This document shows, piece by piece, positions 1-64,000 of a stretch of 64,000 nucleotides of DNA. The notes below the pieces were generated by a model, which did no database searches, was not told where the DNA came from, and saw only the letters and a program-made list of their open reading frames with translations. Source of the stretch: Bacteroidota bacterium (GTDB lineage Bacteria; Bacteroidota; Bacteroidia; CAIKAF01); assembly GCA_016866335.1 (NCBI GenBank), contig VGMT01000011.1, positions 1-64,000 of the forward strand, written 5' to 3'. Positions within the stretch are counted from its first letter, which is position 1. Each line of letters opens with the position of its first letter. Position numbers and translations under genes: made by a program.

Positions 1-30
1 ATGAAATTCGAGTTGTTTGATGAAATGTGT

Positions 31-200
31 TGGCCGGCGCCCCGGGCGAACCGGCACAAGGCGCATTCAAGGCCAATGGGATGTGCGAGCTGCGGAGGCC
101 CGACTTTAGGAGGGACCCCGCAAAGCCGGACAGCCCAAGGCCTTGAAAAGCCGCCTACAGGTGAGCACGGGATTAGCGCCCAAAAAAACAAAAAAAGGAA
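31..200 (+). repeat. GC-rich intergenic hairpin element, copy A
   Basis: First of eight related GC-rich intergenic elements in this window. The core at about 91-122 reads GCGGAGGCCC, then a short loop containing GACTTTAGGA, then GGGACCCCGC, so GCGG pairs with CCGC and CCC with GGG. This copy is more divergent at its 5' end and lacks a clear GGGATTG box. Its 3' side carries AGCCGCC and ends in CGCCC followed by an A-rich run. It lies a few bases beyond the carA stop codon, pointing towards it. Confidence 0.7.
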
Positions 201-205
201 CCCCT

Positions 206-1306
206 TTACAGCTGCTGAATGAACTGCTGGAACAGGTATCGGGAGTCGTGCGGGCCTGGGGCGGCCTCGGGGTGGTACTGCACCGAAAAAACCGGCAAAT
301 GCTTGTGGCGCATGCCCGCCACGGTGCCGTCGTTCAGGTGCTGGTGGGTGAGCTCCATGTCGGGATGCTGCTGCAGGCTTTCCATATCTACCGCAAACCC
401 GTGGTTTTGCGAGGTAATTTCGCCCTTTCCACTGCTTAAATTCAGCACAGGATGGTTTACTCCGTGGTGCCCATTCTTCATTTTAAAGGTCTTTAGGCCC
501 ATGGACAGCCCAATGATTTGATGCCCAAGGCAGATGCCAAAAACCGGCTTTTTTAATTGTATAATTCTCTTGGTCAGTTCAATAGCATCGGTGAGTGGTT
601 CGGGGTCGCCCGGTCCGTTGCTCAGCAAAAAGCCGTCGGGATTCCAGGCCAGCAGCGTTTCAAGGGAGGTGCTGCTGTGGAACAGCTGAACTTCGATTCC
701 GGCTTGGGCCAACAAACGGGCCATAGAATCTTTGAATCCGAAATCGATTAGGGCCACGCGTTTTCCGGTGGGGCTGGGGTAGGTAGTGGGCCCGGATACG
801 CCGGCCTGTGTTCCCAAGGCTTGACCGCTCATGCTGGGAGTGGAAGCCAGCAATGCGCGGGCCTGGTCTAAATCCATGTTGTTGGTACTGAGCAGGGCGT
901 TCATGCTTCCGCCGCTGCGCATTTTTTGCACCAGTTTTCGGGTGTCGATGTTGTGCAGTACGGGGACACCGGCCAGACAAAGCCAGTCGTTTAGTGGGAT
1001 GCAGCTGGGGCGGTCGCCGGGGGCATTGTCCGAATAATTGCGGCAAACCAAAGCCTGAAGGGTGGGCGAGGGGCTTTCTTGTTCTTCATGTAAGGTTGCG
1101 TAGTTTCCGATGTGTGGGGAGGTCATCACCAGAATTTGCCCACCGTATGAGGGGTCAGAAAAGGTTTCTTGGTAGCCCGCCATGGCAGTATTGAAGCATA
1201 TTTCGCCGGTTTTTGTGAGGCTGGCACCGGCGGCCAAGCCATAAAAAACGCTGCCGTCTTCCAGCAGTAAAAACCCGGTATTTTGCTTCAAGGTGTCCGT
1301 ATTCAT
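206..1306 (-). CDS. carA: Carbamoyl-phosphate synthase small subunit (glutaminase)
   Basis: Glutamine amidotransferase subunit of carbamoyl-phosphate synthase. It hydrolyses glutamine and channels ammonia to the large subunit for arginine and pyrimidine synthesis in the cytoplasm. The 366-residue length is typical. The N-terminal CPSase small-chain domain (GEICFNTAMAGYQE) is followed by a class I glutaminase domain with the nucleophile elbow GICLGHQ (Cys259) and the YHPE motif (His345, Glu347), so the full triad is present. carB is not in this window. The gene is transcribed alone, with hairpin element A just past its stop and element B upstream of it. Confidence 0.97.
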   Translation of the reverse strand: MNTDTLKQNTGFLLLEDGSVFYGLAAGASLTKTGEICFNTAMAGYQETFSDPSYGGQILVMTSPHIGNYATLHEEQESPSPTLQALVCRNYSDNAPGDRPSCIPLNDWLCLAGVPVLHNIDTRKLVQKMRSGGSMNALLSTNNMDLDQARALLASTPSMSGQALGTQAGVSGPTTYPSPTGKRVALIDFGFKDSMARLLAQAGIEVQLFHSSTSLETLLAWNPDGFLLSNGPGDPEPLTDAIELTKRIIQLKKPVFGICLGHQIIGLSMGLKTFKMKNGHHGVNHPVLNLSSGKGEITSQNHGFAVDMESLQQHPDMELTHQHLNDGTVAGMRHKHLPVFSVQYHPEAAPGPHDSRYLFQQFIQQL

Positions 1307-1483
1307 TCTGAATTGCGCGAGCTAAGTTAACTAGGCACTTTGTTTGTTTTTAGAAGGGTTGTGGCAATTTGGAATTAAAAGCCGATTCCGTGCTGAAAAA
1401 AAACAATGTGGTGTGCAAAAGTAAGAAATGCTTTGAAAATTGTGGGTTTAGGAACTTGGTTTTGGAGGCGGGTTTCGGATTGG

Positions 1484-1634
1484 GGTTTCTGGGGCGGCAG
1501 CCGGGCTTTCCGCACTACTCCGCAGGTACCGAAAGTCTGGCCCAGCTGGTTTGCGGGGGCTCCTAACCTCACCTCCGCACCTAGCGGGCCAGGCTTCGGC
1601 ACCTTTGCGGGGTAGTTGCGTCAATCCCTGCCGC
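1484..1634 (-). repeat. GC-rich intergenic hairpin element, copy B
   Basis: Element of the same family, on the minus strand. In its own orientation it begins GCGGCAGGGATTG, has the core GCGGAGG..TTAGGAGCCCCCGC and ends GCCGCCCC. It is very similar to copy D (14316-14470). Arms such as GGTGCCGAA and TTCGGTACC can pair across the core. The rest of the 500-base gap between carA and the PIN toxin gene (1307-1809) holds no gene that I can support. A 7-bp inverted repeat TCCGTTT/AAACGGA lies near 1782-1805, just past the toxin stop. Confidence 0.8.
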
Positions 1635-1809
1635 AGCTCCTGCCGCTTAGGGCGGACCAGTACGTACGTTTATCACAGCATTGCGTCTGCCTTTTCGTGG
1701 TGGTTTTAAGAATTATGGATTGCAAACGCAGTTGGAATTGAAGCTTGGGGCTGTTGGGGGCAGGTGGCATTCTAAACAAATCCGTTTAAAAATGGATAAT
1801 TCAAACGGA

Positions 1810-2223
1810 CTATAATTTTAAGCACATTTCATCAGGAGTTAGAACAGCAATTTCGCTTGTTTTAAAATCCTTTTTATTTCTAGTTACGATGCAATTGATT
1901 CCGGTAATTGAAGAGGCACAAAGAATTTGCACCGCGTCCTCAAAGTCTTTATGACTTGATCGTAAACCCTTTTTTAGGATATCTAAATTGACCGGAACCA
2001 CCTCAATAAAATCAAAAAGGTTAAATAGTATATCTCTAAGTTCTTTTTCCTCAACAAATTTTTTCAAAAGATAATGCGTTGTTGAAATTGAATGTGAAGA
2101 TGAGTAAAGTTGGGTTTTGTGTTCCTCTGCACTTTTGAAAATTTCAATGGCATGTTTGCTGAACGGCTTTCTGTCGGCGATTAAATCGACTAGAATATTC
2201 GTGTCGAGAAATACCTTTGTCAT
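1810..2223 (-). CDS. PIN-domain toxin (VapC-like ribonuclease)
   Basis: Probable toxin of a type II toxin-antitoxin pair, 137 residues, expected to act as a Mg-dependent RNase in the cytoplasm. The sequence shows PIN-fold landmarks. These are FLDTNILVDL at the N-terminus with the first acidic residue (Asp7), a central acidic patch KDFEDAVQ, and IVTRNKKDF near the C-terminus, where the last metal-binding Asp of the family lies. Its ATG overlaps the stop of the upstream antitoxin gene by four bases (ATGA), so the pair is translationally coupled. The AT-rich composition contrasts with the neighbouring carA and suggests horizontal acquisition. The target RNA cannot be told from sequence. Confidence 0.85.
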   Translation of the reverse strand: MTKVFLDTNILVDLIADRKPFSKHAIEIFKSAEEHKTQLYSSSHSISTTHYLLKKFVEEKELRDILFNLFDFIEVVPVNLDILKKGLRSSHKDFEDAVQILCASSITGINCIVTRNKKDFKTSEIAVLTPDEMCLKL

Positions 2224-2465
2224 TTTAGGTGCTTCTTTTCAATCGCCGAGCGCAATTCTTTCTTCTCATCAAAATCTTCAGGTAGTTTAACCGAACCGAC
2301 TAGCTTCTGGAGTTTTGGAGACAAGTCCGTATTGTTGTTTTCCTCTGTAATGGTTTCAAGATAATTTTCAATCAATTCAGATAGACTTCTTCCTGTTCTT
2401 TTTGCATACGATTTAGCTCTTTCAATGACCGTCATTTCTACCGTCAATGTAAGTTTGGTTGTCAT
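2220..2465 (-). CDS. DUF6364-type antitoxin (ribbon-helix-helix-like)
   Basis: Small 81-residue protein encoded directly upstream of the PIN toxin. The N-terminal half, with TKLTLTVEMTVIERAKSYAKRTGRSLSELIENY, looks like a ribbon-helix-helix DNA-binding unit (a short beta strand and then two helices), as found in DUF6364 antitoxins. The charged C-terminal tail would be the toxin-neutralising part. Gene order antitoxin-toxin with an ATGA overlap is the VapBC arrangement. A promoter with a good TAnnTTTG box sits 18 bases upstream, and the repeated ACGTATC between promoter and start is a plausible autoregulatory operator. The family name is my recognition from sequence and has not been checked by a search. 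Confidence 0.8.
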   Translation of the reverse strand: MTTKLTLTVEMTVIERAKSYAKRTGRSLSELIENYLETITEENNNTDLSPKLQKLVGSVKLPEDFDEKKELRSAIEKKHLK

Positions 2466-2482
2466 GATACGTGTTATTTATT

Positions 2483-2514
2483 CAAAGATACGTATTGGGG
2501 GTTTGATTTGCAAA
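2483..2514 (-). promoter_or_regulatory. Promoter of the DUF6364/PIN toxin-antitoxin operon
   Basis: On the minus strand a TTTG element (2511-2514) is followed after 20 bases by TATCTTTG (2483-2490). This matches the Bacteroidota consensus TTTG-N19-21-TAnnTTTG. The palindrome ATACGTAT overlaps the start of the -7 box, and ACGTATC recurs just before the start codon, so this may also be the antitoxin binding site. Confidence 0.7.
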
Positions 2515-2618
2515 TGAATGTCTTTAAATTCACCTCGTAGTGTTTGTGGCTGACCAATTTAATACGCTAAATACATAGGATGAATTTTTGCATAGATATT
2601 TACCTTGGCACCCAAAGG

Positions 2619-2647
2619 CCTGCCCCTTCGCATTTTTATAGGGCAGG
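2619..2647. other. Hairpin in the gap between two toxin-antitoxin modules
   Basis: CCTGCCC (2619-2625) and GGGCAGG (2641-2647) can form a 7-bp stem with a 15-base loop. There is no U-tract on either side, so it does not look like a standard terminator. The following stretch contains GTTAAGCGC and the palindrome GGCATGCC. No gene is supported between 2466 and 2706. It may be a cassette boundary or the remnant of the event that brought in the modules. Confidence 0.35.
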
Positions 2648-2706
2648 TTAAGCGCTTCATCTGGCATGCCTCCAAACGCAGAGTATGTGTTCGGTTTTCC
2701 TTTCTG

Positions 2707-3033
2707 TCAGGCGAGTTTTACAAAGTTGCCTTCGAGTTTCACGTTGAAGTTTATTTCAGCTTTTAGGGCCTTAAACACTTTCAAAATAGTGTCAATTGTC
2801 GCACTGTTGGCACTGCTTTCAAGTTTAGAGATTTGAGCTTTTTGAACACCTACTATTCGTCCAAGTTCTTCTTGTGTTAAGTTTCTTTCCTGTCTTGCTG
2901 CTTTAATCATCTTTCCTAAAACGTCCATTCGAAGTTCATATTCATAGTCGTCGCGCTCTTTTGTTCCAACTTTGCCGATATACTTATCTTTCATCTCGGC
3001 AAGTGAGTAGGTCTTTAATTCTTTGGTTGCCAT
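2707..3033 (-). CDS. higA: XRE-family antitoxin, HigA-like
   Basis: 108-residue helix-turn-helix protein encoded second in a toxin-first operon. The Cro/C1-type HTH occupies roughly residues 36-90 (GKMIKAARQERNLTQEELG, then VGVQKAQISKLE). The N-terminal 35 residues probably contact the toxin. It starts 12 bases after the toxin stop. In HigBA systems the HTH antitoxin neutralises HigB and represses the operon. A perfect 9-2-9 palindrome in the operon promoter (3416-3435) is the likely binding site. Confidence 0.85.
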   Translation of the reverse strand: MATKELKTYSLAEMKDKYIGKVGTKERDDYEYELRMDVLGKMIKAARQERNLTQEELGRIVGVQKAQISKLESSANSATIDTILKVFKALKAEINFNVKLEGNFVKLA

Positions 3034-3045
3034 ATGATTGCTTTT

Positions 3046-3378
3046 TTATTTGTTCTTAAAATAGTTGTCTCTGAGTCTTACTGCCCGGTCAATTTCCTTT
3101 GCCGAGACTTTATCAACTTTTTTAATGAAACCATGGGTCGCTATTACCAACGTTTCTTTGTTATCGGTCTTGCCCCAAAATGCTAGAAGTCTGATTTGAA
3201 GACCAGCGAACATTGTCCGTAACTCCCAAATGTCATTGTTCAGTTTCTTAAAAAGTTTTGGGTCATTTGTCTGTTCAGCAAGGTCAATATTGTAAAAGAC
3301 TTTTTTGGTTGCCTTTGGGTCGAGTTGCGAGATGAATTCGTCCGCTTCAACTAAAAATATTGTCTTAAAAAATCTCAT
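3046..3378 (-). CDS. higB: HigB-like toxin (RelE superfamily, Gp49 type)
   Basis: 110-residue protein with the fold landmarks of the phage-derived Gp49/HigB family. These include KKLNNDIWELRTMFAGLQIRLLAFW, typical of the ELR..Y/F..RI.Y core strand, and an ATHGFIKK motif where the family has the H.F.KK catalytic or RNA-contact strand. It would inhibit translation by cutting ribosome-bound mRNA. Toxin before antitoxin is the HigBA order. Together with the PIN pair next door it forms a 1.6-kb AT-rich defence or addiction patch that stands out from its surroundings. Confidence 0.85.
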   Translation of the reverse strand: MRFFKTIFLVEADEFISQLDPKATKKVFYNIDLAEQTNDPKLFKKLNNDIWELRTMFAGLQIRLLAFWGKTDNKETLVIATHGFIKKVDKVSAKEIDRAVRLRDNYFKNK

Positions 3379-3402
3379 TCAATACTGCCTTGCTTAATGC
3401 CT

Positions 3403-3410
3403 TAAAGATA
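3403..3410 (-). promoter_or_regulatory. Putative -7 box of the higBA promoter
   Basis: TATCTTTA on the minus strand lies 25 bases upstream of the higB start and directly downstream of the 20-bp palindrome at 3416-3435. It matches TAnnTTT(G/A). The spacing to a TTG further upstream is about 23 bases, slightly long. Confidence 0.55.
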
Positions 3411-3415
3411 CCAAA

Positions 3416-3435
3416 TGTTTCTATAAATAGAAACA
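3416..3435. promoter_or_regulatory. Perfect palindrome, probable HigA operator
   Basis: TGTTTCTATAAATAGAAACA is a perfect inverted repeat with 9-base arms. It sits between the -33 and -7 regions of the higBA promoter, where a repressor dimer would block RNA polymerase. HigA antitoxins are known to repress their own operon by binding such sites; assigning this site to HigA is inference. Confidence 0.7.
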
Positions 3436-3664
3436 AAATTTTCAAATTTTACGAATAACCTAAAATTTGACTGAAATGACATGGATTAAATATACGCAAT
3501 CCAAATTATGGGTATAAATCGCAAAACGCGATCGACCAACATTCCGTAAAACCGCAATGATAAAGAACCCCAAAAGGCACACATATGAGTTGGCCGCAAA
3601 ATCAACCTTTGCAAACGGCTATACGCGTATTGCCAATCTAAAACGCTCGATTCGTTGAGTGGTT

Positions 3665-3815
3665 TGCGGCAGGGATTGAACCGGTTTGCCCGCAAGGGTG
3701 GCGAGGTCTGGGCCGCGCGGCGCGGAGGCGACTTTAGGAGCCCACGCAAGCCCGCTGGACCAGCCCCCGGCAACCGCGGACAACCGGAGAAAGCCCGCAG
3801 CCGCCCAAAAAAACA
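3665..3815 (+). repeat. GC-rich intergenic hairpin element, copy C
   Basis: Plus-oriented copy: GCGGCAGGGATTG at the start, the core GCGGAGGCGACTTTAGGAG with its closing C-rich arm in the middle, and GAAAGCCCGCAGCCGCCC at the end followed by an A-rich run. The terminal GCGGC and GCCGC can pair. It lies in the divergent gap between higB and the ABC ATPase gene. The remainder of that gap (3486-3660 and 3816-3930) shows no supported gene; the open frames across the repeat are composition artefacts. Confidence 0.8.
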
Positions 3816-3934
3816 AAGGCAAACGGCTTGCAAACCTCATTCAAATGCCTGCATTTCGCTTTTTTAAGAGTCGGCGGCCCCTGCGTTTCTGTATCATTTT
3901 GTAAACTTGTGCAAAACCTCGGCAGCCTTTGACT

Positions 3935-4648
3935 ATGGAAGTGATACGTACGCTAAAATTGACCCGGAATTTTGTGCTGGGAAAGGAACTTATCCATGTT
4001 TTGAAAGGCATTGATATTCAGATACAAAAGAACGAATATGTGGCTTTTATGGGCCCTTCGGGATCTGGAAAATCGACCTTTATGAACATTATTGGCTGCC
4101 TGGATTCGCTCACGGCCGGCGAATACCGGCTGAACGGCACCAATGTGGCGGGACTGAACGACAATCAACTGGCCGAAATTCGGAACAAAGAAATCGGGTT
4201 TATTTTTCAGACCTTCAATCTAATGGCGAGGTATTCGGCCCTAGAGAATGTGGCCTTGCCCTTAATTTACGCGGGTGTGCCGAAAGCCGAACGGCTGAGG
4301 CGCGCCAAGGAAGTTTTGGAACAGGTGGGGCTGGGCGACCGCATGAAGCACAAACCCAATGAATTGTCGGGTGGGCAAAGGCAGCGCGTAGCTGTGGCCC
4401 GTGCCTTGGTTAACAATCCCACCATTTTGTTGGCCGATGAGCCAACCGGAAACCTGGATACCAAAACCTCGTACGAAATCATGGGTTTGTTCGAAGAACT
4501 TCACAAAAAAGGGAATACCATTATTTTGGTAACCCACGAAGAAGACATTGCCCGGCATTCAACCCGCATTGTGCGCCTGCGCGATGGATTGATTGAATCG
4601 GACACACCCAACACACCTGTAACCCTAAGCATACCTGAGGAAGCATGA
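3935..4648 (+). CDS. ABC transporter ATP-binding protein (LolD/MacB type)
   Basis: Cytoplasmic ATPase of the MacB/LolD/FtsE group, 237 residues, expected to drive a MacB-type permease in lipoprotein or efflux transport. It shows the Walker A motif GPSGSGKST, the Q-loop FIFQTFNL, the signature [15 protein letters not shown], the Walker B motif [12 protein letters not shown] and the H-loop VTHE. I place the start at the ATG at 3935, because the in-frame alternative six bases upstream is a TTG. The gene overlaps the next one by ATGA. No permease is adjacent; a MacB-like permease lies at 51963-53210, but pairing the two is only a possibility. Confidence 0.93.
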
Positions 4649-5190
4649 AAATTTACACCAAAACCGGAGATTCGGGTACGACGGCCTTGTTTGGCGGAGC
4701 ACGGGTTCCCAAGCACCACATCCGTATTGAAAGCTACGGTACCTTAGACGAGCTGAATTCGGCCCTGGGATTGCTGCGCAGCGGCGGAGTTCCCGGCGAT
4801 TTGGACGGTTTTTTAATGGGTGTACAGCAAGACTTGTTTGTATTGGGGTCGCATTTGGCGGCCGAACCGGGCAAAGAGCATGGGTATTTGCCTGAACTGG
4901 AGGTGGGAGCTGTGGAGAGTATAGAGCAAGAGATTGATGCAATGGAAGCGGTGTTGCCTGCGTTAAAGAATTTTATTTTGCCTGGAGGACACAGTTTGGC
5001 GGCTCAGGCCCATGTGTGCCGGTGCATTTGCCGCCGTGCTGAACGCTTGGTTTGCCATTTGGCCGAATTGGAAACGACTCCTCCGGAAATTGTACGCTAC
5101 TTGAATCGGTTGTCGGACTATTTTTTTGTGTTGGCCAGGACCTTGAACTCGCGTATGGGAATAGGGGATGTGGAGTGGAAGCGGACGTAG
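4645..5190 (+). CDS. Cob(I)alamin adenosyltransferase, PduO type
   Basis: Transfers adenosyl from ATP to cob(I)alamin to make coenzyme B12. The 181-residue length fits the PduO class. The N-terminal [18 protein letters not shown] is the ATP-binding motif of this class, [11 protein letters not shown] follows, and [13 protein letters not shown] with [14 protein letters not shown] forms the C-terminal helices that bind cobalamin. The start overlaps the ABC ATPase stop (ATGA), so the two are co-transcribed. No cobalamin riboswitch is visible upstream. Confidence 0.93.
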
Positions 5191-5224
5191 GGATTGTAGG
5201 CGGTGTTTAGGCTTCGCCAATTCA

Positions 5225-6004
5225 CTACACCCAAATTTCCATTCCATCTACCGCCAAGGCAACCGAATCGGGCAAGGATTGGCTCACCGACTGGTGCGGG
5301 CCTAGGTAATGCGATATGTGAGTAAAATAGGTTTGGTCGGCGGCAATGTAGGCAGCTACGTTTAAGGCTTCGGTCAGGTTGAAATGCGAAACGTGGGGAG
5401 CAATTCTCAAGGCGTTTAATACTAGAACCTTGCTTCCCTTTGCTTTTTCCAACTCGGCCGGTTCTATGGAGTTTGCATCGGTAATGTAGGTTAAATCTCC
5501 AACCCGAAAGCCAAACACCGGCAGCCTATGGTGCAATACCTGTATGGGAGTAAATTCCAAATCGCCCACCATAAACGGTTTATTTTCAATGCGTCGAAAC
5601 TCCAAATTGGGAACACCCGGGTATTTATGCTCGGCAAAGGCATAATGAAACTCCCGCCTCAAGGCCGTTTCAACTTGGGCCGTACAGTACAAGGGCATGT
5701 CTTGCTGTTGCTTGAAATTAAAGGCACGAACATCGTCCAAACCCGCCACGTGGTCTTTGTGTTCATGGGTAAAAACCACCGCATCCAACCGATTGGGCTT
5801 TGCCCTAAGCATTTGCTGCCTAAAATCCGGTCCGGTATCAATCACCACGGTGGTGGTTTCCGACTGAATCATGACGCTGCTGCGCAAGCGCTGATTGCGT
5901 GGGTCTTCGGATGTACATACTTCACACTGGCAAGCAATGACTGGTACGCCTTGCGAGGTTCCTGTTCCTAAAAAAGTAAGTCGAATGGAACCTGCCTGTG
6001 GCAT
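5225..6004 (-). CDS. MBL-fold metallohydrolase, PhnP-like
   Basis: Zinc-dependent hydrolase of the metallo-beta-lactamase superfamily, 259 residues, probably a cytoplasmic phosphodiesterase resembling PhnP or tRNase Z. Features are the N-terminal LTFLGTGTSQGVPV, a Cys cluster CQCEVC near residue 25-31 as in PhnP-like proteins, the metal motif HEHKDH around residue 97-102, a later GDLTYITDAN (metal-bridging Asp), and HISHYLG near the C-terminus. It is followed (in its direction) by a convergent boundary with the adenosyltransferase, and its start is four bases from the cysteine desulfurase stop, so the two share an operon. The substrate is unknown. Confidence 0.85.
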   Translation of the reverse strand: MPQAGSIRLTFLGTGTSQGVPVIACQCEVCTSEDPRNQRLRSSVMIQSETTTVVIDTGPDFRQQMLRAKPNRLDAVVFTHEHKDHVAGLDDVRAFNFKQQQDMPLYCTAQVETALRREFHYAFAEHKYPGVPNLEFRRIENKPFMVGDLEFTPIQVLHHRLPVFGFRVGDLTYITDANSIEPAELEKAKGSKVLVLNALRIAPHVSHFNLTEALNVAAYIAADQTYFTHISHYLGPHQSVSQSLPDSVALAVDGMEIWV

Positions 6005-6007
6005 TAT

Positions 6008-7156
6008 TTAAGCGTTTTGAACCAGGGGTTTCCAAATTTTTTGCAGGACCTCTAAGGCATAATCTACGTCTTCGATCTGGTTGTATCGGCTAAAGGAAAA
6101 GCGTATGGCCGGTCTGCCCTCTGGAGCTCCGATGTTCGACAAGACATGGCTGCCTTTTTGCGAGCCAGAGGAACAGGCGCTGCCACCTGAGGCTGAAATT
6201 CCATGGATGTCTAATTTCATTAAAAACATTTCGGCATCTGGGGTAGGGGGAAGGCTAACGTTCAAAACCGTGAATAAATCCGATTCCTCCATGCTTCCGT
6301 TGAATTCGCAATCGGGAAACAAGCGTTTTAGACCTTGGGACATTTTCATTTTAAGGGCGTAGATATGCTGCCGGTGTTCGTGCATTCCGTCGGTGGCAAG
6401 TTCAAGGGCCTTGGCCAGGGCTGCAATTCCATACAGGTTTTCGGTGCCAGCGCGCAAATTCCGTTCTTGGGCGCCTCCGGTGATGAGGGGTGAAATTTTT
6501 ACCCGATCTAGGTTTACATACAAAAAACCGATGCCTTTGGGGCCATGAAATTTATGGGCCGAGCAGGTGGCTAAATCTACCGGCAGGGCATCGAAATTCA
6601 ATTCGAAATGCCCCATGGTTTGCACGGTGTCGCTGTGAAACAGGGCGCCGTATTTTCGGCAGAGCTGCCCAACGGCCTGAAGGTCAATGGTGGTACCAAT
6701 TTCGTTGTTGGCATGCATTAGCGAAACCAAACAGCCCGGATTCTTTTGAAGGGCGGTTTCCAAATCTTCCAAGCTGTGGCGACCTAAACGGTCGGGTTTT
6801 AACCAGGTGGCGCTGACTTTTCCTTCGGTCGCCAACTCTTCAATGGTATGGGTTACGGCATGGTGTTCAATGGGCGAGGAAATCACATGTGAAATTCCCA
6901 TTTGAGCTATGGTTTGTCGAATGGCCATGTTGTCGGCCTCGGTTCCTCCGCTGGTGAAAAAGATTCGAGAGGGCTGGGTTCCGGTAAGCTCGGCAACTTT
7001 GCGTCGGGCTTTTTCTAAAATTGCCTTGGCTTCGCGTCCATGCCCGTGAATGGAAGAAGGGTTTCCAAAGCAGCTTTGCATCAATTCGGCAATTTCTTGA
7101 GCCACTTCAGCGGCTACGGGGGTGGTTGCCGCGTTGTCTAGGTATATTTTTTTCAT
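6008..7156 (-). CDS. Cysteine desulfurase (NifS/IscS family)
   Basis: PLP-dependent enzyme that removes sulfur from cysteine for Fe-S cluster or tRNA thiolation. The 382-residue protein has the PLP lysine in SAHKFHGPKG (Lys202) and the catalytic cysteine loop GGSACSSGS (Cys328), as in group I desulfurases. YLDNAATTPV marks the N-terminus. No IscU or SufE gene is adjacent, so the client pathway is not shown. It lies six bases downstream of glmM on the same strand and probably shares its transcript. Confidence 0.95.
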   Translation of the reverse strand: MKKIYLDNAATTPVAAEVAQEIAELMQSCFGNPSSIHGHGREAKAILEKARRKVAELTGTQPSRIFFTSGGTEADNMAIRQTIAQMGISHVISSPIEHHAVTHTIEELATEGKVSATWLKPDRLGRHSLEDLETALQKNPGCLVSLMHANNEIGTTIDLQAVGQLCRKYGALFHSDTVQTMGHFELNFDALPVDLATCSAHKFHGPKGIGFLYVNLDRVKISPLITGGAQERNLRAGTENLYGIAALAKALELATDGMHEHRQHIYALKMKMSQGLKRLFPDCEFNGSMEESDLFTVLNVSLPPTPDAEMFLMKLDIHGISASGGSACSSGSQKGSHVLSNIGAPEGRPAIRFSFSRYNQIEDVDYALEVLQKIWKPLVQNA

Positions 7157-7162
7157 GCGCTT

Positions 7163-8545
7163 TTAAATTAGGGCATTCAGCCATTCATGCGCTTGTTTGG
7201 CATAGGCCTCGGCTGTTTCTTTGGTCAACCCCTCGGTGTAAATTCTAAAAATGGGTTCGGTGTTTGACCGGCGAATGTGAATCCAACCCTCTTCTTTTTC
7301 AAACCACAATCCATCGATGGTCAGGGGGTTTAAATGTGCAAGCTGTTCAGCCAAAGTTGCCAGTATTTCGTGGGTGTTCAAGTGAGGTCCTGCCTGCACC
7401 TTCGATTTTACCATAATGTATTCGGGGTACATGGCTTTGAGGTCCGACAAGCGAACCTGATTTGCCGCCATGTGCGACAGCAGCAGGGCAATGCCGGCCA
7501 GAGCGTCGCGGCCGTAGTGCAAATCGGGCAAAATAACTCCTCCGTTGCCTTCGCCACCCAAAACGGCGCCCACTTCTTTCATTTTGGCCACCACATGCAC
7601 TTCGCCTACGGCCGATGTAAAGCGTTGGCATCCATGTTTTTTGGCAATGTCGCTTAGGGCTCGGCTTGAGGATAAATTTGAAACCACGGGACCTGGCCGA
7701 ATGCCCAAAACATAATCGGCAATGGCTACCAGGGTGTTTTCTTCTCCAAAAAAGTCTCCGTTTTCGTCAACCAGAGCCAAACGATCTACATCGGGGTCCA
7801 CTACGATTCCAAGGTTGACCGATTCATTTTTAACCATTTCACAATAGGTGGTTAAGTGTTCTGGTAATGGTTCTGGATTGTGGGGGAATTTGCCGCTGGG
7901 TTCTCCGTATGGATTATGGATATAAATGGCACCTAATTTTTCGAGCAATTTAGGGACGGCTACGCCTCCGCTGGAATGAACACCGTTTACCGAAACGCGA
8001 AACCGGGCTTTGCGAATGGCATCTACATTCACCAGGGGGTGTTTTAAAATGGCATCGATGTGGTGATCTATAAAATCACCCGGTTGATGAATGCTGCCTA
8101 GGGCTTGAACGGAGGCGTACAAAATGTCTGATGGATCGATATCGAGCAGAGCTTGTCCGTCTTCGGCCGATAAAAATTCGCCTTTTTCGTTCAGTAATTT
8201 CAGGGCATTCCATTCTACCGGATTGTGTGAGGCTGTAAGAATAATGCCACCTTGGGCAGCATAGAAGGGGACGGCCATTTCAACGGTAGGAGTGGTAGAG
8301 AGGCCCAGGTCAATAACTTGAATTCCCATTCCAATCAGGGTTTGGCTGACCAAATTTGAAATCATGGGTCCAGAGGGTCTTGCGTCGCGGCCAATCACTA
8401 CCGAAAGATGGGGTTGTGGGTGTCTATGCTGTAGCCAATGCCCATAGGCTGAGACAAAGCGAACCGCATCGGTCGGAGTTAAATTATTTCCAGCAGCGCC
8501 ACCGATGGTGCCTCGAATTCCAGAAACAGACTGAATTAGTGTCAT
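7163..8545 (-). CDS. glmM: Phosphoglucosamine mutase
   Basis: Converts glucosamine-6-phosphate to glucosamine-1-phosphate for UDP-GlcNAc and peptidoglycan synthesis. It belongs to the alpha-D-phosphohexomutase family: phosphoserine loop TASHNP (Ser106 in this numbering), metal-binding loop DPDVDRLALVDENG, and GEGNGGVILP and RRSNTEPIFRIYTEG as sugar- and phosphate-binding loops. I choose the ATG at 8545, giving MTLIQSVSGIRGTIGG, the usual Bacteroidota beginning. An in-frame TTG at 8572 would fall only nine bases beyond a TATCTTTG promoter box. A phosphomannomutase role cannot be excluded, but the N-terminus favours GlmM. Confidence 0.9.
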   Translation of the reverse strand: MTLIQSVSGIRGTIGGAAGNNLTPTDAVRFVSAYGHWLQHRHPQPHLSVVIGRDARPSGPMISNLVSQTLIGMGIQVIDLGLSTTPTVEMAVPFYAAQGGIILTASHNPVEWNALKLLNEKGEFLSAEDGQALLDIDPSDILYASVQALGSIHQPGDFIDHHIDAILKHPLVNVDAIRKARFRVSVNGVHSSGGVAVPKLLEKLGAIYIHNPYGEPSGKFPHNPEPLPEHLTTYCEMVKNESVNLGIVVDPDVDRLALVDENGDFFGEENTLVAIADYVLGIRPGPVVSNLSSSRALSDIAKKHGCQRFTSAVGEVHVVAKMKEVGAVLGGEGNGGVILPDLHYGRDALAGIALLLSHMAANQVRLSDLKAMYPEYIMVKSKVQAGPHLNTHEILATLAEQLAHLNPLTIDGLWFEKEEGWIHIRRSNTEPIFRIYTEGLTKETAEAYAKQAHEWLNALI

Positions 8546-8580
8546 ATCAAAAGGTGCAAAATCAAATTCCAACTACCTGG

Positions 8581-8588
8581 CAAAGATA
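8581..8588 (-). promoter_or_regulatory. Putative -7 box for glmM
   Basis: TATCTTTG on the minus strand, 35 bases upstream of the chosen glmM ATG. It is a perfect TAnnTTTG. No convincing TTG lies at the -33 position, so the promoter call rests on one element. Confidence 0.45.
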
Positions 8589-8713
8589 GGTAGCAGGGCG
8601 GACATTCCCTATGAAAGAAAGGAAGGTTTTTCCACAGGTTAAGGGTTTAAAAATCGCTGTTTAATTCATAAAACCACAATAATTCTCTAAGTTTGTTTGT
8701 TACCTTCACAGCG

Positions 8714-10123
8714 ATGTTTGACGATTTCGAGGACGACGATATAAATCCTTTGTTGGAGCGGTTCCGCGAGGGGGTCCACCGCAACGAATCGGTGTATTTT
8801 GATGTGGAGGATTTTGAAGCGTTAATACAGTTTTTTTTAGTTCGAAACAACGCTGAAAATGCATGGAAAGCGTGGAATTGGGCGGCTGATTTTCACGCTG
8901 AAAACGCTTGGATTCCTTTGCTGAAAGCACGGATTTTGATGTTTGAGGGGCATTTAGCGGAAGCCCTAACCTGCCTTGAAAGGGAACCTGAGGACGAAGA
9001 GATGTTGGAAGTCTTGTGGCATTTAAGGGCTGAGATTTACAGCGACCTATTGGAACATGACCTTGCTTTGCTGTATTATCGAAAAGTAGTTAAGGTTTGT
9101 CCTGATGATGCTAAAGCCATGATTTGGATGGACATGGCTCATGAATACGTCATGAATGACGAGCAAGATGAAGCCATAATGGCTCTAAAGAGAGCTATTC
9201 GATTGCAGCCTGAAGCAGAACAGGCCTATTCAACATTGTTCCACTTGACCGATGAATTGGGGCTGGCTCAAGACAGCCTTTCATTTTTTAGTGGCCTAAC
9301 CGATTCGAATCCCTACAATTGGATGGCTTGGTTTTATTTGGGACTGAGCTATAAGACCTTAGATTTGATAGAAGAAGCTTTGCGCTGCTTTGATTTGGTT
9401 ATAACCATAAAGGAATCTACACCTGAAGCCCATATGGAAATGGCTTCATGTTTTATGCATTTGGAATCGTGGGCATCGGCAAAGCGATCCATAGAACAAG
9501 CGCGAAGGTTTGGGGGCGAAGCTGTAGGACTTGATTTTATGACAGGGGAATGCCTTGAAAACCAAGAAGATTGGCAGGGTGCCTTGTTGTATTATAGAAA
9601 GGTAGCTGAAGCAGTTCCCGGCTATGCAGAGGCCTGGATGGGCATTGGTGTTTGTTTATGTGAATCGGGATTTGTGGCCGAAGGTATTGCCCACATGGAT
9701 CATGCCATTGAATTGGAATCGGAGTACAGCGAATACAGGCTCATTCGTGCTGTATGGTTGCGGGATTCGGGAGCCTTGGGTGAGGCTGAAACGGAGTACC
9801 AAACCCTTTCTGAAATGGATGCTAGCAATTGGGAAGTGTACTACGATTGGGCGGCACTTTACGTGCGCATGGACGATTTGGTTATGGCCCTAGAAACCAT
9901 GATGCAAGCCTTAAAGTGCGAACCCAATTCGGCCTTAATTCATTACCGTATTGCAGCTGTTGCATACCGGCAAGGTTCAAGGCAACTGGGCCAAGATTTT
10001 TTGCAAAAGGCGCTTCAAATGGATTATTCCGCTTTCCCTGAAATGCTGGATTTGATTCCAGAACTAGCTACTGATTCCGATATAGCTCAACTGATTGATA
10101 ATTACAAAACCCATGAAAATTAA
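8714..10123 (+). CDS. Tetratricopeptide-repeat protein
   Basis: Cytoplasmic protein of 469 residues with no signal peptide, made almost entirely of TPR helices. Repeated units with the W-x-x-L-x-x-A/G-x-x-Y and A-x-x-x-x-x-x-A-I-x-x-P pattern run from about residue 60 to 450 (for example YRKVVKVCPDDAKAMIWMDMAHEY, ALKRAIRLQPEAEQAY). It is very acidic at the N-terminus (FDDFEDDD). I start at the ATG at 8714 rather than the upstream in-frame TTG at 8693, which overlaps a TAAGTTTG promoter-like box. It overlaps the next gene by 11 bases and heads a five-gene run ending in aroE. It is probably a scaffold; its partner is unknown. Confidence 0.85.
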   Translation: MFDDFEDDDINPLLERFREGVHRNESVYFDVEDFEALIQFFLVRNNAENAWKAWNWAADFHAENAWIPLLKARILMFEGHLAEALTCLEREPEDEEMLEVLWHLRAEIYSDLLEHDLALLYYRKVVKVCPDDAKAMIWMDMAHEYVMNDEQDEAIMALKRAIRLQPEAEQAYSTLFHLTDELGLAQDSLSFFSGLTDSNPYNWMAWFYLGLSYKTLDLIEEALRCFDLVITIKESTPEAHMEMASCFMHLESWASAKRSIEQARRFGGEAVGLDFMTGECLENQEDWQGALLYYRKVAEAVPGYAEAWMGIGVCLCESGFVAEGIAHMDHAIELESEYSEYRLIRAVWLRDSGALGEAETEYQTLSEMDASNWEVYYDWAALYVRMDDLVMALETMMQALKCEPNSALIHYRIAAVAYRQGSRQLGQDFLQKALQMDYSAFPEMLDLIPELATDSDIAQLIDNYKTHEN

Positions 10124-10916
10124 CCTGTCTTACATCCCAGAACGTCCAGAAAAGCCCCGTTCAAATGGACTCAATATGGTAATGGATAAAGGACTTAGCC
10201 TAAGACAAGCTCAAGATCTGATTGAGGTCAGCGCAAATTTGGTTGATTTTGTCAAATTGGGCTTTGGAACTTCTTTCGCTACTCCCAATGTACACGATAA
10301 AATAAAGTTGTATCAGAATGCTGGCATTAAAGTGTACTTAGGTGGTACCTTTTTAGAGGCATTTGTGAAACGTAATGCGCTAAAAGAATACTACCGAATT
10401 CTTGATGAATGGCATCTTGACACCGTTGAGGTTTCTGATGGCAGCATACATATTTCCAACAAACTGAAATGCAAGTTAATCGAACACCTTGCCAAACGAG
10501 CCTTGGTTCTCTCGGAGGTTGGTTCAAAGGAAGAAGGCATTTTGATTGCTCCCAACAAATGGAAGCAAATGATAAAAGACGAACGAAACGCCGGAGCATG
10601 GAAGGTGATTGCTGAAGCCAGAGAAAGCGGAACGGTTGGTATTTATCGCCCTTCTGGGAAGGCGCATACCGCTTTGGTTTCCAAAATTTTGGCTGCCGTT
10701 GACCAAACTCACCTGATATGGGAAGCACCTCAAAAAAGCCAACAGGTATTTTGGATAAAATTGCTGGGTTCCAATGTAAACCTTGGCAACATTGCCCCTG
10801 ATGATGTAATACCATTAGAAACGCTTCGCTTAGGTCTTCGGGGAGATACCTTTTTTCAGTTTATGCCTGAAGATTTGGTTCAGGCTGATGTTACCAAACT
10901 TGATTTCCCCAAATAA
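10113..10916 (+). CDS. comA: Phosphosulfolactate synthase (ComA family)
   Basis: Member of the ComA family, which adds sulfite to phosphoenolpyruvate to give phosphosulfolactate. The family is known from coenzyme M synthesis in methanogens. The 267-residue length and a single TIM-barrel-like domain fit, with GLNMVMDKGLSL near the start, VDFVKLGFGTS, KVYLGGTFLEAFV, VEVSDGSIHIS and LSEVGSKEEG as typical barrel motifs. The ATG at 10113 is chosen; it overlaps the TPR gene. In Bacteroidota there is no coenzyme M pathway, so the product could feed sulfolactate or cysteate, for example towards sulfonolipids. That is inference, and nothing next to it supports a complete pathway. Confidence 0.85.
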   Translation: MKINLSYIPERPEKPRSNGLNMVMDKGLSLRQAQDLIEVSANLVDFVKLGFGTSFATPNVHDKIKLYQNAGIKVYLGGTFLEAFVKRNALKEYYRILDEWHLDTVEVSDGSIHISNKLKCKLIEHLAKRALVLSEVGSKEEGILIAPNKWKQMIKDERNAGAWKVIAEARESGTVGIYRPSGKAHTALVSKILAAVDQTHLIWEAPQKSQQVFWIKLLGSNVNLGNIAPDDVIPLETLRLGLRGDTFFQFMPEDLVQADVTKLDFPK

Positions 10917-10927
10917 TTCTTAATGCT

Positions 10928-11245
10928 ATGCAGGAAATTTCAGTTCAAGCGTTAAAGGCTTGGTTGGATAGTGGAGAACCATTCACTCTAATTGATGTTC
11001 GTGAGCCCTACGAGGCTGAGCTGTCAACCCTAGGCGGAAAGTTGATTCCCATGGGAGAAGTTCTTTCAAGGCTTTCAGAAATTCCCCAAACAGGCAAGGT
11101 GGTTATGCATTGCCGGTCAGGTGGTCGCTCAAGTAGTGTTATTCAGGTGCTTCAAGAAGAATTTGGCTATTCCAATTTGCTTAATCTGAAAGGGGGCATA
11201 ATGGCATGGGCGGCTGAAATAGACCCAAACATCAATTTAGGATAA
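10928..11245 (+). CDS. Rhodanese-domain protein
   Basis: Single-domain rhodanese of 105 residues. The active-site loop is HCRSGGRSS with the catalytic Cys around residue 60; FTLIDVREPYEAE gives the conserved Asp-Val-Arg strand, and LNLKGGIMAWA is the C-terminal signature. It may carry persulfide sulfur in the cytoplasm. It lies between phosphosulfolactate synthase and DUF368 with almost no gap (the next ATG follows its stop directly), so it is in the same operon. The link to sulfur chemistry in the upstream gene is suggestive only. Confidence 0.9.
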   Translation: MQEISVQALKAWLDSGEPFTLIDVREPYEAELSTLGGKLIPMGEVLSRLSEIPQTGKVVMHCRSGGRSSSVIQVLQEEFGYSNLLNLKGGIMAWAAEIDPNINLG

Positions 11246-12166
11246 ATGAAAGACAAACTCATGTTGTTTTTAAAAGGCATAGCCATGGGCGCTGCCGATG
11301 TAATTCCTGGCGTTTCGGGAGGCACCATTGCTTTTATTGCCGGAATTTACGAACGACTTATCAATGCTTTGTCTTCCATTGATTTAAGCCTAATTCAATT
11401 GCTCAGAAAAGAAGGTTTTTTGGCCGTTTGGAAAAAGGTGGACGGCCTCTTTTTGCTTGTTCTGCTCTCTGGAATAGGCAGCAGCATTCTTTCTTTGGCC
11501 AAATTGGTTACCTATTTGTTGGAGTTTCACCCAATTCCATTGTGGTCCTTTTTTCTTGGCCTTATCATTGCCTCTGTGGTGGTGGTGCAACGTCAAATGA
11601 AACAGGTTAAATGGATTCACCTGATTCCATTTATTGTTGGAATCGCTTTTGCTTGGTGGATTACCACTTTGGTTCCAGCGCAAACCACCAATGCGCTTTG
11701 GTTTGTTTTTTTGTCGGGTGCCATTGCCATTTGTGCCATGATTTTGCCAGGTATTTCAGGGTCTTTTATTCTGGTGGTTCTTGGCAAATACCAATATATT
11801 TTGGAATCCCTTCACGAATTGCGAATCGATGTTATTTTGGTTTTTATGGCGGGTTGCTTAATTGGTTTGCTTTCGTTTGTTCGCTTGGTTAAATGGCTTT
11901 TTTCTCGCTACCACGACCTGAGCATTGCTGTGCTGGGTGGCTTTATGGTGGGTAGTTTAAATAAGGTTTGGCCTTGGAAAATAACCTTGGAATCTGCCCA
12001 TATTGAAGATAAAATTGTTCCTCTGGTTCAAGAAAACGTGAGCCCTTTTGCTTTTGAGGCTTTAACCGGAGCACCGGCCGAAATCGTTTCAGCTATGATT
12101 AGTGCAGCCGTAGGTCTTGCCCTTATTTTGGTTTTGGAATATGTCGGGCAACGACGTGAATTCTGA
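11246..12166 (+). CDS. DUF368 family integral membrane protein
   Basis: Polytopic inner-membrane protein of 306 residues with about eight hydrophobic segments. Twin motifs typical of DUF368 are visible: GAADVIPGVSGGTIAFIAGIYERL near residue 13-36 and a second half-repeat ILPGISGSFILVVLGKYQYIL near residue 172-192, indicating an inverted-repeat topology. DUF368 proteins are known as undecaprenyl-phosphate flippase candidates (PopT); applying that here is inference. The start codon abuts the rhodanese stop, and the end overlaps aroE by 26 bases. Confidence 0.88.
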   Translation: MKDKLMLFLKGIAMGAADVIPGVSGGTIAFIAGIYERLINALSSIDLSLIQLLRKEGFLAVWKKVDGLFLLVLLSGIGSSILSLAKLVTYLLEFHPIPLWSFFLGLIIASVVVVQRQMKQVKWIHLIPFIVGIAFAWWITTLVPAQTTNALWFVFLSGAIAICAMILPGISGSFILVVLGKYQYILESLHELRIDVILVFMAGCLIGLLSFVRLVKWLFSRYHDLSIAVLGGFMVGSLNKVWPWKITLESAHIEDKIVPLVQENVSPFAFEALTGAPAEIVSAMISAAVGLALILVLEYVGQRREF

Positions 12167-12932
12167 TTTGTTCGGTCTTTTTGGATTTCCTTTAGGGCAT
12201 TCTCATAGCCCTACCTTGTTCAAGGGTTTTTTTCAAACCTACAAACTGCAGGCCGAATACCAACTTCGGCCCGAAAAGACGGCAGAAAATTGGAAGATGT
12301 GGGCCAAGGAGTTCCCCAACTTGCTCGGGTTCAACGTTACGATACCCCACAAAGTTTCTATTTTACCCGGTTTGCAACTAAGCCCCGAAGCAAAAGCGAT
12401 TGGAGCCGTAAATTGCGTTGCCGTTCACCGTGACGACCATTCCATTTGGGGGATTGGATACAATACAGATGCCATAGGATTTTGGACCGACCTGCAGGCC
12501 TGGATGCCCAAAAAACCCAAAAACGCTTTGATTTTGGGGAACGGTGGCTCGGCCCACGCGGTTTCGTACGCCTTAACTCAGAACCAGATTCCAAACCTAC
12601 AAGTTGGCCGCATTCGCCGCAATGCCAGCGACCTGTTGTGGCATGAATTGCAGGCCGATTTTTTGAGGCAGTTTGATTTGATAGTGCAATCAACCCCTTT
12701 GGGTATGTGGCCTAACATCGAAGAACAACCTCCCATTCAAGTGGATTGGTTGCTGCCCCAGCATTTTGTGTACGACCTGATTTACAACCCTTCTCCCAGT
12801 CGATTTTTAGCACAAGCCGCTGCCCGAGGTGCCCAGGTTCGAGACGGCAGTGGAATGCTCTACCAACAAGCCTTGGCCTCTTTGCACATTTGGAAACCTG
12901 AATTAAAAAGCGAAAGTGCGAATCGGCTTTAA
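12141..12932 (+). CDS. aroE: Shikimate dehydrogenase
   Basis: NADPH-dependent reduction of 3-dehydroshikimate in aromatic amino acid synthesis. The substrate-binding N-terminal domain has GFPLGHSHSPTLF and NVTIPHKVS (catalytic Lys); AIGAVNCV and GYNTDAIGF follow. The nucleotide-binding loop is LILGNGGSAHAV and STPLGMWP is the C-terminal signature. I start at the ATG at 12141 (MSGNDVNSDLFGLFG), within the end of the DUF368 gene; a GTG 15 bases later is possible. Length of 263 residues is normal. Confidence 0.93.
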   Translation: MSGNDVNSDLFGLFGFPLGHSHSPTLFKGFFQTYKLQAEYQLRPEKTAENWKMWAKEFPNLLGFNVTIPHKVSILPGLQLSPEAKAIGAVNCVAVHRDDHSIWGIGYNTDAIGFWTDLQAWMPKKPKNALILGNGGSAHAVSYALTQNQIPNLQVGRIRRNASDLLWHELQADFLRQFDLIVQSTPLGMWPNIEEQPPIQVDWLLPQHFVYDLIYNPSPSRFLAQAAARGAQVRDGSGMLYQQALASLHIWKPELKSESANRL

Positions 12933-12965
12933 TTTTGCATTTTTTTCACCAAAGCCGAACCGGAA

Positions 12966-13358
12966 TTAGGGAACAATATTGAATTCCAATACTGAAATAT
13001 GGTAACTAAAGGTATAGGTGTTGCAGCAATTTGCCGAGGCCTCTAACCGAACCTGATCACCGGCTTTTAGCCAAATGGGTGTGGGATCGCCCGACAACAA
13101 AGAATAAGCTCCCTATGCGTTCCCCGAATTCACTTGTATGGTACGGGTTACGTGCGAAGAGTTGAGTCCTGCGAATGGAGCCGCCGCTTCTATTTTCCAA
13201 ACCTTGTTGGCTGGAACCGTCCAAGTTGGGCTGGTGTACGAATTGGTGCCTGATGAGGTGCCAGAATGGCTAACAACCTGGTTAAATTGTAAATTTCCTT
13301 GAGATTGAAGGTGCATTGAAAAAAGAAAAACGAACAGAGCGAGCATCCCTGATTTCAT
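12966..13358 (-). pseudogene. Small secreted protein gene interrupted by an in-frame TAG
   Basis: From the ATG at 13358 the frame encodes a signal peptide (MKSGMLALFVFLFSMHLQSQ) and the segment GNLQFNQV..VPANKVWKIEA. It then stops at a TAG (13113-13115). Past that codon the same frame remains open for 48 codons and ends SVLEFNIVP before TAA at 12966. The intact paralogue at 32166-32597 has QGSLQFNQV, VPANKVWKIEA, PMWLPAG and the same ending SVLEFNLVP, so the part after the TAG is genuine coding sequence. A single nonsense change is the simplest reading; a sequencing error or readthrough is possible. The function of the family is unknown. Confidence 0.8.
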
Positions 13359-13441
13359 GAGCCGGCAGATTATTTTAAACAAAAATAGACATTGCCCTTG
13401 ACAAGTTGATTCTTTTATGGGAACTTTGAAGCCTAACACAT

Positions 13442-14218
13442 ATGGACATGAAATACCTGCTTGGTTTGGCCTTGCCTTTGCTGCCGGCCCATGTCCCTCA
13501 CCCTGGGCCGGTTTACGCCCTAAGTAAACCAATAGAACTGGAAAGCACTCCGCCAAAAAGGGAGGTTGGTACCCTCTTCAAGCCTAAAGAGGTGCCAATG
13601 GCGTCGGTTACCTTGTATGTTTGGTACAGCCACTATGCCGCCAACAACCATTGGAAGTTGGTTGACTCTGCCGGCAATGTGGTGGATTGGGGCGGCCCAG
13701 GCAAGGAGCAATCTTGGAATCGAAAACAGGAATTGGAATTGGCAGCAGGGCGGTATCGACTGCATTGCATGGGAATTCACCCCGATGGTTGGAACGGTGG
13801 TTTTGTTATGCTGCAGGGCAAAGGTTGGCAATTTGGACCGGTGCAACCCGGAAACGGGGCTTCGGCCTGGTCCTTTGTGGTTCCTGAACCCCAGGTTTCT
13901 TCAAAATCCGATACTACCGTGCAGAGCTTCCCGCAATTGCTGCACGGATGGATAGGCGCCGCAGGCGAAACCGTTCAGGGGTATGGTTTTGATTTAGAAA
14001 AGCATGGGGCAGGACTGTACCGCATCCGTTTCCGAAATGCCTTTTCTAGACCGCCGACCGTAGTGGCTAGTCCTGCCACGGTGGCCAACCGACCCATCGG
14101 GATTCCGCTCAACATGGTTCAAATTGCCGCCGTTCAAACCCAAGATTGCTGGATTGAGGTGTTTAATTACGAAGGTTTGCCCGAAGACGGTGGCTTTACA
14201 TTTATGGCTTGGCAGTAG
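13442..14218 (+). CDS. Secreted protein of unknown function, two-part
   Basis: I do not recognise this 258-residue protein. It starts with a short hydrophobic leader (MDMKYLLGLALPLLPA), so export is likely. The first half has VTLYVWYSHYAANNHWKLVDSAGNVV and GRYRLHCMGIHPDGWNGGF, suggesting a beta-rich domain. The second half (about residue 165-258), with GWIGAAGETVQGYGFDLEKHGAGLYRI, FSRPPTVVASP and GGFTFMAWQ, resembles the beta-sandwich found at the C-termini of many phage-tail-like and bacterial surface proteins. It is divergent from the interrupted small secreted gene with an 83-base gap. No function is assigned. Confidence 0.65.
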   Translation: MDMKYLLGLALPLLPAHVPHPGPVYALSKPIELESTPPKREVGTLFKPKEVPMASVTLYVWYSHYAANNHWKLVDSAGNVVDWGGPGKEQSWNRKQELELAAGRYRLHCMGIHPDGWNGGFVMLQGKGWQFGPVQPGNGASAWSFVVPEPQVSSKSDTTVQSFPQLLHGWIGAAGETVQGYGFDLEKHGAGLYRIRFRNAFSRPPTVVASPATVANRPIGIPLNMVQIAAVQTQDCWIEVFNYEGLPEDGGFTFMAWQ

Positions 14219-14315
14219 GGCAGCCGAATTCATCGGGTTTAGAAACCTGTTGAGCGATTGATTGAAGGCCATTTTCGTTGCTTCCTTTTTTATGGGTAAG
14301 CTAGGTTCAATGACG

Positions 14316-14470
14316 CCCGCGGCAGGGATTGAAAGGGCTACCCCGCAAAGGTGCCGAAGCCTTGCCCGCTAGGTGCGGAGGCGACGTTAGGAGCCCCCGC
14401 AAACCAGCTGGGCCAGCCTTTCGGCAACTGCGGAGTAGCCCAGAAAGCCCGTAGCCGCCCCAGAAATCCC
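14316..14470 (+). repeat. GC-rich intergenic hairpin element, copy D
   Basis: Plus-oriented copy in the convergent gap between the unknown secreted protein and xth. It begins GCGGCAGGGATTG, carries the core TGCGGAGGCGACGTTAGGAG followed by CCCCCGCA, and ends AAAGCCCGTAGCCGCCCC. Outer arms pair: GCTACCCCGCA with TGCGGAGTAGC, and GTGCCGAA with TTTCGGCAAC. It is the close relative of copy B. Confidence 0.82.
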
Positions 14471-14489
14471 CAAAACCGATTAAATCGCT

Positions 14490-15254
14490 TTAATCTGCCA
14501 ACTCAAGCAGCGTAGGGCAGTGGTCCGAATGTACTGCGTTTTGCAGCAGTCCAGCCGACCTGAGCTTGGGCCTGAGCGACTCAGAAACAAACTGATAATC
14601 AATCCTCCAGCCTTTGTTGTTCGCTCGGGCATTGGCCCGAAAACTCCACCAAGAATACTGCTGCAAGTCCGGATTCAGCGCCCGAAAACCATCTATCCAG
14701 CCTTCGGCCAAAAAGGCATCTACCCAGGCGCGCTCCTCGGGCAAAAATCCCGTACTGTTCTTGTTCGAAACCGGGTTGTGAATGTCGATTTCCCTATGGC
14801 AAATGTTTACATCGCCGGCAATAAGCACCTCAGGCCGCTGCTGTAAAAGACCCGAAGCCCATTGCCGAAAGTCCTCTAAAAACAGGTATTTCACGTCCTG
14901 CCGCTCCTCGCCCGAGGTCCCACTTGGAAAATACGCACTCACCACCGTACGGCCTCCAAAATCGGAACGAATTACCCGTCCCTCGGCATCGTGCTGGGCA
15001 ATTCCCATTCCGCAAACAACTTGGTCAGCCGGCATTTTCGATAAAATCCCCACGCCGCTGTAGCCCTTTTTTTGAGCAGGATTCAGGTAAATGTGGTAGC
15101 CCATTTCCTTTAGGGGTGTCCAATCCACTTGATCTTCCATGGCTTTTAGCTCTTGCAGGCAAAGTACATCCGGGTTTTCAGTGCGGAGCCACTGTAGCAA
15201 GCCTTTGTTGATGGCCGAGCGGATTCCGTTCAGGTTGTAGGAGATGATTTTCAT
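14490..15254 (-). CDS. xth: Exodeoxyribonuclease III
   Basis: Class II AP endonuclease and 3'-5' exonuclease for base-excision repair. The 254-residue EEP-fold protein has SYNLNGIRSA at the N-terminus, PDVLCLQELKA (metal-binding Glu), YSGVGILSK, AGDVNICHREID (catalytic Asp and Asn), WSFRANARANNKGWRIDYQFVS and SDHCPTLLEL (final Asp-His). The start ATG at 15254 lies only eight bases beyond the U-tract of the rplI terminator, so expression must come from terminator readthrough or from a promoter inside rplI. Confidence 0.96.
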   Translation of the reverse strand: MKIISYNLNGIRSAINKGLLQWLRTENPDVLCLQELKAMEDQVDWTPLKEMGYHIYLNPAQKKGYSGVGILSKMPADQVVCGMGIAQHDAEGRVIRSDFGGRTVVSAYFPSGTSGEERQDVKYLFLEDFRQWASGLLQQRPEVLIAGDVNICHREIDIHNPVSNKNSTGFLPEERAWVDAFLAEGWIDGFRALNPDLQQYSWWSFRANARANNKGWRIDYQFVSESLRPKLRSAGLLQNAVHSDHCPTLLELAD

Positions 15255-15262
15255 AGGAATGC

Positions 15263-15288
15263 AAAAAAAAGGCGCCCGAAGGCGCCTT
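15263..15288 (-). terminator. Intrinsic terminator after rplI
   Basis: On the minus strand AAGGCGCC-TTCG-GGCGCCTT forms an 8-bp stem closed by a stable C(UUCG)G tetraloop, followed by a run of T. It lies 16 bases after the rplI stop and immediately before the xth start codon. Confidence 0.9.
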
Positions 15289-15304
15289 GAAATTCAAGTT
15301 TTTG

Positions 15305-15754
15305 TTATTCAGCAACCACCTCAAAGTCGAATTCCACACTTACTTCCTTGTGAAGCAAGGCGCTGGCACGGTAGGTGCCAATGGTGCGGATGTTGTCTTC
15401 TTTGATTTTCAGCTGACGGCGTTCAACCGAGTAACCGGCTTTCACCAACGCGTCGGCCAACATAATGGTGTTGATGGAACCGAAAATTTTCTCGGAATCG
15501 CTGCCCACTTTGGCTCCAACCTTCACGTTCGATTCGGTCAAACGCGCTGCCAAATCTTTGGCTTCGGTCAAAATACGCTCAGCTTTATGGGATTGCTGCC
15601 GCATGTTTTCGGCATGCACTTTCCGGGCCGATTCGGTAGCCATAACGGCCAAACCATTCGGAATCAAATAATTTCGAGCATAACCTGGGCGAACCTTAAC
15701 GATTTCGTTGACATAGCCAACGTGCTCAACGTCTTTTTTCAATATGATTTCCAT
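15305..15754 (-). CDS. rplI: 50S ribosomal protein L9
   Basis: Large-subunit protein L9 of 149 residues. MEIILKKDVEHVGYVNEIVKVRPGYARNYLIPNGLA is the canonical N-terminal 23S rRNA-binding domain; a long connecting helix (residues about 41-75) leads to the C-terminal domain. Last gene of the conserved rpsF-rpsR-rplI operon, six bases after rpsR, and followed by a strong intrinsic terminator. Confidence 0.98.
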   Translation of the reverse strand: MEIILKKDVEHVGYVNEIVKVRPGYARNYLIPNGLAVMATESARKVHAENMRQQSHKAERILTEAKDLAARLTESNVKVGAKVGSDSEKIFGSINTIMLADALVKAGYSVERRQLKIKEDNIRTIGTYRASALLHKEVSVEFDFEVVAE

Positions 15755-15760
15755 GGCTTC

Positions 15761-16057
15761 TTATTTTAAAAGGTCAGCAACGTAAGGCATAAGAGCCATG
15801 TGTCGAGAGCGTTTAACGGCCTGAGCCACTTTGCGCTGGTATTTAACTGAGGTTCCGGTAATGCGGCGGGGCAGCAATTTGCCCTGTTCGTTTACCAAAC
15901 GCAGTAAAAAATCGGGGTCTTTGTAATCGATATACTTAATGCCCAATTTTTTGAAGCGGCAATATTTAGAATTGCTGACTTCGATGGGTGGGGGAGTCAA
16001 ATAGCGTATTTCGCTTTGGTTTCCCTCTTTTTGATTAACGTCAATGTTGGTGCTCAT
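15761..16057 (-). CDS. rpsR: 30S ribosomal protein S18
   Basis: Small-subunit protein S18, 98 residues, binding S6 on the platform. Canonical core: [38 protein letters not shown] followed by [19 protein letters not shown]. The N-terminal 30 residues form an extension longer than in E. coli, which is common in this phylum. In the phylum Bacteroidota the S6-S18-bS21 region is involved in anti-Shine-Dalgarno sequestration; nothing here bears on that directly. Middle gene of the rpsF-rpsR-rplI operon. Confidence 0.98.
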
Positions 16058-16068
16058 GGTGCTGCAAA

Positions 16069-16407
16069 TTAAGATTTACCTGAAAGTTTAGTCCGACGCT
16101 TCTCGCTGTAGGCAATGGCATGCTTGTCCTGACGGAATGTGCCAAAGCGAATAATGCGTTCGTCGCGGCGATACGTTAATTCCAACTGGTCGATAAAAGC
16201 CGGATCGGCCTTAAATTCAAACAATTGATAAAACCCGGTCGACTTCTTTTGGATCGGGTAAGCTAATTTGCGTAGGCCCCAGGATTCGTCATTGATGACT
16301 TCACAACCGTTGTCTTTCAGCAAAGTTCTGTAGCGATCAACGGCCTCCCGAAGCTGCTCATCGCTTAACACAGGGGTTAGGATGAACATCGATTCGTACT
16401 GATTCAT
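16069..16407 (-). CDS. rpsF: 30S ribosomal protein S6
   Basis: Small-subunit protein S6, 112 residues: [23 protein letters not shown] at the start, [23 protein letters not shown] in the central strands, and [13 protein letters not shown] near the end. First gene of the S6-S18-L9 operon. No clear TAnnTTTG box is visible just upstream, where hairpin element E begins about 95 bases away. Confidence 0.98.
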
Positions 16408-16503
16408 GAAAATGTGTTTTTCCGTTTAAAATTGGACGGCAAAGTTAGTGTTTAAAGTTGAATAATGCAAGGCGCTTGGATTTTGGTTGACTGAAGGGGT
16501 ATT

Positions 16504-16645
16504 TGGGCGGCTGCGGGCTTTCCACTGTAGCTCACTTGCCGGCAGGGGCAGGGGCTTCGTGCGGGCGGGGCTTCCTCTGGTCGCCGCGCCCGCTCGGCCC
16601 CTGCGCCTGCCGTCTTCGCTCACTGCCGTTGCAATCCCTGCCGCA
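16504..16645 (-). repeat. GC-rich intergenic hairpin element, copy E
   Basis: Minus-oriented copy in the divergent gap between rpsF and the GH3 gene. Read in its own direction it begins GCGGCAGGGATTGCAACGG, has the core GGGCGCGGC..GCCCCGCCC and ends GAAAGCCCGCAGCCGCCC. Arms GGCAGGCGCAGGGGC and GCCCCTGCCCCTGCC pair across the core. It is nearly identical to copy F (29315-29457), with only two base differences that I can count over about 142 bases. Confidence 0.85.
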
Positions 16646-16720
16646 ATCCTCAAGGCCTAACTCTTAAACATGTACACAACAACTTGGGGGTGATTGAAAT
16701 ATTGTTTTTCCTTCAGCGTT

Positions 16721-16737
16721 GTGGTATTAAATACAAT
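16721..16737. promoter_or_regulatory. Operator-like palindrome upstream of the GH3 gene
   Basis: GTGGTATTAAATACAAT. Its reverse complement is ATTGTATTTAATACCAC, matching the perfect 17-bp palindrome at 26428-26444 at 15 of 17 positions. It ends nine bases before a TACCTTTC -7-like box (16747-16754) and 45 bases before the GH3 start. A related site lies in the susC promoter. Probably bound by the Nudix-type regulator encoded in this operon. Confidence 0.65.
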
Positions 16738-16781
16738 AAGTATTTGTACCTTTCGGGACCGATAACCACAAAGTTACAAAA

Positions 16782-19109
16782 ATGTCCATACACCAATCCG
16801 AACGGTCTCTTTTTGTTTTTTGTTTATTGCTCTTGCTGTTTTGTGTAAAGCCTTCTAAAATGCCTGCTCAGATGAACTGGACCGAAATTGATGTTCAGGC
16901 TGAAGCGATTTTAAAAACCATGTCGTTAAAACAAAAAGTAGGGCAGACCTGCCAGATCACGGTAGAGGGTATTCTGAGATTTAATCCCGATGGCACTTTG
17001 CCTTTGCCTCTTCAAGTGAATGGTGAAGAGTTGAGTGAGGCTGTGCAAACGTATAAAGTGGGTAGCATTCTCAATGCTCCTGGCCGGGCCCTTCCACGAA
17101 CTGAATGGCTGAAACTCATTCAAGCCATTCATGCACCCTATGTTAAAAAGGAAATTGATATTCCTATACTATATGGTGTGGATGCCATTCACGGGGCTAA
17201 TTATGTATTAGGAGCTACCTTATTTCCACAGGAAATTGGATTGGCAGCCACGTTTAATGTTGATTTGGCGCGGCAATTTGGAGAAGTCACTGCCGTGGAA
17301 ACCCGTTCTTCGGGTGTTCCTTGGAATTTTTCACCGGTATTGGATTTGGGACGGCAACCGCTATGGTCTCGTTTTTTTGAAACCCTAGGTGAAGATCCTA
17401 AACTGGCATCTGTGTTGGGTGCTTCTATTGTTAAAGGATATCAAGGTGATTTGAACCAATCTAAATTGGGTCCCGACCGGGTCCTAGCTTGCATGAAGCA
17501 TTTTGTGGGCTACAGCGCTTCTGCTTCTGGCCGCGACCGTACACCCGCTATTGTTTCGCCCCGAGATTTGACGGAATTATACCTGGTACCTTTTAAGTCA
17601 GCTGTTGAAGCAGGAGCTCTAACTGTTATGATCAATAGTGCTTCTCTGAACGGTATGCCGGGTCACATCAATTCTCATTTAATTACGGATGTATTGAAAA
17701 ATAAGTGGGGTTTTAAGGGTTTCGCTGTTACCGATTGGGAAGATATCCTATTTCTGGACCGTGTTCATCAGGTGGCGGCTTCACACAAAGATGCCATCGC
17801 TATGGCAATCAATGCCGGAATTGATTTGAGTATGGTTCCCTTAAATCCTCAATACAAAGAATACTGCCGATTGTTGGAAGAATTGGTGCTGGAAGGAGGT
17901 GTGCCAATGGCGCGCCTTGACGATGCGGTGAAACGCATTTTACGGGTAAAATTGGCAGCAGGTTTGTTTGATGTACCTAGCAAAAAAAACAAAACAGTTC
18001 CAATCACACTGCAGTCTGAGTCAGCTGTTTTAGCTGCAAAACAAGCGGTTTCAGAGTCGTTAACCTTATTGAAAAATGAACATTCGGTTCTGCCGCTTAA
18101 ACCTAATTCTTCAATTCTAGTTTTGGGGCAAGCAGCTGCCGACCGCCGATTCTGGAATGGAGCCTGGACACACACGTGGCAAGGGAGAGATTCCAGTTAT
18201 TTTTCAACGGATATTTCCCTGTTGAAGGAATGGCAACAGCGGGCCCAAACGCAGCAAGGCAAGGTTGATTACCTTGTTGGTAGTTCTTGGTCAGAAAGCA
18301 CCGGTATACCCAACGAGGGGGCTGGGTTAACCCCTCAAAATCAAAAATCGATTGAATCGGCCGATGTGTGTGTGGTGTTCGTTTCAGAATGGCCAGGAAC
18401 CGAAAAACCAGGCGATGAGGAAAATCCGTTTGTAACCCAAAATCAAATGGACTTGGTCCATGAACTTAAGGCTGCAGGTAAACGGGTTGTTGTGGTGCTA
18501 ATGTTAGGTCGCCCTAAATTGCTGGGTAGTATTCTTGACGATGCAGATGCTATTGTTCACGCCTATTTGCCGGGTGAACATTTTACCCAACCTTTTCTAG
18601 ATAAGATATATGGATCTGCTGATTTTTCAGGCCGACTCCCATTTACTTATCCTAGGTATCCGGGCCGGTGGGAGCATTACGACCATGCCAACAGCGAAAC
18701 CATCGCCAAAGACAATTCTGGGAATGGATACAATCCGCTCTTTGATTTTGGTTTCGGCCTTTCCTACGCTACCTGGTCGGTCGATGCCAGTTCAATTTCG
18801 GCAGATACGCTAAGGTCTGCCGATACGGTATGGCTTGAAGTGCGCTTGCGGCACAATGCCGACCGACCATGCCAAGTGACAGTGCCGGTTTTTGGTAGCA
18901 GAAGAAATCTGCCCATTGCTCAACGGGGAAAATACCTGATTGACTTTCAAAAGAAATGGGTGCCACAGGGAAATTCTGCGCTCTTCCGCTTTCCTCTTTC
19001 GGTTTCTCAATTTGAATTTTCAGATTACAACGGAAATTGGACTCAGGCTCGTGGCCCAATTCGCCTGGATGTGTTCAATTCCACTCTAAACGTTTACCTA
19101 GAACCCTAA
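16782..19109 (+). CDS. Glycoside hydrolase family 3 (beta-glucosidase)
   Basis: Exported 775-residue GH3 enzyme that would release glucose from beta-gluco-oligosaccharides in the periplasm. The signal peptide covers about residues 1-30 (LFVFCLLLLLFC). The first GH3 domain has LYGVDAIHGANYV, FSPVLDLGRQPLWSR, the KHF triad (239-241) and the nucleophile Asp318 in FAVTDWEDI. The second alpha/beta domain begins near TLLKNEHSVLPLKP, and the C-terminal fibronectin-like domain contains FDFGFGLSYA. First gene of a two-gene transcript with the regulator, under a promoter carrying the palindromic operator. The context with GH16 and SusCD suggests beta-1,3-glucan. Exact linkage preference cannot be read from sequence. 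Confidence 0.93.
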   Translation: MSIHQSERSLFVFCLLLLLFCVKPSKMPAQMNWTEIDVQAEAILKTMSLKQKVGQTCQITVEGILRFNPDGTLPLPLQVNGEELSEAVQTYKVGSILNAPGRALPRTEWLKLIQAIHAPYVKKEIDIPILYGVDAIHGANYVLGATLFPQEIGLAATFNVDLARQFGEVTAVETRSSGVPWNFSPVLDLGRQPLWSRFFETLGEDPKLASVLGASIVKGYQGDLNQSKLGPDRVLACMKHFVGYSASASGRDRTPAIVSPRDLTELYLVPFKSAVEAGALTVMINSASLNGMPGHINSHLITDVLKNKWGFKGFAVTDWEDILFLDRVHQVAASHKDAIAMAINAGIDLSMVPLNPQYKEYCRLLEELVLEGGVPMARLDDAVKRILRVKLAAGLFDVPSKKNKTVPITLQSESAVLAAKQAVSESLTLLKNEHSVLPLKPNSSILVLGQAAADRRFWNGAWTHTWQGRDSSYFSTDISLLKEWQQRAQTQQGKVDYLVGSSWSESTGIPNEGAGLTPQNQKSIESADVCVVFVSEWPGTEKPGDEENPFVTQNQMDLVHELKAAGKRVVVVLMLGRPKLLGSILDDADAIVHAYLPGEHFTQPFLDKIYGSADFSGRLPFTYPRYPGRWEHYDHANSETIAKDNSGNGYNPLFDFGFGLSYATWSVDASSISADTLRSADTVWLEVRLRHNADRPCQVTVPVFGSRRNLPIAQRGKYLIDFQKKWVPQGNSALFRFPLSVSQFEFSDYNGNWTQARGPIRLDVFNSTLNVYLEP

Positions 19110-19118
19110 ACAACTGTT

Positions 19119-19823
19119 ATGGTCTATAAAATTAAATTTGACCAGTTCTTTTCCTACTCCTTTTCCATGGACTGCCTGATTTTTGGCTTCTCCAATGGAA
19201 AAATTCATATCCTACTGGTAAAACGCGCAATGGAACCTTACGGAGGATATTGGGCAATTCCTGGAGATTTAGTGTATCCAGACGAAGATTTACCCAATGC
19301 TGCAGAACGTATTCTGGAAGAACTTACCGAACTTAAGAATGTGGCCCTGCGCCAAGGTGGCGTTTTCGGAAAGCCCAACAGGCATCCTCAAGGCCGGGTC
19401 ATAACCAATGCCTATCTGGCTATGGTTCGCATGAATGAAACCAACCCTCAACCTTCATCTTGGGTGGAGGAATTGCGTTGGGTTCCTGTTGATGAAGTAG
19501 AAATGCTCGCCTTTGATCACAATGAAATTTTAACGGCAACTTACCAGCGCCTTAAAGAGCGTTTTATCCATGAACCCATTTGTTTTGATATGCTGCCCTT
19601 GAAGTTTACACTAAATGAACTTCAACAACTCTATGAATATGCCTTTGGTATTTGCATCGATAAACCAAATTTTAGAAAACGGATTAAAAATCTGCCATTG
19701 ATCGAGCTGAAGGAGCGTCAGGAAAATGTAAAGCACCGACCCGCAACCCTGTATTCCTTTGATTGGGAAAAATACAAGAGCCTGGTAAGTGAGGGCCACT
19801 TTGAATTCAATATGTGGCTGTAA
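19119..19823 (+). CDS. Nudix-type transcriptional regulator (NrtR/AraR-like)
   Basis: 234-residue protein with an N-terminal Nudix-fold domain and a C-terminal winged helix, as in NrtR and the Bacteroides AraR regulator. The Nudix part has YWAIPGDLVYPDEDLPNAAERILEEL. The catalytic REUXEE motif is altered (ERILEE), consistent with a ligand-binding rather than hydrolysing domain. The C-terminal half (LPLKFTLNELQQLYEYAFG, NFRKRIKNLPLIEL) is the helix-turn-helix. It sits 10 bases after the GH3 gene. It is the only regulator gene in the glycan locus, so it is the best candidate to bind the three palindromes at 16721, 19860 and 26428. Confidence 0.88.
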   Translation: MVYKIKFDQFFSYSFSMDCLIFGFSNGKIHILLVKRAMEPYGGYWAIPGDLVYPDEDLPNAAERILEELTELKNVALRQGGVFGKPNRHPQGRVITNAYLAMVRMNETNPQPSSWVEELRWVPVDEVEMLAFDHNEILTATYQRLKERFIHEPICFDMLPLKFTLNELQQLYEYAFGICIDKPNFRKRIKNLPLIELKERQENVKHRPATLYSFDWEKYKSLVSEGHFEFNMWL

Positions 19824-19859
19824 GGCCATTTTAATGGAAAATTAGTCAAAGTTTAACTT

Positions 19860-19876
19860 ATTGTAAAAAATACTAT
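19860..19876. promoter_or_regulatory. Operator-like palindrome in the susC promoter
   Basis: ATTGTAAAAAATACTAT matches the palindrome ATTGTATTTAATACAAT at 13 of 17 positions, with both conserved half-site cores (ATTGTA and AATAC). It overlaps the 5' end of the TATATTTG -7 box. The preceding CTT is also shared with the sites upstream of GH3 (in reverse complement) and of the 26489 gene. Confidence 0.6.
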
Positions 19877-19881
19877 ATTTG
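19874..19881 (+). promoter_or_regulatory. -7 box of the susC promoter
   Basis: TATATTTG, a perfect TAnnTTTG, 17 bases before the susC ATG. It is overlapped by the operator-like palindrome, which would let a bound regulator block initiation. Confidence 0.65.
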
Positions 19882-19898
19882 ACTTCTAATCTTTAGGT

Positions 19899-22800
19899 AT
19901 GATTCGTTTTCTACTGATTCCTTTATCGTTTCTCCTTTCATTGGTTTTCAACCTTTCTGCCCAGGTTGTTAAAGGTTTGGTGAGCGATTCCAAGGGGCAA
20001 CCCATCCCATTTGTCAATGTGTTATCTAAGGGTAGTGGCTCGGGGACTCAAACAGATTTAAACGGTATTTTCCAATTGAGTGTTTTAGATTCTTTGGGTT
20101 CTACCCTTGAGTTTAGTGCAATTGGGTTTAAAAGGCAGTTTATGCCTGTTGGCGGTTCTGAGTTTGTAAAAGTGACTCTTCTAGATGATGTTCAGCGCTT
20201 GTCTGAATATCAGATGGTAGGGTATGGAACTTCCTCTCGCAAGGAAATGACAGCCGCATCTAGCCAAGTAGAAGGGGAAGATATAACCAAATTGAATGTT
20301 TCGCGGATGGATCAGGCCCTCCAAGGCCAAATGGCCGGAGTAAGCGTAACCACAAATTCAGGGAGTCCTGGAGGGTCTTCAAGCATTCGGATACGTGGCT
20401 TATCCACCTTTGGCGACAACGATCCCTTAATTTTGGTCGATGGTGTTGTGTATGATTCTGAAGGTTTAAATGCATTGAATCCCTCTGATATAGAGTCGGT
20501 GCAGGTTTTGAAGGATGCATCGGCCGGTATTTATGGCGTTAGGGCAGCCAATGGGGTTATTTTGGTAACCACTAAGCAAGGTAAAAAAGGTGCTCCTATG
20601 CGCATCACGTATGATGGGTATGCTGGAATTCAACAGACTGCTCGTCAATTAAATTTGTTGAATGCTCAGGAATACGCTGTAATAAAAAACGAAATGTTTG
20701 CTATGGGCGGACAACCTCTGCCCTTTAACAATACCAATGTAGGTGTTGGTACGCCTTGGCAAGACAGCGTATTTTCCTCGGCTCCCATTCAATCGCATCA
20801 ACTGGGAATTCAGGGAGGTTCCGAAAAGTCCACCTATTCTATGGGTTTGGGTTATTTTAGTCAAGATGGTATTGTAGGCGGAAATAAATCCCACTTTTCA
20901 AGATACAATGGGCGGTTGAATTTTACCCATGTGCTTTCAAAGCGCGTACGATTCAATTCTGTTTTGTTGTTTTCAAGTGAATTCCGCCGAACCCTACCTG
21001 AAAATGGAATAGGTTCCGTATTGTACAATACAATTAATGCCTTTCCTACGGCTCCCGTTCGTCAACCCGATGGTCGTTTTTCTTACTTGGAAGAAGTGAA
21101 CGACATTATCAATCCCATTGCTCAAATTCAAAATCAATACAATGGAGTTCAAACCATGAAATGGGTTGGTAAAGAAGAAGTTGAAATCGATATCTTTAAA
21201 GGATTAACCTTTACCAATCGCTTTAATTTTAATTACGCAACGCTTCAAAATAAGGTGTTCTCCCCTTTGGTGTGGTATGGGCAAGGTAAATTTGCGAATA
21301 CAGCCATCAATGAGCAATTGGAATCGCCTATGGTGGCTATTGCCGATAGTTTTATGGTGGAACGGGGAGCTGCAGTATATGAAGAAAATACTTCATTTCT
21401 TGATCTATCCTACGAAGGGTTCATGAACTATGAGGCTACTGTGGCTGAGCACCATAGATTGAAGGGTTTGATTGGATTTTCGTTGTTTGAGCGGAAAGGG
21501 GAGTCGCTATCGGGCATTGGCTATGGAATTCCCAACAATTCTTTAGAATTTGCTGACATCTCAGCGAATACCGCCGCCGGAGGTTTTTTGAACAATACCT
21601 TCAGTTGGGAATTTACAGAACGCTTGTTGTCTTACTTTGGTCGGATAGAATATGCCTACAAGGAAAAGTATATGGTTTCGGCTTTGTTGCGGCGCGATGG
21701 CAGCAGTAAATTTGGTCCGAATAACCGATATGGTTGGTTCCCTACCATTGCCGGAGCTTGGGTAATATCAGACGAAGGTTTTTACTCCAGTTCATTCATT
21801 GATTATTTGAAGTTACGTAGCAGTATAGGCTTATCTGGGAACGATCAAATTCCCAATTTTGCCTATCGTGCTTTGTTAAACGGAGAAGGGGTTTACGTAT
21901 TTGATGATGTGATTACTTCTGGAGTGGCAATTGGTACTGCTGCCAATCCAGACTTAAAATGGGAATCTACACTGCAAATAAATGTTGGTGTTGATTTTTC
22001 ATTGTTCAACTCCATTCAATTGTCATTGGATGTGTACGAAAAACGGACATCCAATTTGTTGTTTCAGCCCGATGTTTCAGCTTTGATTGGTTCTTATGGT
22101 CCGGGAGGATTCCCGCCTGTAATTAATGCTGGCGATGTATTAAATCGTGGTTTTGAGTTGGAACTGGCCTATCAAACTCCTGTCCGTTCTCCATTCCAAT
22201 TTTCAGGAAAATACACCTTTGGAATGGTGCACAACGAGGTGCTTTCGGTCCCTGTGGGAATTGATTACCTACCGGGAGCAGCCTTTGGGGTAGGTGGCGA
22301 TGTGGCTACCCGTTTCCAGGTTGGACAGCCTATTGGGTATTTTTTTGGATTTGAAACCAACGGTGTTTTTCAATCTCAAGAACAAATTGACAATGCTCCC
22401 CAGCAAAACGGTGCTCAGCCCGGTGATTTAATTTTTGTAGATCAAAACGGAGATGGGGTCATTAATTTCAATGACGACTCTGACAAGGCCTTTTTGGGTT
22501 CCCCCATTCCTGATTTCACTATGGGTTTGATGCTGAATGCCGGATTTAAGGGGTTTGATTTGTCGGTCAATCTGTATGCGGCAGTAGGGCAGGAGGCCAT
22601 CCGAAACTACGAGCGCCAACAGCCCTTCGCCAACCAGTTGGATTATGTAATTGACCGCTGGGTAGGTCCAGGTTCTACCAACGAGCATCACAGGCTAACT
22701 ACAGAACCCACTCGAAACGCCATTTTTTCCTCATATTTCGTTGAAGATGCCTCTTTTTTACGCATTCGCAACATTCAATTGGGGTACAGCTTACCCACAA

Positions 22801-22988
22801 AATGGCTTTCAAAACTTAAGATTCAGGGAATTCGAATTTATGGGTCGGTAAACAATGCCTTTACCTTTACAGCATATAAAGGGTTTGACCCTGAATTTTC
22901 TTCGGCTTCGATTTTGAGCGCTGGAGTTGACAATGGTTTTTACCCTCAAGCCCGTTCATTTATGGGCGGTGTTCAAATTAAATTTTAA
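19899..22988 (+). CDS. susC: SusC/RagA-type TonB-dependent outer-membrane transporter
   Basis: Outer-membrane barrel for oligosaccharide import, 1029 residues. Order: signal peptide (1-22, ending LSAQ); carboxypeptidase-regulatory-like N-terminal extension (VKGLVSDSKGQPIPFVNV); TonB-box-like region near QMVGYGTSS; plug domain with LQGQMAGVSV, IRIRGLST, PLILVDGVVYD and ANGVILVTTKQG; then the 22-strand barrel ending FMGGVQIKF with a terminal aromatic. Followed after four bases by its SusD partner. Promoter with TAnnTTTG box and operator-like palindrome upstream. The glycan specificity is inferred from the neighbouring GH16 and GH3 genes. Confidence 0.97.
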   Translation: MIRFLLIPLSFLLSLVFNLSAQVVKGLVSDSKGQPIPFVNVLSKGSGSGTQTDLNGIFQLSVLDSLGSTLEFSAIGFKRQFMPVGGSEFVKVTLLDDVQRLSEYQMVGYGTSSRKEMTAASSQVEGEDITKLNVSRMDQALQGQMAGVSVTTNSGSPGGSSSIRIRGLSTFGDNDPLILVDGVVYDSEGLNALNPSDIESVQVLKDASAGIYGVRAANGVILVTTKQGKKGAPMRITYDGYAGIQQTARQLNLLNAQEYAVIKNEMFAMGGQPLPFNNTNVGVGTPWQDSVFSSAPIQSHQLGIQGGSEKSTYSMGLGYFSQDGIVGGNKSHFSRYNGRLNFTHVLSKRVRFNSVLLFSSEFRRTLPENGIGSVLYNTINAFPTAPVRQPDGRFSYLEEVNDIINPIAQIQNQYNGVQTMKWVGKEEVEIDIFKGLTFTNRFNFNYATLQNKVFSPLVWYGQGKFANTAINEQLESPMVAIADSFMVERGAAVYEENTSFLDLSYEGFMNYEATVAEHHRLKGLIGFSLFERKGESLSGIGYGIPNNSLEFADISANTAAGGFLNNTFSWEFTERLLSYFGRIEYAYKEKYMVSALLRRDGSSKFGPNNRYGWFPTIAGAWVISDEGFYSSSFIDYLKLRSSIGLSGNDQIPNFAYRALLNGEGVYVFDDVITSGVAIGTAANPDLKWESTLQINVGVDFSLFNSIQLSLDVYEKRTSNLLFQPDVSALIGSYGPGGFPPVINAGDVLNRGFELELAYQTPVRSPFQFSGKYTFGMVHNEVLSVPVGIDYLPGAAFGVGGDVATRFQVGQPIGYFFGFETNGVFQSQEQIDNAPQQNGAQPGDLIFVDQNGDGVINFNDDSDKAFLGSPIPDFTMGLMLNAGFKGFDLSVNLYAAVGQEAIRNYERQQPFANQLDYVIDRWVGPGSTNEHHRLTTEPTRNAIFSSYFVEDASFLRIRNIQLGYSLPTKWLSKLKIQGIRIYGSVNNAFTFTAYKGFDPEFSSASILSAGVDNGFYPQARSFMGGVQIKF

Positions 22989-22992
22989 TCCG

Positions 22993-24453
22993 ATGAAAAC
23001 GGTTTTACGTATCGCTGCCTTTTTCTGCCTGACGCTTCCTTTTTCTTCCTGCGATGATTTCCTAGATGTTAATCCTCCCTATTCACAGGATGCTGAAAAT
23101 TACTTTAGGACTCCCGAAGATTATCAACGTGCCCTAGTTGGAGCTTACGATTTATTGCAGGCTTCCTTCTTATCGGTATGGATTGGAGAAATCGCATCGG
23201 ATAATACCATAGCTGGAGGAGAAAGCTTCAACGACACCCAAGGCCTACACCAAATTGATGGTATGCAGCATGGAGCCGTCAATACCGAATTGAGAAATGT
23301 TTTTCGTTGGAATTACGCCGGCATTGCCAGGGTCAATTTTATTATGGAAAACAAAGACAATATTGATTTTCCTGGAAAAGCACAACTTTTGGCTGAGGCA
23401 CGTTTTTTAAGAGCGTTCTATTATTTCGAGTTGACTAAATTTTTTGGAGACATTCCACTCATTATTGATGAACGCCTAGGAATCGAAGATGCGGCTAAAC
23501 GGCCAAGAGTACCTCAGCCCCAAGTTTATGACCAAATTGTAGCCGATTTATTGGCGTGCATTCCTGATTTGTCAACAGTAGCTGCGCAAAAGGGAAGAGT
23601 AACCAAAGCCGCAGCACAAGCCTTATTGGGTAAAGCCTATTTGTATCAAAATAAGTATGCGGATGCCTTACCGGTGTTCGAGGAAATTATTCAGTCAGGC
23701 CAATTTGCCTTACATCCAAATTATTCGGAATTGTGGACGTTGGTAAATGAGCAAAATTCGGAAACCATTTTTAGCGTAGAATATTCCGGCTTAGAAGGAG
23801 GAAGTTATGGCTGTTTGGTTTGCCTTGAAGGAAATGCAGGTCCCGGATTTCACGGCATACGGCAGTACACCGGGCCTGTTTATGGCGATGGTAACAGCTA
23901 CAATTTACCTACCCCAGAATTGTATGCAGCATTTTCTCAAATTGACCCAAGGCGAGATGCAACTGTTTTAGATATTGAAGCGTTCATTGCAGCTCAACCG
24001 AATCCTTCCGCCATCACCTATGCTGTCGGCGGTGGCGGTCACACTGGATATTACAACAACAAATACATCAAGCGTCAGGGTGAAATTGGATTGCCCGATA
24101 ATGATTTGACAAGCCCCCTGAACTACAAGGTAATCCGCTATGCCGATGTGCTTTTGATGGCGGCCGAAGCTCATCTGATGACAGGCAATAAACCGCAGGC
24201 TCAACAGTATGTAAATCAGGTTCGAAGCCGGGTACAAATTCCTGGAATTTCCGTAAATTCAATCGATGATATTTTAAAAGAACGAAGATTGGAACTTGCT
24301 TGCGAAGGTCACCGCTTTTTTGATTTGGTCCGTACAGGAAAGGCGGCTGATTTTATCGCTGGGTATGTTCCTTCAAAACATGATTTGTTCCCTATACCCC
24401 AAGTTGAAATTGATTTGGCCGGTGGATCATGGATGCAAAATCCCGGATATTAA
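22993..24453 (+). CDS. susD: SusD/RagB-type surface glycan-binding lipoprotein
   Basis: Surface lipoprotein of 486 residues that caps the SusC barrel and captures glycan. Lipobox FSSC at about residue 17-20, then DDFLDVNPP, the typical SusD start. TPR-like helices follow (ARFLRAFYYFELTKFFGDIPL, AAAQALLGKAYLYQNKY) and the C-terminal signature KERRLELACEGHRFFDLVRTG is present. I choose the ATG at 22993; an upstream in-frame start at 22927 would lie inside susC and lack a signal peptide. Four-base gap to susC, 11-base gap to the next lipoprotein gene. Confidence 0.96.
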   Translation: MKTVLRIAAFFCLTLPFSSCDDFLDVNPPYSQDAENYFRTPEDYQRALVGAYDLLQASFLSVWIGEIASDNTIAGGESFNDTQGLHQIDGMQHGAVNTELRNVFRWNYAGIARVNFIMENKDNIDFPGKAQLLAEARFLRAFYYFELTKFFGDIPLIIDERLGIEDAAKRPRVPQPQVYDQIVADLLACIPDLSTVAAQKGRVTKAAAQALLGKAYLYQNKYADALPVFEEIIQSGQFALHPNYSELWTLVNEQNSETIFSVEYSGLEGGSYGCLVCLEGNAGPGFHGIRQYTGPVYGDGNSYNLPTPELYAAFSQIDPRRDATVLDIEAFIAAQPNPSAITYAVGGGGHTGYYNNKYIKRQGEIGLPDNDLTSPLNYKVIRYADVLLMAAEAHLMTGNKPQAQQYVNQVRSRVQIPGISVNSIDDILKERRLELACEGHRFFDLVRTGKAADFIAGYVPSKHDLFPIPQVEIDLAGGSWMQNPGY

Positions 24454-24464
24454 TTACTTGAATT

Positions 24465-25322
24465 ATGAAACATATAGCATTTTATCTACTGGGTTTTATT
24501 CTAATTGGAAGCGCTTGCCAGCAAACCGATCCTGAGCTGGGGCCACCACCCACCGAACAGGATGCTCAAATTTTTATGGAAGTTTCACCCAACTCCAACA
24601 ACATTCTTCTATTTCGCTGCGGAAATCAACAACTTCTAGCTATCTGGGATTTTGGCAATCAAACCGGAGCCAAGGGCACCTCTGTAGAAGGGCGTTTCCC
24701 ATACGCAGGAACCTATACAGTTCAGGTACGGGTTTTTAATAAAGGAGGTAGCCGTACCAATTCCATTACTGTTACCATTGCCCAAGACGACCTGTCTTTG
24801 CTCGACCATCCTATTTTTAATGCCCTTACAGGCGGTCCTCAAAATGGGGGCATTAAAACCTGGCGCATTGATTCAATGGCTTCCGGCCACATGGGCGTTG
24901 GTCCCGACCCCGAAAGTGCCGCAGGCGCCATTCCTGAATGGTGGGCAGCAAGTCCTGCCGACAAATCCGGTTGTGGGATGTACGATGATAGATTTACCTT
25001 TTCACTCAGTGGATTCGGTTTTACCATGCAAACCAATGGAGATGTATACGTTCACAATACCATTGCTAATCAATTTCCAGGTTCATTTATGAATAAAGGA
25101 GACTACACGGCACCCTTCGATGACAACATAACCTCTTCATGGAACCTGATTGAAGAGGGAGAAAATTCATTTCTAGAAATTTCAGGCAGCGCATTCCTAG
25201 GTTTTTACACGGGGGTACGTACCTACCGAATTTTAGAATTTTCCGATTCTCATATAAGCCTTCAATATAAACACCATGCTGGTGGTTTGCATTGGTACAT
25301 TAAACTCGTTCCTGCCCAATGA
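24465..25322 (+). CDS. Surface lipoprotein with PKD-like domain, putative glycan-binding protein
   Basis: 285-residue lipoprotein; the lipobox cysteine is at about residue 18 (LIGSACQ). Residues about 35-105 form a PKD-like beta-sandwich (LAIWDFGNQTGAKGTSVEGRFPYAGTYTVQVRVFN). From about residue 120 a second domain begins KTWRIDSMASGHMGVGP and contains EWWAASP, CGMYDDRFTF and a Trp-rich ending LHWYIKLV. The same domain, in diverged form, makes up the N-terminal half of the secreted protein at 26489. Position after susD is that of a surface glycan-binding protein. It overlaps the GH16 gene by four bases. The binding role is inference. Confidence 0.82.
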   Translation: MKHIAFYLLGFILIGSACQQTDPELGPPPTEQDAQIFMEVSPNSNNILLFRCGNQQLLAIWDFGNQTGAKGTSVEGRFPYAGTYTVQVRVFNKGGSRTNSITVTIAQDDLSLLDHPIFNALTGGPQNGGIKTWRIDSMASGHMGVGPDPESAAGAIPEWWAASPADKSGCGMYDDRFTFSLSGFGFTMQTNGDVYVHNTIANQFPGSFMNKGDYTAPFDDNITSSWNLIEEGENSFLEISGSAFLGFYTGVRTYRILEFSDSHISLQYKHHAGGLHWYIKLVPAQ

Positions 25323-26419
25323 TGTATTCTCTTTTGTCGGTTTCAGCTCTGGCAGCTGTCCTTACTCTTTCTAGTTGTGAATCTGATCCCGTTAATCAGG
25401 TGATTTTGCCAGAAAATCTTCAGATTTCCACTTTAGTTTCTGAAACTGGCCTAGCTGAAATAACAGCTCAAGCTGACTTTACTAATTTTTACACCGCCAC
25501 GGTTTGGAATGGTTCAGATTCCGTTCATTTTCAGGAAACCTCTGGCAATTTTTCCTGGCAATTGACTGCCCCAGGCACATACGCCTTCAGGGTTCGTGCT
25601 CACACTACCGCTACCGATTTCATTGAAAAATTAGATACTCTTATCTGGTTTGTCGATACCAGCAACTCTGGTAGCTTCCCTTCAAGCGGGTATTCCACTC
25701 CAATTTCATACCCTGGTTATACCTTGGTTTGGAACGATGAGTTTTCAGGAACCGCCTTATCGTCCGATTGGGTGTTTGACATTGGAACAGGAAATTTCGG
25801 CTGGGGAAACAATGAACTTCAATACTATACCAACCAAAACGTTAGAGTTCTGAAAGGAGTTCTTGAGATTACGGCTAAAAAGGAGCCATTCAATACCTCT
25901 CAGTATACATCTACCCGAATCAAAACTCTAGGTCAAAAATCGGTGAAATATGGCCGCATTGATATCCGCGCAGCCATGCCACAAGGTCAAGGGATTTGGC
26001 CCGCTTTGTGGATGCTTGGTGATGCGTTTTCATCCATTGGATGGCCTCACTGTGGAGAAATAGATATTATGGAAATGATTGGAGGCCAGGGCAACAACGA
26101 CCGCACAGCCCATGGCACTGCACATTGGTTTAACAACGGCCATGCCAGCCATACCGACAGTAAAACTATTCCTTCAGGTACCCTTGCCGATAAGTTCCAT
26201 GTTTACAGCATAATATGGAACGCTCAATCCATTACTTGGCTGTTTGATGACCAGGTATACAATACATTGTCCATTACAGATGCTCAATTTTCAGCGTTTC
26301 ATGAACCTTTCTTCTTCATATTTAATGTAGCAGTGGGTGGAAACTGGCCAGGCCCACCAAATGCCTCTACCAGTTTTCCTCAATCTATGTATGTGGATTA
26401 TGTTCGGGTTTTTCAATAA
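25319..26419 (+). CDS. Glycoside hydrolase family 16 (laminarinase-like endo-beta-glucanase)
   Basis: 366-residue lipoprotein enzyme expected at the cell surface, cutting beta-1,3- or mixed beta-glucan. Lipobox LSSC with Cys20. Residues about 30-110 look like a PKD or Ig-like domain. The GH16 domain starts at YTLVWNDEFSG (residue about 135) and contains WGNNELQYYT, GIWPALWML, and the catalytic motif GEIDIMEMIG with nucleophile Glu247, Asp249 and acid/base Glu252; YVDYVRVFQ is the usual ending. The intact motif with Met inserted (EIDIME) is the laminarinase-type GH16. Last gene of the susC-susD-lipoprotein-GH16 run. Confidence 0.95.
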   Translation: MMYSLLSVSALAAVLTLSSCESDPVNQVILPENLQISTLVSETGLAEITAQADFTNFYTATVWNGSDSVHFQETSGNFSWQLTAPGTYAFRVRAHTTATDFIEKLDTLIWFVDTSNSGSFPSSGYSTPISYPGYTLVWNDEFSGTALSSDWVFDIGTGNFGWGNNELQYYTNQNVRVLKGVLEITAKKEPFNTSQYTSTRIKTLGQKSVKYGRIDIRAAMPQGQGIWPALWMLGDAFSSIGWPHCGEIDIMEMIGGQGNNDRTAHGTAHWFNNGHASHTDSKTIPSGTLADKFHVYSIIWNAQSITWLFDDQVYNTLSITDAQFSAFHEPFFFIFNVAVGGNWPGPPNASTSFPQSMYVDYVRVFQ

Positions 26420-26427
26420 TTTCCCTT

Positions 26428-26444
26428 ATTGTATTTAATACAAT
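26428..26444. promoter_or_regulatory. Perfect 17-bp operator-like palindrome
   Basis: ATTGTATTTAATACAAT, a perfect inverted repeat with 8-base arms around a central T. It lies between the GH16 stop and the next gene, overlapping the -33 element of the promoter at 26429-26459. Diverged copies occur upstream of the GH3 gene and in the susC promoter. Confidence 0.75.
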
Positions 26445-26459
26445 TATTATTTACTTTTA
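26429..26459 (+). promoter_or_regulatory. Promoter of the type IX-secreted protein gene
   Basis: TTG (26429-26431), exactly 20 bases, then TACTTTTA (26452-26459). This is the Bacteroidota -33/-7 arrangement. The palindrome at 26428-26444 covers the -33 element and most of the spacer. Confidence 0.65.
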
Positions 26460-26488
26460 ACTTACAATTAAACTAAAACATTCTTCTT

Positions 26489-27601
26489 ATGAAAAAACTT
26501 TTTCTTGCAATGATGCTTCCAACCGCCCTGATGGCTCAGGTTGAAGGAACATGGAAACTGGCTCAACAATCTGGTGCTTTGGGTGTAGGCCCCAACAAAG
26601 GCAATATTTCCTGGTGGAGCAATTCCCCAACCGATTTAACAACGCGCGCCTGTTTGTTTGATGACTCTATTACCTTCAATACCAACGGTCAAATGTTGCA
26701 TTACATGGATGGCAATACTTGGGTAGAGGTATGGCAAGGCGCTGGCGCCGATGGCTGTGGTACTCCTGTAGCGCCCCACGATGGTTCTGGTCAATACACT
26801 TGGAGTTTTGATGCTACTCAAGGAACTTTGACTGTTAATGGATTGGGTGCCCATATGGGTTTGGCTAAGGTGATTAACGGTGCCGAAATTAACAACCCCA
26901 ATTTGGCGGCCTCTTCTATTACCTATGAAGCTGCACTTTCCAACAACAACCAAACTTTGACCTTAGATATTAACTTCGGTGGTGGCTACTGGCGTTTTGT
27001 TTACAATAAAATCACTTCAATCCCTGTTCCCCTTCCAAAGGTTACGTTCCGAGTCGATATGGCAGATTACACCGGATCCACCGCCAACGGTGTCTTCCTA
27101 AACGGTGAAATGAATGGCTGGTGCGGTTCTTGCGCTCCTATGGTGAATACCTCGGCAGACATCTGGGAACTGCAAGTAGATGTGCCTGCAGGACCAGTTC
27201 AATACAAATTTACCGTTGACGGCTGGTCCGATAAAGAGAATTTCGTTGGCGGTGAGGCCTGTGTAGACACAGTTAACGATGGTTTCTTCAACCGCGTATA
27301 CGATGTAACAGGCGATGCAGTTCTTGCCCTTGTTTGCTTCAACAGCTGTACAGACTGCGCCACCACAGGTATTGAATCAAACGGTATTTCCGTAAACGTG
27401 TACCCCAATCCCACCGAAGATTTAGTTCAGGTTACTTCATCCAATTCTGTAATTTCAATAACTTTATTTGACCTTGTTGGTCGTAAGGTGGCTGAAAACC
27501 ATTCTGATGTATTGAATGTAGCTCATTTAAACAGCGGTACCTACCGTTTGGTAGTAGAGCACGAAAAAGGAATCTATTCAACCACCCTAATTAAACGGTA
27601 A
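26489..27601 (+). CDS. Type IX-secreted protein with putative glycan-binding domains
   Basis: 370-residue secreted protein. Signal peptide 1-16 (MKKLFLAMMLPTALMA). Residues about 17-175 (GTWKLAQQSGALGVGP, WWSNSPTDL, CLFDDSITF, GGGYWRFVYNKI) share the pattern of the second domain of the lipoprotein at 24465. Residues about 185-275 (VTFRVDMADYTGSTANGVFLNGEMNGW, VPAGPVQYKFTVDGW) look like an immunoglobulin-like starch-binding (CBM20/48-like) module. The last 75 residues (VNVYPNPTEDLVQV, VGRKVAE, SGTYRLVVEHEKG) are a type A type IX sorting domain. No catalytic motif seen. It probably binds glycan outside the cell; this is inferred from its locus and shared operator. Confidence 0.8.
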   Translation: MKKLFLAMMLPTALMAQVEGTWKLAQQSGALGVGPNKGNISWWSNSPTDLTTRACLFDDSITFNTNGQMLHYMDGNTWVEVWQGAGADGCGTPVAPHDGSGQYTWSFDATQGTLTVNGLGAHMGLAKVINGAEINNPNLAASSITYEAALSNNNQTLTLDINFGGGYWRFVYNKITSIPVPLPKVTFRVDMADYTGSTANGVFLNGEMNGWCGSCAPMVNTSADIWELQVDVPAGPVQYKFTVDGWSDKENFVGGEACVDTVNDGFFNRVYDVTGDAVLALVCFNSCTDCATTGIESNGISVNVYPNPTEDLVQVTSSNSVISITLFDLVGRKVAENHSDVLNVAHLNSGTYRLVVEHEKGIYSTTLIKR

Positions 27602-27625
27602 TTTGGTTTTCTTTGAATAGCATTG

Positions 27626-27658
27626 CAGAGGTGGGGGAAACTCCACCTCTGTTTTTTT
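27626..27658 (+). terminator. Intrinsic terminator after the type IX-secreted protein gene
   Basis: CAGAGGTGG, an 8-base loop, then CCACCTCTG: a perfect 9-bp stem followed by seven T. It separates the secreted-protein gene from the symporter gene, whose ATG follows 13 bases later. Confidence 0.9.
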
Positions 27659-27670
27659 AATCTATCGCCT

Positions 27671-29311
27671 ATGTCCACCATTGACCTTTTGGTAATTTTT
27701 TCTTACGCCATGATAATTATGGGCTTAGGTTGGTTTGTTGCCCTTCGCTCTAAAAAAATAGACCAAACCGCCTCCGATTTTTTCTTGGCAAACAAATCCC
27801 TTCCCTGGTGGGCCATCGGTGCTTCTTTGATTGCAGCCAACATCTCGGCCGAACAATTTATTGGCATGTCTGGATCAGGGTTCTCGGTAGGTCTTGCAAT
27901 TGCCTCTTACGAATGGATGGCCGCCATTACCCTTTTGCTCGTTGGCAAGTTTTTCTTGCCCTTGTATCTAAAACTGGAAATTTCTACCATCCCTGAGTTC
28001 ATCGAAAAACGATATTCCTCCCAACTTAAATCCATCTTAGCACTTTTTTGGGTTTTTCTTTATGTATTCGTAAACATTGCCTCTGTTTTATACCTTGGGG
28101 CTCTCTCCATACAAGGATTGTTCGACCTTCCGCTAATTTATGGTATTCTATTGCTGGCCCTTTTTTCAGGAGCCTATTCCATTTACGGTGGATTGGCATC
28201 CGTGGCATGGACCGATGTAGTTCAAGTGGTTTTCTTAATTGTTGGAGGCTTCCTAACCACGTTTCTGGCCTTGGATTTGGTTTCCCAAGGACAAGGCGCT
28301 TGGAATGGCCTTGTGCTTCTTTATGAAGCTGTTCCCCAAAAATTTGAAATGATTCTTGAGCCTTCCAACCCCCAATACATTAATTTGCCAGGCATCGCTG
28401 TTTTAGTTGGTGGTATGTGGGTTGCAAATTTGTACTATTGGGGTTTTAACCAATACATTATTCAACGCACCTTGGCCGCCAAATCTTTGAAGGAGGCACA
28501 AAATGGGATCCTTTTTGCAGCTGGAATAAAATTATTATTGCCCCTGCTGGTTGTTATTCCAGGCATTGCGGCCTTTGTTATTGTTCAAAATCCAGATATT
28601 TTGGCTTCCCTCGGAAGCAATGCACTTGAATACGCCCCCAACGCGCAACACCCAGATCGGGCCTACCCATGGTTGCTAAACCTACTCCCTCCCGGAATTA
28701 AGGGACTCGCTTTCGCTGCACTATGCGCTGCCATTGTTTCTTCCCTAGCCTCTATGGTTAATTCCACTTCAACCATCCTTACCCTTGATGTTTTTGCCCC
28801 TTTTTCAAAAGTACGCCCAAACGACAAACGCCTGATTCAATTCGGACGCATATCTGGGATTTTCGCCCTTGGGCTAGGAGTCCTTACTGCCCCCTTATTG
28901 GGCAACATCGAACAAGCTTTTCAATTTATTCAAGAATACACAGGCCTGGTTAGCCCTGGTATTTTAGCCATTTTTGTTTTAGGCCTTTTTACTCGATTTG
29001 CAACAAATAAAGCAGCCATTTTTGGAATTATTTTCTCTACAGCGCTCGCTCTTTATTTCAAAGTTGGTGCAAACGGCTGGATTGCCTCCTCCTTGTTCCC
29101 ATCCCTTCCATTCATGCATCAAATGGGTATTACCTTTGTAGGCACCTGCTTGTTTATTGCCGGATTTAGTTTAATTCAAAATCAAGGAAAGCCCGATAGC
29201 AAGGGGTTCCACATTCAAGCCCTCGATTTCAAAACAGGCTGGGCTTTTAATTTTGCGGCAAGCATCTTGGTGCTAATGGTTGGGTTGTTGTACTGGTTTT
29301 TAAGAGATTAA
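27671..29311 (+). CDS. Sodium/solute symporter, SGLT-like
   Basis: Inner-membrane transporter of the solute:sodium symporter family, 546 residues from the ATG at 27671, with about 13-14 membrane segments. SGLT signatures are visible: FFLANKSLPWWAIGASLIAANISAEQFIGMSGSGF near the start, GGLASVAWTDVVQ, and AALCAAIVSSLASMVNSTSTI later. An upstream in-frame TTG is rejected because it falls inside the terminator hairpin. As the last gene of the glycan locus it most likely imports glucose or a disaccharide released by the GH3 enzyme. It follows a strong terminator, so it needs readthrough or an unseen promoter. Confidence 0.9.
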   Translation: MSTIDLLVIFSYAMIIMGLGWFVALRSKKIDQTASDFFLANKSLPWWAIGASLIAANISAEQFIGMSGSGFSVGLAIASYEWMAAITLLLVGKFFLPLYLKLEISTIPEFIEKRYSSQLKSILALFWVFLYVFVNIASVLYLGALSIQGLFDLPLIYGILLLALFSGAYSIYGGLASVAWTDVVQVVFLIVGGFLTTFLALDLVSQGQGAWNGLVLLYEAVPQKFEMILEPSNPQYINLPGIAVLVGGMWVANLYYWGFNQYIIQRTLAAKSLKEAQNGILFAAGIKLLLPLLVVIPGIAAFVIVQNPDILASLGSNALEYAPNAQHPDRAYPWLLNLLPPGIKGLAFAALCAAIVSSLASMVNSTSTILTLDVFAPFSKVRPNDKRLIQFGRISGIFALGLGVLTAPLLGNIEQAFQFIQEYTGLVSPGILAIFVLGLFTRFATNKAAIFGIIFSTALALYFKVGANGWIASSLFPSLPFMHQMGITFVGTCLFIAGFSLIQNQGKPDSKGFHIQALDFKTGWAFNFAASILVLMVGLLYWFLRD

Positions 29312-29314
29312 TTT

Positions 29315-29457
29315 TGGGCGGCTGCGGGCTTTCCACTGTAGCTCACTTGCCGGCAGGGGCAGGGGCTTCGTGCGGGCGGGGCTTCCTCTGGTCGCCGCGC
29401 CCGCTCGGCCCTTGCTCCTGCCGTCTTCGCTCACTGCCGTTGCAATCCCTGCCGCTC
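29315..29457 (-). repeat. GC-rich intergenic hairpin element, copy F
   Basis: Minus-oriented copy lying exactly in the convergent gap between the symporter and the HD/cyclase genes. Almost identical to copy E. It begins four bases after the symporter stop and ends 17 bases before the stop of the cyclase gene. In its own orientation: GCGGCAGGGATTGCAACGG, core GGGCGCGGC..GCCCCGCCC, end CCCGCAGCCGCCC. Confidence 0.85.
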
Positions 29458-29473
29458 AGCGCCTTCGTGGGCA

Positions 29474-31174
29474 TCAACCGCCTTGGCTTTTTTTCATTCC
29501 TACGATTTGGGTGCTAACCGTATAAACCCCTATGCTCTTTTTTTTGCCTTTTAAGGTCAATGTATCAATAAATACGGCCTGCATGGGTGCCGGAAAGTCA
29601 AGCCGCTTGGCAATGTATTCCGACATAAGCAGGCGCTGCCCCATGTTTCGGCATTGCTGTAAAATTCGCTCTGTGGTGTTCATTACATCGCCGTGAAACA
29701 CTATGTCGGCTTTGGTTTTTCCAATCTCGCCCGCAATTACCCAACCCCCATGAATGGCAACTTTGAAGTCGGGCATAAATCCGTACTTCCGAATGTAAAA
29801 CCGCTGCTGCCGTTCAACGCCTTGCACAATGCGGTGATAACAACGCAGGCAGTTGGCCCCATTTAGCCCTTCTTTCATTGGCCAGGTTATAACAGCCTCG
29901 TCTCCCACATATTGATAAATTTCGCCGTTGAACCTTGCCACCGGTCCCGACAAGGAATTAAAGAAATTTCGGAGTAGGGAATGGTATTTTTCCAAGCTCA
30001 TGGTCTCGGCCATACCCGTACTTGAATTTAGGTCGATAAACATAAAAATACGCTCCTCGCCAACGGGCTTATGGTATTTTCCGCGCAAATAACTCCAGAA
30101 TATCTGTGGTCCAATAATTCGAGAGGTAAGTTTGATGATATTCAAAATCAGGCTCAACAAAAAGGCATTCCAAGCCAGTCCTAAATACAAGCTGGGCTGC
30201 AAAAAATCGTTAGAAATCACCCATTCGCCACTTTCAACGTACTGCACAAAGGTTAGGGTAAATATCTCGGCCCCAATAAACAAACTTAAAAGTAGGCCAG
30301 TTCCCAAAGCCAATGTGGTCGGAAAATTAAATTTTCGGGTTATGTACTTGTCAAATGGCTTGTCGCCCCAGCGTAAAATAAGGCCAATCAGTATTCCACT
30401 CAATAGGCCTTGGGCAAAGGCCCTCCATTCCGAGCCCAGCACCGCTACGTTCATGGTTATGGCAATCAAAATGCCTAAAAACAACGATCTAAGGAGTCCT
30501 TTTCCTTCGCGCACCCATTGTCTGGGCCAGCGAAAATGAAATTCTTGTTGGCGCTTTAATCGCTTGGCTCCAAAGGCATCTTGAAGCGCTCCTATATTAA
30601 ACTGCCGGTTTGCCTCAAACAACGATTTGGCCGATTCTGTATTAAATGCAGTAGTTTGAATGTAATTCAATTGATGTTCCAACCATTCAATGTCGTTGTA
30701 GGTTTTCGATAAATAGACTTTCCATTCATGCCGAAGAAGTTCGCCTTTCTGAAGAAATTCTCGGCTTCCCATGTTTGCCCTGTCGGCATCTACCAAAATT
30801 TTTTCCAATTCGGTTTCAGGCCGGTGGTTGAATTTGGTGGCTGAAATTAAATCCAAGACCTGCTGAATGCCATCATCGGGTATTTGTATGGCTTCAAGGA
30901 ATTCTTTGGCCATGGCTGCGCTGCTTTCTTCATGTCCAATGTAGGTACTTAAATAACCAAGGTCATGAAACCAAGCCGCCACCTGAAGCAAAATCAAATC
31001 AGAGCTGCTTAGATTCTCCATTTGCCCCAATTGGTAAGCGGTGGCCACAACTTCGTGGGTATGCTTTAAATTATGGAACATCAACGCGGGCTGCGGATGC
31101 GTTTCCATTTGCCGGATTACAAAGGCCTTTGCCTTGCTTACTACCGAAGCGTCTATGGGTTTTACCGGTTCCAT
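29474..31174 (-). CDS. HD-domain / membrane / adenylate cyclase fusion protein
   Basis: 566-residue fusion. Residues about 30-135 form an HD phosphohydrolase-like domain (His38 or His40, His70-Asp71 in AAWFHDLGY, His81, and Asp129/131 in ILVDADR). Four hydrophobic segments span about 228-350. Residues 370-560 are a class III nucleotide cyclase domain: metal ligands Asp381 (FIDLNSST) and Asp425 (QYVGDE), transition-state Asn499 and Arg503 (GDVMNTTERI). It would make cAMP or cGMP at the inner membrane, with the HD part sensing or degrading a nucleotide. Both catalytic sets look intact. Its start overlaps the xerD end by 13 bases, an uncommon partner for a recombinase. Confidence 0.85.
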   Translation of the reverse strand: MEPVKPIDASVVSKAKAFVIRQMETHPQPALMFHNLKHTHEVVATAYQLGQMENLSSSDLILLQVAAWFHDLGYLSTYIGHEESSAAMAKEFLEAIQIPDDGIQQVLDLISATKFNHRPETELEKILVDADRANMGSREFLQKGELLRHEWKVYLSKTYNDIEWLEHQLNYIQTTAFNTESAKSLFEANRQFNIGALQDAFGAKRLKRQQEFHFRWPRQWVREGKGLLRSLFLGILIAITMNVAVLGSEWRAFAQGLLSGILIGLILRWGDKPFDKYITRKFNFPTTLALGTGLLLSLFIGAEIFTLTFVQYVESGEWVISNDFLQPSLYLGLAWNAFLLSLILNIIKLTSRIIGPQIFWSYLRGKYHKPVGEERIFMFIDLNSSTGMAETMSLEKYHSLLRNFFNSLSGPVARFNGEIYQYVGDEAVITWPMKEGLNGANCLRCYHRIVQGVERQQRFYIRKYGFMPDFKVAIHGGWVIAGEIGKTKADIVFHGDVMNTTERILQQCRNMGQRLLMSEYIAKRLDFPAPMQAVFIDTLTLKGKKKSIGVYTVSTQIVGMKKSQGG

Positions 31175-32061
31175 GGATGAAATTGAATGAGCTGTTCTTT
31201 AATAAAGCTACGGTCTAGGTGGGTGTAAATTTCAGTGGTGGTAATCGATGCATGCCCCAGCAATTCTTGAACCACCCGCAAGTCGGCGCCCCCTTCTATC
31301 AAATGTGTTGCAAAGGAATGCCTTAAGGAATGGGGCCCAATATTTTTTCGAATTCCAGCCAAGGCAAGGTGCTTTTTTAGGCTTAAAAATACCCATTGCC
31401 TCGACAAGCCTTTGCCCCTGCGGTTCAAAAAAAGGGTGTCGTTGTGGCCTTTGGCTTTCGGAATATCTGACCGAACCGATGTTAGGTATTGACGAATAGC
31501 CAAAACCGCGGAATCGGCAACGGGCACCAGCCTTTCCTTGTCGCCCTTGCCAATCACGCGAATGAAACCATCGTCAAAATACAGCTGCGAGCAGGTTAGA
31601 TTGACCAATTCTGAAACCCGCAATCCGCAGGCATACAGCAATTGAAAAATGGCATAATCGCGTATTCCATCGGGCCTGCTGCGATCTACAATTTCAAGCA
31701 GGGCGTCCACTTCTTGAATTTCCAGGTAATGGGGTAGGGGCTTTGATAGTTCCGGCATATCCACCTCAGTACTGGGGTCGAGTTCACAGAGTTTTTCTTG
31801 CCGTAAAAACCGGTAAAAAGCACGCAATCCCGAAATGAATCGAGCTTGTGTTCGGGCAGAAATACCCAAATCATGGAGTTCGGCTAAAAAGTGCTGCAAT
31901 TCAGCAACATCGGCCTGAAAAACCGCTATTTTTTGCCTTTCCAAAAAACCGAGCCAAGACCGTACATCATGGTCGTAGGCTTTCAGGCTGTTGTCGCTAA
32001 GCCCTTGCTCTAAGCTAAGCCATCGGTAAAAGCGCTCTGGCAGGTCGGTGCTTGTTGACAT
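31162..32061 (-). CDS. xerD: Tyrosine recombinase XerD
   Basis: Site-specific recombinase that resolves chromosome dimers at dif, 299 residues. The N-terminal SAM-like core-binding domain (LSLEQGLSDNSLKAYDHDVRSWLGFL) is followed by the catalytic domain with all active residues: Arg in ACGLRVSELVNL, Lys in IGKGDKERLVPV, His-x-x-Arg in HSLRHSFATHL, His in LGHASITTT and nucleophile Tyr in EIYTHLDR. No integrase-type extra domain or adjacent attachment site suggests a mobile element, so a housekeeping role is most likely. Confidence 0.93.
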   Translation of the reverse strand: MSTSTDLPERFYRWLSLEQGLSDNSLKAYDHDVRSWLGFLERQKIAVFQADVAELQHFLAELHDLGISARTQARFISGLRAFYRFLRQEKLCELDPSTEVDMPELSKPLPHYLEIQEVDALLEIVDRSRPDGIRDYAIFQLLYACGLRVSELVNLTCSQLYFDDGFIRVIGKGDKERLVPVADSAVLAIRQYLTSVRSDIPKAKGHNDTLFLNRRGKGLSRQWVFLSLKKHLALAGIRKNIGPHSLRHSFATHLIEGGADLRVVQELLGHASITTTEIYTHLDRSFIKEQLIQFHPWNR

Positions 32062-32165
32062 ACTTCAAAGGTACATAGGCTGAGCTTAGCTTGCAAGGTT
32101 ATGAAATCCCCTTGATTTTGCTAAGCTGTTCAACAAAGGTTAGTTTTACCTGAAATCCAAGTACA

Positions 32166-32597
32166 ATGAAAACCATTTTCCGTATCGTTCATTCCGCTTT
32201 ATTTGTTCTCATTTTTGTATCGTTTCAATCGCTTTTAGCCCAGGGAAGCCTTCAATTTAATCAGGTATTGCTCATTTCGACGGCCGATACGGTTCCGGCA
32301 AACAAGGTGTGGAAAATTGAGGCATTGGCTTACAACGGTGGGGCACCTTTTGCCAGTGGAGCAAATAACTATAGCCACCTTTTTTCAGGAAACCGTGGAT
32401 TTGAGGGTATAGCCCGTTTTCTAATCAATGGCAGTCCAGTTGTTTTGCCCGTTACCTACCTGACAAATAATTATAATGCAACATCAAGCGTTAACCCAAA
32501 CTTTACCTTCCCTATGTGGTTGCCAGCGGGTAGTATTTTAACACCCCAAACCAATATATCTTACCTCAGCGTACTTGAATTCAACCTTGTTCCCTAA
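32166..32597 (+). CDS. Small secreted protein, intact paralogue of the interrupted gene at 12966-13358
   Basis: 143-residue exported protein of unknown function. Signal peptide about residues 1-26 (SALFVLIFVSFQSLLAQ). The mature part begins GSLQFNQVL and has VPANKVWKIEA, FMWLPAG-like PMWLPAGSI and the ending SVLEFNLVP, all shared with the interrupted gene. The predicted mature protein is short, hydrophobic-strand rich and without cysteines, suggesting a small beta-sandwich. Transcribed alone and convergent with acnA. No homologous family is known to me. Confidence 0.75.
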   Translation: MKTIFRIVHSALFVLIFVSFQSLLAQGSLQFNQVLLISTADTVPANKVWKIEALAYNGGAPFASGANNYSHLFSGNRGFEGIARFLINGSPVVLPVTYLTNNYNATSSVNPNFTFPMWLPAGSILTPQTNISYLSVLEFNLVP

Positions 32598-32650
32598 ACA
32601 TGGGTCAAGGGAATGAACTGCTCCGTTTTTTCTTGCTCTTCTTTTGGCTT

Positions 32651-35353
32651 TTAGGCCTTTTGAAGTAAATCCCGAAGCACATAGTGAAGAATGCCTCCGT
32701 TCTTGTAGTAGGCAATTTCGATTTCAGAATCTAAGCGCGATAAAGCCTGAAAAGAAACCACACTGCCATCGCTCTTTTTGGCCTCTACCTGCAACAACTG
32801 CTGAGGCTGAAGTCCACGGCTAATGCCTGCAACGCTGAACGTTTCTAAGCCAGATAGCCCCAAAGACATGGCGTTTTGCCCCTCAAGGAACTGCAGTGGC
32901 AATACACCCATGCCCACCAAATTTGACCGGTGGATGCGTTCGTAGCTTTCGGCAATTACCACCTTTATTCCCAATAAGTTTGGACCTTTTGCCGCCCAGT
33001 CGCGGCTGGAACCAGAACCATACTCTTTGCCTCCTAAAACCACCAAGGGAATTCCTTCTGCTTGATACCGCATTGAGACTTCATATACACTGCTCACTTC
33101 GCCACTGGGTTGGTGCAAGGACCAACCGCCCTCTTTTTCAACAATCTGGTTCTTTATGCGAACATTGGCAAAGGTGCCTCGAACCATAACCTCGTGGTTT
33201 CCACGGCGGGCTCCATATGAATTGAAATCGCCTTTTTCTACCCCATGTTGAATCAGGTAGCTGCCCGCGGGGCTATCGGGTTTGAACGAACCTGCCGGTG
33301 AAATATGGTCGGTGGTTACACTATCGCCCAACATCAACAATACCTTTCCGTTTACTATGTCAGAAGGCTCGTTTACCTCTTCAGAAATTCCTTGAAAGAA
33401 GGGAGCTTCTTTCACATAGGTTGAAGTAGGATTCCATTTAAACAGCTGACCTTCGGGTGCTTTAAGGTTTTGCCAATCGGCATCTCCATCAAAAACAGTC
33501 GCGTATGTGGCTCTGTAATCTTCAGGTACAATAACCCGATTTCTGATATCGGCTATTTCTTGGTCGCTGGGCCATATATCGCTCATCATTACCGGTTGGC
33601 CATTTTTGTCCACTCCTATAGGCTCGGTAGTCAAATCGATGTCGGTTCTGCCGGCAATGGCATACACCACCACCAACATAGGCGAGGCCAAGAAATTCAT
33701 TTTAACTTGAGGGTGAACCCTAGCTTCAAAATTCCGGTTTCCTGAAAGTACGCTGGAAACTACCAAATCGTTTTCTTCAACGGCTTTAGCAATGTGCAGA
33801 GGCAAGGCTCCTGAATTGCCAATACAGGTAGTACAGCCATATCCAACTACATGGAATTTCAATTGCTCCAAATAGGGCAGCAAGCCGGCATTGCTTAGGT
33901 AGCTTGTAACCACCTTAGAACCGGGAGCCAAGGAGGTTTTTACCCAAGGTTTAACCTGCAAGCCTTTTTCAATGGCCTTTTTGGCCACCAACCCAGCTCC
34001 AAGCATTACACTTGGATTGCTTGTGTTGGTGCATGAGGTTATGGCTGCAATCACTACAGAGGCATCGGAAAGTTGAAACGCTTCCTGTTCATCGTGCACA
34101 GCAACCGATCTTAATCGACCTTCTTCAATTTCGGTTTGCCTTGCTCCAGCTGGAACATAGGCACGTTGGAATGTTTCTTGAAGAATCTGTTGGACTTTTG
34201 AGTTCAAATCTCGAACCAAAATTCGGTCTTGTGGTCTCTTAGGACCTGAAACGGCCGGCTCTAAGCTGGATAAATTTAGCTCGACCAAACTGGAATAGGC
34301 AATGTTTTCGTTGCCGGTTCTCCATAACAGGTTTTCTTTGCAATACGATTCCACCAGATCAACTTGCTCATCGCTGCGTGCCGTACGCTTCATGTATTCT
34401 AAGGTTTGACCATCTACGGGGAAGTAAGTGATGGTGCAACCGAATTCAGGCGACATGTTTGAGATGGTAGCTCTATCGGGAACAGTTAAGGTATCCAATC
34501 CTTCTCCGAACACCTCAACAAATTTGCCTACCACTCCATGTTTGCGGAGAGCCTCGGTAATGGCCAAAACCATATCGGTGGCTGTAACTCCTGCCGGCAT
34601 TTTGCCGGTAAGTTTTAAACCAACAACTTCGGGAAGAATAAAATAGGAAGGTTGGCCCAACATGGCGGCTTCGGCCTCAATACCGCCAACTCCCCAAGCC
34701 ACAACTCCAATTCCGTTTACCATGGGAGTATGTGAGTCGGTTCCAAAGCAGGAGTCAGGAAAAGCCACCCCATCGCGAACCAAAACGCCCTTGCTTAAAA
34801 ATTCTAGGTTAACCTGGTGGCAAATACCCATTCCAGGAGGAACAGCGGTGAAGTTATCAAAAGCTTTTTGAGCCCATTTAAGCAACTCATAGCGCTCTCC
34901 GTTTCGCTCAAATTCCAAATCAACGTTTTTTTGAAGGGCATCGCTGCTTCCAAAATATTCTACCTGAACGGAGTGGTCAATAACCAAATCTACCGGAATC
35001 AATGGATTTATTTTTGAAACATCTTTTCCTTTTCGACCCGCCTCGGCCCTTAAGGAAGCTAAATCAACCACACAGGGAACCCCAGTGAAGTCTTGAAGCA
35101 AAACCCGAGCAGGCATAAAGGGAACATCTTTATCTGATTTCTCTGGTTTCCAATTTAAATAGGTTTCAACATTTTCTTTGGTCACACGCAGGCCATCGTA
35201 ATTGCGTAAGGCGTTTTCAATAAGAACCCGTATGGAATAGGGTAAGGATTGAATAGAATAACCTTGTTCCTCAAGGGCTTTAAGGCTGTAAAAGGAAATG
35301 GTTCCGACCTTGGTATTTAAATGGCGTTTGGTGGTAAATAAATCTTGATTCAT
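32651..35353 (-). CDS. acnA: Aconitate hydratase A
   Basis: 4Fe-4S aconitase of the TCA cycle, 900 residues, IRP1/AcnA type. Cluster cysteines are seen in AITSCTNTSNPSV and GYGCTTCIGNSG; GTDSHTPMVNGIGVVAWGVGG and the C-terminal swivel domain GGKEYGSGSSRDWAAKG (Arg-containing active-site loop) are intact. Promoter box TACCTTCG lies upstream, immediately downstream of the tRNA-Lys terminator. The small secreted-protein gene converges on its 3' end. Confidence 0.97.
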   Translation of the reverse strand: MNQDLFTTKRHLNTKVGTISFYSLKALEEQGYSIQSLPYSIRVLIENALRNYDGLRVTKENVETYLNWKPEKSDKDVPFMPARVLLQDFTGVPCVVDLASLRAEAGRKGKDVSKINPLIPVDLVIDHSVQVEYFGSSDALQKNVDLEFERNGERYELLKWAQKAFDNFTAVPPGMGICHQVNLEFLSKGVLVRDGVAFPDSCFGTDSHTPMVNGIGVVAWGVGGIEAEAAMLGQPSYFILPEVVGLKLTGKMPAGVTATDMVLAITEALRKHGVVGKFVEVFGEGLDTLTVPDRATISNMSPEFGCTITYFPVDGQTLEYMKRTARSDEQVDLVESYCKENLLWRTGNENIAYSSLVELNLSSLEPAVSGPKRPQDRILVRDLNSKVQQILQETFQRAYVPAGARQTEIEEGRLRSVAVHDEQEAFQLSDASVVIAAITSCTNTSNPSVMLGAGLVAKKAIEKGLQVKPWVKTSLAPGSKVVTSYLSNAGLLPYLEQLKFHVVGYGCTTCIGNSGALPLHIAKAVEENDLVVSSVLSGNRNFEARVHPQVKMNFLASPMLVVVYAIAGRTDIDLTTEPIGVDKNGQPVMMSDIWPSDQEIADIRNRVIVPEDYRATYATVFDGDADWQNLKAPEGQLFKWNPTSTYVKEAPFFQGISEEVNEPSDIVNGKVLLMLGDSVTTDHISPAGSFKPDSPAGSYLIQHGVEKGDFNSYGARRGNHEVMVRGTFANVRIKNQIVEKEGGWSLHQPSGEVSSVYEVSMRYQAEGIPLVVLGGKEYGSGSSRDWAAKGPNLLGIKVVIAESYERIHRSNLVGMGVLPLQFLEGQNAMSLGLSGLETFSVAGISRGLQPQQLLQVEAKKSDGSVVSFQALSRLDSEIEIAYYKNGGILHYVLRDLLQKA

Positions 35354-35393
35354 AATACGGTTCCGTGTTTATCGTGCAATCAAAGTTGTGCCG

Positions 35394-35401
35394 CGAAGGT
35401 A
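35394..35401 (-). promoter_or_regulatory. Putative -7 box of acnA
   Basis: TACCTTCG on the minus strand (variant of TAnnTTTG), about 40 bases upstream of the acnA ATG. The T-rich tract of the tRNA terminator lies where the -33 element would be. Confidence 0.4.
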
Positions 35402-35415
35402 GCAAAATCGAAGGC

Positions 35416-35439
35416 AAAAAAAACCGCCTTGCGGCGGTT
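35416..35439 (-). terminator. Intrinsic terminator after tRNA-Lys
   Basis: Minus strand AACCGCC-GCAA-GGCGGTT with a GNRA-type loop and a following run of eight T. It begins four bases after the tRNA 3' end. Confidence 0.9.
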
Positions 35440-35442
35440 AAG

Positions 35443-35515
35443 TGAATCCTCTGGGGCTCGAACCCAGGACCCCAACATTAAAAGTGTTGTGCTCTGCCAA
35501 CTGAGCTAAGGATTC
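35443..35515 (-). tRNA. tRNA-Lys (anticodon TTT)
   Basis: 73-base cloverleaf on the minus strand. Acceptor stem GAATCCT pairs with AGGATTC; D arm GCTC..GAGC; anticodon stem CAACA/TGTTG with loop CTTTTAA, anticodon TTT; T arm CTGGG TTCGAGC CCCAG; discriminator A. CCA is not encoded. It is preceded by a good promoter (35535-35565) and followed by a terminator, so it is an independent unit. Outside these features the gap 35354-35783 holds no supported gene. Confidence 0.97.
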
Positions 35516-35534
35516 AGGTCTTAAAATCGGAGTG

Positions 35535-35565
35535 CAAATGTAGGGTAATTTAACAATGTGAACAA
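35535..35565 (-). promoter_or_regulatory. Promoter of tRNA-Lys
   Basis: Minus strand TTG (35563-35565), 20 bases, then TACATTTG (35535-35542), 20 bases upstream of the mature tRNA. An excellent fit to the Bacteroidota consensus. Confidence 0.8.
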
Positions 35566-35750
35566 AAAAATGCCTAAAAAACTGGTAAGTTGCTGAATTT
35601 CAATGTCACTCTCAACCGATTGAACCTGCTGCGTTTCAAATAGAATAAGGTTAAAGGAATCAAGGTTGGCCTATTTTGCCTCTGTTTATTCACATTGCTT
35701 TGTTTAAGCAATTTTGTGAGCTGCCCCCCGTTTCTATGCTGTTTGAATTG

Positions 35751-35758
35751 TACTTTTG
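35751..35758 (+). promoter_or_regulatory. Putative -7 box of the PorE-like gene
   Basis: TACTTTTG, a perfect TAnnTTTG, 25 bases before the ATG. A TTT at 17 bases upstream may serve as a weak -33 element. Confidence 0.5.
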
Positions 35759-35783
35759 AACACCGAAAAAACCGCTCTTTTTC

Positions 35784-37736
35784 ATGCATAATCTATTTGC
35801 TGTTGTTGCTTTTTTTTTCCTAGCCTTTCTAATGCATGCCCAAAAGGTGAACACGGAAGGTTGTCCAGATTTAACCAATAAAGAGGCGGAAAAACTCCTT
35901 AAAAAGGCACTGAAGGCGGAGGAGGCAGGCGAGGCTAGAATGCTGCTCCGTAAAGCCTTGGAGTTGGAGCCCAGCCATTATGTCGCCGCTTGGGAATTGG
36001 GGCGCCGCACCTGGGTTAACAACATGAAAGCCGAGGCATTAGAACATTTTAAGGTTCTTACCGAACAATGCCCAGGCTACCATCCAGATGTATTTTATTT
36101 TCTAGGAAAAGCGTACGAAGAACAAAGAGACTATACCCAAGCCATCAAGGCATGGGAAACTTTTTTGAAACGAGACGATATCTCAGATTCCCACTACGAA
36201 GAGGTTAAATCTGCATTGCCAGAGCTAAAGAAAAAAGAAGGTCTATTTAAAAAGGTGGTCGATTTTAACCCCACGTTTATTTCGGGTGTGTGCACCCCGG
36301 GTGATGAATACTCTGCTTCTCTTTCGCCCGACAATACTTTTTTGTTTTTTACCCGTAAAGAAAACCGAAGCCCAAGCGAATTTGGTGGTTCGGTGGCCAG
36401 AGCGCCGGTAGGGGTAGAGATATTTTACCGGTCTAAAGCCCTGGGGAACAATACATGGTCAAAGGGCGAAGAAATGGTAAGCCCCTTTAACCAAGGCCAC
36501 ACAAACGGGGCCGCAGCCTTAACAGCCGATAACAAAACCATGTATTTTGTGGTATGTCCAAACAATGAGTACCAAGCCTGCGACTTGTGGTTTAGCCGTT
36601 GGGAAGGCTTTGCTTGGGCCCCCCTGCAAAGGGTTAGTCAAAACCTCAATTCTGCTCAGTGGGATTCTCAACCTACCATTTCTTACGACGGGAATACCCT
36701 GGTTTTCTCCTCAAACCGTCCGGGCGGGTTGGGCGGAACCGATTTATATATGTCTGAAAGAAACCCCCAAACCAATCAGTGGGGACCACCCAAAAACCTT
36801 GGGGCGGTTTTGAATACAGACAAAAATGAACTAACTCCCTTCTTGCATTCCGACTCTCAAACCCTTTATTTTTCTTCGAAAGGCCACGATAACATTGGGG
36901 GCTATGACGTATTTTATACCCGCCGTAAGCCCGATGGAACCTGGGAAAAGCCTGTAAATATTGGCAACCCAATCAACACCGAAGCCGATGAGGTTAGCTT
37001 TTTCGTTTCATTAGACGGTAAAACAGGCTATTTCTCTTCCAACAATCTAAAATCCAAAGATGGCAAAAGCATTGGCCCCGGTGGACTTGATGTCTATTCC
37101 TTTGATTTGTATGAAGAGGCTAGGCCTGCCGAGGTTTTTGTGGTTCGGGGTGTTTTGAAAGACAACGATGGCCAGCGTTTGGGCGGCAGCATTGAGGTGT
37201 TCAATGAAACGACGCAGCAAAAAACCACCATTGAAGCCGATCAGCGCGATGGAGAATTCGTTGCCATTTTAAAGGCCAACGAAGAGCATACCATTTCCGT
37301 GGAAACCCCTGGTTTGGCCTTTTCGGCTAAATCCATTACCAAAGAAAACGCCAAAGACACCGTTGCATTAGCAACAGGTAAAATAAGCGAAGGGGCGGCA
37401 TTTAACCTTTCAGAATTGTATTTTGAAACCAACAGCATTGCCTTGAGCCTAAAGGCAAAAACCTACCTAAAGGCTTTTGCGCGCTGGCTTGACAAGAACA
37501 AATCTGCTCAAATCGCCATACACGGACATACCGATAATGTTGGCGATTCGAATGCCAACCTGGCTCTTTCGTCCGATCGAGCAAATGCCGTGAAACAATG
37601 TTTAATTGATTTAGGTGTTCAGGCTCAACGCATTGAAGCAAAAGGCTTTGGCTCTACCAAGCCAATAGCCTCCAATACTTCAGCTGAAGGGAAATCCAAA
37701 AACCGCCGCACCGAATTTGTTATCCTTAAGCCTTAA
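35784..37736 (+). CDS. PorE-like TPR / beta-propeller / OmpA-family protein
   Basis: 650-residue periplasmic or outer-membrane-associated protein. Signal peptide 1-19 (FFFLAFLMHAQ). TPR helices at about 30-150 (AEKLLKKALKAEEAGEARMLLRKALELEP). A WD40/PD40-like propeller at about 160-450 has repeated SPDN..LFFTR, SYDGNTLVFSSNRPGGLGGTDLY and TLYFSSKGHDNIGGYDVFY blades. A carboxypeptidase-regulatory-like domain is at about 455-515. A C-terminal OmpA domain (IAIHGHTDNVGDSNANLALSSDRANAVK, NRRTEFVI) binds peptidoglycan. This domain order is that of PorE, the peptidoglycan anchor of the type IX secretion system, but no lipobox is seen and close paralogues are common in this phylum. Confidence 0.85.
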   Translation: MHNLFAVVAFFFLAFLMHAQKVNTEGCPDLTNKEAEKLLKKALKAEEAGEARMLLRKALELEPSHYVAAWELGRRTWVNNMKAEALEHFKVLTEQCPGYHPDVFYFLGKAYEEQRDYTQAIKAWETFLKRDDISDSHYEEVKSALPELKKKEGLFKKVVDFNPTFISGVCTPGDEYSASLSPDNTFLFFTRKENRSPSEFGGSVARAPVGVEIFYRSKALGNNTWSKGEEMVSPFNQGHTNGAAALTADNKTMYFVVCPNNEYQACDLWFSRWEGFAWAPLQRVSQNLNSAQWDSQPTISYDGNTLVFSSNRPGGLGGTDLYMSERNPQTNQWGPPKNLGAVLNTDKNELTPFLHSDSQTLYFSSKGHDNIGGYDVFYTRRKPDGTWEKPVNIGNPINTEADEVSFFVSLDGKTGYFSSNNLKSKDGKSIGPGGLDVYSFDLYEEARPAEVFVVRGVLKDNDGQRLGGSIEVFNETTQQKTTIEADQRDGEFVAILKANEEHTISVETPGLAFSAKSITKENAKDTVALATGKISEGAAFNLSELYFETNSIALSLKAKTYLKAFARWLDKNKSAQIAIHGHTDNVGDSNANLALSSDRANAVKQCLIDLGVQAQRIEAKGFGSTKPIASNTSAEGKSKNRRTEFVILKP

Positions 37737-37763
37737 CCTGAATTCACCTTCTTAAAGCCATTT

Positions 37764-39299
37764 ATGTCGGAAAAAATACTCATCCTTGATTTTGGATCTC
37801 AATACACCCAGCTTATTGCAAGAAGATTAAGGGAGTTGAATGTGTATTGTGAAATTTTGCCTTACCATTCCCCCACGAATTCCATAGACCTCCATGGAGT
37901 CAAAGGCCTTATTTTGTCAGGTAGTCCAGCTTCTGTTCGGCAAGAAAAGCCCTTGATTCCCGATTTGAATTGGTTGAACATGGGTTTGCCCATACTTGGA
38001 ATTTGCTATGGCGCCCAGTGGTTGGCCCATACGCATGGCGGCATCGTAGCCGCTTCGAAACACCGAGAATACGGAAGAGCTAGGGTAGAGGTGCTTGATA
38101 ATAATGCACTGTTTGCCCAAATACAATCCGGCTCCACCGTTTGGATGTCGCATGGTGACAGCATTCAGGTTTTACCTTCAGAATTTTTTTTAACGGCAAA
38201 AACAACCGATATTCCGGTTGCGGCTTTTCAGCATACGTCTAAGCCTTGGTTTGGGCTTCAATTCCATCCTGAAGTGGTGCATAGCCAAGATGGACTTTTG
38301 CTGTTGCGAAATTTTGCCTTTCAAATATGTGGCTGTTCAGGCGACTGGACAGAAGGCCATTTCATTGAAGAGATTACCGAAAAAATTCGTTCACAAGTGG
38401 GTGCCGACCATGTTATATTGGCATTGAGTGGGGGTGTAGATTCAACGGTAGCTGCCATTCTATTGAATAAAGCCATAGGAGACCAACTTCATTGCATTTT
38501 TGTTGACAATGGGTTGCTTCGAAAAGGTGAGGCTGAGCAAGTAATGTCAACCTATTCTGAATTGGGCCTTTCGGTCTCCTGTGCCAAGGCAGGCCCCCTA
38601 TTTTTTGATGCCCTTTCTGGAAAAACCGAACCCGAGGCCAAACGAAAAGCCATTGGCGAAATGTTTATTCGTGTTTTTGAATCGGAAGCAAAGGCCATTC
38701 CCTATCCCATTCATTGGTTGGCTCAAGGAACCATATATCCCGATGTTATTGAGTCGGTTTCGGTAACCGGTCCTTCCGTAACCATAAAAAGCCACCACAA
38801 TGTTGGTGGATTACCGGCTGCCATGAAAATGGGATTGGTTGAGCCCCTTCGGTCTTTGTTTAAAGATGAAGTGCGCCGTGTGGGCAAATCGTTGGGAATT
38901 CCACATGCTTTCATTAATCGCCACCCATTTCCAGGACCTGGATTGGCCATTCGGTGCTTGGGTGCAATTAGCCCAGAAAATATAGCCATGCTTCAAGAGG
39001 CAGACGCTATTTACATACAAGCACTTCGAGAGGCCAACCTGTACGATTCCATTTGGCAGGCTGCAGCCATACTTTTGCCCGTTCAATCGGTGGGAGTTAT
39101 GGGCGACGAGCGAACCTATGAAAAGGTCGTGGCGCTGCGCGCCGTAACCAGCACTGATGGAATGACAGCCGATGTATTCGAATTTCCAGAAGGGTTTTTA
39201 AGGGAGGTGGCCAATAGAATTATCAATCAGGTACGGGGTATAAACAGAGTGGTTTACGACGTAAGTTCAAAACCACCTGCCACCATAGAATGGGAATGA
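37764..39299 (+). CDS. guaA: GMP synthase (glutamine-hydrolysing)
   Basis: Converts XMP to GMP using glutamine and ATP. 511 residues. The N-terminal class I amidotransferase has [12 protein letters not shown] with nucleophile Cys81 and LQFHPEV; the ATP pyrophosphatase domain has the PP-loop [12 protein letters not shown]; the C-terminal dimerisation domain ends [38 protein letters not shown], the canonical end. guaB lies one gene downstream, so both steps from IMP to GMP are together. Confidence 0.98.
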
Positions 39300-39319
39300 T
39301 TATTGATAAGTGTATCTTT

Positions 39320-40792
39320 ATGCGCATGCTTCGTTTTTATACCTCTGTTTTTTTCCTTTTATCAGGGCTTTACCTGAATGCTCAGGATTGCTCAAAATAC
39401 CACCAGGTTCTAAAGGGCGAAACCTTGTACGGAATTGCCAGGGTTAATGCGTGTACAGTTGATCAATTGGTGTCGGCAAATCCTAATTTAATCTTGCCTT
39501 TGCAAGAAGGGGCCTCTATTTGTATCCCCTCTAAAAACCAAAATGCTTTAAATGCCCAAGAAAGCTACTCGGTTTCCTACCATACCGTGGCTTTAGGAGA
39601 ATCCATCTATGGTTTAAGTAAAAAATACAAATGCTCGATAGATACCCTGTATAGCCTAAACCCCTCCTTACTAGAAACAGGTTTAAATGAAGGCCAAAAA
39701 ATTCGAGTACCTACTTTAAAACTGCAGGAAATTCAAAATTCAATGCCCAATTCAAACCGAAGAGGCGCACCCACTAAACCTATCCAAATTGCCCTTTTTG
39801 GCCCCTTTGATGATTCAAGGCCAGAGTATTTCGAAGTAGCCTTGTCATTCATGGAAGGTGTTCAATTGGCCATTTCGGATTGGTCAGACAGTTTGCCTTC
39901 AGGGGTTTCGTTGACCGTTTATGATGAGTTTGAGCCTTTTGCTGGATTCAACGCAAATAAACCCTCGGTGGTTTTTGGGCCCTTTTTAAGTCAAAACTAC
40001 GGTCGGATTAGTCCTAAAATAACCAGCCAAAATATTCCGATTTTTTCTCCTTTTTCCAAACAATGGGAACCCAAATCTCAAAGCGAGTTCAAGGTAAATC
40101 ATTCAGAGGTTGAGGCTTGGGTTACCTACATTGCCGGATATTATAAGGAGAATCCCAACAGAGCCATTTTCCTGTCGAAGGCTTCAATGGGTAAGGACAG
40201 CGTGCTTAGGAGCCAGGTTGCCGCCGAATTAAAAAAACAAGGTGTAGCCTTTTCTACCTGCGAGGCTACGGGGTCTGGAATAGCCTCCCAGTCTTCGGTT
40301 GGCCAAGAATCTTTGGTGGCCTTGTTTGTATCGAATGAACTAAGGGTACGAAATATCCTTACAGGCTTAACTCGTTCATCGTCCAATCCAAAAAATGTTC
40401 AATTGTTGGTACCCGATGATTGGCTTAATTTCCAAGTAATGGAAGTGGGCTACTATCAGAAGTACAATGTTCATATTTTGGCTTCTTCGCATTTTTTGGA
40501 ATTTCCCTTAGAGGGTTCAAGTTGGGCAGAGCGTTTTAAGTTGTATTTTAGAGCTTGGCCCGATTCTTATGCTGAAACAGGCTATTTATTGGCATCGTTT
40601 GCACTAAGGAAATCCATGTTTCTAGATGGCAGGAATTGGGTTGAAACGATAAAAACAACGGAGGTGGATGGGCCGAATCTTCGGTTTGATTTTAGCAAAC
40701 AAATCAATTCAGGCTCGGTAGGTTTAAATAGGCGGGTTCGCATTATTGGTTTTGAAAACGGCCAGGCCGCTTATAAAATGGAGACCAATTAG
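39320..40792 (+). CDS. LysM protein with periplasmic-binding-protein-like domain
   Basis: About 490 residues. Signal peptide near residues 1-20 (FYTSVFFLLSGLYLNAQ). Two LysM repeats follow: YHQVLKGETLYGIARVNACTVDQLVSANP and YHTVALGESIYGLSKKYKCSIDTLYSLNP, each ending IRVP or ICIP. From about residue 150 a type 1 periplasmic-binding-protein-like fold appears (IQIALFGPFDD, VVFGPFLSQNYGRISPKITSQNIPIFSPFSK, AIFLSKASMGKD). The start is uncertain: an ATG at 39290 overlaps guaA, and TATCTTTA at 39313-39320 could be a promoter box making 39326 the start. It probably binds peptidoglycan in the periplasm; the ligand of the second domain is unknown. Confidence 0.8.
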   Translation: MRMLRFYTSVFFLLSGLYLNAQDCSKYHQVLKGETLYGIARVNACTVDQLVSANPNLILPLQEGASICIPSKNQNALNAQESYSVSYHTVALGESIYGLSKKYKCSIDTLYSLNPSLLETGLNEGQKIRVPTLKLQEIQNSMPNSNRRGAPTKPIQIALFGPFDDSRPEYFEVALSFMEGVQLAISDWSDSLPSGVSLTVYDEFEPFAGFNANKPSVVFGPFLSQNYGRISPKITSQNIPIFSPFSKQWEPKSQSEFKVNHSEVEAWVTYIAGYYKENPNRAIFLSKASMGKDSVLRSQVAAELKKQGVAFSTCEATGSGIASQSSVGQESLVALFVSNELRVRNILTGLTRSSSNPKNVQLLVPDDWLNFQVMEVGYYQKYNVHILASSHFLEFPLEGSSWAERFKLYFRAWPDSYAETGYLLASFALRKSMFLDGRNWVETIKTTEVDGPNLRFDFSKQINSGSVGLNRRVRIIGFENGQAAYKMETN

Positions 40793-40846
40793 AAGCCATT
40801 AGCTCTAAATTTAATTTTAAATTAAAGCTTGTAACAAATTAGGTTG

Positions 40847-40854
40847 TACATTTG
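40847..40854 (+). promoter_or_regulatory. Putative -7 box of guaB
   Basis: TACATTTG, a perfect TAnnTTTG, implying a 5' leader of about 100 bases before the guaB ATG. A TTG 15 bases upstream is somewhat too close for a standard -33 element. Confidence 0.5.
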
Positions 40855-40878
40855 CAGGCAACTTTACCCGTTCCAACC

Positions 40879-40902
40879 ATTTTGAAATTTCGATTTCAAA
40901 AT
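40879..40902 (+). promoter_or_regulatory. Perfect stem-loop in the guaB leader
   Basis: ATTTTGAAAT-TTCG-ATTTCAAAAT: a perfect 10-bp stem with a four-base TTCG loop, within the predicted untranslated leader and about 55 bases upstream of the start codon. There is no U-tract, so it is not an intrinsic terminator. It may be an operator at DNA level or an RNA structure; the role is unknown. Confidence 0.5.
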
Positions 40903-40945
40903 CTATCCTTCAGATTGATTTTTAAACGAGATTTTAAAAATTTGA

Positions 40946-42433
<1,488 letters not shown>

Positions 42434-42538
42434 GCCACATTGGCCAGGGATTTAGGTTCCAAATTTCGGCCCTTTTGTCCTGATTTTTTGACCTTCTTAG
42501 CCTTGTTTTTTATTGATTCCCTTTTTCCACCGATTTTG

Positions 42539-42546
42539 TACCTTCG
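42539..42546 (+). promoter_or_regulatory. Putative -7 box of the foldase operon
   Basis: TACCTTCG in the context TTTTGTACCTTCG, 22 bases before the ATG at 42569; a TTG about 23 bases further upstream can act as -33 element. It would drive the three foldase-like genes and perhaps moxR. Confidence 0.5.
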
Positions 42547-42568
42547 TAGGCTTTAAACTATACAAACA

Positions 42569-44509
42569 ATGAAAACTTCATGGTTGATTTTATCAGGTCT
42601 TTTGGCTTGTGCTCATTTATCTGCTCAAAATCAGAACGCTGTTGTTATGACAGTTGGCTCAGTAAGCGTTACTCTTGAAGAGTTTAATGCCATTTTCAGA
42701 AAAAACAATCAGGACAAAAAGGTTACCAAAGCAGAATTAGACGAATACGTAGAATTGTTTCGGATATTCAAATTGAAGGTTTACGAAGCGAAGCAATTGG
42801 GAATGGACACATCGGCAGCCTTTAATAGAGAATTAAACGCCTATGTTAAGCAGTTGGCTCAGCCATTTTTAAGGGACACTTCGGTTGAAAACAACATGGT
42901 GAGGTCAACATACCAGCGTATGCTCAGGGATAGAAAGGTGAGGCAAATTGTAATTCGATTGCCCAAATGTGCTTCCGAAAAAGACACCTTGACGGCCTAC
43001 AATCAACTTTTAAAAGTGGCCGATCGAATCAATAAAGGAAGTTTGTTGTTTTCGGATGCGGTGAAGCAGTTTAGTCAAGATAGTTTGGGTAAATTGAATG
43101 GAGGAGATTTAGGTTGGATTACGGGGTCCCCATCGGTTTCGTGGTCTTTTGAGTCTGCTGTATTTTCAACTCCCATCGGTAAAGTGTCGCAACCCGTGCG
43201 TTCATCTTTGGGTTATCACCTTGTTTTTGTAGAACAGGAACGCCCTGCAAGAGGTCGGGTTCAGGTTTCACATATTTTTATTTCAGGTAGCGAAGATGCA
43301 GAAATGAAGACCAATGCCAAGGCCAAAGCCGAAGAAGCACAGCGAAAAGCCAAGAGTGGAGAGGCGTGGGAAGCGTTGGTTCGTAACTACTCGGAAAATT
43401 ACCAAAATTCTAGTCGAGGAGGCATTTTAGAGCCGTTCGGAATCAACGAATACATTCCATCTTTTGAGGATGCAGCCTTTTCTTTGAAATCCATTGGAGA
43501 TATTTCGGAGGTTATAGAAACCCCGCAGGGCTTTCATGTGCTTAGATTGGAAAAACAAGCCAACATTCCTGACTTTAAGGACTTTGAGTCCGACCTTAAA
43601 AAATTGCTATCCAAGTCAACGCGGTGGAAGCAACCTGCCGACGCTTTCGTTGAAAAACTTAAAAAGGAATACTCTTTTACCTGGCTAAAAAAAGACTTTA
43701 AATTTTTAGCAACCCCGACGGGAGACTTCACCAACGAATCGTTGGCCCCGCATTCAAATGTGGTTTTGGCTCAATTTGGAGAAACCCAAATTAAAGTGCA
43801 AACCCTGATGGACTACCTTCAAGCCGAGAAAAAAACCGTGCAACAAACAGATGCGTGTTCATTTGAAAACCAAGTTCTAAAGCCCTTTGTTGAATCTTTA
43901 CTGCTTTCTTATAAGGAAGAGCGGCTGCCCAGGGAAAATGTTAAGTTTCGGTATTTGATGAATGAATACAGGGAAGGAATTCTATTATTCAGTTTAATGG
44001 ATGAAAAGGTTTGGAAACGCTCTGTACGCGATACGGCCGGATTGATAGCATTTCATGAAAAAAACAAAGAAAAATACATGTGGGATGTTCGGTCTGAAGC
44101 CATCGTTGTAGATTGCAAGAACGAATCCATAGAAATGGAAGCCCGACAATTGGCTGAAAAACTGGTGGCAGGGAAACTAAGCCTTCAAAAGTTCAGCCAA
44201 AAACTCAATAAAAAATCCGCCGACAACGTACTGGTGCAGCAGGGGCTTTTTGCAAAAGGTATGCATTCTGTGGTAGATTTAGCAAATCAAAAAGTGGGAG
44301 TAGGCCCCACCGACCTTGGACAACAAAAAATCAGGTTTGCCGTTGTTACTCAGGTGCTTCCCCCAGCCCCCAAAAAATTAGAAGAAGCGAGGGGGCAAAT
44401 TATCTCCGATTATTCTGGCTTTTTAGAAACAAAATGGGTTGATGATTTAACAGCCAAATACCCTGTGAAAGTAGATTTAAAGGTGTTATACCAATTAATT
44501 GACCCATGA
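42569..44509 (+). CDS. Periplasmic peptidyl-prolyl isomerase with two parvulin domains
   Basis: SurA/PpiD-like chaperone of 646 residues. Signal peptide 1-19 (LILSGLLACAHLSAQ). The N-terminal chaperone helices contain VTLEEFNAIFRKNN. Two parvulin domains follow: the first about residues 130-225 (VRQIVIRLP, GGDLGWITG, SSLGYHLVFVEQ), the second about 228-330 (VQVSHIFIS, RGGILEPFG, ETPQGFHVLRLE). The C-terminal 300 residues are not recognised. It is the first of three consecutive overlapping foldase-like genes; in this phylum such clusters serve outer-membrane protein biogenesis, which is inferred here. Confidence 0.88.
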   Translation: MKTSWLILSGLLACAHLSAQNQNAVVMTVGSVSVTLEEFNAIFRKNNQDKKVTKAELDEYVELFRIFKLKVYEAKQLGMDTSAAFNRELNAYVKQLAQPFLRDTSVENNMVRSTYQRMLRDRKVRQIVIRLPKCASEKDTLTAYNQLLKVADRINKGSLLFSDAVKQFSQDSLGKLNGGDLGWITGSPSVSWSFESAVFSTPIGKVSQPVRSSLGYHLVFVEQERPARGRVQVSHIFISGSEDAEMKTNAKAKAEEAQRKAKSGEAWEALVRNYSENYQNSSRGGILEPFGINEYIPSFEDAAFSLKSIGDISEVIETPQGFHVLRLEKQANIPDFKDFESDLKKLLSKSTRWKQPADAFVEKLKKEYSFTWLKKDFKFLATPTGDFTNESLAPHSNVVLAQFGETQIKVQTLMDYLQAEKKTVQQTDACSFENQVLKPFVESLLLSYKEERLPRENVKFRYLMNEYREGILLFSLMDEKVWKRSVRDTAGLIAFHEKNKEKYMWDVRSEAIVVDCKNESIEMEARQLAEKLVAGKLSLQKFSQKLNKKSADNVLVQQGLFAKGMHSVVDLANQKVGVGPTDLGQQKIRFAVVTQVLPPAPKKLEEARGQIISDYSGFLETKWVDDLTAKYPVKVDLKVLYQLIDP

Positions 44510-45378
44510 TAAAGACCCTTAGGGTAGGAGTTCTTTTGGTTGGCTTTGCTATTTTATTGAGCTGTTCAAGCGGAAATAAACCGGTAGAAAACGGCGCTGT
44601 TATTGCAAAGGTCGGGAGTGCAACACTAAATCCGGAGGATATAAGTGGACTTAATTTTGGCGATAACGCCGAAGACAGTTTAATGCTGCTTTCTGCCTTT
44701 GCCCATAAATGGGTAGAGGAGCAGGTTTTATATCAGCGGGCGCAAAAAGAACTGGCAAGCAGTTCATCTATTTTTGAACGGCAACTGGAAGCGTATAAAA
44801 AGTCATTGTTTATTTATTCATTCCAACAGCAATTGGTAGGCGAAAGCATGGATACAGCGATTTCAGACCAGGCCGTTGAGGCCTATTACCTGCAAAATGA
44901 AAAGCACTTTTTACTCAAAACCGATATTGTTAAGTTTCGCTTGGCCATTTTTCCATCTAAGGCAAAACCACCGGCAAAAATCAGGGCAATGTTTTCTGAT
45001 TTGAATTCCAAAAAAATTCCAGCTCTTGAGTCTTTTCTAAGGGTGAATTCAAAGTCTTTTTTTTTAAACGACACGGCTTGGATTTCTGTTTCTGACGTTT
45101 CTAAACTGCTTCCATCGAGTCTTGAATTGAGCCACGAGAAGCTTTCGAAAAAATCTTTCATTGAACTGAATGACTCAACTGGATTGCATTGGCTTTGGAT
45201 TCAAGATGTAAAAATGAAAAAAACGGTTTCGCCATTGGAGTTTGAAATTCCGCGCATCCGGGCTATCCTTTTGCACCAAAAGAAACAAATTTTTTTAAAA
45301 GACCTTGAACGAAAATGGGTACAACAGGCCCTAACAGAAAAAACCGCGGAAATTTATGTGGGAAAATCCAACCCTTAA
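44506..45378 (+). CDS. SurA-N-like lipoprotein lacking a parvulin domain
   Basis: 290-residue lipoprotein with lipobox ILLSC (Cys20). The region after it (VIAKVGSATLNPEDISGLNFG, FAHKWVEEQVLYQRAQKEL) matches the N-terminal chaperone region of SurA-type proteins, but no parvulin signature (HIL, GG-LG) is visible in the central part, so isomerase activity is unlikely. The gene overlaps its neighbours on both sides (ATGA with the upstream gene, 23 bases with the downstream gene), so the three products probably act together in the periplasm on outer-membrane proteins. Confidence 0.75.
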   Translation: MIKTLRVGVLLVGFAILLSCSSGNKPVENGAVIAKVGSATLNPEDISGLNFGDNAEDSLMLLSAFAHKWVEEQVLYQRAQKELASSSSIFERQLEAYKKSLFIYSFQQQLVGESMDTAISDQAVEAYYLQNEKHFLLKTDIVKFRLAIFPSKAKPPAKIRAMFSDLNSKKIPALESFLRVNSKSFFLNDTAWISVSDVSKLLPSSLELSHEKLSKKSFIELNDSTGLHWLWIQDVKMKKTVSPLEFEIPRIRAILLHQKKQIFLKDLERKWVQQALTEKTAEIYVGKSNP

Positions 45379-46705
45379 ATACTTTGCAAGTATTTTGGTC
45401 TTATTGTGCTTGTCCTTAGGAATCAGGGCTCAAACCGTGATTGATGAAATTGTGGCTGTTGTGGGTGCCTCTCCTGTGCTGCAGTCGGATGTGGAAATAC
45501 GTTCCTTTCAAATGGAAGCAGATGAACGTGGAAACAGAGTTCGTTCGGTGAGTAGGTGCGAGGTCCTTGAAGATATTTTGATTCAAAAAATTTTGGTTGC
45601 TCAGGCTGTTTTGGATTCTGTAATCATTGAAGACGATGAGGTCGATTCAGAAATCGACCGAAGGATTAATATGCAGGTGGCTCAGGCTGGCGGCAGAGAA
45701 CGCCTTGAAAAACTAATGGGAAGAACCCTGGATGACCTTCGATTGGACATCCGCGATAATGTGTACGATGATTTGGTCATTCAACGGATGCAGTTTAAAA
45801 TTACTGGAGAGGTACAAGTAACACCCTCGGAGGTAAAAAAGTATTTTGACCGAATTCCGAAAGATTCCCTGCCATTGATACCGGGCGAGGTTGAGCTTTC
45901 GCACATTGCGCTCATTCCCGAGGTTAGGGAAGAGGAGGATAAGCGGGTTCTCCAAGCTTTGGAAAAATTGAAATCGGAATTGGAAAAGGGAAGCAGTTTT
46001 TGCATAAAATCAAAATTTTATTCCGAAGACCCCGGTTCGGCCGAAAATTGCGGAGAACTGGGTTTTATGAAAAGAGAGGATTTAGTCCCTGAATTTTCGG
46101 CGGTGGCATTTTCATTGGAACCCAAACAAATTTCGTCGCCCGTTAAAACTCAATTTGGTTACCATATTATAGAGCTGCTCGATAAAAGAGGGCAGTATGC
46201 AAACTTTCGGCATATTCTAATGCGCCCAAAGGTGTCGTTAACCGATTTGGTTCAGGCCGAGGAGCGTTTAAACGGGCTTCTTCCCCAATTGGATTCCCTG
46301 CCATTTTCAGAATTGGCGATTCGATATAGCGAAGACAAAGAAACGGCCAACAATGGCGGACGATTAATGAACCCCAATACTGGTTCTGGGCGTTTTATGT
46401 TGGAAGAATTGGATCCAACCACCTATCAGCTTTTAGCAAATCTAAGCGAAGGACAGCATTCAAAGCCCCAGGTAACTGTACATTCTCAAGGGCAAAAAAT
46501 GGTGCGTGTCGTTTTTGTTCAAAAGCGAATTGAAGCCCATACGGCATCGTTAGAACAAGATTATGCCCGAATTCAACAAGCCGCTTTGAATGAGAAAAAA
46601 ATGGAGGTATTGAAAAATTGGATAGATAAGCGAAAAAAAAACCTGCATATTTCTGTGCTCGGTTACTCAGATAGTTGCCCTGAATTAAGAAAATGGAATC
46701 CATGA
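45356..46705 (+). CDS. SurA-type periplasmic peptidyl-prolyl isomerase
   Basis: 449-residue exported foldase. Signal peptide about 1-26 (YFASILVLLCLSLGIRAQ). SurA N-terminal domain: VIDEIVAVVGASPVLQSDVEI and ILIQKILVAQAVLD. First parvulin domain at about residue 178-285 (VELSHIALIP, CGELGFMKREDLVPEFSAVAFSL, TQFGYHIIELLDKRG); a second one follows (YANFRHILMRPKV, NNGGRLMNPNTG) and is weaker. Start ATG at 45356 lies inside the previous gene. Probably the main SurA of the cell. Confidence 0.88.
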   Translation: MWENPTLKYFASILVLLCLSLGIRAQTVIDEIVAVVGASPVLQSDVEIRSFQMEADERGNRVRSVSRCEVLEDILIQKILVAQAVLDSVIIEDDEVDSEIDRRINMQVAQAGGRERLEKLMGRTLDDLRLDIRDNVYDDLVIQRMQFKITGEVQVTPSEVKKYFDRIPKDSLPLIPGEVELSHIALIPEVREEEDKRVLQALEKLKSELEKGSSFCIKSKFYSEDPGSAENCGELGFMKREDLVPEFSAVAFSLEPKQISSPVKTQFGYHIIELLDKRGQYANFRHILMRPKVSLTDLVQAEERLNGLLPQLDSLPFSELAIRYSEDKETANNGGRLMNPNTGSGRFMLEELDPTTYQLLANLSEGQHSKPQVTVHSQGQKMVRVVFVQKRIEAHTASLEQDYARIQQAALNEKKMEVLKNWIDKRKKNLHISVLGYSDSCPELRKWNP

Positions 46706-47670
46706 ATTACAATTTTTCGTCAGATACCCAAGGGGTAGAAGCATTGGCCGAACGCTATTCTGCTTTTAAAAATGAAATTGCCCGTGTTATTGTAGGGCAA
46801 GATGAGGTAGTGGCACAGCTTAGTTTGGCCCTTTTTGGAGGTGGACATTGTTTGCTGGTGGGGGTTCCTGGATTGGCAAAAACCCTGTTGATTCAAACCG
46901 TTTCTAAAGCCTTGGGTTTGGATTTTCAACGCATCCAATTTACCCCTGATTTAATGCCCAGCGACATTACAGGTTCTGAAATTTTGAATGAGCAGCGCAA
47001 ATTTGAATTTCAGCCTGGTCCCTTGTTCGCCAACATCGTGTTGGCAGACGAAATCAACCGAACCCCACCCAAAACACAGGCCGCCTTGTTGGAAGCCATG
47101 CAAGAAAAAGCGGTAACCGTTGCAGGAAAAAGATACCCCCTGTCTAAACCTTTTTTTGTATTAGCCACCCAAAACCCCATTGAGCAAGAAGGAACCTATC
47201 CATTGCCAGAAGCCCAATTGGACCGGTTTATGTTTCAATTGGAATTGGGATATCCTAGCTTTGATGAAGAGGTTCAAATCGTTCGGCAAACCACCACCGA
47301 TTATTCTCCTGAACTGAATACCATTATGGACGGGAATCTAATATCGGCATTTCAGGAATTGGTTCGCCGAATCCCCGTTACAGATCATGTTTTGGAATAC
47401 GCTGTAGGATTGGTTACCAAAACACGTCCTTTCGAACCCAGGGCCGATGCCTTGGCAAAGGAATACCTAAGCTGGGGTGCAGGGCCCAGGGCAAGTCAAA
47501 ATTTAATTCTTGGAGCCAAGGCGCATGCTGCCATGCATGGTCGATTTACCCCCGATATAGATGATGTCAAAGCCATAGCAGCTGCGGTGCTGCGGCATCG
47601 CATTGTTCGAAATTATAAAGCCGAGGCTGAAGGGGTTTCTGAATCGGATATCATTCGTAAACTACTTTGA
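46693..47670 (+). CDS. MoxR-family AAA ATPase
   Basis: AAA+ ATPase of 325 residues, thought to act as a chaperone that assembles or activates protein complexes. Walker A GVPGLAKT (residues 57-64), Walker B IVLADEINRTPPKTQAALLEAM, sensor 1 FVLATQNPIEQEGTYPLPEAQLDRF, and the C-terminal lid with GPRASQNLI. The second ATG (46702) forms an ATGA overlap with the surA-like stop and may be the real start. The usual MoxR partners (DUF58, VWA-domain Bat proteins) are absent downstream, so the client is unknown. Confidence 0.92.
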   Translation: MESMNYNFSSDTQGVEALAERYSAFKNEIARVIVGQDEVVAQLSLALFGGGHCLLVGVPGLAKTLLIQTVSKALGLDFQRIQFTPDLMPSDITGSEILNEQRKFEFQPGPLFANIVLADEINRTPPKTQAALLEAMQEKAVTVAGKRYPLSKPFFVLATQNPIEQEGTYPLPEAQLDRFMFQLELGYPSFDEEVQIVRQTTTDYSPELNTIMDGNLISAFQELVRRIPVTDHVLEYAVGLVTKTRPFEPRADALAKEYLSWGAGPRASQNLILGAKAHAAMHGRFTPDIDDVKAIAAAVLRHRIVRNYKAEAEGVSESDIIRKLL

Positions 47671-47696
47671 TTCCAAGTATCTAAACTGGGATTTTG

Positions 47697-47704
47697 TACC
47701 TTTA
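47697..47704 (+). promoter_or_regulatory. -7 box of hpt, possible leaderless transcript
   Basis: TACCTTTA in the context TTTTGTACCTTTA, with its end only four bases before the hpt ATG. Initiation at the normal distance would place the first transcribed base at or next to the start codon. Confidence 0.5.
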
Positions 47705-47708
47705 GCAC

Positions 47709-48242
47709 ATGGAAGTAAAAATACACAATTCAACCTTCGAATCTTGGCTTTTGCCCTCTGAAATTGCAGAGGCTGTAAGCATAATTGCACATCAAATTCG
47801 AAAAGAATTTCCAGCAGAACGCCTGGTTCTAATGTGCGTAATGAAAGGCAGCATTGTCTTTTTTGCCGATTTGCTTCGGCAATTGGAGGGCGAGGTTGAA
47901 ATGGGATTTGTTTCGGCATCTTCTTACAGGGGCACGGCCTCAACTGGGATTGTTCAAATTCATGCTCGTTCTGAAATTTCGTTGAAAGACAAGGTTTGTA
48001 TTTTGGTAGAAGATATTGTGGATACAGGTCAAACCATTCAGGCCATTCGGGATATACTTTCATTAGAGAAACCTAAAGCTTTAAAGGTGGCTACCTTACT
48101 TTACAAAAAAGAAACATTCTTGGGTGGAGATGAGCCAGATTATGTTGGAATTGAAATTCCCAATGAATTTGTTGTAGGTTATGGGCTTGACTTTGATGAG
48201 TTGGGCCGAAATCTGGAGGGCATTTACAAACTTAAGCGGTAA
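47709..48242 (+). CDS. hpt: Hypoxanthine phosphoribosyltransferase
   Basis: Purine salvage: hypoxanthine or guanine plus PRPP gives IMP or GMP. 177 residues. PRPP-binding motif VCILVEDIVDTGQTI, MKGSIVFFADLLRQL as the pyrophosphate loop, and the C-terminal YVGIEIPNEFVVGYGLDFDELGRN, typical of this family. Two bases upstream of adk and co-transcribed with it. Confidence 0.95.
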   Translation: MEVKIHNSTFESWLLPSEIAEAVSIIAHQIRKEFPAERLVLMCVMKGSIVFFADLLRQLEGEVEMGFVSASSYRGTASTGIVQIHARSEISLKDKVCILVEDIVDTGQTIQAIRDILSLEKPKALKVATLLYKKETFLGGDEPDYVGIEIPNEFVVGYGLDFDELGRNLEGIYKLKR

Positions 48243-48244
48243 TC

Positions 48245-48814
48245 ATGTTGAATTTTGTTTTTTTAGGCCCCCCGGGCTCCGGAAAGGGTACACAATCTGC
48301 AAAACTTATAGAGGATTTTGGATTCATTCATCTTTCTACCGGCGATATTTTTCGCGCAGAATTAAAATCAGGCTCTGCACTAGGCCTGGAAGCCAAAGGG
48401 TACCTGGATTCTGGACTTCTGGTTCCTGATGATGTGGTTATTCGAATGATTGAGCAAAAACTGGATGCAAGTCCCGCCAATGCAGGTTTTATTTTTGATG
48501 GCTTTCCGCGTACCCAAGTTCAGGCAGAGGCCCTTGATAATCTGCTTGAGCTTAAAGGGATGCCATTGCAATTTGTTGTTTTGTTAGAGGTGCCAGATTC
48601 CATTCTGCGTGAACGCCTAACAGAACGCGCTAAAACCAGCGGTCGCAGTGATGACGCAAATCCAGAAATCATAGAAAAACGTATTCGGGTTTATCAAAAT
48701 GAAACCTTTCCGTTGATTGATTTCTATGGGAATCAAGGAAAGTTGAATAGAGTGGCCGGGGTGGGGCATATTGATGAAATTTATGCCCGCATTCGACTGT
48801 CGTTGCATATTTAA
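48245..48814 (+). CDS. adk: Adenylate kinase
   Basis: ATP + AMP to 2 ADP. 189 residues, the short-lid type without a zinc-binding lid (TERAKTSGRSDDANPEIIEKRI). P-loop GPPGSGKGTQ (residues 8-17), LSTGDIFRAE as AMP-binding helix, FDGFPRTQVQAEAL and the VLLEVPD strand. Complete. In one transcript with hpt. Confidence 0.97.
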   Translation: MLNFVFLGPPGSGKGTQSAKLIEDFGFIHLSTGDIFRAELKSGSALGLEAKGYLDSGLLVPDDVVIRMIEQKLDASPANAGFIFDGFPRTQVQAEALDNLLELKGMPLQFVVLLEVPDSILRERLTERAKTSGRSDDANPEIIEKRIRVYQNETFPLIDFYGNQGKLNRVAGVGHIDEIYARIRLSLHI

Positions 48815-48850
48815 TCAATTAGGAAATACACGGCACTACCGCATTCGTTC

Positions 48851-50926
48851 ATGGAATCAAAATCGGTTTATTCTTCGCTTGTTACCTCGCATGTTAATTA
48901 TTCCCAGGTTTGGGAACTGATGTGCAGGGCGAAAGCAATGACCGATTTGTATGAAAACCAGCAGAGCATAACCGCCAAATACGTCCATGCAACCAGCCGA
49001 GGACACGAGGCTATTCAAATAGCCTTGGGCTCTCAACTGAAACCTCAAGATTTTGTTTTTCCCTATTACCGAGACGATTCTATGCTTTTGGCCATGGGTA
49101 TGCGGCCCTATGAGCTAATGCTTCAATTGCTTGCCAAACAGGCCGATCCCTTTAGCGGAGGGCGCACCTATTATTCTCACCCCAGTTTAAACGACCCCAC
49201 CAAGCCAAAAATTCCTCACCAAAGTTCGGCCACTGGAATGCAAGCTATTCCAGCCACAGGGGTGGCATTAGGTTTTTGGTACCGCGAACAAATGAAATTG
49301 GAGTCTTGGGCAGAGGGCCAAGCGCCCGTTGCCGTTTGTTCGCTTGGCGATGCTTCTATAACCGAAGGAGAGGTGGCAGAGGCATTTCAAATGGCCGTAT
49401 TGAAATCCCTTCCTATTTTGTATTTGGTTCAAGACAACGAATGGGATATTTCAGCGCATGCTTCTGAGTTTAGAGCGATGGACGCCAGCAACTATGCCAA
49501 AGGATTTAATGGCCTTGAGGTGAGAGCCATTGACGGCACCGACTTTGTTTTATGCTATCAAACATTGCAAGAGGTCTTAGAGCTAATCCGCAAGGAGCGC
49601 CGTCCTTTTTTAATTCATGCAAAGGTGCCGCTGTTGAACCACCACACCTCCGGAGTTAGAAAAGAGTGGTACCGAGATGATTTAGAGGTGGCTGCCCGAC
49701 GCGACCCCATTGTAAAGTTTAGGCAATTTTTAAGTTCGAATGGCTACACAGATCTTGAATTGAACCGAATTTCTGAGCTTGCAGTTCAATTGGTGCAGTC
49801 CGATTTTGAGGAGGCATTGGCCATGCCAGATCCTAACCCTGAGGAATTAGAGCAGCATATTTTTGCGGAAACTCCTGTCATTGAAGAACGGGGCGAACGC
49901 CACCCAAAAGGGAAATTGCCGACGGTAATGGTTGATTGTGCCTTGTTTGCCGTTCGTGAACTCATGGAAAAACACCCTGAATGTCTATTGTATGGCCAAG
50001 ATGTCGGGGCAAGGCTTGGGGGAGTATTTCGTGAGGCAGCAACATTGGCCAAGTCGTTCGGGTCGCACCGTGTTTTTAACACACCTATTCAAGAAGCTTT
50101 TATCGTTGGTAGTACGGTTGGAATGTCGGCTGTGGGCCTTAAACCGATTGTCGAGGTTCAATTTGCCGATTACATTTGGCCAGGGCTAAATCAATTGTTT
50201 ACCGAAGTGAGTCGATCAAATTACCTTTCCAATGGCAAATGGCCTGTTTCCTGCGTATTGCGGGTGCCTATTGGAGCTTATGGAAGTGGGGGGCCTTATC
50301 ATTCTAGCAGCGTAGAATCCGTAGTGCTACAGATTCGGGGGGTAAAGGTGGCCTATCCGAGTACCGGAGCTGATTTAAAAGGTCTGCTGAAAGCGGCTTA
50401 TTATGACCCTAATCCTGTGGTAATGCTGGAACATAAGGGACTTTATTGGAGTAAAATAAAGGGGACAGAAGGGGCAAAAACAGTTGAACCTGATTCCGAT
50501 TACATTCTTCCCTTTGGAAAAGCCCGGCTGGTTTTGGCCTCAGAAGTTAGGAACGAGCCCACTGCCGTTGTTGTTACGTATGGTCGTGGCGTCTTTTGGG
50601 CATTGGAAGCAGCCCAAGATTTTCCTGGAAAAATTGAAATTTTAGATTTGAGAACCCTAAATCCTTGGGATAAGGAAACCGTCGTTGAATCGGTAAAAAA
50701 ACATGGGCGGGCTTTGGTGTTGACTGAAGAGCCGCTGCCCCATAGTTTTGCCATGGCTTTGGTGGGCGAAATTCAAATGCAATGCTTTTCGTATTTAGAT
50801 GCTCCTATTGCCGCCGTTGGAAGTGCCAATACTCCGGCAATTCCTTTAAACAGTACTTTGGAGCAGGCTGCTATTCCAAATGCGGAAAAAGTAGGGCGAG
50901 CTCTTCAAAATCTCTTAGCCTTTTAG
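48851..50926 (+). CDS. Fused alpha/beta E1 component of a 2-oxo-acid dehydrogenase
   Basis: Thiamine-diphosphate-dependent E1 with alpha and beta chains in one 691-residue polypeptide, as is common in Bacteroidota; probably branched-chain 2-oxo-acid dehydrogenase. The alpha part has RDDSMLLAMG, HQSSATGMQAIPATGVALG, and the ThDP motif CSLGDASITEGEVAEAFQMAVLKSLPILYLVQDN. The beta part begins about residue 350 (LPTVMVDCALFAVRELMEKHPECLLYGQDV) and has FADYIWPGLNQL, GSGGPYHSSSVE and the C-terminal LNPWDKETVVESVKKHGRALVLTEE. The E2 and E3 genes are not nearby, so substrate choice between branched-chain acids and pyruvate is unproven. Its stop overlaps that of the convergent LuxE-like gene. Confidence 0.92.
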   Translation: MESKSVYSSLVTSHVNYSQVWELMCRAKAMTDLYENQQSITAKYVHATSRGHEAIQIALGSQLKPQDFVFPYYRDDSMLLAMGMRPYELMLQLLAKQADPFSGGRTYYSHPSLNDPTKPKIPHQSSATGMQAIPATGVALGFWYREQMKLESWAEGQAPVAVCSLGDASITEGEVAEAFQMAVLKSLPILYLVQDNEWDISAHASEFRAMDASNYAKGFNGLEVRAIDGTDFVLCYQTLQEVLELIRKERRPFLIHAKVPLLNHHTSGVRKEWYRDDLEVAARRDPIVKFRQFLSSNGYTDLELNRISELAVQLVQSDFEEALAMPDPNPEELEQHIFAETPVIEERGERHPKGKLPTVMVDCALFAVRELMEKHPECLLYGQDVGARLGGVFREAATLAKSFGSHRVFNTPIQEAFIVGSTVGMSAVGLKPIVEVQFADYIWPGLNQLFTEVSRSNYLSNGKWPVSCVLRVPIGAYGSGGPYHSSSVESVVLQIRGVKVAYPSTGADLKGLLKAAYYDPNPVVMLEHKGLYWSKIKGTEGAKTVEPDSDYILPFGKARLVLASEVRNEPTAVVVTYGRGVFWALEAAQDFPGKIEILDLRTLNPWDKETVVESVKKHGRALVLTEEPLPHSFAMALVGEIQMQCFSYLDAPIAAVGSANTPAIPLNSTLEQAAIPNAEKVGRALQNLLAF

Positions 50927-51915
50927 GGGCTTTGGTGGTGAATTAACAGGTTGCAGCCACGCACATCGGCATTGTCAAACCGCCCCGCCACCACAAAGCC
51001 ATCGGGGTTTTTTTCACCCAAATCTTGTGTAGAAACAAAACAGCAACTGTGAATGTTGGCTAAATCAATAACATTGATTCCACCTGAATTAACCCCGGTT
51101 TGCATTGGATTTAAAGGGTCTCGAAAAACAACCCGCATCCATGGCGGGGTTTGAAATACACCTTTTCCTAAAGAATAACCCTGAGAAAGCAGCTCGGTCA
51201 TGCCGTATTCTGAAAGGATGCCACGAACAGAAAAGGCACGTTGCAGAGTGGAATGTAGTTCCTCTCGGGTTAGTTCCTTTGCTCGCCCTTTCATGCCCCC
51301 GGTTTCCATTATTTGCACCTGAGGAATGGAAATGGGATTGGTGTTGGCCCAATCTAAAAGAGCAAAACTGACTCCAATGACCAGCGTTTTTGTTCCTGAT
51401 TTGATTGCCGAGTGAAGGTTTCCTAAAAAAACCGGGTCGGGGTCAGAGAAAAATCCAGCCAAAGGCTGATGGCTTAATCGAATTAACTCGGTTACCATGT
51501 AAACCAAACTGGAATTGGGCCGTTCAAGGTAAGAGGGGAGTAGGGCTAAAATGATGCACTCTTCAGGGGGGCCAATATACCTTTTAAAGCATTCAATAAA
51601 AGACCTTTCGTACAGTTCAGGGTCGGCCACCCAATGCTGGGAACGGGTGTCGGAAGTACTGCCACTGGAATGGAATTCCAAGCTGGCAGAGGGGGCATTG
51701 CGGTCTAAGACTCGGTGGCTTCTAAAAAATTCGATGGGCAAAAACGGAACAGCATTAAGGCTGATTACCTTGGTAGGGTCGATTCCCAAAGCATTTACAA
51801 ATTGGGAATATACCTCCACATTTTGGTACTGGTATTGAAAAGCCCATAGGGCTAATTCATCGAATTCAGCGTTGGACGAAATGGAAAAAATACGGTCTTT
51901 ATACTCCCTCAGCAT
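50923..51915 (-). CDS. LuxE-like acyl-protein synthetase/acyltransferase
   Basis: 330-residue member of the ANL-type adenylating LuxE family. FHSSGSTSDTRSQHWV is the phosphate-binding loop, VYMVTELIRLS and FLPIEFFRSHRVL are typical of LuxE, and RGILSEYGMTELLSQGYSLG carries the tyrosine-glycine-threonine-glutamate motif of adenylate-forming enzymes. LuxE activates fatty acids for LuxC reductase; no LuxC is in this window. In Bacteroidota orphan LuxE-like proteins are common and of uncertain role. Single-gene transcript, convergent with the E1 gene. Confidence 0.82.
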   Translation of the reverse strand: MLREYKDRIFSISSNAEFDELALWAFQYQYQNVEVYSQFVNALGIDPTKVISLNAVPFLPIEFFRSHRVLDRNAPSASLEFHSSGSTSDTRSQHWVADPELYERSFIECFKRYIGPPEECIILALLPSYLERPNSSLVYMVTELIRLSHQPLAGFFSDPDPVFLGNLHSAIKSGTKTLVIGVSFALLDWANTNPISIPQVQIMETGGMKGRAKELTREELHSTLQRAFSVRGILSEYGMTELLSQGYSLGKGVFQTPPWMRVVFRDPLNPMQTGVNSGGINVIDLANIHSCCFVSTQDLGEKNPDGFVVAGRFDNADVRGCNLLIHHQSP

Positions 51916-51962
51916 ACTGCAAAACTACCATTATAGTGAAGTAAAAAAGGTCCAGATTAAGT

Positions 51963-53210
51963 TTATCCTCCTTGCCTAATGGCTTCAACGGGCGGCAATT
52001 TACTGGCCGACCAAGCAGGGGCAATGCCTGCAATCAGCCCCACCAAACTTGAAACCCAAAGGCCTCTAACCACATTATCAAAACTCAACACCATTTCAAA
52101 ATCAGAAAAAGACCGAACGCCAAGAGCAGAAAGGTAAACCAACAAGAGACCAAGCAATCCTCCCAGCATTGAAAGCGAAATGGCTTCAAACAAAAACTGC
52201 CATAAAATAAAGGAGCGTTTTGCTCCTAAGGCCTTTTGAAGTCCAATTTGGGGAATCCGTTCTTTTACCGACACGAACAGAATATTGGCCACGCCAAAAC
52301 CACCAACCAGAATGGCCATGCCGCCGATCAAAAGGGCCACCAGATTCAACACATTGGTAATGCCCGCCGTTTCTTTGGCAATCATACTTGCTTCATTTAA
52401 TGTAAAATCTTCTTCTTCAAGTGGATGAATTTTACGAATTCCCCTCATGGCCCCCATGAGTTCATTCTTTACACGGGCACGTGGCACCCCTAACTTGGGT
52501 TTAACCACAATTTCACGGTGTATTCCACTGCCGTTCACCCCAAATAAAGCCTTAAAGGAGCCAAAAGGAACATAAATTCTACCGTCTTCACCAATATCAA
52601 TAAGGGATTCTCCTTGGGTTTTGGTTAAGCCAATTACTGCAAACTTGCGCGCTCCAATGCGCAAGGTTTGCCCTATGGGTTGGGCTCCCGGGAACAGGTT
52701 CTCGGCTACCTCAGGTCCAATAATGCAAACATCTCGACCCGTAAGGATTTCCATTTCAGAAAAGGATCGGCCCTTTTCGATGTCGAGAGGGCTTACCCGA
52801 TTCATTCCTTCGGCTTGTCCATAAATGGGGGCCGATTCTATGGAGAATTTTGAACTACGAACTTGGGCATTTGATTCAGCTTGAAAGGAAACAAAGGCTA
52901 TGTTTTCGAGGCGTTCCTGCAACAAAAAGGCTTCGCGTGGATTGGGCTGTGGCCGCATTAGGTATTTCCAGAAAGGATAGTTAAATCCACCCTCCCAAGG
53001 CCATTTATGGACAAAAATCACTTCGTCGCCCAACCTTGAAATAGAATCATTGATGTTCTTCTTTAGAGCATCGACGGCCGCCCCTATGAAAATAATCAAA
53101 AAAATACCAATCACCATGCCTAACAATGACAAGAGCGTCCTGAGTTTGTTCGCCTTTAAGCTGTTTAAGGCAAACGAAGCACTGGCAAACCATAAAAAGA
53201 GCCTTTTCAT
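51963..53210 (-). CDS. MacB-like ABC transporter permease (FtsX family)
   Basis: Inner-membrane permease of about 415 residues. The first membrane helix follows SLKANKLRTLLSLLGMVIGIFLIIF, a large periplasmic MacB-type core domain occupies residues about 60-270 (GRDVCIIGPEVAENLF, VIGLTKTQG), and three helices form the C-terminal FtsX domain (GGMAILVGGFGVANILFVSVKERIPQIGLQKALGAKR, GLLLVYLSALG, IAGIAPAWSASKLPPVEAIRQG). The ATG at 53210 gives MKRLFLWFASASFAL; an ATG seven codons upstream is possible. No ATPase or membrane-fusion gene is adjacent. The MacB-type ATPase at 3935 is a candidate partner only by family. Confidence 0.9.
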   Translation of the reverse strand: MKRLFLWFASASFALNSLKANKLRTLLSLLGMVIGIFLIIFIGAAVDALKKNINDSISRLGDEVIFVHKWPWEGGFNYPFWKYLMRPQPNPREAFLLQERLENIAFVSFQAESNAQVRSSKFSIESAPIYGQAEGMNRVSPLDIEKGRSFSEMEILTGRDVCIIGPEVAENLFPGAQPIGQTLRIGARKFAVIGLTKTQGESLIDIGEDGRIYVPFGSFKALFGVNGSGIHREIVVKPKLGVPRARVKNELMGAMRGIRKIHPLEEEDFTLNEASMIAKETAGITNVLNLVALLIGGMAILVGGFGVANILFVSVKERIPQIGLQKALGAKRSFILWQFLFEAISLSMLGGLLGLLLVYLSALGVRSFSDFEMVLSFDNVVRGLWVSSLVGLIAGIAPAWSASKLPPVEAIRQGG

Positions 53211-53274
53211 AATAATTAGAAAAAAGGGCATTAAATCTTACACAATTCAAGTCAAATTGATGAACTTTGCCCTC

Positions 53275-53282
53275 CAAAGATA
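53275..53282 (-). promoter_or_regulatory. Putative -7 box of the permease gene
   Basis: TATCTTTG on the minus strand, within the 90-base divergent gap between the permease and purH. It implies a leader of roughly 40-60 bases. Confidence 0.5.
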
Positions 53283-53321
53283 CAGCCTAGGCCCGTGTAA
53301 AAATTAATCTTTGGTTTTATT

Positions 53322-54833
53322 ATGAATTCCCAACCCATAAAACGTGTTTTGATTTCGGTTTTTACCAAAGAACCCTATGCCGTGCTGGCCAAACAGCTTC
53401 ATGAAATGGGAGCCGAATTAATCAGTACGGGTGGAACAGGCAAGGCTCTGAGCGAATGGGGATTGCCTTGGACTTCGGTGGAATCTTTAACCGGGTTCCC
53501 TTCCGTTTTTGGGGGAAGGGTAAAAACCTTACATCCCAGCATTTTTGGTGGTCTGCTTCAGCGCGACGAAGATCAGGCTGAAGCGGAGCTTGTGGGTATT
53601 GATTCCATTGACATGGCGGTGGTGGAATTGTATCCCTTTCTTGAGGCCGTTGCCTCGGGAAGCGACTACCAGGCTTGCATTGAAAAAATCGATATTGGGG
53701 GTGTTTCCTTGATTCGTGCAGCAGCAAAAAACCATGCCCGCGTTCTTGTGCTAAGTGGAACAACCCAGATTCAAGAAGTATTACAGCACCTTCAGGTGAA
53801 TGAAGGCAGCACCGCGGAGTTCAGATTAAAAATGGCGGTTCAGGGATTTGAAAAAACAGCGGCGTACGACCGCAGCATACAACAATGGTTGAGTTTGGGA
53901 TTTGTTCCGGAAATGCAATTGGACTCAGGCCCTTTGCTTACGTTGCGTTATGGCGAAAATCCGCACCAAAAAGGTTTTTTTCAAGGTAATTTAGGCCGAA
54001 TTTTTAAGCAGCATTCGGGCAAAGACCTTTCGTACAACAATGTATTGGATTTGGATGCCGGTTGGCTATTAATGAGCGAAGCAGATGGACCCGATACCGC
54101 CGTATTGAAGCACAATATATCGTGTGGAGCTAGCCGAAATGCCGATGCAAAAACAGCTTGGGAACAAGCTTTGGCTGGCGATCCAGTAAGTGCATTCGGG
54201 GGAGTTATTTTGACCAAGCATCCTGTAGATATGACCTGGGCCGAAGCGCTAAATCAGGTGTTTTTTGAACTGCTTCTGGCTCCAGCATACAGCGAAGAAG
54301 CCCTTGAATTGCTGAAGCAGAAGAAAAATAGAATACTATTGGAATGGAATCCGGAACATCGGTTGCCCACCTATGCTGAGCGGGGTGCCTTGGGGGGAGT
54401 ATTGATTCAGGAAACAGATCGGCTTGATTCGGGCCCAGAAAACTGGGATTTAAGCCATTGTATTGATTTGCCTGAACAGGCAGTTGAAGATATGAAATTG
54501 GCTCGTGTGCTGGTGAAGCATGCCAAAAGCAATGCCATAGTGTTGGTGAAAAAGGGGCAATTGATTGGAATTGGTGCCGGTCAGGTTTCGCGTATTGATG
54601 CAGTAAGGCAAGCCATTGCAAAGGCGGAACAATTCAACCACGATGTACGTGGGGCGGTCTTGGCTTCGGATGCCTTTTTTCCTTTTGCCGATGGCATAGA
54701 AGCTGCGGCGCAGGCAGGCATTGAATGGGTTTGGCAGCCCGGAGGAAGCATTCGCGATGCCGAAGTTCTTGCTGCAGCCCGCGAAATGGGTGTTCAAATG
54801 GTACTAGGGGGGAGCCGGCATTTTAAACATTAA
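53322..54833 (+). CDS. purH: Bifunctional AICAR transformylase / IMP cyclohydrolase
   Basis: Last two steps of de novo IMP synthesis. 503 residues: N-terminal methylglyoxal-synthase-like cyclohydrolase ([46 protein letters not shown]), then the transformylase with [23 protein letters not shown] and [33 protein letters not shown], ending [11 protein letters not shown] and QPGGSIRD. Intact. In related genomes purH often precedes mreB, as here, but hairpin element G separates them. Confidence 0.97.
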
Positions 54834-54859
54834 TACCTTTTTGATGGCCTTTGCTTTAT

Positions 54860-55014
54860 AGGCGGACCGCGGCCCGGATGGAGCGGAAAGCCCGCAACGT
54901 GAGGGCTTAACCTGCGCGTGCTGCGGAGGCCCGAGGAACGAGGGACCCCGCAAAGCCGCTGCAGGTTTTGCCCGCACGGAGGACTTGCAGCAACAGCCGG
55001 TAAGCCGCCCAACT
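54860..55014 (+). repeat. GC-rich intergenic hairpin element, copy G
   Basis: Plus-oriented copy between purH and mreB. It starts GGCGGACC, has the box CCGGATGGAGCGGAAAGCCC, the core TGCGGAGGCCCGAGGAACGA with closing GGGACCCCGCA, and ends GGTAAGCCGCCC. Arms GGGCTTAACCTGC and GCAGGTTTTGCCC pair across the core. The remainder of the 308-base gap (to 55141) is AT-rich and presumably holds the mreB promoter, with GCACCTTCC as a weak -7 candidate. Confidence 0.8.
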
Positions 55015-55141
55015 AAATCTTTAAAAAAAGTCAAAAAAAAATACCTAAGGATTTATTAAAACGACTTAAATTTCACTTAATTTTGTTCGATAGTGCTTTT
55101 TGCACCTTCCAACCGTTTGAATATCTGAAATACTTGTACAC

Positions 55142-56164
55142 TTGGGCTGGCTAGATTTTTTGACGCAAGACATTGCAATTGACCTTGGAACAGCGAATAC
55201 GCTGATTATACATAACGATAAAGTGGTGGTAGATGAACCTTCTATCGTTGCTGTGGACCGCAAAAGCGGAAAAGTAATTGCCATTGGGAAACAAGCCCTG
55301 ATGATGCATGGAAAAACCAACGCAAATATTGAAACCATTCGCCCGCTGAAAGACGGGGTGATTGCTGATTTTTATGCTGCCGAAGAAATGATTCGAGGCA
55401 TGATTAAGAAAATCAACGAAACAAAACGCTGGTTTAAACCCTCGCTGCGTATGGTTATTTGCATTCCATCGGGGATTACCGAGGTGGAAAAGCGTGCCGT
55501 TAAAGATTCGGCCGAACATGCCGGAGGAAAAGAAGTCTGTTTGATTCATGAACCCATGGCCGCGGCGCTGGGAATTGGAATCGACGTGGAAGAACCCCAA
55601 GGCAATATGATTATTGATATTGGCGGAGGAACCTCTGAAATTGCCGTAATTTCTTTAGGCGGAATCGTTTGCGATAAATCAATTCGGGTAGCGGGCGATG
55701 ACCTGACCCACGATATTGAGGATTATATGCGCCGGCAACACAACATAAACATTGGCGAAAGAACAGCCGAACGCATTAAAATTGAAGTAGGGGCCGCACT
55801 GCAAGAATTGGAGAATCCGCCGGCCGATTTTGCCGTGCATGGCCGCGATATGATGACGGGAATTCCAAAAGAAATAACCGTTTCGTACCAAGAAATTGCG
55901 TATGCTATTGATAAGACCATTAGCAAAATCGAGGCTGCCATTCACAGCGCCTTGGAAATGACTCCACCCGAATTGAGTGCCGACATTTTTAAAACAGGGA
56001 TTTATTTGGCTGGCGGGGGTGCTCTGCTGCGGGGCTTAGACAAACGCATTAGTATGAAAACCAAGTTGCCTGTGCACATTGCCGATGACCCGCTTCGTGC
56101 CGTGGCTCGGGGTACAGGACTTGCCTTGAAAAACATGGACCGCTATCCCTTCCTAATTCGCTGA
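55142..56164 (+). CDS. mreB: Rod-shape-determining actin homologue MreB
   Basis: Bacterial actin that directs lateral wall synthesis, 340 residues. Phosphate-1 loop IAIDLGTANTLI, phosphate-2 loop IDIGGGTSEIAVISLGG, adenosine motif YLAGGGALLRGLD, and RDMMTGIPKEITVSYQEI. Translation most likely begins at a TTG (55142), giving (M)GWLDFLTQDIAIDLG, because this matches the usual MreB N-terminus. The next in-frame ATG, around residue 59, would remove the nucleotide-binding loop. First gene of mreB-mreC-mreD-mrdA-rodA. Confidence 0.96.
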   Translation: MGWLDFLTQDIAIDLGTANTLIIHNDKVVVDEPSIVAVDRKSGKVIAIGKQALMMHGKTNANIETIRPLKDGVIADFYAAEEMIRGMIKKINETKRWFKPSLRMVICIPSGITEVEKRAVKDSAEHAGGKEVCLIHEPMAAALGIGIDVEEPQGNMIIDIGGGTSEIAVISLGGIVCDKSIRVAGDDLTHDIEDYMRRQHNINIGERTAERIKIEVGAALQELENPPADFAVHGRDMMTGIPKEITVSYQEIAYAIDKTISKIEAAIHSALEMTPPELSADIFKTGIYLAGGGALLRGLDKRISMKTKLPVHIADDPLRAVARGTGLALKNMDRYPFLIR

Positions 56165-56177
56165 TGGGTAGGTATTC

Positions 56178-57008
56178 ATGAAAAACCTGTTTCTCATACT
56201 GCGCAAACTGCGTCTGTTGTGGGTTTTTTTGCTGTTTCACGGAATTTCATTGGTGTTTATTGTACGGCAGTTTAAATACCACCAATCTGTTTTGTTTGAA
56301 ACCTCGGCACCCCTTACCCGTGAATGGTGGACTCGGGTAAAAGAAGCCGAGCATTTTTTGTTTTTAACCAGCGAAAACGAACTGCTGCATAAAGAGGTTA
56401 ACCGATTGCGTATGCAGGTTATGCAGCAGCAGGTAAATGGCGAAAGTTTGTGCTGGAACAGCGACACAGCTTTGCTTGTTCCGTATTCTTGGTTGCCTGC
56501 CCGGCTTATTCATTTAACCTTAAATCAAAGCCAAAACCGATTTACACTCAATCGGGGTAGTTTGCAGGGACTCAAGGCCGACATGGGGGTCATTGGCCCC
56601 GGTGGGGTAGTGGGTGTCATTACTCAGGTTGGCCCGCATTTGGCAACCGGCTTAACCTTAATGAACGAGGGGCAGGGATTGCTGCTGTCGGTCCGGCTAA
56701 AATCGTCTGGAGAACTTGGGAATTTGGTTTGGGACGGAAAATCGGCTTGCTGTGCCCGAATAGAAGGACTGGCGACCCATGTAAAGGTGAATCCTAGCGA
56801 CACAGTTGAAACCAGTGGATTGTCATCGATATTTCCGAGAGGCATTGCCGTGGGGTATATTTTAGAAAAACGGAGCGATCAAGATGTGGAGGCAGGTTAT
56901 GCCACGCTGCGTTTTGCCACGCGTTTTTCGGCGCTTGACCACGTTATGGTTCTAGATTACACCTACCAAGCCGAACAAGATACGCTTGAAAATCCTGAAT
57001 TGCCATGA
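56178..57008 (+). CDS. mreC: Rod-shape-determining protein MreC
   Basis: Inner-membrane-anchored periplasmic protein of 276 residues that links MreB to the elongasome and activates PBP2. One N-terminal membrane helix (about residues 11-30, LLWVFLLFHGISLVFIV), a coiled coil (EAEHFLFLTSENELLHKEVNRLRMQVMQQQ, about 56-86), then the beta-barrel domain with LNRGSLQGLKADMGVIGPGGVVGVITQVG and TSGLSSIFPRGIAVGYI. Starts 14 bases after mreB and overlaps mreD by four. Confidence 0.95.
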   Translation: MKNLFLILRKLRLLWVFLLFHGISLVFIVRQFKYHQSVLFETSAPLTREWWTRVKEAEHFLFLTSENELLHKEVNRLRMQVMQQQVNGESLCWNSDTALLVPYSWLPARLIHLTLNQSQNRFTLNRGSLQGLKADMGVIGPGGVVGVITQVGPHLATGLTLMNEGQGLLLSVRLKSSGELGNLVWDGKSACCARIEGLATHVKVNPSDTVETSGLSSIFPRGIAVGYILEKRSDQDVEAGYATLRFATRFSALDHVMVLDYTYQAEQDTLENPELP

Positions 57009-57514
57009 TTGCGTTCCTAAATTACTTTGTTCGGGGGCTGCTGTTTCTAGTTTTAGAATGGTTGGTTGTTTCTAAATTGGAACCGGGGCCGGGCTGGTCT
57101 CCTGTTTTATATCCCATGTTTTTCTTTGCATTGCCGGTTCAATTTTCGGCCTCGGCCAGAATGATGCTTGGATTTGCTTTTGGGCTCTTGTTGGATTTGG
57201 GTTTAGGAACAGGTGGCTTGCATGCTGCCTCGACCACCGCCATGACCTTTGTGCAGCCATTCATTTTACGCTATTTTTTATCGGTTGATGAACGTGAAAC
57301 CAACCTGAAACCCGGCCCCAAAAGTTTGGGATGGCTTAGGTACTTATGGATGGCCTTTTGGTTGCTTCTGGTTCATCAGTTTTTTTATCAATTGTACAGC
57401 TTGTTTTCGTTGGGCGCCCCCGTATTACTGCTTATGCGCTGGATTGGAAATACATTTATGTCGTTGGCTTTAATCGGTCTTGTTCAGGGACTTTTCTTTA
57501 AAAAGAAGAAATAA
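57005..57514 (+). CDS. mreD: Rod-shape-determining protein MreD
   Basis: Small polytopic membrane protein, 169 residues, with about five hydrophobic segments (YFVRGLLFLVLEWLVVSKLEPG, MMLGFAFGLLLDLGLGTGG, WLRYLWMAFWLLLVHQFF, ALIGLVQGLF). MreD is poorly conserved in sequence; assignment rests on hydropathy, the LLLDLG motif and position between mreC and mrdA. Start overlaps the mreC stop (ATGA). Confidence 0.88.
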   Translation: MIAFLNYFVRGLLFLVLEWLVVSKLEPGPGWSPVLYPMFFFALPVQFSASARMMLGFAFGLLLDLGLGTGGLHAASTTAMTFVQPFILRYFLSVDERETNLKPGPKSLGWLRYLWMAFWLLLVHQFFYQLYSLFSLGAPVLLLMRWIGNTFMSLALIGLVQGLFFKKKK

Positions 57515-57518
57515 ACCC

Positions 57519-59330
57519 ATGGAAAACCGGCAGCGCATATACCTGGTTTTAATTGTATTGGTGGGCCTTATTTTTTGGGTTCGTTTGTTTTTTCTGCAGG
57601 GTTTGGACGATCGATTTAAATTGGCTGCCGACACCTACAGCATTCGCCGATTGGTGAACCAACCGCTCAGGGGTAATATTTTTGACCGGAATGGGAAGGT
57701 TTTGGCTACCAACGATTATGCCTTTGATTTGATGGTTATTCCCCTTGAAACGAAGGAAATGGATACCCTTGCTTTGGCCACTCTTACCGAGGTTCCTATT
57801 GAAGAAATGAGGAACGCATGGAAAAAGGTGAATAAGAACATTGAAAAGAAACGGCGCTACAAACGCCAACCGCAACCCTTAATTCGGGATTTGTCTCAAA
57901 AATCCATCGCCGCTTTTCAAGAAAAAATGTACCGATTCCCTGGCCTTTACGTTGAAAAACGATCGGTACGCCGATACCCAGAACCCTTTGCTGCGCATGC
58001 CCTAGGTTATGCGCGCGAAGCCGATGCTGCGGTGCTTGAAAAAGACGCCTATTACCAGCCGGGCGATTACGTCGGAGTGGCGGGAATTGAAAGGGCATAC
58101 GAGCCATATCTGCGCGGGGTAAAAGGCGTGCGTAAAATTTATGTAGATGTACGAAACAACGAAAAGGGAAGCTTTATGGATGGGCTGTACGATACCCTTC
58201 CGGTTCCTGGTGCAGACTTAACCAGTACCCTAGACATTGAACTTCAAAAGTACGGTGAGCAGTTGATGCAGGGCAAACGCGGAGCTATTGTTGCCATTGA
58301 ACCAGCTACGGGCGAAATTCTGGTACTGGTTTCCTCGCCCTCTTTTGACCCAAATTGGATGGTGGGCCGAAACCTTCGGCAGCACTACGGTAAATTGATT
58401 TTAGATCCGGCAAAACCCATGTTGAATAGAGCTGTAATGGATGGTTACCCCCCAGGTTCTACCTTTAAGGTAATGAATGCCATGTTGGGGTTGCAGGCTG
58501 GAGTAATTAACCCTGCGACGGTGGTGCCTTGTGGGGGTGGATTCCGAATTTCGTCGGCGCATACCGTAGGTTGCCATGGTCACCCCAACGCCGATTTGCG
58601 CTTTTCAATTACCACCAGCTGCAATGCCTACTATTGCCATGTATTCAATGAATTAACCAAAACCAATGCCTCAGCCCGACAAGCCTACACAGCCTGGTAT
58701 TTGGGGGCACAACGCTTTGGATTTGGAACAAAACTCGGCACCGATATTCCAGAGGCAAAAACAGGCTTATTGCCCTCGCCTGAATACTACGACAGGGTTC
58801 ATGGCCAAGGAAAATGGCGGGGACTTACCATAATTTCGCTGGGAATTGGGCAGGGCGAACTAAAGGCCAACGCACTTCAAATAGCTAATTTGGCCACCAT
58901 TATAGCCAACCGTGGATACTTTATTTCCCCGCATTTGGGCAAAGCCCTAAACGGAAAACCATTGCCCGATAGTTTGTTTAAACGAAATTACACTCGAATT
59001 GATACCGCCCATTTTCAAATTGCTTGGGAGGGCATGTATGGAGCGGTACATAAACCGGGAGGTACGGCAAAAATTGCCCGGCTCGATTCCATTGCAGTTT
59101 ACGGCAAAACAGGAACCGCTCAAAATCCGCATGGCAAAGACCACTCCGTCTTTATGGCCTTCGCACCCTCAACATCGCCAAAAATTGCCATTGGGGTGCT
59201 GGTTGAGAACGGCGGATTCGGAGCTACCTACGCGGCTCCTATTGCCTCTTTGCTCATGGAAAAATACCTGACCGATACCATAACCCGGCCGGAACTCGAA
59301 GAGCGCCTGCTGCAAACTCGATTGGAATGA
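57519..59330 (+). CDS. mrdA: Penicillin-binding protein 2 (transpeptidase)
   Basis: Monofunctional class B PBP that crosslinks lateral-wall peptidoglycan together with RodA. 603 residues from the ATG at 57519. One N-terminal helix (about 7-26, LVLIVLVGLIFWVRLFF), the pedestal domain with RGNIFDRNGKVLATN, and the transpeptidase domain with catalytic SxxK in PPGSTFK (Ser314), SxN in TTSCNAYYC and KTG in YGKTGTAQNPHG. A TTT/ATG upstream at 57480 would put the start inside mreD with no membrane rationale, so it is rejected. Overlaps rodA by four bases. Confidence 0.96.
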   Translation: MENRQRIYLVLIVLVGLIFWVRLFFLQGLDDRFKLAADTYSIRRLVNQPLRGNIFDRNGKVLATNDYAFDLMVIPLETKEMDTLALATLTEVPIEEMRNAWKKVNKNIEKKRRYKRQPQPLIRDLSQKSIAAFQEKMYRFPGLYVEKRSVRRYPEPFAAHALGYAREADAAVLEKDAYYQPGDYVGVAGIERAYEPYLRGVKGVRKIYVDVRNNEKGSFMDGLYDTLPVPGADLTSTLDIELQKYGEQLMQGKRGAIVAIEPATGEILVLVSSPSFDPNWMVGRNLRQHYGKLILDPAKPMLNRAVMDGYPPGSTFKVMNAMLGLQAGVINPATVVPCGGGFRISSAHTVGCHGHPNADLRFSITTSCNAYYCHVFNELTKTNASARQAYTAWYLGAQRFGFGTKLGTDIPEAKTGLLPSPEYYDRVHGQGKWRGLTIISLGIGQGELKANALQIANLATIIANRGYFISPHLGKALNGKPLPDSLFKRNYTRIDTAHFQIAWEGMYGAVHKPGGTAKIARLDSIAVYGKTGTAQNPHGKDHSVFMAFAPSTSPKIAIGVLVENGGFGATYAAPIASLLMEKYLTDTITRPELEERLLQTRLE

Positions 59331-60706
59331 GTACAAACGATCGCCGTGGAGGTTTTGTAGGTCAGGTTGACTGGGTTTTGGTTGGCATATACCTGATTTT
59401 GGTCGTTGTAGGCTGGATGCATATTTGGTCTGCTGTCCCCAGCCAGGAAAGGCTTTCACCCTTTGATTTTTCAAGTGAGGCAGGCAAACAGTTCGCCTGG
59501 ATACTAATTTGCTTTTTGGTGGGGGCAGTCTTGATGCTAACCGACATGAAACTGTATTATGTTTTGCGCTGGCCCTTTTTCGCCCTTGGATTGGCTTTGC
59601 TGCTATTGGTTTTGGCCATTGGGCAAGAGGTTGGAGGAAATAAAAGCTGGATTGTTCTGAACTCCTTCATTAAAATTCAACCCTCAGAATTTGCAAAGTA
59701 CTTTACCGCTTTGGCCTTGGCAGGTTATTTGTCAACCCCCCTTCATTTGGCTCCTCCGGCTGCCCGTTGGCCTACGTTTTTCTGGATTTTTATGGCTCCC
59801 ATAACACTGGTTATGAGTTTGGCCGATTTGCTTTTGGGCCAAGGCCTTCAAATGAAACGCGTAGTATATTGGTTAAAGGCTTTTGTCATTATTGGTGTGC
59901 CCGCAATTTTGGTTTTGGCCGAAAAGGACACCGGCTCCACCTTGGTGTACGCTGCATTTGTGTTGGCCATGTTTCGTTTTGGGCTCTATTTGCTCCTATT
60001 CTATTTGGGTATCGGATTGGCGTTTTTATTTCTTACCTCTTTGCTTATTCCACCTTGGATTCTGGTCTTAGGTTTGGTGGTTTTATCGCTAGGTATTTGG
60101 GTTTTTATTTTAGGACGAAGCCCAAAAGCCATCCTTCCTATGGGCTTTTTTTTAGTTCTACTGTCGGGCTTTACCATGGGTGGGCGTTGGGTTTTCGACC
60201 ATGTATTGATGCCCCACCAACGCACCCGGATTATGGTTTTGTTTAACCCTGATTTAGACCCCAAAGGCAGCGGTTGGAATGTGAACAATTCTAAAATGGC
60301 CATTGGTTCTGGCTCTTGGTTTGGTAAGGGGTTTTTGAATGGAACCTTAACCCAATTGAATTTTGTGCCCAAGCAGCATACCGATTTTATTTTTTCGGCC
60401 ATAGGCGAACAATGGGGTTTGCTCGGCACTACGGTGGTTATTTTGCTGTTTCTAACCCTGCTGATGCGCCTTATTTTGCGCGCCGAAATGCAGAGGTCTC
60501 CCTTCGCCAAAGCATTCGGTTACATTGTTGCTTGCATTCTGTTCTTTCACTTTTTCATGAACGTTGGCACAACCATTGGTTTGGCACCCGCGGTAGGGGT
60601 TCCCTTGCCCTTTGTGAGTTATGGCGGCTCCAGTTTGCTGGGCTTTACCTTGCTGTTGTTCACGTTTATAAAATTGGACGCTCAAAATTTAGAGGTTTTA
60701 AGGTAG
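59327..60706 (+). CDS. rodA: Rod-shape SEDS glycosyltransferase RodA
   Basis: Peptidoglycan polymerase of the SEDS family, 459 residues, about ten membrane helices. Signatures: GGNKSWIVLNSFIKIQPSEFAKYF near residue 104-127, LAEKDTGSTLVYAAFVLAMF (catalytic Asp in EKDTGS), WNVNNSKMAIGSGSWFGKGFLNG, QHTDFIFSAIGEQWGLLG, and the C-terminal TIGLAPAVGVPLPFVSYGGSSLL. It is somewhat longer than E. coli RodA because of extra segments between helices. Last gene of the cell-shape operon, followed directly by hairpin element H. Confidence 0.96.
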   Translation: MSTNDRRGGFVGQVDWVLVGIYLILVVVGWMHIWSAVPSQERLSPFDFSSEAGKQFAWILICFLVGAVLMLTDMKLYYVLRWPFFALGLALLLLVLAIGQEVGGNKSWIVLNSFIKIQPSEFAKYFTALALAGYLSTPLHLAPPAARWPTFFWIFMAPITLVMSLADLLLGQGLQMKRVVYWLKAFVIIGVPAILVLAEKDTGSTLVYAAFVLAMFRFGLYLLLFYLGIGLAFLFLTSLLIPPWILVLGLVVLSLGIWVFILGRSPKAILPMGFFLVLLSGFTMGGRWVFDHVLMPHQRTRIMVLFNPDLDPKGSGWNVNNSKMAIGSGSWFGKGFLNGTLTQLNFVPKQHTDFIFSAIGEQWGLLGTTVVILLFLTLLMRLILRAEMQRSPFAKAFGYIVACILFFHFFMNVGTTIGLAPAVGVPLPFVSYGGSSLLGFTLLLFTFIKLDAQNLEVLR

Positions 60707-60707
60707 T

Positions 60708-60862
60708 GGGGCGGCTTTTCGGGCTGTACGCTTGTATTCAACCCCGCCAAGCTTGGTTGGGGCTGGGCCGTGCGGGGTCCCTGCGGGCCTCCGCCGGCTT
60801 GGCCCCAACTGCAAGCTTGGCAGGGTTTCATACCGCTGCCATCCCGGCCGCGGGCGGCCCAA
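60708..60862 (-). repeat. GC-rich intergenic hairpin element, copy H
   Basis: Minus-oriented copy filling the convergent gap between rodA and the ABM-like gene. In its own direction: GCGGCCGGGATGGCAGCGG, left arm CCTGCCAAGCTTGCAGTTGG, core GCGGAGGCCCGCAGGGACCCCGC (cited here in parts: GCGGAGGCCC, loop GCA, GGGACCCCGC), right arm CCCCAACCAAGCTTGGCGGG and end AAAAGCCGCCCC. This copy has the longest uninterrupted arm pairing and the shortest loop. Confidence 0.8.
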
Positions 60863-60872
60863 TACAATAATA

Positions 60873-61178
60873 TCAAACAGGTTGAACTAAGCTGTACGCT
60901 TGGGGTTTACCCTGAAACATGGCCTTGGTTTTTGACCAGGTTTTAATAAATAAGTCGCTGCTTCTATAGGCATTTAAATCGGCTTCGGAACGCCAATGGC
61001 TAAGGGTGTAAAACACATTGGAATCAGCAATATCTTGCTTTATTTCAACGCTTAGGCAGCCCCTCATATCGGCAATTTTGGGCTGTGTTTCATAAAACAT
61101 GTTCAAAAAATCTGGAACCAAGGTTGGGTTGAATTCCATTCTAACTATTCGCAACAAGGGAATTTCGTGCTGACTCAT
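60873..61178 (-). CDS. Small ABM-like (antibiotic-biosynthesis-monooxygenase fold) protein
   Basis: 101-residue cytoplasmic protein. LLRIVRMEFNPTLVPDFLNMFYETQPKIADMRGCLSVEIKQD followed by FYTLSHWRSEADLNAYRSSDLF is the ferredoxin-like dimeric alpha/beta-barrel pattern of the ABM family (a strand, a helix, then a 'W-x-S-x-x-x-L-x-x-Y' strand and helix). No catalytic residues can be named. It starts one base before the stop of the SAM hydrolase gene region and shares its transcript. Confidence 0.75.
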   Translation of the reverse strand: MSQHEIPLLRIVRMEFNPTLVPDFLNMFYETQPKIADMRGCLSVEIKQDIADSNVFYTLSHWRSEADLNAYRSSDLFIKTWSKTKAMFQGKPQAYSLVQPV

Positions 61179-61179
61179 T

Positions 61180-61965
61180 TTATATTCTTTCTTCAGGTTC
61201 TATGTTAACGGTTTCTCCTTCATGAATTCCCAACATATCGCGAAAATTACCCAGGTGAATGGCCAGCTCTAAATATCCAGATTCATTAAATACGGCCACC
61301 AAATTGCCCGCAGGAACCTGAGAATACCGTTCGCTTATTTGCCTTACGGTGTAAGCCGCCATCCGAAACTGAATTCGAAAACCGGTACCCGTAGGATAAA
61401 TTTGTTCAAATAAATCCCGATGAATGTTGGTAATGGCATTCCCCGTTCGGTCTATGTAAACAATGTTACCCAGAATCCGGCCCTTTCCTACCGAAGGCTG
61501 AAAATCCAAACGTTCAACCAGCCTTACTTTTGAAACACCCCAGGTTTCGGGGCCATTTCCCGAAATGAGTGCTTTTGCCACTCCAGGAAACAATTTTAAG
61601 GCCGGAAAACTACCCTCGCCGCCCGCTAAATGCGAAATGTCCCAGGCTTCTAAAACCTGCCCTTTCAAACCCATAAAGTACTGACCGGTATCTAGGCCTA
61701 TAAAATATTGATTCCCAAATTCAAAACACACCAAGGCATAAGACCCCTCTTGAGGGGTTAAGGCCATTAAATGAATGCTGCTGTCAGGAAAATGCCGATA
61801 GCATTGGTGCACAATCATGGCGGGCTTACGCAAATCGCCGGGCGTCAATGCATGACTGATATCAATAAATTGGGCCGATGGTATTTTTTTCATCAAAGCA
61901 GCCTTAAGTACCCCGACGTAAAAATCATCGGTACCAAAATCGCTGCTAAGGGTAATTAATGCCAT
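61180..61965 (-). CDS. S-adenosyl-L-methionine hydrolase (adenosine-forming)
   Basis: DUF62 family enzyme of 261 residues that cleaves SAM with hydroxide to adenosine and methionine. LITLSSDFGTDDFYVGVLKA at the start carries the conserved Asp, HALTPGDLRKPAMI and LTPQEGSYALVCFEF form the active-site trimer interface, and GNIVYIDRTGNAITNI with FNESGYLELAIHLGNF belongs to the C-terminal beta-barrel. Halogenases of the same fold have a chloride- or fluoride-binding insertion not evident here. Divergent from phoH. Confidence 0.9.
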   Translation of the reverse strand: MALITLSSDFGTDDFYVGVLKAALMKKIPSAQFIDISHALTPGDLRKPAMIVHQCYRHFPDSSIHLMALTPQEGSYALVCFEFGNQYFIGLDTGQYFMGLKGQVLEAWDISHLAGGEGSFPALKLFPGVAKALISGNGPETWGVSKVRLVERLDFQPSVGKGRILGNIVYIDRTGNAITNIHRDLFEQIYPTGTGFRIQFRMAAYTVRQISERYSQVPAGNLVAVFNESGYLELAIHLGNFRDMLGIHEGETVNIEPEERI

Positions 61966-62034
61966 TGAGCAAAGGTAGTAAGCAGAACAACAAAAAACAT
62001 GAGCTGTGTATAAGATAGTCCGTTCGAAGTTCGT

Positions 62035-62042
62035 TACTTTTG
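62035..62042 (+). promoter_or_regulatory. Putative -7 box of phoH
   Basis: TACTTTTG, a perfect TAnnTTTG, 16 bases before the TTG start codon. This supports a short leader and the chosen start. Confidence 0.55.
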
Positions 62043-62058
62043 ACTAGGATTATTTGAA

Positions 62059-63012
62059 TTGGAACAGCTGATCATTCATTTGGAACATTTGCACCCTGTT
62101 CGCTTGTTTGGGGTTGATTTGGAATTCTTGAAGCAAATTCAAGGGATTTTTCCTAAAATGAGAATTGTTAACCGGGGGCATGAAATTATTGTTCAGGGAA
62201 ACAACGAAGAGCTGAATCTGTTTTCGGAGCGGTTTGGTCATTTGATGACCTATTTTGAACGCTTTGGTAAATTGAATGCCGAGGCTGTTTTGGCTTTAAT
62301 GCAAGAGGGAGACTCAAGGCCATTGGAAGATCAGCCGCTAGAACAAGAAGTGGTTGTGTATTCAAACGATGGAGCAGCCATTCGGCCAAGAAGCCAAAAC
62401 CAGTTAAAGCTGGTGAAAAGCATACAAAACCATGACTTAACTTTTGCCGTGGGGCCCGCAGGAACAGGAAAAACATACTTGGCGGTGGCTATGGCGGTTA
62501 AAGCCCTGAAAGAAAAGCAGGTTAAAAAAATAATTTTAACCCGACCTGCGGTCGAAGCTGGCGAGAACCTAGGATTTTTGCCAGGTGACCTAAATGAAAA
62601 ATTGTCGCCCTACCTTCAACCCTTGTTTGACGCCCTTCGTGACATGATTCCCGCCGAAAAACTAAAGCATTACACAGAAACGGGTATTGTACAAATTGCG
62701 CCTTTGGCCTACATGAGGGGGCGTACCCTTGACCATGCTTTTGTTATTCTTGATGAAGCCCAGAATGCCACGACCAACCAAATGAAAATGTTCCTTACCC
62801 GCATGGGTAAATCGGCTACCTTCGTTGTGAACGGAGACGTAACCCAAATTGATTTGCCTGCTCGTCAAAAATCGGGCTTGCCCCAAGCCATTCGATTGCT
62901 TAAAGGCATAAAGAACATAGGTTTTATCGAATTTGCTGAAAAAGATGTGGTTAGGCATCCTTTGGTGAAGAAAATCTTGAATGCATATGCTTCCCACGAA
63001 TCAGAATCTTGA
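62059..63012 (+). CDS. phoH: PhoH-family ATPase
   Basis: 317-residue cytoplasmic P-loop ATPase, probably linked to RNA metabolism. The N-terminal 80 residues resemble a KH-like domain (LFGVDLEFLKQIQGIFPKMRIVNRGHEIIVQG). The ATPase has Walker A VGPAGTGKTYLAVA, then LTRPAVEAGENLGFLPGDLNEKLSPYLQPLFDAL, Walker B FVILDEAQNATTNQMKMFLTRMG and GDVTQIDLP. The initiation codon is a TTG at 62059 (EQLIIHLEHLHPVRLFGV), supported by alignment of the expected N-terminus and by the promoter box. Its end overlaps purC by 32 bases. Confidence 0.93.
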   Translation: MEQLIIHLEHLHPVRLFGVDLEFLKQIQGIFPKMRIVNRGHEIIVQGNNEELNLFSERFGHLMTYFERFGKLNAEAVLALMQEGDSRPLEDQPLEQEVVVYSNDGAAIRPRSQNQLKLVKSIQNHDLTFAVGPAGTGKTYLAVAMAVKALKEKQVKKIILTRPAVEAGENLGFLPGDLNEKLSPYLQPLFDALRDMIPAEKLKHYTETGIVQIAPLAYMRGRTLDHAFVILDEAQNATTNQMKMFLTRMGKSATFVVNGDVTQIDLPARQKSGLPQAIRLLKGIKNIGFIEFAEKDVVRHPLVKKILNAYASHESES

Positions 63013-63919
63013 GCCAAAAGTTAGCCATTTGGTTGAACGCTTTTACAAGGGTAAGGTGCGCGATGTTTACTTTTTAAAAAACGGCAAACTGCTGATGCAT
63101 GCCAGCGATCGCATATCGGCTTTTGATGCTATTTTGCCCAAACCCATACCCGGAAAAGGGGCCCTATTAAATTCACTGGCTGCCTTTTTTTTAAACGAGG
63201 CCAGCAGCATATGCCCCGTGTGGTTAGAAAACCTGCCTGCACCCCAGGTTTCGGTGGGAAAGGCCTGCAAACCTATTCCCATTGAAATGGTGGTGCGTGG
63301 CTACTTGGTTGGCCATGCTCTAAGAACCTATCAATCTGGGCAGCGAACCCTTTGTGGGGTTCAATTGCCCGAAGGGATGCTGCCTTACCAAGCCTTTAAT
63401 CGGCCCATTGTTACCCCAGCAACCAAGGCCGATCAAGGCCACGACGAAGACATTAGTGCAGCTGAAATAATGGAAAGGGGAATTTTATCTGAAGCCCAAT
63501 GGAATGAAATTAGTTCGATGGCACTGCGGCTATTTGAACAAGGCCAAGCCATGGCGGCCGAACGCGGTTTAATTTTAATGGATACCAAATACGAATTTGG
63601 ATGGTACCAAAATCAACCCATGCTTATGGACGAAATCCATACTCCCGACAGTTCACGCTATGCCTATGCTGACGACCTGAAACCGGGAATCAGTCCCAAA
63701 CAGCTATCCAAGGAATTTGTTCGGGAATGGTTAATGGAGCAAGGTTTTCAGGGTAAAGAAGGGCAAACCATGCCCATGATGAACGATGAGGTGGTAGAAC
63801 GTATTTTTGATCGATATGCTGAATTGTATCGCGCGTTAACCGGTCAGGAGCCGCCTTGCAGAGATGCCTTGAACCCCCAACAATTATTGGTTTTATTGAA
63901 AGAGGTTTCAGAAGCATGA
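62981..63919 (+). CDS. purC: Phosphoribosylaminoimidazole-succinocarboxamide (SAICAR) synthase
   Basis: Step of de novo purine synthesis joining CAIR and aspartate. 312 residues, the longer bacterial/eukaryal type. GKVRDVYFLKNGKLLMHASDRISAFDAILPKPIPGKGALLNSL, IPIEMVVRGYLVGHALRTYQSG, VTPATKADQGHDEDIS, and LILMDTKYEFGWYQNQPMLMDEIHTPDSSRY are canonical. Either the ATG at 62981 or the one at 62987 is the start; both lie inside the phoH end. Confidence 0.96.
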   Translation: MHMLPTNQNLEPKVSHLVERFYKGKVRDVYFLKNGKLLMHASDRISAFDAILPKPIPGKGALLNSLAAFFLNEASSICPVWLENLPAPQVSVGKACKPIPIEMVVRGYLVGHALRTYQSGQRTLCGVQLPEGMLPYQAFNRPIVTPATKADQGHDEDISAAEIMERGILSEAQWNEISSMALRLFEQGQAMAAERGLILMDTKYEFGWYQNQPMLMDEIHTPDSSRYAYADDLKPGISPKQLSKEFVREWLMEQGFQGKEGQTMPMMNDEVVERIFDRYAELYRALTGQEPPCRDALNPQQLLVLLKEVSEA

Positions 63920-64000
63920 AAAAAACCCCCCAACCTTTGAATGCCACAGTTTGTCAACCCATCGGGTCATTGGAATTCTTGGCACGGCAGGTGGTTGAGG
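63916..64000 (+). CDS. Start of a gene running off the window
   Basis: An open frame begins with an ATG overlapping the purC stop (ATGA), the same coupling seen between many genes here, and runs to the window edge (MKKTPQPLNATVCQPIG, 28 codons visible). Too short to identify. The coupling suggests a real co-transcribed gene. Confidence 0.45.
   Translation, partial: MKKTPQPLNATVCQPIGSLEFLARQVVE

Follow-up and report, generated by a model that had tools for sequence, protein, structure and literature searches.

A β-glucan locus in the stretch of DNA analysed here (64,000 nucleotides, hereafter the window) is very likely controlled by its own NrtR-family repressor, which would occlude three promoters and be freed from them by a glucan-derived sugar; we infer the binding, the repression and the effector. 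Specifically, the regulator very probably binds one palindromic site before each of three operons. Our confidence in this predicted regulator–operator pairing is high and that in repression by promoter occlusion is moderate. The same genes are preceded by these sites in other bacterial families too, so it is probable that the entire locus is turned on and off together.

Organization of the locus

Eight co-oriented genes, all on the + strand, make up the locus in the window:

16782..19109, + strand: GH3 beta-glucosidase (Pfam PF00933, 1.5e-65; PF01915, 3e-36)
19119..19823, + strand: NrtR-family regulator (PF21906 NrtR_WHD, 1.8e-19; PF00293; PF19368 AraR_C)
19899..22988, + strand: SusC-type TonB-dependent transporter (TIGR04056, 2.9e-240)
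22987..24453, + strand: SusD-type glycan-binding lipoprotein (PF07980/PF14322; best PDB match 6gcz)
24465..25322, + strand: PKD-domain glycan-binding lipoprotein (PF00801; PDB 7kv5, E 6e-34)
25319..26419, + strand: GH16 endo-beta-1,3-glucanase, laminarinase type (PF00722; best PDB matches are the laminarinases 6jh5, 6jhj and 4crq)
26489..27601, + strand: T9SS-secreted CBM48-like glycan-binding protein (PF18962, PF02922)
27623..29311, + strand: SSS-family sodium:sugar symporter (PF00474, 1.1e-59), last gene of the third unit, with TTG as the start of its listed open reading frame

These genes fall into three transcription units (GH3-NrtR; susC-susD-PKD-GH16; T9SS protein-symporter), within which neighbouring genes overlap or lie about 10–20 bp apart. 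Larger gaps occur only 5′ of the GH3, susC and T9SS genes, and each of these gaps holds one palindromic site. An earlier note on this DNA had named a Nudix-type protein in the GH3 transcript as the only regulator gene present; this is borne out, with no second regulator gene in the β-glucan locus. The domain content suggests that the locus is likely a small laminarin-type (beta-1,3-glucan) utilization locus, a role assigned because its GH16 enzyme is closest to solved laminarinases. The neighbours of sister regulators are likewise of laminarin type (GH17, GH30).

Palindromic sites and promoter elements

The sites and the promoter elements that accompany them are as follows; the latter are consensus matches rather than mapped starts:

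16721..16737, − strand: candidate operator 1, GTGGTATTAAATACAAT as read on the + strand, 2 mismatches to the palindrome, 5′ of the GH3-NrtR unit
16747..16754, + strand: candidate −7 box TACCTTTC of the GH3 promoter, a consensus match only, kept in relative G003 and present as TATCTTTC in G390
19860..19876, + strand: candidate operator 2, ATTGTAAAAAATACTAT, 3 mismatches on the minus strand, 5′ of susC
19874..19881, + strand: −7 box TATATTTG of the susC promoter, a perfect TAnnTTTG that overlaps operator 2 and is kept in G003
26428..26444, + strand: candidate operator 3, the perfect palindrome ATTGTATTTAATACAAT, 0 mismatches (1 on the opposite strand), 5′ of the T9SS gene
26452..26459, + strand: candidate −7 box TACTTTTA of the T9SS promoter, a consensus match only, 20 bp past a TTG within operator 3

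The earlier note had described these sites as a perfect 17-bp palindrome, a 15/17 match in reverse complement before GH3 and a 13/17 match before susC. All three descriptions hold, the second on the minus strand and the third on the plus strand, where the minus strand gives the better match (14/17). Its further statements, that the sites lie in or beside promoter elements and precede exactly the three transcription units of the locus, also stand: the susC site overlaps a −7 box, the T9SS site includes a TTG, and operator 1 is directly upstream of the −7 match in the GH3 promoter, all as consensus matches, with distances from site to ATG of 61 bp (GH3), 39 bp (susC) and 61 bp (T9SS gene). The core GTA-N5-TAC is common to all three sites, and one half-site of operator 1 is poor (GTGGTA). 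Within the 64-kb window only these three sites come within 3 mismatches of the palindrome, giving 5 strand-hits where dinucleotide shuffles yield 0.40 (largest shuffle, 3).

Nor does the 2.45-Mb genome contain any other convincing match at a promoter; it was scanned for places with no more than 2 mismatches to the palindrome or with the arms ATTGTA-N5-TACAAT at no more than one mismatch. All further places at these thresholds are inside coding sequence; the coding match at 23888, for example, falls in susD. At 3 mismatches, four places elsewhere are intergenic by a simple open-reading-frame call, and all of them are without the GTA-N5-TAC core. The motif, which the note had proposed to scan genome-wide, is thus restricted to this locus and is not equally frequent at random promoters. 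A wider regulon in the same genome was considered and set aside, since every remaining match either falls in coding sequence or is without the core. One of the four intergenic places, C30:23036, fits a looser pattern described below (the T-class pattern), yet it lies at a two-gene junction inside a cytochrome-oxidase-type operon and was rejected as an additional operator.

Conservation of the sites in relatives

Phylogenetic footprinting, also proposed in the note, showed that orthologous loci that keep the regulator keep the sites, both within the genus and in another family, rather than lacking them. The contig scan found only two relatives of the same genus with the regulator (G003 and G004, at 96–97% identity), and in these the entire locus and all three sites are kept. 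Operators 2 and 3 are conserved at 17/17 positions; operator 1 keeps its core intact in a GH3 promoter whose upstream flank mostly differs.

In another family, five genomes (G034, G252, G276, G227 and G374) encode a regulator 55–58% and a SusC 62–64% identical to those described here, and all five conserve the locus order NrtR-SusC-SusD-PKD-GH16-GH3-T9SS. Two sites 128–150 bp apart are found 5′ of susC in 5/5, and a site is found 5′ of the T9SS gene in the four in which this stretch was examined (G252, G276, G227 and G374). When the 300 bp 5′ of the orthologous susC and T9SS genes were searched for the arms ATTGTA-N5-TACAAT with at most one mismatch, these five genomes gave 14 sites against 0.03 expected from dinucleotide shuffles, although 14 sites are not 14 independent events because the five genomes are interrelated. 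At genome scale the same genomes contain 14–39 forward arm matches against 2–13 for controls, an excess that suggests possible extra sites.

Further loci agree to differing degrees. G317 has an exact-arm site 5′ of the T9SS gene, and G390 has a one-mismatch site, ATTGTACAAACAACAAT, 54 bp before GH3. The more distant G065 keeps the locus with a diverged susC site, ATAGTACTTTGTACCAA, that fails the strict arm test. Among the genomes of the same genus, G001, G002 and G005 lack the regulator and also lack an orthologous SusC; hence they provide no regulator-free control, and a genome that keeps the locus without the regulator was not found.

An AraR-like regulator and its predicted operator

The regulator combines a NUDIX-like sensor domain, a winged-helix DNA-binding domain and AraR_C, with PF00293 and PF21906 scores above their cut-offs. 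Its closest solved relative is AraR (PDB 5bs6/5ddg), matched over the full length at E 1.1e-45. The Pfam assignments and this best PDB match confirm the reading of the “Nudix-type” protein as an NrtR/AraR-type regulator, and conserved candidate operators were found for it. Its Nudix box, GDLVYPDEDLPNAAERILEELTEL, is degenerate: D replaces E, ER replaces RE and T replaces the final G. The NCBIfam NtrR equivalog model, which represents the NrtR of NAD metabolism, gives a score of 131.2 against a cut-off of 400. A single-sequence structure prediction with a mean pLDDT of 35 was set aside.

In AraR numbering, the DNA-contact residues K179, N181, R183, K184 and R205 are retained, the counterpart of Arg180 is Pro183 and Lys204 is His; the protein therefore departs from the full contact set of the AraR subfamily (K179, R180, N181, K184, K204, R205). 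Of the AraR sugar-contact residues, the hydrogen-bonding Arg34, Arg86 and His131 are conserved, as is Phe129, and the arabinose pocket is altered (Phe36 to Met, Gly48-Phe49 to Asp-Leu). Rather than clustering with arabinose catabolic genes, the regulator has GH3, SusCD, PKD, GH16, T9SS and symporter genes as neighbours.

The operator co-crystallised with AraR is GTGT-N7-ACAC (PMC4666351, Table 2), and the perfect site here, TTGT-N7-ACAA, has an equal geometry. Among palindromes with 5-bp arms of the form xTGTx-xACAx near the genes for 79 NrtR homologues, a gap of 7 occurs in 24 loci, compared with 2–10 loci at gaps of 3–6 and 8–14. The link between regulator and motif that the note had drawn is supported by family membership, conserved sites, AraR geometry with gap-7 enrichment and the association between residue 180 and the operator, all of which argue for a predicted pairing.

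Residue 180 and operator class

The intercalating residue of AraR is Arg180, which enters between base pairs 8 and 9 (PMC4666351). Across 79 distinct homologues, GNGT-N7-ACNC lies near the gene in 25/43 of those with Arg at this position versus 0/36 of the others. T[AGT]GT-N7-AC[ACT]A, the T-class pattern, lies near the gene in 28/36 non-Arg homologues (Pro, Ala, Gly or Ser) versus 3/43 with Arg, a figure close to the shuffle background of 2.3; this association is not blind, because the T-class pattern was worded after the glucan-clade sites and the alignment had been inspected. No site could be recognised close to the gene in about one quarter of the non-Arg homologues and two fifths of those with Arg. 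In a tandem-NrtR clade (f54), which the tree places apart from the glucan one, the conserved TGGTAAATTTGACTA fits the T class. Within the same genome as the locus, an Arg-type paralogue that heads genes for G6PD, 6-phosphogluconolactonase and Edd has GTGTCAATAATACAC 48 bp upstream.

It is possible that in sugar-responsive NrtR proteins a recognition-helix residue sets the operator class: Arg would go with GNGT, whereas Pro, Ala, Gly or Ser would go with an outer T and a degenerate position 8 (T/G/A, the base stacking on Arg), the 7-bp spacing being kept, and the β-glucan and tandem-NrtR clades would have made the switch independently. We regard this proposal as evenly balanced. The tree has 4 residue changes and 3 motif changes, concordant and too few for significance, as are the 1–3 independent pairs, none of them discordant; with only 3–4 changes, shared ancestry could yield the association. 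If true, the pairing would permit operator prediction for many uncharacterised NrtR proteins and would bear on the need for amino-acid intercalation in DNA recognition by the family.

Model and alternative explanations

We propose that each of the three promoters is bound by an NrtR-family homodimer at the consensus T[T/G/A]GTA-N5-TAC[A/C/T]A. As all three operators overlap or abut the promoter core, binding would exclude RNA polymerase; since one of the units is GH3-NrtR, the regulator would also control itself. When glucan is present, GH16, SusCD, the periplasmic GH3 and the symporter would bring sugar into the cytoplasm. This sugar, most likely glucose, would occupy the catalytically impaired Nudix pocket and rotate the DNA-binding domains in the way that arabinose rotates those of AraR, such that all three promoters are freed together. 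Free glucose is tentatively the leading inducer candidate, with low confidence: its chances are about even against the alternatives of a phosphorylated sugar and a disaccharide from the glucan. It is favoured because the regulon includes a symporter and a GH3 that would release glucose; the Asp-Leu at pocket positions 48–49 is found as well in the glucose-pathway paralogue (L020).

It is worth considering whether the linked NrtR protein binds these sites in some other manner, as an activator or through looping or cooperative binding instead of simple occlusion. The paired susC sites of the five other-family relatives are spaced such that looping would be allowed, but every site in the window overlaps or adjoins a −33 or −7 region, and AraR, the closest characterised member, is a repressor that loses DNA upon binding arabinose; we consider this unlikely, though worth bearing in mind. 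There is a slim chance that a regulator encoded elsewhere, Crp-like or a global sugar regulator, binds the sites and that the linked NrtR has other targets. This idea gains room from the fact that we infer the NrtR protein's binding to the three sites, and from a Crp-like palindrome, TATGTTnTAnAACATA, that is present as well in the sugar operons of Bacteroides AraR, XylR and FucR (PMC3878776). However, that palindrome differs from the locus sites in sequence and spacing, and the motif here tracks the linked NrtR across families, has AraR operator geometry in a class that follows the NrtR recognition helix, and is confined to this locus, unlike the sites of a global regulator.

The notion that the sites are AT-rich promoter features or chance palindromes and not operators is scarcely credible. 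AT-rich promoters do lift the background, and other genomes contain several arm matches; nonetheless, the genome-wide specificity, the excess at orthologous promoters (14 against 0.03, in interrelated genomes), the sharp preference for a gap of 7 and the conservation of the site core above its flanks all weigh against it.

Comparison with known systems

Sugar-responsive NrtR regulators such as AraR and XylR are already known in this phylum. In the open literature searched, we found no paper on NrtR with laminarin, and neither the β-glucan regulon nor a T-class operator appears to be described there. The laminarin-locus papers compared name no Nudix-type regulator, although one notes LuxR-annotated genes, and the text of PMC6298971 makes no mention of Nudix regulators. 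For β-1,3-glucan (laminarin-type) loci, the proposed system would supply a predicted regulator, operator and inducer, and it would carry sugar sensing by NrtR regulators beyond pentoses, to a hexose polymer.

The closest parallel is AraR of Bacteroides thetaiotaomicron (BT0354; PMC4666351, PDB 5BS6/5DDG), with which the regulator shares its domain order, the xTGT-N7-ACAx operator geometry, the DNA contacts K179, N181, K184 and R205, the sugar contacts R34, R86, F129 and H131, and a predicted multi-operon sugar regulon that covers its own operon. It differs in that Pro takes the place of the intercalating Arg180 (relatives have Ala, Gly or Ser), His takes that of Lys204, the outer half-site base is T rather than G, pocket positions 48–49 are Asp-Leu rather than Gly-Phe, and the target is a beta-glucan locus instead of arabinose genes. 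Another sugar regulator of the NrtR family, XylR of B. thetaiotaomicron (BT0791; PMC3878776), is likewise encoded in a cluster with genes of its pathway, but it controls xylose genes. NrtR of Shewanella oneidensis (3GZ5/3GZ6) shares the family's two domains, including the Nudix-like sensor, and differs in target pathway and effector, being ADP-ribose-responsive and devoted to NAD metabolism. Finally, the flavobacterial laminarin PUL variant A (PMC6298971) resembles this locus in joining a SusC/D pair with GH3 and GH16; it has two GH16 genes framing GH3 where there is one here, whereas the present locus has a dedicated NrtR regulator and its own symporter.

Sites at related loci

In five loci from another family that hold a related NrtR-SusC-SusD locus, susC is preceded by two candidate operators spaced 128-150 bp apart:

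L054, 12166 and 12314, candidate operator pair before susC
L122, 1372 and 1522, likewise
L123, 10518 and 10668, likewise
L124, 10269 and 10398, likewise
L125, 10149 and 10277, likewise

The upstream member of the pair is similar to the GH3 promoter of the window (TACAATaatgtttgtatcttcggg in L054 versus TACAATaagtatttgtacctttcggg in the window), as if a promoter had moved along with the gene order. Further T-class-like sites (ATTGTAATTTGGACAAT at L124 8078 and ATTGTAAATTGGACAAT at L125 7956) lie 34 bp before the gene adjoining NrtR; in L124 this gene encodes an MFS transporter, which may substitute for the SSS symporter in the regulon.

A strongly conserved block, TATGGTAAATTTGACTACAAGTGTA, is found ~330 bp upstream of NrtR in L030, L108, L110-L112, L114, L116, L117 and L119 (loci around NrtR homologues). 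It contains the T-class half-site pair TGGT-N7-ACTA, and at least some of the genes downstream of it are tandem NrtR pairs.

Other genes of the window and its genome

By eye, the C-terminal half of the PKD lipoprotein (24465-25322) and the N-terminal half of the T9SS protein (26489-27601) have a GVGP...WW-type region in common, which suggests a common glycan-binding module.

The genome of the window (G000) also carries an Arg-type NrtR paralogue:

Contig C17, ~12188-16999 (L069 5689-10500), minus strand, Arg-type NrtR paralogue and gene set

This paralogue leads an Entner-Doudoroff-type set (G6PD, 6-phosphogluconolactonase and an Edd/IlvD-like dehydratase) with a palindrome, GTGT-N7-ACAC, 48 bp upstream; these genes may form an NrtR regulon that serves central glucose catabolism.
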